A DNA stretch of 64,000 nt from contig NC_134428.1 of assembly GCF_030867145.1 (NCBI RefSeq), positions 24,717,537 to 24,781,536 of the forward strand, in the 5' to 3' direction. Of the stretch, positions 1 through 64,000 are shown in pieces. Under the pieces are notes generated by a model, which worked only from the letters and a program-made list of their open reading frames with translations, was not told where the DNA came from and made no database searches. Made by a program: the position numbers and the translations under genes. This DNA is from Opisthocomus hoazin (Eukaryota > Chordata > Aves > Opisthocomiformes > Opisthocomidae). Within the stretch, counting starts at the first letter, position 1; each line of letters begins with the position of its first letter.

Positions 1-74
1 TATCTTAAATTGGGGAAGGCTCAGCGTGATAAATTACATGTTAACTATACTGAAAAGGTGTTGTGTGATTGCAG

Positions 75-2033
75 GTGGAGCTTCGGAACAGCGACCTTGC
101 CCATCTCCTACTAAGCTGTGCCTTGCATAAAATAGCTCCTAGTTTTCCCAAAATGAAAGCTGGCGACTTCGCTGACTGGTTTCAAGATACTCTACAAAAC
201 GTGTTGCATGCGGTGAATGAGACAATTATTGCACAGATACCTGTCAATATTTCATGTGACTCCTATCAGCAAATGTGAGTCAACCATTCCATACACATTT
301 ATCTTCACTGAGCACTTCTATTTACCTACACTGTACAGGACTTTCTGGCAATATATTCACATATTCCTACAGCAGAGTGTAATGCTCCTGCTGAAAAGCA
401 GAAGTAACCACAGTAAAACACTCAGCATTTTCAGGCTTACATGCAAAATACACTGAAACTCCACAAGTTTTTAATTAGAGCAGCCTTAGCAATTCCATAA
501 CCTTTACATTAAGCAATTGCATCAAGCAGAGAGCTTACTTCTTTAAAAATAAAAATGGCCTTATCACATCGGTAGGCTGTGTTCCATCCGACCTGAAGAT
601 ATTTTGCATTTACTTCTTAAGAACCTCTGTGACAGAGTCTTGCTATAATAAGTAACAATGAAAGCTGATGAAATTTTTGTAATGGAAAAAGTTCTCATTA
701 TTGGAAAATTCTGATTTTATTAAGTTAAAATACTTCCCATGACCATGCTGACATTCCCTCCTGCAGGCTGAAAGGTTTCCAAAAAATCTATGCTGACATC
801 CCCACAGAAAATGTTCCCCATGTTTTTGGATTCTGTAAAACCTTCTTGACATCAAAAGTGAAAACAGGTAATGGCATAAAAAGTTTTAATTTGGGAATGT
901 CCTTTGAAGGCTTTCCAGCACACTCTTGGCTTGAGAAGCAGCAGAAATTCCTGTAGTAATGTCTGAAATGCTCTTAATGACAAGAAAGGGAAAGGAAGCA
1001 TATACTTACATTGTTGATCCAACACTACGGCCATTTCCTCTTACTGATGGGATTCTCACAGCTCCTCCTGCACTTTGGATGGCTCGCCAGGAAGTTTAAC
1101 CACTGCCAGCCACAACACCAGGTTGCCCAACACTGTTAAAAGATAAACCATCCCAAATTCAGACAACAGCACAAAAATATTATTGCTTAATAACGATGAA
1201 GATTCTGATCTCTCTCGTACCAACGTGAATTCAAAGAGTTCTGCTATCTGCAAAGGTTTAATGAGAATTTGCAGTGGTGATTAGGGTTTCTAGTCAGAAC
1301 ACCAGGAGGAGTTTGTAGTCCCCAGCATTCCCAGTGTCATCATTTTTCCAGGTGTTGCATGCGGCAGTGCAACCCAAACTACTCAGAACTGGCTGGAAGT
1401 CAATCTCGGAAATTTTAGCAAACATGCTGAGTATCAGGACTTGGTCACTTGGAACAAACACTTTGTGGGAGTAAGTATTCTTTTAATTTCTTTTTCACTA
1501 GCATGCACTGTGAGAGCATGGCAGTGTTCCACCACCAAACACACTACTTAGCCAGCATTTGCAATGCCTTATGCTCCATGCAGCACGGGAGGGGATGGGT
1601 CATTTTCCTTAAAAAAATATTCTGCCATTAGCATCCAATCCCTACAAGCATTTTTACTGCTTTTCACCAGCTAGTGGCACTCGCAGAGCTACAGTAATAT
1701 TAGCAAATGGGATACTACACATCCTGGTGGAAAAAGGACTTTACAAGTCTTGCGGATATTCCAGACTTGCAGATTTGTCCTGAGTCTTCTTGGAAGCACT
1801 AGCATTTCCAAATCACTTTCACATGCTTAAAAAGGTTGCCATCTGCTTTGTGTCCCTTTCCACAGATGGATGTCTTGGACAAGTTATCCCCAACACAATT
1901 AGCATCCCTGACGCTTTCATCTGATGCCATTAATGAGGAAGAGGAGATGTGTCAGATCCTTGCAAAACTACACAACAAACCATCAGAGGAGATCTATCAG
2001 TATTTAGACCAGTTCAACAGAGAAGCAGCCCAG
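75..2033 (+). CDS. Module 1 of mesothelin-like gene (exons A1-D1)
   Basis: Exons are A1 75-274, B1 767-867, C1 1352-1470 and D1 1866-2033. The A1 acceptor reads TTGCAG|GTGGAG in phase 0, so at least one exon lies upstream of the window. If A1 is full size (209 bp), its start precedes the acceptor seen here; as spliced it is 200 bp. A1 ends NISCDSYQQ and breaks in phase 2. C1 opens GVACGS and has [11 protein letters not shown]1 has [14 protein letters not shown] and ends REAAQ at a CAG|GTAGGG donor. The reading frame stays open for several hundred bases past the D1 donor, but that stretch has no family resemblance and is intron. Confidence 0.87.
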
Positions 2034-5000
2034 GTAGGGGTATCAACACTGCAAGTCCAGCGTAAAGCCATGCCGTGTGGACTTCAGCTCTCCAGATTCT
2101 TAAAGACACCCTCCGAGACGGTTTCTGAGCTTTTGTCTCAAAGGATGAACAACTGCCACAAAGTGTATCACATACAACCTCTCACCGTGGCTGTCTGGCC
2201 CAAAGCATCCAAACGCCAGCGCCCACGACTTTCTGGCTGGCTGACACCCAAGCGCACGCTCCCGGCAGCACTGGGGTGGTACCAAGCAGAACTACTGAAC
2301 CTCACGATCCGTGGCCCTGCTGAGGAAGCTGATCCTCCCAGTCACTTCCCACCCGAGCCATGCACCTGCCTGTGCTTGAGCGGTCACAAGAGGCCAGCGT
2401 GCAGACAGCACGCAGGGCCTTCAGGGAGCCCTGCAGCAGCAGTGTCCCTGCACCATCCCGGGACACCGGCTGAGACTGACAGCTGTCCCTTGGTGCTGGC
2501 TGCTGATACTGCAGGTTCACAGGACATCCCTAAGATGCATCTTCCCTTCTCTGGGACTCCCTCAGAGCCGTTTTTGACAATGCTATTCCCTGTGCCTTTG
2601 CCCTGGGGTCCCTTTTTAATCCTGCCTTCCCACTGATTCTCATGACTTCTCTCATTCAGCTGGCAATAACCACTATTAGGAATAATGATGTGAGGAAAAA
2701 GATGCTCACCCAGTTCACAGGAGACATCGAGGAAGAATTTCCAGCTTTCAGCCCTGCTGAATGGACTCATTTGCTTGCAAGACTCACTCTGCTACTGCCA
2801 AGCGCTGGCAAGGAGGACACCCAACTCTTCTTGTCCCACATTTCTGGTTGTGACAGTTTCAGAGCTCTGTAAGTACACAAGGGAAGCGTCCTCTTTACTG
2901 TGGGCAAAATAAAAAAGGGGATTGTCAGGAAAGAGCAAGGAATTGCCAGGGTAGCACTGTACTAGAGAACATCTGTGCAAGGGATTATCATTTACAGCAA
3001 TGCTCCATCAGGCAAACAAAATAGCCAGAGGCAGATCTTCTTTCCTTTTGAGTAAAATTACGCAAAAGCAAATAAAAACATTTGCTAATTACAATACAAC
3101 ATCAATTATAATTTCTATTAAATAGATTTTAGCTGTTTTTAAAATAGTGCAACTAGGAGCAGTAAAATGAAAAAATACCAGGAAGAGATGAGAGGAGATA
3201 TGCTCTCTAATGAAACAGATTAAGCTAAGAAATAAACTCCGAAGGGCAGCACTGGAAGGAAACTGCACAGACAGTCACGTCTGGGCCACGCAAAGCGGGG
3301 AAGCCCATGATACCAACAACAGTCCCACTCTGACCCAGGAAAGAGGCAGGAAAACAAACAGCAGCATTGGGCCCATAACAGACATTTCCAGTCTGGTCCT
3401 GAACTTCCCTTTTCTGGCACAACCTCGTTCTTCTGCACTGGCATGGCACAGCTCTGCTTTTTGCATCCGTATGGGGCTTCTGTATCTACAGCAAACTGTT
3501 CAGGTCTAGCCCTTGATACTGGCTATTCAGAAAACGCTCTGAAATTAATCTGGCAACACAGGGAGCGAGGCTAATTACCCATTTCATGAGCTGTTCAGGG
3601 GGTTAAGGGATTTACAAAGCACACAAAGAGATCACTAGGGGAGGCTGTACTATCAAGGTCTCTAAAGACTTCTGACAACAGCCTAGACAAACATCTGCAC
3701 AGAGCTAATCCTGCCCTGGGGCACAGATCTCTCAAACCCTTGGCGGTCTGGTCTTTCACATACAGATCACAGCCAGTAAGAAACTAAGCAATGTGCCATT
3801 TCATAACCAGCAAGCTTTCCCTTCCTCTCTTTCATTTCGCTAAACCCTATTCATGCTGGAGTAACATCTCTTCCACCTACAGCATCACCACACGAGCTGG
3901 AAAGCAGTAATTTTGGGCTTGTTCAGCCTGAAGAAGAGAAGGCTGCAAGGGGACCTAATAAATGCTTACAAATATCTGAAGGGTGGGTGTCAGGAGGATG
4001 GGGCCAAGCTCTTTTCAATGGTGCCCAGTGACAGGACAAGGGGCAATGGGCACAAACTGAGGCACAGGAAGTTCCGTCTGAACCTGAGGAAGAACTTCTT
4101 CCCTCTGAGGGTGACGGAGCCCTGGAACAGGCTGCCCAGGGAGGTTGTGGAGTCTCCTTCTCTGGAGATATTCAAGACCCGCCTGGACAAGGTCCTGTGC
4201 AGCCTGCTCTGGGTGACCCTGCTTCGGCAGGGGGGTTGGACTGGGTGACCCACAGAGGTCCCTTCCAACCCCTACTATTCTGTGATTCTGTGATTAAATC
4301 TTCCTCATGTGATATCCCTCCACAGTGTGTCCTCCTTGAGCCAGGCATACACGTCCCTGTCACCCATGAATCAGCAAGGCATCTGTGGCGCTTTGCTGAC
4401 CTTCCTTGAAAGCCAGCACACCGTGACAGGTAACATGAGCCAAAGCCTGAAATGGATCATCAGCATTCTTGTGCATTCGAACAACCACGAAGGAAGCCGA
4501 GTGACGCGCTCTTGTTCTCCTGTGCTGCAGGTTCTGCCTGTGCTTTGGGACAGGAAACAAGTCTGGACTGGCTACAGAAGAACTTGGGGGCATTCGCGGC
4601 CAGCGCTCGTTATGAAGATTTCACCAGATTAATGACAGATTTCAGCGGGGTTAGTTTGTTTTCTGACTCGGACCCGAGAGCTTTGCCTTTGCTCAGGTTT
4701 AGCATCCTGCTCTGCTACAGCTCCTTGCATGCACAAGGCTGAGCACTCTCCTAGATGAACTCATTCAGTAAAAAGACATTGCTCCAGCCAGAGCAGAGCT
4801 CTTCTTCCCAGTCAGGGAATCCAGACAGCTCTGGCTCAGTTCTCCACCTCTTAGCAATATTTTACCTCTCTCTGATCACTTCCCATTGGTTTTGCAGTTC
4901 AATGCAAGGGACAATCTCACCGCTACCCAGCTTGCCCACGTATTTTTTGACCCTGGAGTCCTGGATGATACCAGCATGGTTGAAACCCTCCTGGTCTCCC

Positions 5001-8000
5001 TGGAGGGCAGGCCAGCTCTGGACATCTCTGCCTTTGTGGCTGAATTTGTGGCCACTGCTTCTCAGGTGAGATGCTGACCCCTGCTCTGGATTTGCAGGGA
5101 AACACATCTGCTCATGGGAATGTTGTTTTAGCACACAGCAAACTGCTAGAACAGTGTCTTGCTGACACTACTGGGCTTCAGCCATACGGACCTAGACAAT
5201 ATCTTCCTAAAGCTGATTCCCCTGTCAAATGCTTTATGCCCCCCAGACCCACACATTTGCTACAGCAAGAGCTGGGAAACAGCTTCTGGTCACAGCTGAT
5301 TTGTGTTCTTCCTTGCTTTGCTTTGCAGCAAGACTTACCATCCCTGGCAAACGTGCAAGTTCGAGATGCCATGTTCAGCACAATCTTTCGCAGTCTCCAA
5401 AGCCAGTTCCCTACTTTCAGTGTCTCCCAGTATAAGGACTGGTTCCAGAACAAGCTCAGCTTGTGGCTGGGCAGCATAAATGCCTCTGCCCTTGCAGCTA
5501 TCCCAAGAAACATACCTTGCGGAATATATCAAATTATGTGAGTACTCCACTGCCTGCATTCACTTCAACTTTTCTTTTCACTTCAGCTTTTGCACATGGC
5601 AAGAGAATTCCCGTTGCCCTGCTTGACCCTGTTTTGAGTACAGAAACAAAACTATATTGTGGCTCTTAAAATCCTAGGCTCACCCTTCCTTCCTATTTTT
5701 ACTCCCAGCAGCTCCATTCTCTCACAGCTCGTTTCTGACCAGCACTGTGTCATCTCTATCCAACTACAAATTTGGTATAATGATGCTTGTTTAACAATGC
5801 AAATTCATCTAAAGGAAGAAGCTTGGTTACCATCGAGACAACAGGCCATAGACTGCAGAGCTCTCGTGTGCAATCACATTACAAACTTATGGTGACTTCA
5901 GTCGCCAAAACCAAGGCTGTACTGCTCTAACGAACCTCCCGCTTTCCCTTCTCGCACAGAATGAGCGGCTTAGAAGGCAGCTTTCAACAGATGTCCCCTG
6001 CTAGCCACCAGGATGTTTACAGCTTTGCAAAGAGCTACCTGTCTGCTAAGGCTTCTCAAGGAGGTAGGCTGAAGGCATCCCACGCTCTCCCGCTCCTGTA
6101 ACTTCCCTGTATGTCTGTCAGAAGCAGTAAGATACTCACAAAATCATGGGATGCTGGGCGTATACCCATGAAAAAGAAAATCCAGTTAAATTTGGAATAT
6201 GTCAACTGCTTTTTGCCCTATAGCTTATCACAGGGAGCAGGGGAACAAAAGTGTCTGCAGAAGCAGCTGTGTTTCTCCTGAAGATTAGGACGAGCCCTGG
6301 TGTTAATCATTGTCCCTCACTGCCACGGCAGCTCACGAGCTGAGATCTGGACCATCGCTGGTATTTCTCTGGCTGCCATTGCCACAATATCTGAGAATCT
6401 CCTAAATTTAACATTCTGATCTCTACACCTTTGCTGAAAAGTATGGGAATGCTATTTCCTTACCAGGCATGCTTACACGTCTAGAGGCACCCATTGGGCA
6501 TCAGTCACTCCAGTGCTGCCGGTATCACCGAGGGATTTCAGCACCCAGACATTTTGGGCAACTCTTGTAGCAGCACAGTCATACTACTCCCACAGGAGAA
6601 CCAGGGGACTGAACTGCTGGTTATATCACCCTTGATTTATGCTTTGTTTACAAGGTGGCCCGTGCCTTGAGAACACCAAGGGAAGCCTGGGCTGGCTACA
6701 AACAAACCTGGGTTCTTTCAGCTCCTTGGGTACGTACAGAGACCTGACCAACTTGGATGCAGATTTCACCTTCGTAAGTAACTCTGCGAGACAGAGCCCA
6801 GTGCAAGGCCTGAATCCTGCCTGACAGCCTTTCACAGCTAGCAAATACTTGCTGCTGTAAGGCAAGGACAGTAATTTTAACCTTTGATTTCACAGACTGA
6901 TGCTGTGGCAGTACTCAGCCCCGAGCAACTGGCAGGTTACACACTGGCGAGCGATGTCCTGCGTGACAGGGACAAAGCAGGCAAGGTCTTCAGCTCTCTG
7001 AGCTCTCACACCATTGGAGATTTCATGGATGCCTTCAATGCAGCTGCAAAGCAGGTAGCAACTCTACCTCCTGTTCAAGGGGCTGGAATAAAACAGTTTA
7101 CACATGAAGTGCGTACTGATACAGGTGCTGAGGTTCCAGGTGTAGGAAGAGGCCACAGCTCTTAATTAGTCTGGAAGGGATACAGATTCTCTGCAGTACT
7201 GCCACTCTAACCCTGCACGAATTTCAGTGTTGTCAGAAAGGTTAACAAGGCTCAGGGAAAGAATAAAGGAGTCACTGCGCAGACACTGTATTATGGTCTC
7301 CTTGATCAAACAGTAAGAGCCCTGTATCCTTCCCCACCAACTGCCGTGAGCATCCTCAGCAGATCCCCAGGAGGCTGAGCCACAGACTGGGGACCGGCAG
7401 GACGCCCAGGCAGTTCGTGTACACGCACCTGGAACGGCCAAGGAACAGGCCAGCCCTGGACGCACGGTCACTGCGGCCCCACAGGCAAGTGAGCAGACAA
7501 ACCACCAAAACTGCACACACACAAGCAATTTTACATTTGCAAATCAAATTAATTACATCTTCTTGTGTTAAGATAAGTCTCCAGCAGGGTTATCTCAGAA
7601 CTGCAGCATACTTCCTGGCCCCCCGTTTGACTCCTTTTTACCAGTCCCACCTTCAACATTAACTGCACTGTGCACTTTCAATGATGTCTTTTTCTTTTGG
7701 TTGAAGCGTAATCTCTCTCAGCTTCCTCACGGTGACGTGAGAAGATTCATCCTGGGGCAGATCTTCTGTCACTTAAGCACAGAATTTGAGCTCTTCTCTA
7801 CCGAGGACTACGTTGCCTGGTTTGGAGGAAGGCTTGGCCTCTTCCTGCGCAGCCTCAATGCACAGAACCTTGGCTTCTTACCCAGTGACATGACATGCGA
7901 CTCTCTTGCAGCCATGTAGGTATCCAGTCCACTATCATTTCAGTGACACTCTTCCTACTTCCCTCTTTGCCTGTAAAGCTGGGAGCCCAACCACTGGGTG

Positions 8001-11000
8001 AGGAGAGCAGCTTCCACTATCCCAAACAACCAGTGCCAAACCCAAGATTCTCGTTCAGTAAATACCTTTATGACCTTACTTGGCTGCCACTGCAGTTTCA
8101 CATTTCAGGCTACAAACAGCAGACCCTAGAGACTCTGCTTCACTCCCATACACCTGCAAATTCACATAAAGCTAACCAAAGAGCCTAACCCCCAGAAGCA
8201 GCAGTTCTGGTCTCACTCTGATTGAAGTGTCTGTTCCCTGGTGTCAAGGGAGTAGAGACATGCCCTAAATGCAGCCCCAACACCTCTCCACTCACTGGCA
8301 GAGCGCTCTGCGGGTTCTTCCCAGTGGCTGTGAATTGCCTGGTTGTGGCTGTCTTACCCTGACTATCTGTGTCCTGCAGAGTGAAGATCCTGACCGAACA
8401 CAAAGCCCAGGGCTCCTATGAGAATCCAGAGCACATCTACTCTTTCATAAAGAGAGTTCTCCACTTCCAGCTGCAGAACTCAGGTAACAAAGGTCTGGGC
8501 CTGCTCATCTCCAGGTATTCAGGAACACAGAAAGGTGGAAAGATTCAGCCACCTCATAAAATGTCCTTGATTTCAGGTGACATGCAGACCTGTTCTCTCT
8601 GTAGGAAAGAGTCATTTCAACATTTTAGCAATCTGACAGTTAAGTGCCTAACCAGTGCTAGGCCTTTAGGGTCCCCTGAAGTCAGCAGACAGAGAAGTGT
8701 CTCTACCTTTGGATAAGCTGCTTCCCTGGAGGATAAGTGAGCTGAATCTCCTGCTAATGCCTAATAGAGCCCTCCCTCGCTCCTCAGCCTCCTGCTTAGC
8801 CCTTCAGGTCACAGCGGTCAGAGAAAGGTACCATCCTCCTCTTCGGAGGATTGAAACCTCTTCAGACAGCACAGGGACCTGAGGTGCAAAAACAGAAGCT
8901 GTGTCATGAACGAGACTAGAACATGCAGACCTTGCAGGAATCTGGCAACCCCAGTATGCTCAAAGGCCAGACGACTCCCCCATCCCCTCTCTGACAGCGT
9001 TTGGATCCCGCAGGGGGCTTGCAACATGAACTATACTATACATTTCTCTGACAGTGGGTGCTCAGTGTTACATGTCTCAGCGATCCAATGAAAGAAATGA
9101 CGTATCTTCTGAGCTTTGCTTTTCCTTTCGCAGGCTCAGCCTGCGCACAGGGCACTGCGGCAGACAGAGAATGGCTGCTACACTATTTTGGTTTATTCAC
9201 TGCTTTTGGATCGTACTCAGATTTTGCAACTCTGAAGAGCAACTTCCATGGGGTAAGAGCTAGATATAAAATATCTGGCATTTTATTCTTAGCCATGAAA
9301 CAAGCTGACAGGAACAGAGTTCAACTGGATTAGCTCGTTATTTGTGTTGCTCATTTTCTTCTGTGTACTTCCATTTTTTTCTCATTAAGTTTCTTGTTAA
9401 GTTTTAATGCTAAAATAGTGTCAAAAGCACTGCCTCTAGGAGATAGCCATCTTATCAGGAGAATATAAATTCCATAGGAAGACAAGGATTTCAATGACAA
9501 GCTCCAAACAGCAGTGGCTGATAAGACACAGGAAGAGCAGATATTAAATTACACGTGGTCTGCTGAGAACATTCTCACAAATCACCTGTCTAGCAACAGA
9601 GAACAGCTATTATTAAATTTAGTCCCAGTAAACACCCTGCACTGCTTGTTGTCTGAAACCCTGTCCAGAGAGAAGTTAATGTTCCTTAGATATCAAAGCT
9701 CAGGTGGGCTGAGGGAGATGAGCCAGGGGACAATGCTGTGGCTTGGTCTCCAGGCCTCGTGCTATGCTCTGTCTTCTTCAGCTTGACTCCCTAGATCTTT
9801 TCTCAGCTGAGGCACTGGCCCAGCTGACTGTTCAGAGCAAGACTATCTACAGTCCCTCGGCCATCCAGATGGTCCTGGAGGTAATTGGGAACAAGGAGGA
9901 GCCTCTCCAGTACCTCGCTGCCTTCCTAGAGGACTTCAACACTTTTGGCCTGAAGGTAAGTGGCACAAGTGCCAGTGACAGCCAAGTCCTGGGGAGCAGA
10001 ACAGGTCACAGGTACACTTTCAGACTTCCAACTCAGAGACTCTCACGGCCAGATATAAATCTGGAAGATGAGCCAGAAAGGAGTTCCTTCTGCTCCTGTA
10101 TGATCTTGATCTCAGTCCAGTCCTTACTCTGGCTTAACCTCTGTGCATAGACCAGTGTAAAAAGTTCCTCCTCAGGGGAAGTTTGGGAAGCACACCCACC
10201 ACTCCAAGCTAGAGCCAGGATGTAAACAGCAAGGGGTTCTCTACTGCTCATCCAAGGTAGTCCAATGACTTATGAAAGGTTCTGGACCAGGCCCCTAAAA
10301 CTGTTAACATGCATTATGTGTATGAGCGAGCAAGAGAGACTCTGCTGCTTGCCCTAGTCCTGCTGGGCTGAGGACAAGTTAACAACAGGCCAAGCTGAGA
10401 AGCCTGAGTAAGTCCCAGCCTTGCTTCATACACAGCGTGACCACTCTGCTGACTGCCGTCACAAAGCAGCGGCTATGGGAGTGCAAGGGAAAGGAAATTC
10501 AAGCACCTGCCTTGCTTTGCTGTCCAACTCTGCTGACAAAAGAGAACCTGAACTGCCAAGGTCAACTCCCCAACAAGGCCACAGTCAGGCCATATTTCCA
10601 ACTTTTATTGTTAAACAGGAGAGGAAGGAAGGGGAGGAGAGCAGCAAAGAGGAGAAATTGTGGCTATTTTGCCAATTTTTCCTTCACCGCTTTTCCTGCC
10701 TAGTTTCAATATTCAAGGCTTTCTAAGCTCTGCTCATCACCTGCTTCAATTTCTTCCTCCTTCCTCAGAGCTCCGATTTCCTAGGAAGCACCAAAGTTCA
10801 AGAAACGCTGCTAATGATGTCAGCCGAGATCCTCTTCCCACAAATTGCTGACATGTCCCTGGAAGACACAGCTACGTGGCTGCACAGACTGCGCATTCTG
10901 CTCCCCCGCGTGAACGCGACGGTGCTGGAGCTGCTGCCCCTCACCACGCCGTGCCCATACTACCGAGCTTTGTAAGTGCCTGCCTGCCGGGCTGCGGCCT

Positions 11001-14000
11001 CTTTAGCTCTGTGTGGCTACAAGGCAGCCACTCTCGCATCACTAGTCACTGACCAGGCAAGGGCTGCTTTTCACCTTCTTGTATATCATTGGGTATAACC
11101 CAAATCAGTCAATGACTCTGCTCCAAAGGGGGCATTTTCTTGTAGACAGGTACCAAATAGTAATCCTTATTCTCAAGCACACCATAAGTTATATGGCCCA
11201 GCAGAAATCATCCACGTACTATAGGCTGACTACTAGCACCTGCCACCTTTGGTCTGTCAGCATTAAGAAGTTCCCCTCATCCTACTACACCCATCTCTGG
11301 TGCTTTACGCACATGGAAATCATCTGTTACACACTTTATTCCCCAGCATTGCAGCAATGGATGGAGTCTACCCACTGTTGTCAGCAAGGAAGAAGCACGA
11401 CATCTACGAGTTTCAGAAGGCCTATCTGACAGCCCAGTACACAGACTCAGGTAAGGCGCCTACACATAAGTTCCCAGTAAAGCACTAGTATTTGTATGGA
11501 GCATCTTTCGTACTCCAAACATTGAAGATTTTACACCTAACAATCACCCATCTTCCCAATACTGAGATTTGGTCACTTCTGCTGTTCACTACAACCCTGG
11601 GAAGTTCACGACAACCCTGTGAAAGAGAAAGGGAAATCGCTTCTCCTTCGGAAGCTACAGGGAATACTGGTGTAAGGAGCTATGCTATCGCAGAAGGAAT
11701 AGGATATAGGCAGAGAAACAGGATTTCCATTTGGTGTAACCATTTCCCCAGTCTGGAAGCAAATCAGACAGCAGAAGATCAGACCCTGCACTTGCAATAG
11801 GAAGGAGGTTAGCCATTCCTCTGTCAGCAGATATTTAATCACTCACGTGCAGAATGCCTAGATGCCTCCTTCATTGGACATTGTGGCTTTCAACTCTGGC
11901 TCCATTTTGATTACAGGATCAGCGTGCCAGGATGGAACAACTGGGACCAAAGACTGGTTGCAAAAGAACCTTGGAGAGATCTGTTCAGTAGCTAAACTAA
12001 GTGAACTTCAGACCTTTTACCCAGACATTGTTGGAGTAAGTTTTACTAGTCTGTGCACTGAACAACAGTAAAATTAGCACCAGCTTCCAAGCAAAACAGA
12101 TAGCTTCCTGGGCTTTACATTCATAATAATCAGTAAGGGCAAGATGGAGGTGCTTCCTCACAGTGGCTGCATCTCAAAGCAGGGATCAGCTTGGTCTTAC
12201 ATAGGAGAGATTACCAGATGTGACCCCTGTGCAGCATCAGGGGTTGAACTACGCATTCCAGCCGCTTGCCTCTCTCTTCACAGCCTCTCTTTGATGAAAG
12301 ATGTTAATTGTTATCACTGGCCATCAGAACCAATGCTAAGAGCCTGGAATATGTCTCAAATATAGATGCATATTCCGCTACGAGAGGAACTTCTTTTAAA
12401 TCGTATTTAAAAATCAATTTGGCTTAAAGGTCACAGTAAAATTCCTCATGTGGGTATTGCCTTTCCTAATTCCTCCAGACAATGACTCTTCAAATTACAT
12501 TCTGTCTTCAGAAATACTAGAAATTACTTGCTCAGGTCTACTAAAATGCCAGATACATTCAAGAATTCTGAGTTTAGTCTAATCAGTAGCAACGGGTTGC
12601 ACACCCTGAGGACACAGCGAGTTAATCTTCCACGCTGCCTGTATTATGACACCAAGCTGTAACTACAACACAAATGACGCATGAAGAAAAGATGTGACAA
12701 AGGGCAACAGCAGTAAGACCAACAGGAGCTGAATTCTGCTAGGCTAATATTTGATTGGGATGTATGGGTCTACATGTTATAATATTGTTTCACAGCAAAG
12801 AAAGACATTGCATTAATGAAATAATTCAAGTACAGCTTGAAAATGCAACACTTCTGCTTTCATGTCAAAAAACAGATTTTTCTTTTCATGCGATGTTCTA
12901 AAAAAAAAAACACCTTGCACAGCTGTAAAACATGCCTTAGACAATGTTTTAACTTCAAACACTCTGTAAGCCAGCGCTAGTATTTATTAAAATGCTGATT
13001 TTGTTTAAAGAATTTGTGTGACACTACCTATCCAATCATCAATAAAAGTAATGTTGACCAACCCGCCTGGTATGTTTCAGATTGTTTCAGTCTTATTGAG
13101 GGTACTTCAGCTAAACTGATAAAGTAGGCAGTGGTACAATCTACTAGTTGCTACTGGTTGAACTAAACTAAGAAGTCTGTAATCCCAAAACATGAACCAG
13201 TTTGCCAACTCCTTACAGAGATATTGAGAGCTCACCCCGTTACTGTATACCAGGCAGACACACAGCGCTTTTGTAAGGGGCTTGCATACATAAAGAAAAC
13301 TGCCCATTCTAACACTTAGATTAAATCTTAAGCACCAATATTATCAAAATTCACAACTCCCCTATTAACTTGAAGCCAAAAGATAAATATACTGTCCTAT
13401 GCCAAACACCTTAGCCTACCACATCCACAGCATCTGAGCAACTTCCAGCAGAATCCCGAACAACGCAACTTGTCTGTGCTAACGTTTGCCATCTGCACCA
13501 CAGCAGCTCAATCCAAGATTCCTATTTATTCTGCAGCTGAAGCTCTGGAAGGAGAAACGCTGATGTGCCTGTCTTGCAGACATTCACTCTGCTTGGCAAG
13601 TTTCCTGCCAAATGCTGCCACTTTAAAAATCCTCTATTTTCATCACAGAAAGTGACCTCTCTGTCTTTGAACATATGCCACAGCAAACAAGAAACTTCTT
13701 TCAAAGCCACGGTGAGAAGCTTCTGGTCTATGCACGATGCCTCAAAAAAGCTTGCAAACTGGAGACTCTACCATTGTTCTGATGTAACTTCCTATTCTCT
13801 TACTATCTACCTCATTTTGCAAGGAACAATGCTGTATCAGAACGCATGATCTGAAACCCATCAGGGTTTGGGGAAAGCCTTAATACATCTAACCTCCTCG
13901 GCATGGAGCACTAACTTTTTAGCAGTGACCACTTTGCTCGGAAATACAGTGCTGAAAGTCTCTAGGTGTGAATTTTTCTCAGCAGCTAGAAAAAAAAGCA

Positions 14001-17000
14001 CCTTTCTCCCCTGAGCAAAAGAAACTGTTTTACATGAGAAGAAAGAACACACAGTGATGTTACTACAATGCCACTTTTACAGAATCACATTTTGTAACAA
14101 GGTTGCCTTTTAGCTGGGTAGACAACTGCACACGAACACATTCCGTCTGGCAGTGCCCCACATCTTTACCTTGCTAAAGAAGATACTGAATTTACAGCAG
14201 CATTACACAGCTCAGCTTCCTATTGGTTTTTATTTAAATTCCCAGAGAGCAGACAGCACTGTCTGGGCTGGCACAAGGTTCCAGGGATTCTAACACAAAA
14301 ACCTACCACCTAGTATGACAGGTAGAGAGAGATATAGATTCAGCATACATTGAATTTTACACACAATTAAGCTAATTGTAGCCAGCCTTACATAAAGCCC
14401 TTTTAACCTGGTAGTAATTATTTGGCAGTTTCCTTTAGGGCCTTAAAGCCTGAAGCAGGTAATGTCCTCCAAAGGTTCTCAGCCAAGTCATCTCTGCAAA
14501 GGGATTAGTGTGGAAAAGGCAGCAATAAGAAAATGGTCAAGACAGAGCAGGGAAAAGTGGGAGGAAAAAGGAAATGGAAGTCATGAGGTGGAAGAGAAGC
14601 GGCTATTGCAGATGCATGCTGCACGCAGGAGACAGTGGAAGCTGAAGAGCCAAAAGAATATTCCTTAGCAGATCTCAAGTCAACAAAGGTTAACCAACTA
14701 CAGGTTTTCAGTTTTATCAGATTCTCCTTAAAGCTTAAAAGGTACAGATTATACTTAAAGTAATTGACTAACCAAGCACTTCACAGGCAAGCAACTCCTG
14801 CTGGTATGTAACAGCTCATGTCCAGGGAGATACCTGACATTCTCCCCTGGAAGGTTCTTTACACAAAACTGAAGGGGTTTTCACCCTCACCCTTCTAAAA
14901 GATTTGGCACCAGACAATTCCCACCTCACTGTTCCATAAGAAAACATGGATCTGCCCTGGCATAGCCTACTTTTTGTCTCCTTCTCAAAAAGCACTGCCC
15001 ACAAACATCTGTGGTACCACAGAAACATCCTCTCTCTCTGTTTGGCAGAGGACTTTGCTGTAGAGCCACTCCCCAAGCACAGCCTTGACGTAACAGCAAA
15101 CACGGCCCTTGGACAACTCTTTGACATGTGTTTCTTCTTAGTTTCAAGTTCCTGATCTCGATACCCCAGAAGAGATGGCACAGCTGACTGTTAACTCAAC
15201 ACTGACCAGCCTGGAAGACACGCTCTCGATCATGGCAATACTTGAGTGCGGATCCTATAACGCAGTCGACAGATACATGAGCCAGTTGAACGCATGTGCT
15301 CACCAGGTCAGTCCTAACGGATCCCAGGTATTCTCTGACTCCCATGTCACTGGGGGAAGGTCAATGTCGTAATTAACTGCCTTCCCTGTACAGCTCACAT
15401 TGTGCTCTGAATGTAATGGCAGTTGTCTACATGCAACAGAGCTGCAAGGCAGGGAGGAGCCGTGGTAAACAGCAGACAACTTTATAAGGAGAGATCTCAG
15501 CAAGCACTAGCGACCAAGAAAATAGACCTAAACCCTGGATAGGGACAGACAACTAAAATATTTGACTTTGTTACGATAATGCTGCAGATGTTCCCTTAGT
15601 AGCCTCTTCTGACTTCGATGCTTATCCAGAGCCTCAAGCCATATTGATGCTTTTGCTCATCTTTATACCACAGGTAAATCTGACCTCACTACCCAGCATG
15701 CTGGTTAGAGACACCATACTGAAGACAGTACTACTAAAGCTAAGACCCAAATTCCAAAACTTCTCCAGTGAAAGATGGGCAGCCTGGTTCCAGCAGCAGC
15801 TGCCCTTGTTGCTGTCTGGTATGAACAAAACCTATCTGGGATGGCTGGGGACCAACATCTCTTGTGATTCCTATCAAGCAATGTGAGTTTACCACGACTC
15901 TTAGGGTTGTGACAGCACTGTAGTTAAAAGCTGGCGTTTCAGCTGAAACTCCACATTTGGATTTCTCGAACAGGACCGAGCTCCGACTCCCTCACTGTTC
16001 TGTGTATTAGCTGAAACCAAACACAGAACCACTAGGCAGGAAGTGCACAGAGATCTTCCAGGTTGCTCAATTTGCCTGTCACTGTTGGAAATCTGTGAGC
16101 AAGTCCCCTATATTCTAAAACATTTTTCTGTTCGTATAAATGGAAACATTCATGAGCCTCTTCTGTGAAATCCAACTGAGAGATGTGACAGCCTCAGGCA
16201 CCACCCAGGCCATGCAGCAGGTTGGAAACAACAGGTCAACTTCCTTAAAACTCCAAACAAATGCAGTTCTTTTCTGAAAATGTCCTCTTTTATTTCCCAG
16301 AGTCAAAGGATTCAACAACGCTTATGAGTCCCTTTCACCTTCCAACAAAATCGACATATACAACAGCTACATTAAAACCTACCTGAGCCAGCAATCACGT
16401 TCAACAGGTAACGGCACCAAAGAAGTAAAATAATTCTAAAGCCTAGAGAGTGATAACAGAGTTTGTTTCCAGGCTACAAAATATCAGCCATGGGTTCCTA
16501 CCTTCACTCCGCTGTCCACGTGGCTGGCACCAACTTCACTGAGCAGGAGTACAGTGGGTTCAGACTTGTTTTACAGTCTCCTTGGAGCTGGTCCTGTCTC
16601 TGGGTCCTACCTGCACTGCATGGGGATATTTCCCACAGTTAGATTTGGCTCTTAAATCAAGAGATAATCTAAAACCATGAACACCCACAGGAATGGTGTC
16701 CTAATTCTGTGCCTTTCATTAGCACCATCACCGCTGCCCTGAAAGGCCACAGGTTGTCTTAGTTTGTAACACTGCCTCGGCAACAGACCTGAAGTTTTTT
16801 TCCTCTTTCTAGGGGTTGCCTGTGACATCCAAAGAGGAAAGAGAGATTGGATTGACATAAATCTTGGGAAATTCATTGAACAATCCTCCACACAAGATCT
16901 TGTTCATTTCAATGACAAATTTAAGGTATTGAGCTGAAAGTCTGTACAGACTGATCAGCAATGCCGTGGCTCAGTCTTCGTAACGACGTGTTGTACTGGG

Positions 17001-17454
17001 CTTCAGAGAAATTAAAATATCCCACACAAAGGCCAGATCACAGCCCAAAATGTCATCAAATTTGCCTCCAACTAACCCCTCATGGTCAGTAATACATTCA
17101 TAGGCCTTAATCCAGAAGAAACAAATATAATGCCCGGTAAAATTGCGCACTGCTGCTAGCTCTGCCTTGGAGACAGCACCGTCCCGGCACAAAGCAGGGC
17201 CAGGTTCTCGCACACGCCCCACCTGCACTTTGCCTGGGAACAGCCAGCACGATCCAAGCGTTGCTGTACAGCTAAAAAGTCTCCATTCTGTAACTACTGA
17301 ATGAGCAACTCCATGTAATTTTGTACGTATGTACCTAATTCTTGTGTTATTACTTCCTCTGTGTAGGAGCTAAGTGCTCAGAGCCTGGAAGATTTGCTGG
17401 GACCTAATTCTGGGTTTCACCTTGAAGCAGGATATTCCCAACAGCCATCAGCAG
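75..17454 (+). CDS. Mesothelin-like modular protein, 24 exons in six tandem modules (5' partial)
   Basis: Twenty-four exons with consensus AG/GT borders encode about 1,167 residues without a stop. They repeat a four-exon module six times: A (about 70 residues, ends with a Cys and a Ser/Tyr-rich tail), B (about 35), C (about 40, starts with a Cys and has a WL..NLG.F core) and D (53-58, core L(S/T)xxxLAxLT). Splice phases are the same in every module: D/A phase 0, A/B phase 2, B/C phase 1, C/D phase 0. The leucine-rich helical look, the C-terminal LLGP segment and the position beside CIAO3 (human MSLN and MSLNL flank NARFL) point to the mesothelin/stereocilin/otoancorin family, thought to be helical ARM-like extracellular or GPI-anchored proteins. 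No signal peptide is visible because the 5' end is missing. I am sure of the exons and less sure of the exact orthologue. It could equally be a multi-module relative rather than MSLN or MSLNL itself. Confidence 0.85.
2660..5065 (+). CDS. Module 2 of mesothelin-like gene (exons A2-D2)
   Basis: Exons are A2 2660-2868 (209 bp), B2 4326-4429 (104 bp), C2 4531-4649 (119 bp) and D2 4898-5065 (168 bp), all with clean GT-AG borders. A2 is one of the two divergent A exons: it has [10 protein letters not shown] where others have a WF...L pattern, and ends in Leu, not Met. C2 opens GSACALG and has WLQKNLGAF. The A2-B2 intron (2869-4325) holds a CR1 LINE fragment ending 30 bp before the B2 acceptor. Confidence 0.88.
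3913..4295 (+). mobile_element. CR1 LINE fragment, sense, in the A2-B2 intron
   Basis: Contains the end of CR1 ORF2 ([14 protein letters not shown], then [20 protein letters not shown]) and finishes with CCTTCCAACCCCTACTATTC and two TGTGATTC-type tail units. It is 5' truncated. It ends 30 bp before exon B2 of the mesothelin-like gene. Confidence 0.93.
5329..7054 (+). CDS. Module 3 of mesothelin-like gene (exons A3-D3)
   Basis: Exons are A3 5329-5537 (209 bp), B3 5960-6063 (104 bp), C3 6655-6773 (119 bp) and D3 6896-7054 (159 bp). A3 has [14 protein letters not shown] and the C-terminal Cys (NIPCGIYQ). B3 has [14 protein letters not shown]3 opens GGPCLEN and has [11 protein letters not shown]3 has [11 protein letters not shown] and is the shortest full D exon, three to five residues shorter than its siblings and still in phase. 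Confidence 0.88.
7707..9955 (+). CDS. Module 4 of mesothelin-like gene (exons A4-D4)
   Basis: Exons are A4 7707-7915 (209 bp), B4 8380-8483 (104 bp), C4 9134-9252 (119 bp) and D4 9782-9955 (174 bp). A4 has [18 protein letters not shown] and the C-terminal Cys (MTCDSLAA). B4 has [14 protein letters not shown]4 opens GSACAQG with WLLHYFGLF, a variant of the WLxxNLGxF core. D4 is the longest D exon (58 residues) and has [12 protein letters not shown]. All borders are GT-AG. Confidence 0.88.
10769..15306 (+). CDS. Module 5 of mesothelin-like gene (exons A5-D5)
   Basis: Exons are A5 10769-10971 (203 bp), B5 11347-11450 (104 bp), C5 11917-12035 (119 bp) and D5 15142-15306 (165 bp). A5 is the second divergent A exon ([10 protein letters not shown], ends in a Tyr-Tyr-Arg-Ala-Leu tail), resembling A2. 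B5 has [15 protein letters not shown]5 opens GSACQDG with [10 protein letters not shown]5 has [13 protein letters not shown]. The C5-D5 intron (12036-15141, 3.1 kb) is by far the longest in the gene. I see no further module exon in it. Confidence 0.87.
15674..17454 (+). CDS. Module 6 of mesothelin-like gene (exons A6-C6 plus short final D-type exon)
   Basis: Exons are A6 15674-15882 (209 bp), B6 16301-16407 (107 bp), C6 16813-16925 (113 bp) and D6 17367-17454 (88 bp, ending in phase 1). A6 ends [10 protein letters not shown], almost the same as A1. C6 opens GVACDIQ and has [10 protein letters not shown]6 is not a normal D exon: after [13 protein letters not shown] it diverges, and the LLGP stretch recalls the C-terminal LLGPHVEGL of human mesothelin. 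After 17454 the gene either splices on (donor GTGAGT) or stops at the in-frame TGA at 17460-17462. I could not settle which. Confidence 0.82.
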
Positions 17455-17462
17455 GTGAGTGA

Positions 17463-19080
17463 AAGAGGACTTGGGAGTCACCAGCAAGTTCTCCTTAGTA
17501 CTGACACCCTTTTGTTTAAAATGCAAACAAATTCCTAAAGGCTTACATCTGCACAGCAAAGGTATACAACAAGGTTACTCCTTGTCTGCCAGACAGCAGA
17601 TCCTCTCCCACTGTACAGAAAATAGCAGCTTATCACATGAAAGAAATGACGTGCCAGATTTTGCGGTGGGATCTCCTGGCATACACCCTGCTGTAAGCTC
17701 ACCATCACCGCGCAGAATTCCGCGTACAGGGTCAACTGGGAAGTCACGCTGGGTCACACCGAGCTCGCCGTGAACGAGCGGCAGGGCTCTTGCACACCGT
17801 GTGTTCCCCAGTGCTTTGCACAACCTGACTGTAACCGACTTCGCAGATGACTTTCACCCCTTCCCTTGGGAGCCTACTCCATCAGTAAAACATTTCCAAA
17901 TGGGCTTATGGGAAAGCTATCAGGAGGCAGAATGGTTATTCCAGACCCTCGAACAAATCATTGTCTCCGCGGACAATCTCTGTGGATTCACAACTGATCA
18001 GATGCCTTAATATTTATTTCAGCACCTCCTGTAACTGGACGAGCAACAACATATCTGAAAAACCACACGTTTCAGATTTTTTACTGCATTCTCCCCCTCT
18101 GGCTACTAAACACCGTTCCGTAACATTATATCCTGCCCCTAAATGGTAAGATATTCTAGCACAGCTACACAACACTTCAACCAACACAGGTGCTTGCTTT
18201 CTTCAGAGCTCATCACTTCTTGACAATGATCTAGAGGTGCAGTTGCAGGGTGTTAAAGTCTGCAGAGTCTGGCGCACTTGTTGGCAGAGTATGTTGCCTG
18301 GAGCCCCATCTTCACACCTTAACCAGAGCTTTTGAGACTGCAAGGACAAAACCCAGAAGTGCTTTCAGGGTCAGGGCCTAGATGCTACCAGTTTCTCCTT
18401 GCGTTCTGTCGACAGCTATGCCTGGAAACGACATGCAGCTCTGCTTATTAACAGCACACTGCGCTTAGAACTTTCCAACTAGATACCTCAGGGTACTTCT
18501 ACAGACAGTATAAAGGTTGGGGATTTTTTGTTAAACAAAGCTCCTGTCGGTATGTATTAGGTTGCATTCTGCAAGAGCTCGAATTTGCAAGGTTTTCCTT
18601 GAAACACCACCGACACTGCGACATCTCCAGGCAGGGTCTGCAATCAAGAAGACGCCAAGTTCTCAAGCAGAAAGCACTATAGCCTCCCCAGCCATCTTGA
18701 AAAACTGTTACACCACTTTCTCCGCTAATTCTCATGTAAATAAAAATGCTTTCTTCGAAGAACTACTCATTTCTCACGCTGAGCTTTGAACCACTAATAC
18801 ATAGAACATCAAGCACTTGCATGAATACGGCAAGCGGTTCAGGGAGGATTTACAGCTTTAAAGGCAGGAACATCATCAGCCACCGTGGTGGAAGAGCAGT
18901 CCCAAGAAGGGTGACGGGAATCCAGGCCACCCCACAAGCTCTAAGGCTCCGAGGACTCTCTGCAAGCACAAGCAGCCCAGCACAGGCCTCACCCTGCCCG
19001 TAAGGCCAGGGGCCCTGATACCTCCCTCTCCATAGCGCCTACACCTTACCTCAGCCTAACACACCTTCCACTGCGGCCAA
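17463..19080. other. Intergenic or 3' region between the mesothelin-like gene and CIAO3
   Basis: No exon here can be recognised with confidence. Candidate phase-1 acceptors exist (before 17847, 18189 and 18207), giving short C-terminal tails of about 55, 45 and 5 residues. None has a GPI-signal look or recognisable similarity. An AATAAA at 18739-18744 could be the poly(A) signal of the mesothelin-like gene. Confidence 0.4.
18739..18744 (+). promoter_or_regulatory. Possible poly(A) signal of the mesothelin-like gene
   Basis: A canonical AATAAA about 1.3 kb after the last exon placed with confidence and about 580 bp before the CIAO3 start codon. It is the clearest signal in the interval, but its use is inferred. 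Confidence 0.35.
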
Positions 19081-19316
19081 CAGACCGACAAACGCCCTGC
19101 AGGCAGCCTGCCCGAGGGATGCCCGGCCCTCTCAGCAGCAGAACCGCCCTTCCTCAAGCACCCCGCCCGCCATCACAACCCCCTCCTCCTCACAACCCGC
19201 GCATGCGCACCTCCGTCGCCGCCCTTTCCGGCAGTGTGGCGCTTCCCCCCCTTTTACGACAGTGTCGCGGCCCCGCCTACCCGCCGGCTGCCGCGCTCGG
19301 CGGCGGCGCGGCCGGG
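19081..19316 (+). promoter_or_regulatory. CIAO3: CIAO3 CpG-rich promoter with an NRF1-type palindrome
   Basis: The base composition turns GC- and CpG-rich over the 240 bp before the CIAO3 ATG, and this continues into intron 1. A perfect GCGCATGCGC palindrome at 19199-19208 matches the NRF1 consensus. A TTTCCGG core nearby (about 19227-19233) resembles an ETS site. There is no TATA box, as expected for a housekeeping gene. The exact transcription start cannot be read from sequence. Confidence 0.65.
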
Positions 19317-19740
19317 ATGGCGTCTCTCTTCAGCGGGGTGCTGCAGCTGACGGACCTGGACGATTATATCGGGCCCTCCCAGGTGGGTGCGGGGGCCGGG
19401 GCCGCCCGGCTCTGCTCCCCCCGCCCCGGGTGGGCGGGAAGATGGCGCTGAGGGGAGGTGGGTGCGAGCCCGCGGCCGGGGCAGCAGCTCTGGGCCTGGG
19501 CAGGGCCTCTCGGCCTGGCAGCGGGGGCAGGCGGCCGCCCTTGGGTGCCGTTAGATAAAGCAGCGAAAGGAGAAGAGCACGGAGGGAGCGCGCTGCCTGC
19601 TGCAGCCGGCGGGCAGGGCACGGGGAGCGCGGCAGCGCCGGTCGCTGGGAGCAGCCGGAGAGAGAAATCGCGTCCCGGCAGCCAGTCCGTCATTCCCACC
19701 CCGATCTGGAAACTGCCCCGTTAAATGTTAATCTAAACAC

Positions 19741-19771
<31 letters not shown>

Positions 19772-22700
19772 GAAAAAAGCTTAAGCCTGAGCAAGTTTCG
19801 GTGCAGACTGCTCAGCCGCGCAGATGCTGATGCCAGTGCGCAGGAGCGGGTGGCGGAGAGGTGGGAGCGAGCAGCACGGACGGGTCAAGACAAGGGGGAA
19901 TGGCTGTAAACTAAAAGAGGGCAGATTTAGATTAGATATTAGGAAGAAATTCTTCACCAGGAGGGTGGTGAGGCACTGGAACAGGCTGCCCAGAGAAGCT
20001 GTGGCTGCCCCCTCCCTGGCAGGGTTCAAGGCCAGGTTGGATGGGGCTCTGAGCACCCTGGGCTGGTGGGAGATGTCCCTGCTCATGGCAGGGGGTTTGG
20101 AACCAGATGAGCTTTAAGGTCCATTCCAACCCACCCCATTCTATGATTCTAAGACTCTTCCATTCGTAGTCTTCAAGCACTGGCAGAAGTACAGAATGGT
20201 AATCCTGGGTGTATTTGCTGACAAGTACAGCAGAAAATCTCTCCTGAAATGAGATCAGTGGAATGGGGCATAGCAAGCCCCGTTAGCTCTCCTTGCAGTA
20301 CCTGGGTTTCCTGCTGAAGTCTTTCACGTAAATATGCGACCCACTTTCCTGTTTCAAGTCGAGATCATTGTTTGGTTTATTCAGTGAACACAACTGAAGA
20401 ATCATGATGACTTGTTCCTGGTAGTCTCTGAATCTTGCAAAATGTTGTAAAGCTGGAGTAATTTAGGGGGGGAAGAGTGAAGATGTTGGCAGAATAAGGG
20501 TGGTAAAAGGCAAAGAGAATCCTAGCTGTAGAAGTAGGACAAGGAGTCGTAAGTTTCCTAAACAATAAAAATCGCACAAAATGCAAAAACACCCTTGAGA
20601 CTTCATCACAGAACAATACAGAAAACTGGAAGCAGTCCATCTGAGGTCGTCACAGACCTTTCAGCATTAAATGCAACTTCATTGGCACTAGCCACATGTT
20701 GACTGTGGTGACCCCGCCTCCGTCGGTTAAAATTTGCGATGAAGAATGCACGATCATCTGTAAGATTTCAGAGGAGGACTGTGCAGGCGAGCCTCTGTTT
20801 CTTTCAAGGCTCCATAAACACAGCTGCGTTCTTTCAGAAACGACAGCAAAATTGTCCTCTGGTTTTGGTATGATGCTGGAGAAGTGTTCCTTCTGTAAGA
20901 AAGGGGTAAGCAGGTTTTGCTTTTGCGTTTTCCCTTGGTGGCTGTAGACGCTGTAAGTAAATCCAGCGTAGCTTAAGGGAGAGCAAGCGGCATTCACTCT
21001 GGAGCTCGTGCTTGGGTTTGGCAACGTAGTTTCTATTAAATGTAGCTCTTCCACACTTCATTGCTCCTCTCCTCACTTTCGGGCTTCGTTTCTCTTCCAG
21101 GAATGTATTAAACCTGTAAAAGTGGAAAAAAAGCCTGGAAAAGCAGCAGCTAAGATCAGGATTGAAGCAGATGGAAGCTATTTCCAGATCAATCAGGTAT
21201 GTGTGATTTTTCCTTCATTATTGTGTAAAATATCCAGAAAACACGAGTGTACTGTTATGTATTTGAATAGACTGCAGTTATTTAATGCCTCAGAGAGGAC
21301 CAAGATGTTACTAAAAGCATCGCTATCGCTGTCAGCATTCTCGTATCTTTCTTCCAAAGTCCAAATTTTTAATTACCTGGTTTTATGAGCAGTAATTCCA
21401 ATTTTGTGTCAATCTTTTATGGTCTGAAACACTGACATTAGCTAGTGATGATTTGCAGTATAAGGGCAAATGAGCTGAGAAGTCTATTTTGCCATCAATA
21501 CTTAAGTATTAGCAATTCCTAGATTATTTGCGACAATGTCTTTTATTGCATTCTGTCGTACAGCAGAATGCTCACTCACAAAGAGATTCAATTAGATATT
21601 TTTAAATTTTGCTCTGATTTTTTTTTAACTAATATTTCAAATTACTCGTTAAATAGCGTGCAGAATTCATAAGCCTCCTGCTTCCAAACCTAACGTTGAG
21701 TTTTGGAGAATGATTTTCCTGTTTACACAGGAAAGGTTAGTATTTCTTAGTTAACCAAGCTAGGAATTAATCTAGAAACATTACTTTCAGCTTTAAGCAG
21801 ATGATGACCCTTTTGACTGAAAAAGAGGGATACAACACTTCTGAAGGAGTCTGGTTTCTTATTTTAACATTTTAATTTAGTAGTACCTAATTGCTCGGTC
21901 TGTTTCTGACTTTACTGAGGAGTTAAGTTTAAGGGGAGAGTCTCATGGGAAAACTGACTTATTCAGGTCAAATATTATGAAAAATATTTCCTTCCAGTGG
22001 CAAGCCACACGCCATCTTTGATATGCTGCCATACAGTTCTCCCATCAGTGTGCACGTAGGTTTTGCACACAGGAAGACTGCAGAACCCTCAGTGTCAATT
22101 AAAAAAGTTAGTGAGCTTGTAGTCTGGTTGCACAGTCTGTTTAAAAGAAGTGATGTTCAAGTTCCTGTGAAGAAACCGCTCCAGTGCTGCTCAATAACGT
22201 GAGCAGCATCTGTCAGAGGTGAGAAAGCTGGCGTGCTTTCTCCAGGGTGACGTTCAGTGCACTCTGGAGATCGGTGCTTAAAGGCTTAGGATCTCTGTGG
22301 TCTACAGTTGGGTGGCTGAAACAGCAGCTGCAATCTGTAGTATGTTAGCCATGCTAACCCAGTCTTCAGCCACCCACAAGGTGAAAACCAAGCAAGATGG
22401 ACCCTATTTGCTTCTGGGATAGTATAATTTTGGTGTTTTGGACCAGCCCACCGGATAGCACAAATAATTGTGGCCTAAACAACTGGTTTTTATTTGATCA
22501 AAGTTATGTTCTTGGTCTTGCTAAAATTTCGCTGAAGTTCCTCAGCATATTTCATCTGTGTGCCAAAGAATCCTATTAAAAGGAGCAAACCTTAAAGATA
22601 CTTGTCTTCCTCCTCATCTTACTAAAATAAAAAGGTACTTTTTCTTAATGATAAACCAAGAGCATAAAAGGGACAACATCCTTGTTACCAAATATAGTAA

Positions 22701-25700
22701 AGGTGGGAAAACTGCTCCCTAATTCTGTGCTGTGATCAGAACGGAGTCTAATCTGTTTCTTTCTAGGATGGAGGAGCACAAAAGCTGGAAAAGGCTAAAA
22801 TTACTCTGAACGACTGTTTAGCTTGTAGTGGCTGCATTACGTCAGCAGAGAGTGTTTTAATCACTCAACAGAGCCATGAAGAGCTGTGGAAAATGCTAAC
22901 TTTTAACAAGGTAGGTGACAAGTAGTGGCTAGGTAGGCTGCAGAGACTGAAAGTCTCAATAGGTTGGTGTGATGCGTCTGCAGAAGCACGCGTGGAAACA
23001 GCGCACGTAAAAATCAGAGATCTGAAGGATCTGAGGACATTCTCAGTGCGCTGTTGTGTTTGTTCTGATTTTTGAAAAGTAATCATGGGTTTGGAAAGGA
23101 CTGTTAATATAGTAAGTGACTGACTTCAGAGTTAAGCTGGGGGATACTTTCTGATGTTCTGGTGCGCTGAAAGTTCTACGTGTGCCATATGAATATTGCC
23201 TGAACAGTGACGGTGTTTGTTTGGTTCTTTCAAAGACTGCTGCTCCCAGTGAACAGAAGTTGGTGGTGGTTTCTGTGTCACCGCAGTCCAGAGCCTCACT
23301 AGCTGCAAGATGTAAAATGGGTGTTCTGGAAACAGCAAAGAAGTTGACCGCGTTCTTAAAGAGTTTAGGCAAGTGTGGTATTGCGTTCTGTTAATCACAG
23401 AGGGGACTGCTGGGGTGTACGTTAAGCGTGACTGTTGGGTGCACACAAGGTTGAGATGTGATTTAACCCCCCCACGGACTCATAACGTTTCGTACCTGGC
23501 ATTAGCTAAAATGCAAATTGTCTGCAACTTCAGTTGCATAATAAACTTGGAGCGATGGAAGGAAGGAGCTTTAAGCGATTTGCAGTCCTCCTGTCACTTT
23601 TGCTCATCTTACTTACGTGCTGCTGCGCCGGGGAAAAAGGTTCACCCTCGACTGCAGAGACTGATACCTGTAAAAAAGGCATAAAAAAGTTTGAATCCAA
23701 TTTGACCAGAGGAGGTTTTTGGTGGTTTGCCGTATCTTTCTTGTGAATTTTAACACAGACGCTGTACTGCCTAGGTGTGCACTATGTATTTGATACAACG
23801 TTCTCAAGAAACTTCAGCCTATTGGAGAGCCAACAAGAGTTTGTAAAACGCTTTCGAAAGCAGTCTGAAGACAAAAAGGCTTTGCCAATGCTAGCTTCTG
23901 CCTGTCCAGGTACGGTTATTAAATTAGTATGGAAATAATAAAATGGCATACGAATAGTACACTAGAACAAAAAAATCAAAAAGCTAGTCAGAAAAGTTGA
24001 GATGGATAAATTTACTTAGAGGATTGCTCTGTTCACGATACAGAGAGATCTTGGTATTAAGCCTGGGGTTGGGGGGAGTGTGGGCAGAGTAAAGTGCTGC
24101 TTCTTACGTTTTAATTTCATTTGCTAATTACGCTTTTATCAGGTTGGATCTGCTATGCAGAGAAAACCCATGGCAGTTTCATCATTCCGTACATCAGTAC
24201 CACCAAGTCTCCACAGCAGGTCATGGGCTCCTTGATCAAGGGCCATTTTGCAGAACAGCAGGTAAGGGTCCGAGGTATACTACGCTTAATGGCAAACTGC
24301 TAAAATTGAACGCTTTAAGCTGGTACTTTTTTATTTTGCTACATGTTATACGTTAGAGTTTAAAGGTAAAATTATCTTGCAGAAGCCAGCAAAGGCAGCA
24401 TCTTTCTCACTTCTATTTTATCAAATGAGAAGTTAGCAACTAGGGCAGTAACGCTAAGCACACGCTGCATGGACTACTTAAAACCTCTGCGTGTTATTTG
24501 GGAAGGCTGGAGAAACTTATTTTTCAGTGTCCCCGTGCTCCCATCTTGCCTGTGTGTGGTATTTTCATGTTGTTTAAAGCCGGTGAATAACTTAAAATAA
24601 ACTACCCCAAGACAAAACTTCAGTCAGTGCATACGTGCAGATCATGTCTTGTCTAAAAGTTACTTGCTTGTTCCCAGCTTAATGTTCTGTTTCAGTTTGA
24701 CATAGTTCTGTTCTCCGTCTTTAACCTTTGGAGTCTTTCCAAATGTAAATTTGATATTTAAAGACTGGAGTTATACTAATGGCCTAGATTCGTCCAGTAA
24801 GAAACTGAAGCGCCACTTCTGATTGCATGATTTATTGTCCATTAATGAGCAGTGGTTTAACACTTGCATTAAGTAAATGCTGACATCTGCATACTTGTTA
24901 CAAGAATTGGCAGCTACTGAGAATATTTGACACAAGATGCTGAAACAATAGCCTTGAGTCAATGACTTGTTTCCTCGGCTGTGCTTATTTCTTGGACGGT
25001 CATGAGGTTTTTTTATTTGGCTCCAGATCATTTCTTAGTTGCTGATGCAGGGGCTGGGTTTTAGTAGCGTGGAAGAAGCACATGCTCGAACTGCACAGTT
25101 AGGAGTTCACTTACTGCCTGACTTTGTCTGGATTGTCTGCACTGGCGAAAGGAGGGGAGGGGAACCTGGAAAAGACCACACTGCTGACACTTGCTACAAA
25201 CTAAAACTGGGTTCTATGAGATAAATACTTTAATGTACGTGTAAATGCGTGTGTGTGTATTAAAAAAAATAAATGCTCAGTAATAGTGGGGAGTATTTCC
25301 AGAAGCGTGGTGGCATTAGTTTCGTCATTCTCATTTGTACCTGGAAAACATCTCCCTCAAGACGGGTTTGGTATTGGCCAATCCAACTGCACAGCTTTGT
25401 CTTTCTTCCAGCACTTAACACCTGACCAGATATACCATGTAACAGTGATGCCCTGTTACGACAAAAAGCTAGAGGCTTCAAGGCCAGACTTTTTCAACCA
25501 AGAGTACCAAACTCGTGATGTGGACTGTGTAATCACCACGGGTAAGCAGAGCCAGAGGTAGTCCAGCTGATTTCTGGAAGCCTCAGAGCAAGGCGTTTGC
25601 TAGTTCTAATAACCCTTTGTCTCCGATGGAGGATGTAGTCTATGGATATTGCTGTGTGATGACACTTTAATAATGCAAATCATGTCCTGGTAAAAATTGC

Positions 25701-28700
25701 AGATGCAGTCTGATGTACTGATCTGTGGATTACGTTTTCCTTTATCCCCAAAATAAGAACTTTTTATGTCTGTGGTTCTCTTCTAGGAGAAGTGCTAAAG
25801 TTGTTGGAACAAGAAGGAGTGTCTCTATCAGGTGTAGATCCTGCTCCCTTGGATACCATGTAAGAACAAAATCTCATTTGCATCGTCAGTCGTGTTCTTT
25901 TGCATCCACAGTTTATAGAGTTCTGCAACAGAATTTGCCTTTTCACTAATGTTCTACACGAGGCTGCACGTGCTTGCGTTTGGTTTGTTTTCTTGTGTCA
26001 CTTGAGTCAGTACAATTGTCCGTTAAAATACTTAATCTGCAGAATATGATGAATTTCCACTTTTGAAGAATCTGTAACTATTTGCTCTGGATTTTAGTGG
26101 CCCAAGGATGAGCAGCTCTCCCTGTAAATCAGCAGGATTGCTGGAATTAGCATAGTAAGAGTATAATGGCAAAACATTGTGCAGAGAAGTACAAATCGCG
26201 TGACGGTCATTTACTTCAGTTACTGCTACTTACAGTAGAGCTGGTGGAACCCCTCAAAAATCTACCTGCAAACTTTGAAAAGTGAAGGAAGCTAGAGCAG
26301 TGATAAAAGAGTTTGCTAATAGAAAGCCTGTTACCGCACTGTGCTCAGTTTGCTTGTTTCTGTTCCGAGTTCAGACCTACTGCGAGGATTCCAGAATTAA
26401 AGCATAAATAAGAAATATTTAGGTCACTCAGAGACTCTAAGGATTAGCTGTTTGTAAAAAAATGAGATGTATAACATGTGCAAAGCAGATGAGGCTTTAG
26501 TTGCTTCAGCTGAGAAGTAACATCTGGTGAAGTGACAACTGCACAGAGATCTAAGTGACTACAGAAACATTAAAATCACATTTTACTCGTCGAAACTGCC
26601 ACGCAGTGGTGGCTCCGCACTGAACGCTAAACCAAAGCATTCTCCTCTTCAGTTTAAAAGAAATATCTTTGTAGCACTTTGCCTGTTAATAAATAGAGGG
26701 GCTACACATGTGGCAACCTTTAAGAATTATAAAAGATGATTAAATATATCATTCGAAAATTTACTGCTCAGGCTCTTTAAGTTCTTAGATGAAATTTTGG
26801 TACCCCAAATTCACAGCATCTAGCCCATGATTAGAACGTGATGCAAGTCTGCGTTCAGCTGTACCCCTTGCAGATGCAGCACTCTTGTTTGAAACGTGGG
26901 TGATTTCTAAACAGGCGTCAAGTCTTTCCAGTGCTGCCAAGCGCCATGGGCAGCCTCTGCTCGAGAGCTGCCTGATCAGCACCTGCACGTGGCAGAGCTG
27001 TGAAGGGAAGCGTCCTTACATCCAGCCTACTTCCTAGATTAGTTTTAACTGTTCTAAACATCGGTCACTCCTGTGCTTCTGGAGAGAAGGAGAATGTGAG
27101 ATGGTCTATTGCTTGATTTAAAATAACATTCGTGCCCAGAGCTGTGGCTTCCTGCTGCTGCATTTCCGTGGGTCGGTAGGTGTAGGCTGCACATAACACT
27201 AGCACAGATCTATTTATGCATGCTTTTTCCAGGATGTCTTCTTCTGTCATAACATATGCACAGATTGCTTTCACATCAAAAAAAGAAAAGTATCCTCAGC
27301 TGTAATAAACAGCTGCGTGGTTGAGTCCTAAAAGTACAACTTCAGAAGCTGCCCATGTAAACAAGCACTGCTGTTCTGCTGGCTTTATTGTTACACCGCT
27401 AGCAGAAAATTGAGGAGACAAAAAGATTCAAAGTGTTTGGGTCCCCTTAGGAGATGACATTATGGAAGTGTCAGTTATAACGTAGAACTGAATGTCTAAT
27501 TCCTTGATAAAATCTCTGGCCAACAACTCGGGAGTACATTCTGCGCGCGAGGGCTCATGCTCCTGGTGATGAAGTGCCTCTATAACCTTTTGCTGGCTTT
27601 AACGTACTGGGTGAATTGACTGGTTACAAACAGCACGTATTCCTCAGAGCTGGGAGCGTTCACATCAGCAGCCCAATGGCTGTTGTTCTGCTTTATCCTC
27701 CAGCACGTGGAAAAGCCCATTAAGAGGTTATTGCATTTGGCAGCGAGAAGGAGGTAAAGTGCCAGAAATCCCAGGACTTTTGCTGGTGTAATCGTTTGCT
27801 CCAGGCCGGCGCTGAAGCTTACTGGCAGCCTCATGCTAAGAGAGTAGCAGTACGTGAGGCCGGACACACTGAAACGTCTTGTTAATGAAGCTCAGTTCCT
27901 GTAAACAAGATCAAATTAAAAATAGTTTCCGAGGGTGATTGCAGGCTAAAGTGTTGCCTTCTGCAGTTCTCCCAAAGCTCAGATTTTATCTGCAAGAGGC
28001 AGCATCTTCGATTTGACTTGGAGCTGTTTGGCCTGAGTTCAAGTGTTTTCCCTTCTGCAGCTGTTAGCAGGAGAATGCAAGTGTCACTGCCTGAGGAGTG
28101 CTGCAAGCAGATCCCTCATCTCGTTACTCTCTCATAACAAAAGCTATTGTTGTGGCTCCCATCTGGTGAGCTATTCTCAAGAAACATGATCTTGACCTCT
28201 GAATAGCTGGTTGTGTTTTGGCGTGTCAGTGAGATGGAATTATTTTTGCAGAATTAGAATAACAGAACTTACATTAACATAGCTGTTCAACACCAAAGAC
28301 GTGCTGAACTTGAACCAGGATCCTGCTGAGGACAGCCATGTAGGGAGCAGATGTCCTGGCATCCTTAGGTCTGTTCACCTTTGTTGCTTAACTTTAAGCA
28401 CATGAAATCACAGCAGCGCGGATTTCGTCTCTCTGTGCCCGTGGTCATGGCACCGACACCTCCCCGAAGCGTTCGCTCGTGTCCCAGCAACCACATCTGA
28501 AGTAGCTGCTGTCAGAAAAAGCATTGTAGCACAGAACTAGAGCTTGCAATAGTGAGCTCCGCTGTTGTTGGTGTTGCAGAAAAGCTTGAACATGGATGAG
28601 ATGTCTCTTAACGGAGACGGGACTTCTGCTGGGCTGTGTTCCCCGAGGGAGGCACAGGGTGCACAGACCCATACCACCGTTTCCCTCCTCCCCTTTCTAA

Positions 28701-31604
28701 GTGCAACCCAGGAGGTTTGTAGAGGTGTTAAGCAGGAAGCTAACACAATACGCATGTCAGGTAATTGCCCTTGTAACTGAAACATTCCCAAACATGTTTT
28801 TCATATGTGAAGATGAAGCTGGCAGTGCACAGGTCAGGCCTTGTGGCATGTGACAGTATTTCCTCTGAGCCTGACCCAAGGGCTGCTAGGCAGCACAGGG
28901 TTAAGTCTCCTGGGCTCTGAAGCTGGAAACAGTTGGTTCCCAGGAGAAAGGGAAAAGCTAGGAGCTCAAAGGGGGCTGGTCTGTGGCTGCTTCTGGTGGT
29001 TTTGAGTCCCCTGGACTTTCGCATTTGTGCTGGCTGTTCCGTTTTAGCAAAGATGCCCCTAAACCTGTGTCTTTCTTCCTTTCCCCAGGTTTAGCAGCGC
29101 TGCAGGAGAGGAGCTCACTGGCCACTCCGGCGGTGGCTCGGGCGGCTATTTGGAGCACATATACAAGTACGCAGCCAAGGAGCTCTTTGGAATTCAAGTG
29201 GATACAATTCAGTACAAACCTTTGAAGTAAGAAGTTTAAAGTCCTACAGAAAGCCCTATTTTTATTGCAGTTCTGCTCATGCTGTTATCTTGCTGATAGG
29301 CTGAAACTTTCTTTGCAATGTTAAGCATTTTACTTCAAGGCATGGGAATTGGCTTCTCACTCCCACAGTTGCCGAGCTATAAATCAGCCAGCGCTCTGTG
29401 CAGCCTTTCCCTTGGAGACTCGGAGTCCCTTCACCACCCACACGCTTTATTCTGGCCTGATGGATTTTCCCAGTGTCAAGTTGCAGACAATTTTTAGAGT
29501 AATTTGGAAGACAGAGCTTGCATGGATCTGGGCTTCCTCACCCGCGATCAGACCAGTAAATTAGATGTATTACTAATCTAGCTATTGCAGAAGAGAAAAA
29601 TCTTGTGTCAGGGCTTTGGGGCTCTGTTCTGACTGTGTTGTGGCAAGACAGAAAACAAGTCACTTGAGTTTGAGCATGGAGGCTCATTCAGCTGAGGTTC
29701 CTGCTAGCTTCCCAGGTGGGGCATTAATGTAGCCTTTGTAATGAATTATTTCCCTGATTAGCAGTGTTTGTGTTTAGGATTGTCTGGTCTGGGAAGCCAA
29801 AGGAACAGTCCCCCCAAGTCTCAACATAAAATACTTGATGAAATTCAAATTACTGATTCTTCTATCAGGAACGGGTATTTCCACTGACCCGAGAAGTCTG
29901 GAAGCCTGCAGTAATGGTTTGCTCCCTGGTTTTATGACCCACTACAATTTAAAAGTTTCCTCAGTGGCCTCACTAATGTATAAGTTGGCTGAAGCCAACT
30001 CAGAAGGCCTGTCACAATGAAACTTTTGTTTAGGCTCCATTTGCTTCGATTTTAAGGATTTATTCAACACAGGTGTTCTGCAGCAGACTCAGTTTGGGTG
30101 GCAGGTCCTCAAACGAGACTGCAGAAGGCTCTGTAAGCTGGTTCCTTCATCTGTGTTGTTTGGGTGGCCAAGAACTAGGACAGCTTTCTCAAAAAAGATT
30201 TCACAAAGAACTTTGTTTTAGCACAGGGCTCTTTGAAGTTTAAAATGGAAGCTAATTTGGACAAGACATTTTCTCTGCTCTGGTTCCTCAGAAACAAGGA
30301 CTTCCAGGAGGTGACGCTGGAGAAGGATGGAGTGGTCCTGCTCCAGTTTGCTTTGGCATACGGGTTCCGAAACATACAAAACTTAGTGCAAAAGCTGAAA
30401 CGAGGGAAGTCGCCCTATCACTACGTTGAAGTCATGGCCTGCCCGTCGGGTAAGACTGAGCACCACTGGTACAATCCGTAGCTGTAAGAAGCTGTAGGAA
30501 ACTCACTAAAATACGAGAGCAGCAGGCGATTTCTCACATCCTGAATGTTGTGGCAAAGCCTTCAAACTCTGGAGATACGATAGTCACAGCATCAGAATTT
30601 CAGAGTTGTTTGCGTGTGTGTTTTCCTGCCTAGAAGCTAGTATTTCCTCAGGATTTAAGTAATTACAGTTAAATTCCATTATACAAAATTTGCACGACTG
30701 GTGCTCTTGAGGAGGTCCTCCTGGTTTTCTGAGCTCTTTGGTACACGAGGAGATTCTTCCTCTGAAATGGCACAAAGCTGACCATCGTGCTTGTAGAGAA
30801 CGCTCACTATGGCCGGTTAACAAAGTCGCTTTCTACCTGTTTTATTCCCTATTCCACTTTCTGCAACCCCTCCTATTTCTTCCTCCTGCTTCTCTTAGAA
30901 TCTGCCAGTGGAGAGCACAGGCAGCCTGGACCCAGCCCGCAGTGCTGCTGAGCTGCTGCTCTCGGCACGCCGAGCGACCGCTCCCTCCCCGAGGGCCCAC
31001 ACAGCTGCTCAGCACCGCGCCGGGCAGCCCCACGCTGCGCAGCCCGGCTCACGGCGCAGAGCCAGCGCGTACCGCAGGGCTGCTCAGCTTACCTTCAGCT
31101 CACACTCCAAGGCCAGTCTCTCCTGGGCTGTCTTCTGGAGGCACAGGAGCCAGAGCTCCCCACTGCTCCTGACCTCTGCCTGCACTGGGGACCAACAAGC
31201 CCCACTGCAGGAGCCAAGGGCAGTTATAAGGGTGTTCTCGTTTCTGTAACTGTTTGCAGCTGCAGAGTAAATTAACTGTTGTTGGCTTGTTGGGGTGTTT
31301 TTTTTTCTGCTAAAGCTGAAGTGCTTCCCAAACTCAGTAAGGTTTTCTCACTTTGTTGCACTCAGGCTGTTTAAATGGCGGCGGTCAGATCAAACTCGAC
31401 AGTGAATCCAGCAAGGAGCAGCTTCAGCAAGTCGAGAGGCTGTACGACTCTCTTCAGAGCGAAATCCCAGAGAAGAACCGGACTGTGACTGAGCTGTACG
31501 AGCAGTGGCTGGGTGGCGCGGGCTCAGAAAAGGCGGCGAGAGCTTTGCACACAGAGTACCACGCCGTGGAGAAACCGAGCGCTGGATTTAACATCAAATG
31601 GTGA
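19317..31604 (+). CDS. CIAO3: CIAO3 (NARFL/IOP1), cytosolic iron-sulfur assembly component 3
   Basis: Eleven exons: 19317-19382, 21101-21196, 22767-22910, 23236-23368, 23775-23909, 24143-24261, 25412-25541, 25787-25859, 29089-29226, 30292-30449 and 31366-31604 (TGA). They join to 476 residues, the human length, with the N-terminus [20 protein letters not shown]3 is an iron-only-hydrogenase-like protein that links early CIA steps to the CIAO1-CIAO2B-MMS19 targeting complex. The N-terminal cluster ligands fall at Cys24 and at Cys71, Cys74 and Cys77 (DCLACSGC). The H-domain cysteines are in [14 protein letters not shown], and [12 protein letters not shown]. The protein ends in Trp, a residue conserved in Nar1-type proteins and linked to docking on the CIA machinery. 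Intron 4 starts with GC rather than GT. Intron 8 (25860-29088) is the longest, at 3.2 kb. Confidence is very high. Confidence 0.97.
19742..19779 (+). repeat. Homopolymer C/A tract in CIAO3 intron 1
   Basis: A run of about ten C followed directly by about eighteen A, one G and six A. It looks like a slippage-prone simple repeat. It sits 100 bp upstream of a CR1 fragment but is not that element's tail. Confidence 0.8.
19881..20150 (+). mobile_element. CR1 LINE fragment, sense, in CIAO3 intron 1
   Basis: Shows the CR1 3' region: AGGAAGAAATTCTTCACC, then CACTGGAACAGGCTGCCCAG, ending CCATTCCAACCC..ATTCTATGATTCTA. The ATTCTATGA tail differs from the ATTCTGTGA tail of the other copies, so it is a different subfamily. 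It is 5' truncated, as usual for CR1. Confidence 0.9.
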
Positions 31605-31804
31605 AGACTGACGCCGTGAAGCCCGGATACAGACACTCGGTGCCTTTTTAACTCAGTTATATTTAAGATTCTCAAAAGACAGCTCAAGTTCTGTGCCATC
31701 CCTGGGAGTTTGCGATTTCTGACTCTCGTTAGGGATGAGAAGGTAACGCGCATATAGGCAGGCAATATTAATTCCTACAGCTTTATAGTTGTTGAAGTGA
31801 TGTA

Positions 31805-31810
31805 AATAAA
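31805..31810 (+). promoter_or_regulatory. CIAO3: CIAO3 poly(A) signal
   Basis: AATAAA 200 bp after the CIAO3 stop codon, followed by mixed sequence. It is the first canonical signal downstream, giving a short 3' UTR of about 220 nt. Confidence 0.75.
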
Positions 31811-34800
31811 AACCAAATGCTGACTTAAAACACATGTCGAAAGAAGCAGTACTGCATCCTGGCCTCTACACAGTCGAAGAACTAAATCTGCACTCCCTTT
31901 ACAACTCTGTTCCTCCCAGAACTGATGAATTTAGGGTACTGAAGGACTCGGCTTGCAGTGGGCTGTCGCCTCACTGAGGCGAGCTTCGTGCGACGTGACG
32001 GGCCTTACTCGTCCAGGCCTCGCTGTGTTACGGCTGTCTCTGGTGGGACAGCCTCGTTTCGTTACGAAGGGTCTCCTTGGACCTTGGGTCCTGTTCTTCT
32101 GTTCCACTGCTCCTGAGCGGCTGCCCTCGTGGTCCCGCTGCAGCACCTGGCCGAGGGGCTGGGTGCCCGCCGCCGGGCACCGCGGCGGAAGCGGCGTCTG
32201 CTGGGCGGTTCTGCTGCCTGCTGAAATGTGACTGGAATGAATGCTGGAGAACAAAAAGCTACAGTGATTTTTTTTGTTTTTTCTGTTAATTGTAACAATT
32301 GTCTGTAACTCTGGGCAATTCCATCTCTCTTTCTCCCCCTAAACGCGCAGTAGAGTCACAGAGCTGTCACACTCCCCGTCCTCAGCAGCCAGTTACCGAC
32401 GGGTAAAACCCTTCCGTTCAGAGAAAACTATTTTTTACAGTGTTTCGAGTGAGGATTTCTTGCCATCTTTATTTCCAGCGAAGGGCAAAGTCCTTGGTGT
32501 CTGCGAAAGGTGTTGCAACAGCTAATGGCAGGTGGCTGCGAGATGTAAAATTGCAACAAGCAGTTTACCCGCACAGTCCGAGAGGTCGGTACAGACACAT
32601 CTGGCTTCAGGCAGCGCGTTGCCAGACGGCGGATGGATGGGGAACGGATTTGGTCTCGTTACTGGAGACGCTGCGTGCGTGTCCTGCTCTCCGTGTTCTC
32701 ACATACGGGCATTTGCAGAACTATTTACAGAAAAGCAGCGGAATGAACAACTCTGCTTTGGTCTGTTTACTCCGAGTATCAGAGTGTCTGAGGTTACCGG
32801 GGGTGGGGAGGGAAGGCGGCAGCGGGGGGCTCTGCAGCTGCGCCTGCACTCGAGGGGAAGGGGCGCTGGCAGAGGGGGGAGCTCCCCTTGCGACTGCAAG
32901 ATATGAATATATGAATATTTCTCCTTTTTCCCATCACTGCTATGTGAGGAAGAAGGACTGTGCAGAGGGTAAAGCGGCTGAAACCTGACCACAAAGCCAC
33001 CGCGCCGCTGTGCTCCTTCAGAGCAGATGCAGAGGGGCCTGGTGACTGCGCCCGGCCCAGGCTGCAGCCTCGCCCACACCCCCGTCCCCCCTCAGCCGCG
33101 CTCGGCTGCCGCAGGCCGGGAGCTCCGGGCTGTCGGGGAGCAGCCAGCAGACCTCGGCCTCGCCACGGCGTCCCTGGCAGCGCGCCGGCGTCCTGCTCAA
33201 GGCCTCCTCCGGCCTCTATGCAACGTAAGCCAACAGCGCAAAGGACATTTTTAAAACATTTTTAATGAAAAGCTTTACGTTTGCCAGGTGTTGCTGATCA
33301 CTTAGTGAGTTCACAGTGTTGGTAAGGCGAGAGCCCCCCACGGCTTCCCCCTCCCCACCCCAGCCACGCCGTCCCACACGCTGCGCTGAACCGGGACAGA
33401 TCCACCTGCGGCAGGAGACGCCGACGCAGAGCCAGCCCAACGCGCTGAAACGCCGAGCCCGTCACCGCCACGTCGGTGCGAAGAAAAACCTCCTGTTCCT
33501 GGTGAGGACACGCGCGGCCGGCCAGAAGGGTGCAAATAAATAAAACTCAAGTAGCTGGAGAGTGAACAGTGCAGGGGGGGGTCCACATTTTGTCTCTTCG
33601 CCGGTGACCACGTTACCAACGCGCGCGCCGCTAAAGCCGTCGCAGGACTCTCTGCTCGCAACGCAGCGAGAGCTCGGCTCCCGCCGGGGTACACAGGGCA
33701 GCCTGGGCTGCTCCCAGCCCCGCAGCCGCTATCAGCGGGACCAGACGCGGTCCCGGGGCCCTCCCCGAGCAGAGGCGGGCGCGTCTCCCCCAGGTGCAAA
33801 CAAACCCAGAGGAGCCCCGGGAGCCTCTGCGAACGCTGCCTTTACGTTGCCACCGAGTCGCTCCGAGGCAGCAGCACCGAGGCGACGCGTGCAGCAGGAC
33901 CAAGCCTTCCCCTCCCGTGGGGGAGAGCGGATTCTAGCACTAACTTCACAAAAACTAAAACCTTTGTCTAGTTTCTAGCCAGGGAAGAAACGGCCGTGAG
34001 CCAGGCGTCAGTAGTAACGGCTGCAGTTCGCAGTCCATGCATGAAAGACCCTGAAGTCAACTCCATTCCAGTGTTGGGAACGATAAAAGTTTGTGTAAAA
34101 CGACAGCGTGCGGCGCAGGATGGCGGGACCAGTCCCTCCGTGCTCACGCGACCGACGCGCGACGGGCGGCCCCGAGCCAGCCGCACGCGCGGGACGCCGA
34201 GGCGCAGCCGACACCGGAGCCGTGCCCCGCGCAGCACCCTGCAAGCCCAGACCCCTCGGCGGGATCCCCACGGCTGCTCAGAGCCACCGGCGAGCCCTGG
34301 GGCTTGCCCCAAAAGAAAAAAAAAACCCACAGACTACCGGTTTGTAACGCAGCTCCCCGCCACCCGCAAACAAAAGCTCTGCGCATTTCCCAGGCTTAAA
34401 AAAATCAAAATACAGCACGGATTCTGCGCAAACTGCAGGCTCAAGAGGCTGAAGAGCCGCTCCCCAGCTCCTGCACTAAAGAAAAGGCCACGAAAAGGGA
34501 AGCTTCAGCCCAGTGGTTCCCAGTTCTCAGTCTTGGGGGGGGGAGCAGCAGCGGGCGCGCAGCGGCACGTGGTTTGCTGCCGAAAAACTGCCTCGCGCCT
34601 TGGGAAGAGTTTTACAAGGCCCGGGGGTCGGAGCGCGCTCTCCTCCGGCCCGATCTCCACCCGAGCGCGCTCCGCAGGGTCGCAGCTCCCCTGGCTCCCG
34701 CAGGCAAAGGGCTGCAGGAGGGGTGGCAGCTCCTGCACCCACCGATGTGGATGTCACGAGCACGTGCGCGTCCGCTCCTCCAAAAGACCTCCTGATCCTC

Positions 34801-35043
34801 GGGCAGGAGCAACCGCGGCGACCCGCTGCCGGCACCCGCGCTCCCTTCCCTCGGCGAAGCTCCCCGGGGCGTCGGGCACGGCGCTGGAGGGAGCAGAGCC
34901 CAGCAGCCGCAGAGCGAGCGGGTGAAAGACAAAAAAACCCCTTCCCGAGGGGTCTCACGGGAGCGGAGTCCGAGCCGGGCGGACGCAGCCCCGGAGGAAC
35001 CCGCGACGGGACGCTGCGAGGTGGGAGCCACCGCCATGGCTGC
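31811..35043. other. Interval between convergent CIAO3 and HAGHL, CpG-rich in its right half
   Basis: No protein-coding gene recognised. From about 32.9 to 35.0 kb the sequence is GC- and CpG-rich with long, low-complexity open frames on both strands that match nothing I know. Part may be HAGHL 3' UTR, since HAGHL has no clear AATAAA within 1.7 kb of its stop. An ATTAAA on the minus strand at 33261-33266 is one candidate. Confidence 0.5.
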
Positions 35044-38000
35044 TCACTTCTTCTCGAGGAAGGGGCTGAAAAGTCCCCAGTCGAAGGCCAGCATGGCCGG
35101 GGGATTGGGCCGCTCCTTGGGCTTCTTGAAGTTGTCCTTCTCGGTGCGGAGGGTCCTCAGCACCTCCACCGGGTCCGTCTTGCCCGTGAACTTCTGCAAG
35201 GGCTCCTCCCTGTAAGGAGATCGGCTCTGCTGTCACCGCGGGGAGCGGGATGGGGACCCCCCTCCCCGCTGGGACGGACAACGGGGGGGTCGCGTCCCCG
35301 TGCTGGGTGGCTGCTGGGGCTCACGGGGCTGCGTTGCAGGAACCCCCAGCTGGGGGGTGCAGGACCCCGCGTCCGGGCACCCTCCCCTCCCTCAGGGCTT
35401 GGATTTCCCACCGGCTGGCGAAGCCACTGGGAGAAGGGGTGACGCTGGGGGGAAACGGGGAGCAGAGCCTGGGGGCAGGACCACCCACCGGGGCCCGTCG
35501 CACCCCCCCGGTGCCGGCGCCGCTTACGTGACCCGCAGGAAGGGGTTGTAGAGGAACTCCTCCTGCAGCGTGGAGGGCACCGTGGGCAAGTCCTCGTCAT
35601 CCCGCTGCTGCCGAGGAACCAGAGACATCCAACAGCCCGCCGGCACCCAGCACCCCCTCCACCCCCCCCGGCAGGGGCACGGCCACTCACTTTGGCCCAC
35701 GCCAGTTTCTTCTTCACCACTTCATTCTCCGGTTCCACTTTCAAGGCGAACTTGAGGTTTCGGACGGTGCACTCGTGGCCACAGAACACCTTCTGCAGCG
35801 CCAGCGGGAAGCACCCGGCGTCACCCACGCACCCGGCGCCGGGTCCAGCCCACCCCGGTCCCACTGCAGCCCCAGCCCCGGGCACGGCGGCAGCCTTGAG
35901 CCCTCCCCCACCCCGATTCTGGGGTCCGTCCCGGGGGTGACACCAGGCACTCACCGTCTCCTTCGGCAGAGTCCCCAGGGTTTGGGTGAGGTTGGTGTAC
36001 ATCTGCTCCGCCGTCCCCTCGAAGAACTTCCCGCAGCCTCCCACGAACAGCGTGTCGCCTGCGGGGACAGGGGGCTGGGCACGGAGGGGACCCTGGCCCC
36101 GCTCCCGGGGACCGCGTGGGTGCTGGGTGGGAGCCCCCACGCACCGGATTCGCCCCGTGAGCGCTGGGGGGGGCGGGCAGGCAGCATGACCCCCCCATCC
36201 CCGGTACCCCCCAGTGCACGTCGTCAGGGTGGGGGTACCTGAGAACAGAGCCGGAGCGTCCGGGGAGCCGTCCTCCCACATGAAGTAGCACATGTGGCCC
36301 GAGGTGTGGCACGGGGTGAAGAGGCACCGCACCCGGATGGCCCCAAACTGCGGCAGGGGGAGAGGGTCAGGACCCCGCCGGGGCAGCCAGACCCCCCCAG
36401 ACCCCTCGGCATCGCCTGCCTGGGGCCCAGCGGGTTGCAGGCACAGCGGGGGTTCGGATCAGCCCTGGGTTGCAAGCGACTGCTGCGATGGCGTTCAGCA
36501 GCAGGGTCCCCCTCAGCTGGGTCCCCCAGCGCAATCCCAGTGGGATGGGATGGGATGGGATGGGATGGGGATGGGACGGGGATGGGGACAGGATAGGGAT
36601 GGGACGGGGATGGGATGGGGATGGGGACGAGGATGGGGACGGGGATGGGGATGGGACGGGGATGGGACAGGGATGGGGATGGGGACGGGGATGGGGACGG
36701 GGATGGGGATGGGACGGGGATGGGGACAGGATAGGGATGGGACGGGGATGGGATGGGGATGGGGACGAGGATGGGGACGGGGATGGGGATGGGACGGGGA
36801 TGGGACAGGGATGGGGATGGGGACGGGGATGGGGACGGGGATGGGGATGGGACGGGGATGGGACGGGGATGGGGATGGGGACGGGGATGGGACGGGGATG
36901 GGACGGGGATGGGAATGGGGACGGGGATGGGACGGGGATGGGACGGGGATGGGACGGGGATGGGACGGGGATGGGGATGGGGACGGGGATGGGGACGGGG
37001 ATGGGGATGGGACGGGGATGGGACGGGGATGGGGACGGGGATGGGACGGGGATGGGGATGGGACGGGGATGGGGATGGGGACGGGGATGGGGACGGGGAT
37101 GGGGACGGGGATGGGGACGGGGATGGGACAGGGACGGGAATGGGACAGGGATGGGGATGGAAAGGGGATGGGGATGGGGATGGGGACGGGGATGGGGACC
37201 GGACGGGGATGGGACAGGGACGGGAATGGGACAGGGACGGGAATGGGACAGGGGATGGGGATGGGACGGGACGGGGATGGGAAGGGGACGGGAAGGGGAC
37301 GGGGATGGGACAGGGATGGGACGGGGATGGGGTTTCTCCTCCAACCCAGCGTTCCCACATCCCAGGGCACAGGGAGCCCGAGCACGGCTCCAGGCAGCCA
37401 CCAACCCCGTCAGGTCCCGGCTCGGTGCCGCACCGCTGGGCACCGCACCATCACCCGGCTCCGCTCCCCGCCATGGCCCCGCACCGTGCCAGCCGCCCCG
37501 CGGGGCACGACCCGTTCGGCCACGCACCGTCAGCTCCTGGCCGTGGGTCACCTTGTGCGTCAGGGCCCCGATGCGCTCGTCGGCGCCGTACACGCGCAGC
37601 CCGGGGCACAGCCGCGCCAGCTCCTCGTTGCCCCTCGCGTGGTCCCTGCGCCAGCAGAGGAAGGAATGGGCGCTCGGTCCCGCACCGGGCACGGCCACCC
37701 CCGGCCCCCCGCTCGCGCCGGTGCCCGTACCAGTGGTGGTGGGTGGTGAGGATGGCCCGGAGCACCACGTCCTCCTTCCGGATGATTTCCAGCAACTGAA
37801 ACGGCCGCAGAGCAGAAGGAAGTGAGGTGACGACGCGCACCCGCTGCCACCGCGCCCAGCGCGGGACGTGTGTCCCGTACGGCTCCGCGGTGAGAGGCCC
37901 GCAGCAGCGCAGGGCTGAACCCGAGGAAGAACTTCTTCCCTCTGAGGGTGCCGGAGCCCTGGCCCAGGCTGCCCAGGGAGGCTGTGGAGTCTCCTTCTCT

Positions 38001-38717
38001 GGAGATATTCCAGCCTCACCTGGACGCGGTGCTGTGCAGCCTGCTCTGGGTGACCCTGCTTGGGCAGGGGGTTGGGCTGGGTGACCCACAGAGGGCCCTG
38101 CCAACCCCTGCCATGCTGGGATTCTGGGATTCTATGTTCAGCTGGAGCTTCCTCTGCTTCAGTTTGTGCCCGTTGCCCCTTGTCCTGTCGCTGGGCACCA
38201 CTGGAAAGAGTCTGGCCCCGTCCTCCTGACCCCCACCCTGCAGATATTTAGAGGCATTTCTAAGGTCCCCTCTCAGCCTTCTCTTCTCCAGGCTGAACAA
38301 GCCCAGCTCCCTCAGCCTCTCCTCGTAGCAGAGATGCTCCAGTCCCCTCCTCATCCTCGTAGCCCTGCGCTGGACTCTCTCCAGTAGCTCCTCATCTTTC
38401 TGGAACTGGGGAGCCCAGCACTGGACACAGGACTCCAGACGGGTCCCCAAAGCAGCAGGGCTCGAAGTGGGGACACGCTCCCAAGCCCCTTTTCGGGGTC
38501 ATTCTCGCTCGCTTTGGGGCCTGACCAGGACCCAGCCCCCCCTCCCCACGCGGGACGCGGCCCCCCCCCCCCCCCCCCCCCCCCCCGGCAGTCACAGCTC
38601 CCCCCCCCTCACCCTCCTGGGGACCGCGGGGTCCACGGCGACGGCGTCCCGCGTGGCCTCCTCGATCACCAGGTACATGTAGTTGTCCTCCAGCACCGAG
38701 ATCACCTTCACCTTCAT
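35044..38717 (-). CDS. HAGHL: HAGHL, hydroxyacylglutathione hydrolase-like (glyoxalase II paralogue)
   Basis: Eight exons in transcript order: 38613-38717, 37731-37795, 37528-37645, 36239-36347, 35955-36058, 35691-35792, 35528-35607 and 35044-35209 (TGA). They give 282 residues starting [20 protein letters not shown]. This is a metallo-beta-lactamase fold hydrolase related to glyoxalase II. The whole binuclear metal site is present at the standard positions: His54, His56, Asp58, His59 (THHHWDHARGN), His110, Asp134 and His173. Two glutathione-contact tyrosines of glyoxalase II are changed: position 145 is Phe and position 175 is Cys (HECT instead of HEYT). Lys143 and the late R-x-E-K motif are kept. 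It lacks a mitochondrial leader, so is probably cytosolic. The C-terminal tail (about 20 residues beyond HAGH) ends [13 protein letters not shown], similar to human HAGHL's LQWGLLS. Exon 7 has a CAGCAG tandem acceptor. The activity of HAGHL is not established. Confidence 0.96.
36541..37333. repeat. G-rich minisatellite filling HAGHL intron 3
   Basis: About 793 bp of GGGGAT / GGGGAC / GGGAC units. It makes up two-thirds of the 1,180-bp intron 36348-37527. A larger block is duplicated with an offset of 138 bp: the landmark GGATAGGGAT recurs at 36591 and 36729 with matching flanks. The plus strand is purine-rich with G runs, and the HAGHL transcript is C-rich here. Long open frames across it (up to about 550 codons) are repeat artefacts. 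Confidence 0.95.
37914..38134 (+). mobile_element. CR1 3'-end fragment, sense, in HAGHL intron 1
   Basis: Begins at the internal CR1 point GCTGAACCCGAGGAAG and runs to a GGGATTCTGGGATTCT-type tail. It is directly followed by an antisense CR1 piece that covers the part of CR1 just upstream of the same internal point, so the two pieces look like one rearranged element. Confidence 0.9.
38135..38440 (-). mobile_element. CR1 fragment, antisense, in HAGHL intron 1
   Basis: In its own sense it runs from the CAGTGCTGGGCTCCCCAGTT region through [14 protein letters not shown] coding to AAGCTCCAGCTGAACAT, where it stops at the internal point at which the neighbouring sense fragment starts. Its right-hand limit is approximate. 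Confidence 0.88.
38561..38586. repeat. Poly-C run of 26 bp in HAGHL intron 1
   Basis: Uninterrupted C run on the plus strand (G on the transcribed HAGHL strand), 26 bp from the exon 1 splice donor. It could fold as an i-motif or G-quadruplex and is prone to sequencing error, so its length is uncertain. Confidence 0.85.
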
Positions 38718-38863
38718 GGCCCCCCCACTCCCTGCCCACGCGTGACGCGGCGGCTACCTGCGGGCGGCCCCTCCCCGCGGCGCGCGGCCGCGCCCCGCCC
38801 CACGCAGCGTGACCCCGCCCCGAGGTGCAGTGCGGGGCGGGGTCACGCTGCGTGGGGCGGGGT
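38718..38863 (-). promoter_or_regulatory. HAGHL: HAGHL upstream region with a 29-bp perfect inverted repeat
   Basis: GC-rich, TATA-less region next to the HAGHL start codon. Arms at 38793-38821 and 38834-38862 are perfect reverse complements of 29 bp around a 12-bp spacer. Each arm contains two CCCCGCCCC-type GC boxes and a CACGCAGCGTGA core that includes GCGTG. The promoter role is inferred from position. Confidence 0.6.
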
Positions 38864-40165
38864 CAGAGACCGCGCGGCCCCGCCCTTTTCCCCCCTCAGG
38901 AGGGGAAACCCCCCCCACCCCGCCGTGGGAGGCAGAGGGGGGGGACCCCCGCACCCCCCCCGCGAGGGGTGCGGGGAAGCAGGAGCCGAGCCGCGGGCGT
39001 GCGCGGGCACCCGGCTGCGGGGCCCCCCCCCCCGCACCCCGAATCGCCCCCGCTGCCCCCCGAGAGGGGTCCAGGTGGCCAACGACCATCGTTAGCCCCC
39101 CAAAAATATCAATAAATCAAATTATGAGGCAAAAAAATGCAGTCTCACGGGCGGCCGGCGTTCAGGAGGCCGTCGCGGTTCAGCCACTGTTTTTCTCGCC
39201 GAATTTCGTAAAATCCACCTTTTCGAAGCCAATAAAGATTGGGTGCCACGCCGCAGGCCGCTCGCCCGCCGCCATGCCACGGCGTAGCCGGCGACCGACG
39301 CCGGTGGGGAGAGGAACTGGAACCAAAAGCGTTTTGAGGGTTTTTCGCCAGTTTTAGCTGCAAAACGTGTTTGGAGAATCCCAGAATCCCAGCATGGTGG
39401 GGTTAGCAGGGCCCTCTGTGGGTCACCCAGCCGAACCCCCTCCCCAAGCAGGGTCACCCAGAGCAGGGGGCACAGCACCGTGGCCAGGCGGGGCTGGAAT
39501 ATCTCCAGAGAAGGAGACTCCACAGCCTCCCTGGGCAGCCTGGGCCAGGGCTCCGTCACCCTCAGAGGGAAGAAGTTCTTCCTCGGGTTCAGCTGGAGCT
39601 TCCTCTGCTTCAGTTTGTGCCCGTTGCCCCTTGTCCTGTCGCTGGGCACCACTGGACAGAGTCTGGCCCCGTCCTCCTGACCCCCACCCTGCAGATATTT
39701 AGAGGCATTTCTAAGGTCCCCTCTCAGCCTTCTCTTCTCCAGGCTGAACAAGCCCAGCTCCCTCAGCCTCCTGACACCACACGTTACTCCTGGCGAGGTC
39801 CGGAGCAGCTCTTCTGGCTGTGGGCAGGTGCTGGAGGAGCCTCGCCGCGGCCGGGAAGCGGCTTCTTCGCAGGATTCGGCACCGGCAGACAAATCCCTTC
39901 TCGGGTCGTGCGGTACGAACGCAAGCGGCGCCCAGACCACGCGTCAGAGCCGTAAGCAGGCACCCGCAACGGGCGTACGGTCGGAGGGGAAGGGTACGAC
40001 AGCGCAATGCCCGCGCCCGGGACAGCTCCGGCTGCCCACGACAAGGAACGTCAGAGAGAAACGGGACGGTCCCCGCGTGCCCTCCCCAGGGCCAGGTCAC
40101 CGCGCACGCCGCACGCTAAGAGCTGAACTGGCGAGGGCAGAGCAGGCCTGTCACCAGGAACTGGT
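38864..40165. other. Intergenic stretch between HAGHL and HAGH
   Basis: Holds the rest of the HAGHL CpG-rich 5' region (to about 39.08 kb), an antisense CR1 fragment and unique sequence. No gene is recognised. Open frames of up to 272 codons here are CR1-derived or GC-driven. Confidence 0.5.
39376..39773 (-). mobile_element. CR1 LINE fragment, antisense, between HAGHL and HAGH
   Basis: Starts on the plus strand with the reversed tail GAATCCCAGAATCCCAGCAT and shows reversed ORF2 C-terminal coding ([20 protein letters not shown], then [20 protein letters not shown]). It is 5' truncated at the right end. Confidence 0.92.
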
Positions 40166-40171
40166 TTTAAT
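40166..40171 (-). promoter_or_regulatory. HAGH: Possible HAGH poly(A) signal (ATTAAA)
   Basis: ATTAAA on the minus strand 484 bp after the HAGH stop codon. It is the common one-base variant signal, and I saw no canonical AATAAA closer to the stop. Confidence 0.45.
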
Positions 40172-40654
40172 GGAGCCAGAAGCAACAGACTTAGGCAATA
40201 GCAGCACGAAGTACAGTTTCACCCTTCAGCTGGCAACGTAGCTACGCATTCCGTCTCCGCTCCACACGCAGACGTCTCGGGCCCCGGTCCCGCTGCCTGC
40301 GTTGGCGTCGGGTTCCTACACAAATGGCAGGAGATTTTTTTCCTAGAGCTCACGGTCTGAGCCTTCCCTGCCCCAGACTCTGAGCCACGGACCAACACTG
40401 GTAAAACGATCTGCCTGTGACACACGTGACAGTTTGAGAGCCAGCAACAGAAGGATAAATATTCTTCATCATAATATAAATATGTTGTAGAACATCTCAA
40501 CAAGGGCAAAGTGCTTTTTTTTTTTTCCTTAACTAAAACAAAATAAAACCCTAAATACGACTGTCTCAACCAACAACAGAAGGTTCAACTCCTAAAACAT
40601 CTGAATAGGCTAAATTACACTTAAACGGACGTTAAAGTGATGCAGGCAGCGTGC

Positions 40655-51757
<11,103 letters not shown>

Positions 51758-51980
51758 GGTGCGGCGCAGCCCCGCCCGCCGCCCAGGCCCGGTTACCTTC
51801 GCTCCCCGCCCCGCGGCCGGCCCCGGGGAGGCGGGAAGGCCCCGGTGCGCGGCGGGGGCGGCGCTGCGCCCGCCCGGCCCCCTCCTTCCCCCGGCGGCGG
51901 TCGGCGGGGCCGGGCGGGTCCCTCAGCCGGGGGAGGTGGCGGCTGCGCGGCTGCGGGCCCGGCCCAAGGGCAGCGCGGTC
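51758..51980. promoter_or_regulatory. Divergent HAGH/FAHD1 promoter (CpG island)
   Basis: The 223 bp between the two start codons are very GC- and CpG-rich, with several CCCGCCC / GGCGGGG boxes and no TATA. The island extends to roughly 51.3-52.3 kb. A head-to-head HAGH-FAHD1 arrangement is also found in human. Shared transcription control is inferred from this geometry. Confidence 0.75.
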
Positions 51981-52652
51981 ATGGCGGCCCGCAGGCCGCT
52001 GTCCCGCTTCTGGGAGTGGGGCAGGAACATCGTCTGCGTGGGGCGCAACTACGCCGAGCACGCCGAGGAGATGGGGAGCGAGCCGCCCCCCGAGCCTCTC
52101 TTCTTCCTCAAGCCTTCCTCGGCCTACGTGCGCGAAGGCTCGCCCGTCGTCCGGCCCTACTACTGCAGCAAGCTGCACCACGAAGTGGAGCTGGGAGTGG
52201 TGGTGGGGAGGAGAGCGCGGGCCGTGGCGCGGGAGGCCGCCATGGAGCACGTGGCGGGCTACGTGCTGTGCTTGGACATGACGGCCAGGGACACGCAGGA
52301 GGAGTGCAAGAAGAAGGGGCTGCCCTGGACCTTGGCCAAGGGCTTCGGATCGTCGTGCCCGGTCAGCGACTTCGTGCCCAAGGAGGAGATCCCCGACCCT
52401 CACAAGCTGAAGATCTGGCTCAGGGTGAACGGGGAGCTGAGGCAGGAGGGGGAGACCTCCTCGATGATCTTCTCCATCCCTTACCTGATCAGCTACATCA
52501 GCGAAATATTCACCCTGGAAGAAGGGGACTTGATTCTGACGGGCTCTCCCAAAGGAGTTGGGTCTGTGCAGCCCGACGATGTGATAGAGGCCGGGATAAC
52601 CAACGTCCTCTCCATGCGGTTCAAGGTGACGCAGCAAACGCGTGGCTCCTAA
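51981..52652 (+). CDS. FAHD1: FAHD1, fumarylacetoacetate hydrolase domain protein 1 (mitochondrial)
   Basis: Single-exon gene of 223 residues starting MAARRPLSRFWEWG and ending FKVTQQTRGS. FAHD1 is a Mg-dependent oxaloacetate decarboxylase and acylpyruvate hydrolase of mitochondria, in the FAH fold family. The catalytic His-Glu pair is at His27 and Glu30 (RNYAEHAEEM). The metal ligands are Glu68, Glu70 (HHEVELG) and Asp99 (CLDMTARD), each three residues earlier than in the human protein, which starts MGIMAAS. Further hallmarks are KGLPWTLAKGF, CPVSDFVPKE, GETSSMIFSIPYLISYIS and LTGSPKGVG. I chose the ATG at 51981 because homology starts there. The frame is open far upstream, including an in-frame ATG at 51756, but that stretch is GC-driven. 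The neighbour HAGH is divergent. Confidence 0.96.
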   Translation: MAARRPLSRFWEWGRNIVCVGRNYAEHAEEMGSEPPPEPLFFLKPSSAYVREGSPVVRPYYCSKLHHEVELGVVVGRRARAVAREAAMEHVAGYVLCLDMTARDTQEECKKKGLPWTLAKGFGSSCPVSDFVPKEEIPDPHKLKIWLRVNGELRQEGETSSMIFSIPYLISYISEIFTLEEGDLILTGSPKGVGSVQPDDVIEAGITNVLSMRFKVTQQTRGS

Positions 52653-53373
52653 CGGGGAGCTGGGCTGCGCAGGAGGAGGCTCTCCTGGGAGCATCTGGTG
52701 AACCGAGAGGCACAGAGCCTGTCCTGTACGTCGAGCGCTTCCCCCGCCCAAGCGTCTGACGGACTGCCACGCATCGAAGACACGCAACCCGTGAGCTCGA
52801 AAGGCGTTGGACTCAAACAGCCCCCTTCCATGGGGGCTTCAGCCTCCGCTGGGGCTGCGGACCTGGAGCCCGACCCGGCGTGGGGCTGACGGGTGGTACC
52901 GGAGCTGCACCGTGGAACTGTTGATGGAGACGGCGTGCCGGCCAGCCGGGGAGGGGAGCTGGGCTGGCTGTCCGCTGTGTGCTCTGCTGTCCTGCCGATG
53001 CTCTGAGCTTTGCCAGCGTATTGCCTTGAAGTAAAAATTTCAAATCAAACCGTTGAAACGGTGATGTAGGAGCTAAAGCTCAGCCATGCTATGTAAAATC
53101 AAAGATGCGTGCGTAACAGTAAATCAACAATTACAGCTGCAGAACGAATTTCTCTCCTTGGGGTGTTCTATAACAAAAAGATGTTTGCTTTTTAGATTAG
53201 TTTCACGATTCCTCCGTGCGTTTTTCAAATGTGCAAATTAAATGAGGATTGCTTTCCCTCCCTCTCCAAGGGGCGGAATGCGGCGGGAAGCGTGCCAGAT
53301 GCTTGGCAGATTGTTTTTTCCTAAACTGAGCTTTAAATATACTTCTAAATGTAAAATAATACAAAAGATCAAG

Positions 53374-53379
53374 AATAAA
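53374..53379 (+). promoter_or_regulatory. FAHD1: FAHD1 poly(A) signal
   Basis: AATAAA 722 bp after the FAHD1 stop. An earlier ATTAAA at 53238-53243 could give a shorter 3' end. Confidence 0.6.
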
Positions 53380-55008
53380 GAAGCTCATTGGTAAAGATAA
53401 CCGGTAAACTCGTCTTTACTTTTACCGATTTAAATATATTTTTAATAGAAATCTAACTGCAAAAGTACCATTACCTACATAACGCAGTGCAACAGTTGGA
53501 GTTTTTAAATATTTCCAGCTGTCAAAAAGCCTGGCTGTGTAACTTTTCCCGTCTCCGAACTCCAGCTGATCTAACGCTCCCTACCAGCCTGCGTGACAGC
53601 GAGTTCTCTTTCCAGTCGATGGGGTGATCAAGTTGTAAAATGTAATTAAGAAACCACTCCCCCCGCACACATCAAAACTTACCGTTTTCGAAGGTTGCAC
53701 AGAACTGACTCATTTCTAACAAAAACAGATGGACTATTTTTTTACGTACGTGCAAGCACCGAAGTTAAATGCTTCCACTTGCGGGAGCCAGATCCTGACC
53801 ACCACTTTGTTCTCAAAAGTGCGTTTGGAGAGCCTTGCTGGGAAAGCGGCTGTGGCCCAGAGACAAGCACCTCTGTGCAAGAGCAGCGTGGTCCAGGAGA
53901 CTGCAAATCACGCGGCAAAAAGAAAGCACAACATGTTGCGGAAGAAAAATAGCATTTTTTGTATGAATTTGCTTCTCCAGCTGCACACACCTGTAGCACA
54001 GCGCCGCGCGCCCCTGCGCCGGGTCCCGATCCTGCGAACGTGCGCACAGCTCGGTTCGCTGCATTTTGACTGAAGCCAATGGCTTAAAGCACGTGTGGAG
54101 GTTCCTTGTATGATGAGTGGACATCATTAGGGTGAATGACTATGAAAGAGGAAGGATTACATTCACTTTCTGTACTGTTTGCTTTTCTTCGTACCTGTCA
54201 AAGGGCACACCTATGGCAACAGCAGCAATGCATCATGTGTGGTTTTGTCTGTTTATCGATTGCTGAGCCGAGCTGCGATTAAAATTAAATAGAATTAAAA
54301 TTAAAATTAACAGAAATGTTCACTTCAGCTTTTCCAGCCGTAACAGCCGATACTCTGAAGCTGTGGCTGCAACTGGAGAGACGCAGCAGCCCAACACCAG
54401 CGACATTTTTTTGTGTGTTTAGTCCCCCGTTCCCACTCATGTGAGTAGGGGGATGCAATCTTGGAGTACTGCTTGTCAAAATCCACTGTTTCTGTAGTTG
54501 TTCTCTCTCTGCCACATTGCTTTAAGGGGTAGGTAGTGAACCAGGGGTGATCAGAGCTCCTCCAGGCATTCTAGCCTAACAAATATTTTGCAAGAGGAGG
54601 GCCGTGGTATCTTCCCACCGTTTGAAACAGGCCATCTCCTGATATGCTCAGGAGGTGAGGACCAGCGGATGCAGCAAATACACCAGCTGCAGGGGAAGCT
54701 AAGGACAGAAACAGATTAAAAAATAGGAAAAAATACATGGAGAAGGGCAAAATGTACATACCTAGGTTCTTTGCATTCAGCTAACAACAGCTATCTTGGT
54801 GGAGTCCTTTCTTCTCTGCCCCTTACAGTCTTAGCCTGACTGGCTGGTTGTCAGAGGTCCCTGGTAATTGATTACTCCGTTCTAATTAGACTTCGTTTGC
54901 CCTAAAGAAAAGCAGCCTTGCAAACATCAGGGCTGTGTCCATGCAGGAAGTTCCATGTTGGAGTGACCAACGTAAACCACAAACCCAGACAGTGTTTTGA
55001 AGTGGGTC
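53380..55008. other. Intergenic region between convergent FAHD1 and MEIOB
   Basis: Unique, mostly AT-rich sequence. I see no gene, clear repeat or CpG island in it. Confidence 0.5.
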
Positions 55009-55014
55009 TTTATT
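55009..55014 (-). promoter_or_regulatory. MEIOB: MEIOB poly(A) signal
   Basis: AATAAA on the minus strand about 350 bp after the MEIOB stop codon. It is the first canonical signal downstream of the gene. Confidence 0.7.
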
Positions 55015-55360
55015 TTTTGAACTAACACGAAAGTAGCAAGGCAGTTAAAAACACAAAGCTCAACAGATCTGTCCTGTACTATTTGTTATTTCCGATTTTT
55101 AAAAATGTATTCTAAACCAAGTGAGGAAAGACTCCATTCCCTTTGCAAGGCGGGTAGAACTAACTTTTCTTAAGCTGAGGCCCTAGTACACTTTTTAAAG
55201 TACAATCACCTGGAAAAGATCCACACAGAAGCCCACTTACAGGGCTTGGTAATGCATATTCCTTCTTTACCATCAGAACATGCTCAGCAAAATATGACAA
55301 CATTCTACCTCTAACAACACAGTGACAAAACAGTCTTTTTCCTAGCTGTTATCAAGCCGT

Positions 55361-58300
55361 TTAGAGCAACCTCTTATTTGCAATCTCTTTTCCCCACAAG
55401 CTCTGACTGGCCTCTACAGGGTCTGCCAGTCTGCATGAAAGAAGACTCACTTTCAGTCCGGTTCTCCGGCTGGGTGACAAAGCAGCCTGTGAAAACAGAA
55501 TCACAGAATATAGAAATAATTAATGGTCTTTGGTTTTACTGGTGTATAGCACTTGGAAATACATTATTTTCAAATATCACACAGCATATTTAATTGAAAA
55601 ATTTGGTTATACATATTTTACATTACTCTGTACATGAGTACACACGTTTTATGCTATATACCTGCCACTACTGAATAAAACACTGTAATTTTTTTCCTGG
55701 AAATAGAGGCAGAGGGTGGGAGAGATGGGAGAGTAAGAAAGGTTTTGCTAGGAAGGGCAAAAAATGATTAAAAAACGGAGTCAGTTTAGAGTTGTGCTAG
55801 AACGGGCAGTTCTATGAAAAAGGAATCCAGTCGGTATACAGCATGCAATCAAAAAAGTAAAGGATACTGCAAATCATAGCAGATCTTTTAACAATTGCTC
55901 CAGGCGTGTGAATCTAATACTGTTGTTACTTTAAGGAGAATTGCAGATTTTAGCCATACCTAATCACATTATTTCCAAAAATACAGGTAGCTGAGAAATA
56001 CACCTGGGTAACCCCATACAATCTGTTACACGTGTCGGCTGCGCCTTATTCTTGCAAACGGGTACCATTAACTTTATTCATTACAAGCCTACAGCCACAG
56101 AAGTCAGTGACCAAATCACGTATACACGCTTTGGAAATACCAGCCCCTTAATCAGCGTGGGCTGAGAGCAGTTTGTGCCTTCCATAGTTTGCCCGAAAGA
56201 GGCCTGCATGTATCTGATCCTGCAGGGACATCCCCTAGTGCTGAAATTATGACAAAGACTCTTTACTTGGAATATTCAGAGGATGTACAAAAATTAACTC
56301 TTATTTTTGAAAGTTCAGCAGATTTGACATGGAATTTTTCATTATTAAATATACTACTGAAGGAGAAACAGCCACTGCTTTAAATTAACATTAAATACTA
56401 ACTTTAACATAAATCTTGCTTCGTTCCAGAAGAAGTTGCCATTTCAATGCAGTCGTCTTGTCGTCTGTTAGAGCGAGGAACTCAGGGACCTATTAGTAAC
56501 AGGACATCACAGAACACTTCTTCAGCATATAGTTACAGCATCTCCACAACAAAATGTTGATGAAAAGAGCATCTTACGCATTTTTATGCATTTCTAAGCT
56601 GTATTTTTCTATTTTAATGTAGTGTTTGGTGTGATACATGTACTAAGACAGATTAATCAGAATAAATTGCAGGGTGTTTGAGAATGAAAGTTAGGGAGTT
56701 CCAACCATGTTCTCAGAAAAGTGTGAATTAATTAAGATAAAGCAGTATTCTGAATAGAGTATTCACTCTTAATTGGACATGTTTCTTCTTCTTAGCAGCT
56801 ACTGACTTCTAACTTTTGACTTCTTAAAAAGCCGTGTGTGTGTAGATATATCCATATGCACGGGTGGGTTTTTTACCCGGTATACACACACACACACACT
56901 TATATACAAAGAACATTTACATATATTTGTACTTTGCATCAGGCTTCACAGCTGAGATCAAAAGAAGAACAACCTAACTCATTTCCACTTACTGTGCAGC
57001 CTAATGTTTCCTCAGCTACACAGTCAGAGAGGTAACAAGAATAAAGAGTGCCGGTGTGATCCGTCAGGTCGACGAGTATGTCAAAGCTTGCAAAAGTTGA
57101 CTTTGAACCCGGAGAGATGTCACTGCAGAAAGTGCATGTGTTTGACATTTCGTTCACGATAAAACGGCATATTGAACTGAAAAATAAGAAGATAGTTAAT
57201 GCATATATGTAATTCCTCCGTGTCTGAAAATGTTTTCTAGACCGAGATTTCCCGAGAGACTCTTTCCCTTTAAAAGTAATTTCGCCTTCTACACTCTTAA
57301 GTCTGTCTGAGACAAAATGGCCTCTTTCTTCCTCTCTGCTCTAGGACCAGAAAGAGGAAGTCCCTCATAAAGCCTGCTCCTCTTCCTTGCTTCTTCTGGA
57401 AGTCTACACAACGGGAATTCACATGGCGTCCTCCAGAGGAGTTTTATTTCTTGACCAGAACTAGACTAAAATATTGTTCTATCTAATTTGGGTCAGGGGA
57501 AGAAGGATAAGCACTTTTAAATACAAATTTAAAACATGCAGTTGCTTACCATCTGTTGCGAATAACTTTAGATGCATTATCATCAATGTCCAGTGTAGAA
57601 ATGTAGCCATAAATAATGCCATAGACTGGTTCAAGTTTTGCATCATTCTGTAAAGCTTTTTCTTTCAGCTGTTCCACAGTATAAACATCAACTATAGTCT
57701 CCACTAGAAGTTTAAAAGACATGTTAAGTGTGTCTGGGAAAGACAACACAGAAGAGCAACAACAAAAATGGATCTTAGGGCAATAAAAAGGAGAGGATTT
57801 GATCTAAAGCACCAGCAAAGACCCACACACCTTTTTTTTTTTTAAGGCGGCTTATCATTCGGAGACAAAATATAAAACAAAAGGGGAGTCAAATCAGGAA
57901 AATATCTAATATTTAAGCTTTGTATCCCCCCAAAGGAGTTTTTGACAAAAACTTTCCCTCTCTATTTTTTTTACTTATTCAAGACAGAAGGAACGTGCCA
58001 GGCAGACTGCAAGTTGGTATGGTCACCAACCCTGAAGACACGTAACTGATATTATAAGAGATAGCACCAGAAACAACAGTCCAAACTTGAAATATTCAGC
58101 CACACTATACCTTAGTTTTGTTTCTATGAACATGCAGAACAAGAACTTGAAATTTCAACTGCACAGTGAACGTACACTATATAGTTAAATAAAATCAAAG
58201 TGTTCGGATCCATGCTTACAGTTAATGGATTCTTTTGACTGCTCCTCCATTTTATCAAGCAGAACTCCTGACTGTGCAGTCTCTTTTATGAAGCTGAAGA

Positions 58301-61300
58301 GAACATTTGCTTCTGCTGTTTCTTGAAAATGTATTTTTTAAAGTTATTAATATATGTAACATGTAAAAAACCCAGCATAATTATATTTTACAACTTTTTA
58401 TTCTGGTAACACCAACATGTTGTCTCTTGGAATTAGCAAAAGGAGAGAGAGGTAAGGGTGGAAGGCAAAAGCATTGGTCACCACGTAACAGACAAGAAGC
58501 AGGGAGCTTTCCAAGGCAAGCGGGCAGAAGAAATCAGACCTCCAAGAGATTCGTTTGTGCATTCTACTCTCCAATGACTACTAATACCAAAGCAAGACTT
58601 CAACAGCTCTTACCTGGATTAGTTGTAATGATGGTTTTTGATATCACAGTTGCAGTCATACAGTTCCTAAATTTGTCAAAATTTATTCTCACATCTGATG
58701 CAAATATTACTGTGCACAAAAAGAACCCTGTTACTGTAGAAGAAGTGTCATGTTAAGCACTACAATAAAAACATAAAAACCAGATATTATACCTGTTTCT
58801 CGTGGGATCCAACTCTGTGCAAGCTGGATAGATTCGTTATCCCAACTAAATTAAAGACAGTTAACGTGTCAAAACTTTTTTGAAACAGCACTCAAAGTGT
58901 TTAGTACTAAACTACTAAATAATGTAGTTATAATTAAATTAGCTGAAGAGGAATCAACTCCTTTGTTACATGCACATGCAAATGAAATGCCATGTATAGC
59001 CACAGGCATCTAGTCTGCAGCCAGCCAGGATGCTTTATGTATGGTCTAATACAGTCCCTACTTTATGCCATGCCAAACAGGATAAAATAAAGGGCTATTA
59101 GATTGTTCGACATGATTAAACGCAGAGTATACCTGGAAAAATACTGTGTGTATTTCAGAGCTTCGAGAAAAGTAATTTGTAACTAAAGGAAATCACAGTT
59201 AAAACAACTGCTTATCAGCTGAGCCTTTTCTGTGGGAACAAGCTGATTGCTCACATCCCTAGGCCAGCCGTTCAGCTGGCCTGCCAACACTGGAATCCTG
59301 GTGACTGCGGATGATGAGACCAGAGTGAGGTCAGTGGTATCCCTCAAAAACGATAATTTGATGGCTAAGTCACTTGATAAAATCTCATTCAGTTCCTCGT
59401 AAGTTTGGATGGCAAGAGTGCTGCCAAAGCACCGTTTTGTTCTGGTGGGTTTTTTCTTGATCTCTGGAAAAACGATTTAAGATATTTACTTGTTATATTT
59501 ACCTCCTCGCTGGTGGGCTCTGAAATAACTTCGCTACAGCGCTATTGCTCAAGGATTTCCTGAATCCTTGCCTCTACCTACGGCTCCACGAAAGCACAAA
59601 AAGCGCCGTTTCAGGTAACCCCAGCACCACCACCTGGTCTCTGCTTCTGAGGACCCCCTCAAGCTTCCAGCTCTGTGTCACTACAGACCAGCGCTGAAAG
59701 AAGACTGTCAGAGCTGCTGCTGCAGATCAACATTGGTGGCAGCTCAAGGGCTAGGAAACTTCACACCGTAAATGTTTATTAGTGTTCGTCTGTATCTGTT
59801 AACTGTGTTAAACATTACACTGCATGATAATACAGTTTGTAACCCAGACACAAAGTGCAATGCTATCTTGCTGCTTCTATCTAGGGAACAAAGGTCATTT
59901 CAACCAAGGGGCAGCACACCCAGTGCAAACGAACACCCACAGACCCTTGCACGTAGATAAGCCGGGCGTTTATTGAACAACTATGGGCAAAATGCAAGTG
60001 TTACTGTGTAAGCAACTCACTGCTTACACGCAGAAGTGGTGTGGACGTAGTCATGTTTGTAAATGGGATACAGTTTGAAAATATGGCCACAGTACTACTG
60101 AGATGTTTCTGTGCTATTTTAAACATTTAAAAACTGCTTCAACCTATTGCCATTCCACTTGTTAATTCTGTTTGGCTTTACAAATGAAGCATGCTCCTCT
60201 TTCCCCCCACTTAGTTTGTGGAAGAAAGGTACTGCCTTGGAGCTGTTTTTAAATGCCATTTCCTTGATTAGTTCAAATTTCCACATTGAAAAAATCAAAC
60301 TATTTGGAACTAAGCTTCATTTTGCCATTCGTGAGCTAGCAGTCTGTCAGCAAGTCACAAAACTAGCCAACATATGTAAGGTTGCTCTAATGAATCTCTT
60401 TTTTAAGCCTCTGTTCAGTGTAAACTGCTGCCTTGTCACAGTTGCCACCCAAATAACAATACATTTAGATTAAAAGACAGTGTTATAACAGTATGTATTA
60501 TAGTTAATTTCTTTACCTACTCTTGCATTAATTTCTGTATTTTAGTGAATTAAAAAATATTTTACCATACTATTGGAAAAGACATCTCTGTTTCATCATA
60601 CAGCTTTACTTCACACCTCTGACCTTTTCTTTTGTCTGAAGTCATGAAATATTTTGGCTCCCCAACCTTGAAGAAGAAAGAGAAGCAGTCACTTTTACTC
60701 TGCTGTTTAGGAGAATAAAAGTGATAACCTAGAAAACAGAACAGTTCAAAAAGGGGGGGAAAACCATGTACGCTCTTAAAAGAAATCCTATACACCACTA
60801 GAAGCTTAACAACAGTAATATGACTTCAAGATAAAGGGGCACATTTTATCTTATAATAATTTCCAGTTTACATATTTGCAAGTTATCTGCTGCTTGCACA
60901 AGCATGATTTCAAAAAGGCAACTGACTTAGGTTATTTCCATTCCCTTGATTTCCCCCCTCATGTTGGTGAAAAATCTGAAGTAGCTCGTGTAGTGGTTGT
61001 AACTCAGCTGAAGTGACTGCCAACCTAGGTGAACAAAGCCCAGTGATTCCTGTCCACTATGAGTCCCAAAATCTGCATTCACACTTGAGTCAGTCAAGTT
61101 ACCCATGGTACAGTACAAAAACACTTCTCTTTTGTGGCTCCTTAACTTACTGACATTACGGCTGCAAGGACATTAAGGATTCTTCCATCGAGGCTTTGCC
61201 CATTTGCAGTGATATCACCCAGTGAATAATAATCCTGAGGGTCCTTGACAGGCAGATGCAACAGAGAGAGTAGTTTGGTGTCCATTTCATAGCATGAAGA

Positions 61301-63172
61301 TGTTTTCACCACAGAATGATTTTCACTGAGCAATAATTTGTAGCAACTGGATAGTATGCACAAAACAAATCACATCGATCAGCATTGCACTCACAAATAT
61401 ATTAACAGTGTAAAATGTTAATTCAATTCACACGAGAAAAGAACTACTGATTTATTCCTCTATTATTTTCCATCAAGGTATGGGAAAGTTTGAATTAATT
61501 TGTTCTAAAATTGTCTTTAAAATTATGTACTTGACTGATGGAAGACTTATTACAGTGTACTTTATACTTATTTAGAGTTGAAATGCTAGCAATGTACAAC
61601 ACATATTTGTCAATCTTTCAGCCCTTATCAATCACTAAAAATAAAATGAACTCTGAAATGTCTGTAATCCAGGTAATTGAGAGGTTTTGGCATCGTGACA
61701 TAAGAAGACGGCACTACAGTCAGACTGGATTTGGTAAGGTGCAAAAGTAGCAGCCCAGTGACCTCAGTAATATTTATAATGCATTGTTAGCCAGTGAAAA
61801 TAAGATATATTCAATATATTCTGGATAAATATATTTCGCAAACGCTTCTGAAATCTATAGATTTAGAGCTCTTTTCCTCAGTGTAGCTTCTACCTAACAT
61901 TTGTTCTTTTACTTCTTTACGTCTAGCCAGAATGTAAGTAGTGAGTGTAACTACTACAGCTACACATCTGCTACATAGCTGAAGATGATCAGTAAGCCAG
62001 AACATAGAACTTCTAAGTTGCCAATTTAATGTGCATATATGCAATATTTTTGTGACCGTCATATGATTAAAAATATTACAGCATGACCAGTTAGGAAACA
62101 AACCCTAATTAAAGAACAGGTGTAGTAGTTTTGCAGCAGATGCTGCTGCAATCGGCTGTAAAGGAAAGCAAGTAGTGGCTTTGATCTTTCTGGAGAGAAC
62201 TACCAGTCTATGTTTTCGATTTACCTAGGAGTTACAGGGTTGAATTTTTCTTCCCTTTCTGCTTCCTTTGACTGAACTAAAGGATTTTCAATTGTAACTA
62301 AAATAAAACATTGATAAGTAATGTTAGAAAACTGAATATACATCAATATAAAGAGAAATGGCTTTTTAAAATGGTTGCTTTCAAGGTTGGTATGGTATGT
62401 GCAGTAACTACTGCTTTAATGTTTTCATACTGAAAACTGTATCAGTCCACACAGCTCACACCACTGCCAAAGTCCCACAGGAGTCTTCAGAACATTACTG
62501 GAAACAAAATGACACCGAGTTCTTGTGCGTATACTCTTCACAGTCACACATTTTAGCCAAACACTCTGATCTAGCAACCGTGGGCAGCAAAGTCTTTCTA
62601 TTAACGTAGCAAGATAAAAGCACATACCATAAATAAATACAAGATTTTTGTTGTGTTGTTATGAGCAATCGTCGTCATATCTATAAATAAATGAAGACAA
62701 ATACCAAACTACTCTGCAGAGCTCATTTTTCGTAATTTATAAGAACTGAATATAATGTAAGAATGTAGATCGATTTCCTACGGATAAGTTCTGGGTGGCT
62801 GCATTCAGTGGATTTGTGTCTAGTCTTTTTGTTGACATATTTACTGGTTTTGAATTTAAATCCTTGAAATCTTGCTCCTTTCCTCTTTATACTTAACATA
62901 ACTGAACAATTTGTTTCCAATTAGACTGTTTTCTGGATTCCTCAGAGAAAAATATAGCAAAACCACAAACACACAACACTGATTTACTGGAAAAAAACCA
63001 CATTTGAACGGAAACATGTTAAGAAGAAACTCCAACTTACCACAGTCACCAACTCGAAAGCTTTCTGAAAGTGATCTGATATACTCTTCTCTGCCCCAAG
63101 AACTTACATTGATAAAGTAAGTCGGTGAATCACGGATAGTAAAACCGAAGGTGTATCTTTCGGACCCAATGT
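55361..63172 (-). CDS. MEIOB: MEIOB, meiosis-specific OB-domain protein (5' partial, last 11 coding exons)
   Basis: Exons in transcript order: 63041-63172, 62225-62297, 61151-61346, 60566-60666, 58793-58845, 58614-58709, 58220-58321, 57550-57703, 56993-57176, 56403-56489 and 55361-55486 (TAA). They join in frame to 433 residues. MEIOB is an RPA1-like single-strand DNA binding protein that works with SPATA22 in meiotic double-strand break repair and crossing over. The match to human MEIOB runs throughout: [109 protein letters not shown] and [12 protein letters not shown] folds span most of this length. A CxxC-x10-CxxC zinc knuckle (CSIC...CTFC) is in exon 56993-57176, as in the RPA1 central OB fold. 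The first 40 or so residues must lie beyond position 64000, since the first exon here starts mid-codon (phase 1). Confidence 0.96.
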
Positions 63173-64000
63173 CTGCAAAAATCAACAGCACAGTTACAGT
63201 TCATTAGCACAGCTCGCTTTCAATCTGGAATATGTGTATAAAAACTATTATTCCGAGGCTTTCCTAGATTTTGTCACTGATCTGCTACCCGCAGCCTGGC
63301 GAGTACCACTAGAGCCCAGTAGCCCGCCCGGTGAACATCCCCAGTGCGGGGGGATGCTGCAGCTCACGCTGCGGCTGCACCGGTTCCACCTCACTCACCC
63401 ACCCACCCACCGCCCTCAACTTGGGGCTGCACTGTGTAAACTTACAGATCTAATGCACGAGAAATAAAAGAACTGTACGATGCTACATTCAAAGCATGGA
63501 CAAACACAAACAGGGATAGCGCATGAAGCAACGCTAGGAAGGAGCGTACACGCCAGCCCAAATTTTGTAGTGGGTAGGCTGTCTTTAGACAGCTGTGCTC
63601 ACATACCAGAGCCCTGCGATGACATACAAGGCTGCAGATCACGGACAGTGTCCCTGTCCAGATGGTACCAAGGGGTTTAACTGAATAAAGCAAAGTGTTT
63701 CTAGCTCTATGGAAAGTTCATGGTCAAGAGGGTACCAGTCTAGGAAACACTGCACTCCCTTTTCTCTTTCAGCTAATTAACAAAGCTTTCCATGGATCAT
63801 ACAGCATTATGCAATCCATTATTTTTAAATTATCAATGAAAACTGTCTAGAGATCCGCATAGAGTAAGCATAATCTGAGTGTGGTTCCATGGAGGCAGGA
63901 ATACGTACACCACGTTCTCAGACTGTGTAGAATTGTTTCTGGTGACGACGATGACTTCCTTCTGAAACTCACCGCTAGAGCAGCTCAGCGCGGTGACAAT
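63173..64000. other. MEIOB 5' intron sequence
   Basis: No exon matching the MEIOB N-terminus was found on the minus strand here. It also holds a short (CCCA)n patch near 63400. No gene of its own is recognised. Confidence 0.5.

Follow-up and report, generated by a model that had tools for sequence, protein, structure and literature searches.

Mesothelin is a major cancer target, and both its normal role and its origin are unclear. In one earlier study, mesothelin family proteins were proposed to bind glycans, and it was suggested that otoancorin and stereocilin connect inner-ear cells with the tectorial membrane (PMC2628672). Mesothelin or MSLNL proteins are also named in work on the seminal foam of quail and on the eggshells of ostrich and zebra finch; these may or may not include the gene described here. 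We recognized no paper treating this gene in the open-licence literature, which does not in itself show that the gene is undescribed.

The gene in question, referred to below as the giant gene, comes from Opisthocomus hoazin, and its 3' part lies within the window (the whole 64,000-nucleotide stretch that was analyzed; coordinates with no other designation are window positions). Our preferred reading, to which we assign a probability of about 0.58, is that its product is a GPI-anchored, all-helical ARM/HEAT-like rod of thirteen modules akin to the last unit of MSLN, and that it tethers epithelium to the overlying matrix. A repeat-built neighbor in which the family's exon unit is still visible would account for the assembly of the mesothelin family. 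It would also supply an internal repeat for reading the structure of the family as well as a natural long-range adhesion rod, and would mark the mammalian mesothelin set as reduced.

Genomic neighborhood of the giant gene

The order of genes at the locus is RPUSD1, MSLNL, MSLN, the giant gene and CIAO3. The order of the four named genes is presumably that of human 16p13.3, where no such giant is known between CIAO3 and MSLN. MSLNL is encoded on the + strand at ~24.653-24.659 Mb and MSLN on the - strand at ~24.662-24.670 Mb; the joined pieces of MSLN and MSLNL match PF06060 (Pfam Mesothelin) at 1.2e-106 and 1.9e-29, respectively. One of the genome's four PF00849 matches lies at 24.6447 Mb and appears to fit RPUSD1. 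On the other side, exons from 19318 onwards carry PF02906 (8.8e-16), as expected of CIAO3, in agreement with the preliminary description, in which the gene adjoins CIAO3. The same description placed the giant gene where mammals have MSLN/MSLNL. That it stands in for these two is not supported: pieces of both are present as separate neighbors, and therefore the giant gene is a third gene besides MSLN and MSLNL.

The coexistence of these genes also bears on the possibility that a long ancestral gene was shortened by mammals into MSLN/MSLNL. The last module of the giant gene does carry the intron phases of MSLN and its last-unit signature (both described below), but MSLN and MSLNL stand beside the giant gene in the same genome, so that short and long forms coexist in this lineage and a simple shortening of the giant gene into MSLN, as earlier suggested, does not apply. 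We consider this explanation improbable.

Several other features of the locus were observed. The MSLNL exon that carries the family signature (C15:24656939-24658627, + strand; L012:1-1628) lies in a reading frame that has no stop over 563 codons. It continues into a mucin-like extension, rich in Pro/Thr/Ser and with 4.1 copies of a 96-bp tandem repeat. Farther along the window, positions 36224-37825 hold a long GC-rich simple repeat, open in several frames on both strands and probably a minisatellite, and a second repeat stretch at 42432-43074 has a repeated peptide reading on the + strand. Putatively HAGH-like pieces are located on the - strand near 36-38 kb, and an ORF spans 50484-52652, the C-terminal part of which appears FAHD1-like.

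Exon structure and extent of the gene

In our model, the giant gene comprises 58 coding exons that encode 2,692 residues in one frame; it starts ~22 kb to the left of the window and ends at window position 18123. The window holds the last six of its thirteen modules, each module being a set of four exons, A to D. Window exons were set by splice consensus first and their phases were computed afterwards. All 24 exons found between 75 and 17454 are on the + strand, with AG before and GT after, and their phases are 0-2 for A, 2-1 for B, 1-0 for C and 0-0 for D, with the exception of D6 (0-1). The 8th module opens with A1 at 75..274 (phase 0-2), followed by B1 at 767..867 (2-1), C1 at 1352..1470 (1-0) and D1 at 1866..2033 (0-0). 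The next module consists of A2 (2660..2868), B2 (4326..4429), C2 (4531..4649) and D2 (4898..5065), and the third in the window of A3 (5329..5537), B3 (5960..6063), C3 (6655..6773) and D3 (6896..7054). These are followed by A4 (7707..7915), B4 (8380..8483), C4 (9134..9252) and D4 (9782..9955), and by A5 (10769..10971), B5 (11347..11450), C5 (11917..12035) and D5 (15142..15306), the last preceded by a 3.1 kb intron. The final module is encoded by A6 (15674..15882), B6 (16301..16407), C6 (16813..16925) and D6 (17367..17454), a short exon with the mesothelin last-unit signature at its start. The intron between A2 and B2 contains an element at 3900-4290 that we presume to be CR1-like; its segment 4087-4142 is 80% identical to 19941-19996.

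When spliced, the 24 exons give 1,164 residues in a single stop-free frame. Under a rough Markov null, all 24 would be stop-free with a probability of ~10^-21, a flattering figure since openness was a selection criterion for the exons. The exons of the preliminary description are thus real and placed where it had them, and its count of more than 1,160 visible residues holds. Its six A-B-C-D copies need qualification: the modules measure 196, 200, 197, 202, 197 and 172 residues, and D6, with 29 residues, is a short as well as a diverged exon, so that the window contains five full modules and a sixth that is capped. The extent of the gene is likewise larger than described, since coding sequence continues beyond 17454 to 18123, and the window does not reach seven of the modules or the 5' end.

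The terminal coding exon at 18023..18123 (+ strand) encodes a GPI-signal-like hydrophobic tail and the stop, as indicated by the gene model and by hydropathy; with its two nested acceptors it is the sole terminal exon to pass the hydropathy filter between 17454 and 19300. An ending of D6 at an in-frame stop just beyond its donor was dropped, as the exon at 18023 has the matching phase 1 and the hydrophobic tail. A candidate poly(A) signal, AATAAA, is located at 18739..18744 (+ strand).

A profile of the whole module, made from the six in the window, was compared with 154.5 kb of the same chromosome. It gave 45 matches at E<0.5, every one of them on the + strand in the giant gene; 23 lie within the window and the other 22 upstream of it. 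With single-exon profiles, three stray matches appeared in the rest of the 154.5 kb (E 0.085, 0.19 and 0.47), and the best stray match of the iterated profile in this stretch has an E of 0.015. A search of the 1.48 Gb genome with the 1,164-residue query, in which only the best candidates were scored, revealed no second locus, as all 31 matches at E<=1 fall within the giant locus. For the upstream exons, the phase class was imposed and the borders were then selected on profile score and splice consensus, and the phase regularity upstream is therefore partly built in. Several upstream exons have near-equal alternative ends, and the weakly scoring ones are U5B (1.0 bit), U7B (3.8), U5C (8.9), U2B (9.9), U1B (11.5) and U3B (13.1). 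The 5' end, located by reading the sequence, consists of a signal-peptide-like exon (genome 24696923-24696980), four small exons accepted on phase fit and a D-like exon that scores just 2.5 bits against the D profile. A TATA-like box, TATAAAA, is found upstream of the gene at genome 24695592.

One module border differs from the others: the D exon of module 1 and the A exon of module 2 form a single exon (L008:4752-5116), and the intron present at the other module borders is missing there.

The thirteen modules could in principle represent several adjacent genes of one to few modules each, misread as one, and all module borders are in phase 0, so that separate readings would stay in frame. However, a D exon and the following A exon are separated by 0 to 1.9 kb, so that separate genes would have hardly any space, and at one such border there is no intron at all. 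A signal-peptide-like exon precedes the array and a hydrophobic tail follows it, although internal starts and ends were not systematically searched. We regard separate genes as highly unlikely; the thirteen-module array is probably transcribed as one unit. A decayed pseudogene array is hardly credible: nothing was seen in its favor, whereas the 2,692 codons contain no stop other than the one at the end, and AG and GT flank every internal exon edge of the 58-exon model. The giant gene is an intact-looking long gene of the mesothelin neighborhood.

Kinship with mesothelin and age of the modules

Direct sequence comparison gave little. PF06060 did not match the giant protein above the curated cut-off when two protein pieces (1,901 of the 2,692 residues) and the 13 modules were scanned, and in a genome search with PF06060 at E<=10 all 12 matches fell in the MSLN/MSLNL stretch of the contig and none in a giant exon. 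The same genome search, at E<=10, was aimed at stereocilin and otoancorin, and neither turned up. In HHalign, the module profile showed no significant match to MSLN-family profiles made from two and from three sequences. Exon-by-exon alignment to MSLN was weak against shuffles, with cross-exon controls about as high, and is not counted as support. Module scans against Pfam, NCBIfam and PDB produced chance-level names only, which were dropped; as NCBIfam covers bacteria and archaea, the lack of a match there carries little weight.

Gene structure is more informative. At the 3' end of bird MSLN, five consecutive introns have phases 0, 2, 1, 0 and 1, and in the giant gene the same series precedes A6, B6, C6, D6 and the terminal exon. 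Bird MSLN alone was used for this comparison, MSLNL being set aside with its exon C' not resolved, and the fifth MSLN phase rests on a donor picked among several. The chance of five phases agreeing is ~1/200 at approximate vertebrate phase frequencies. The candidate MSLN terminal exon, in phase 1 and with a strongly hydrophobic tail, was the best of 10 candidates in a ~3.8 kb search with looser filters; a narrower 1.1-kb search for it gave none.

For a second line of evidence, the opening 14 residues of the corresponding exon were taken from bird MSLN, human MSLN and bird MSLNL as a last-unit signature and scored along the giant protein. The start of D6, at offset 0, is the best of 2,679 14-mers (27.0 vs 13.7 for the runner-up), and none of 53,580 shuffled 14-mers reaches its score; the signature was picked after the likeness had been noticed, and the rank of D6 should be read accordingly. 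When the best of 11 offsets was taken and the fused D left out, five of the 12 other D exons are in the top 13, at offset 2 or 5, while at offset 0 all 12 score negative.

Because the five intron phases agree and the last-unit signature is found at the start of D6, descent of the giant gene from the same ancestor as MSLN is likely and fairly well supported. The competing explanation is convergence, in which the helical modules look like mesothelin but have no common origin with it. It draws on the lack of Pfam, PDB or HHalign support; against it stand the phase series, the neighborhood and a D6 signature located at the matching exon start, and we think it unlikely. We hold the giant gene to be a distant relative of mesothelin by gene structure and not a member of Pfam Mesothelin. 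The label "mesothelin-like" given to it earlier can accordingly be kept on the strength of the intron phases and one exon signature, but not on sequence alone, where no significant Pfam or HHalign match was obtained.

The thirteen modules are about equally diverged from each other, with 16-31% identity in all 78 pairs. Their tree is star-like and none of its 10 inner branches is well supported; the bootstrap had not settled. The best pair, M2-U2 (91/83), sits on long branches, and end branches have a median length of 1.45 changes per site. This pattern can be compared with an origin of the array within birds, in which recent tandem duplications of the last four exons lengthened an originally short mesothelin gene. 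The phase pattern of the module is that of the last four exons of MSLN and the genes are adjacent, as such growth would have it. Nevertheless, equal divergence and a star-like tree disfavor a recent bird expansion, and the modules differ more from each other than bird MSLN differs from human MSLN (38% identical), a comparison that presumes similar rates. A bird-lineage expansion, which had been one of the origins first proposed, is thus quite unlikely. If rates are similar, the array would predate the bird-mammal split.

A broader reading, possible but doubtful, is that the entire mesothelin superfamily is built from the 200-residue four-exon unit. The giant gene might then be an old and little-changed array from before the amniote split that mammals lost, keeping the short MSLN and MSLNL, and its product a surface tether of tens of nm with no mammalian counterpart.

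Predicted protein and comparison with known systems

The gene would encode a secreted protein of ~2,690 residues with a signal peptide, a short Cys-containing N-terminal stretch, a D-like exon, thirteen modules and a GPI-signal-like tail. The hydrophobic N-terminus and C-terminal tail were seen by hydropathy. The most hydrophobic 15-residue window lies at the N-terminus (2.63) and the second in the C-terminal tail (1.61). Internal stretches come close, at 1.56, and GPI anchoring through this tail is therefore a prediction. The protein contains 25 N-glycosylation sequons.

AF2 models of the A-exon and D-exon sets consist of helices only, with moderate confidence (pLDDT 70 and 68); A3, modeled with the A-exon set, has four helices at a mean pLDDT of 70. 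Foldseek with the exon A model found no match. Each module is predicted to be mostly helical, and most of the modules would probably be locked by one disulfide between the cysteines of their A and C exons. These two cysteines are both present in 11 of the 13 modules and both absent in the other two, U5 and U6 (chance 1 in 78, calculated by hand), a co-occurrence that points to one disulfide per module. The disulfide of mesothelin is C442-C468 (PMC10035497), and the predicted disulfide of the giant protein apparently differs from it. By eye, the A-exon cysteine may match the second cysteine of that pair, in an alignment that is not significant.

Mesothelin itself is described as a nine-layered solenoid. 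Modules of common origin with the unit that the four exons before the terminal exon of MSLN encode should stack into a long ARM/HEAT-like solenoid projecting from the cell surface; at ~32 residues a layer it would have ~80 layers and extend over tens of nanometers. It seems most likely that such a protein would function in adhesion, as a long tether that links the surface of an epithelium or mesothelium to the overlying glycoprotein gel or matrix. This role is proposed by analogy with those suggested for otoancorin, stereocilin and mesothelin.

Compared with the MSLN of the same genome, the giant gene has the same five 3' intron phases, a hydrophobic C-terminal tail exon and a next-door position, and the signature L-[ST]-x3-[VL]-x2-LLG that opens the last unit of bird and human MSLN also opens its own. 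MSLN, in contrast, has one A-D set at its 3' end where the giant gene has thirteen modules, its A exon measures 134 nt vs ~209 nt, the cysteine pair is probably different, and the giant has no Pfam match. MSLNL, also a neighbor, has the same family signature as the giant gene (KLSVTDVKNLLGEN), but it is short, and a long Pro/Thr/Ser stretch follows the signature where the giant gene has module repeats. Stereocilin and otoancorin are also long proteins, located at inner-ear cell surfaces and with a predicted ARM-type superhelical structure (PMC2628672); they have 1,775 and 1,153 residues, respectively, vs 2,692 in the giant.
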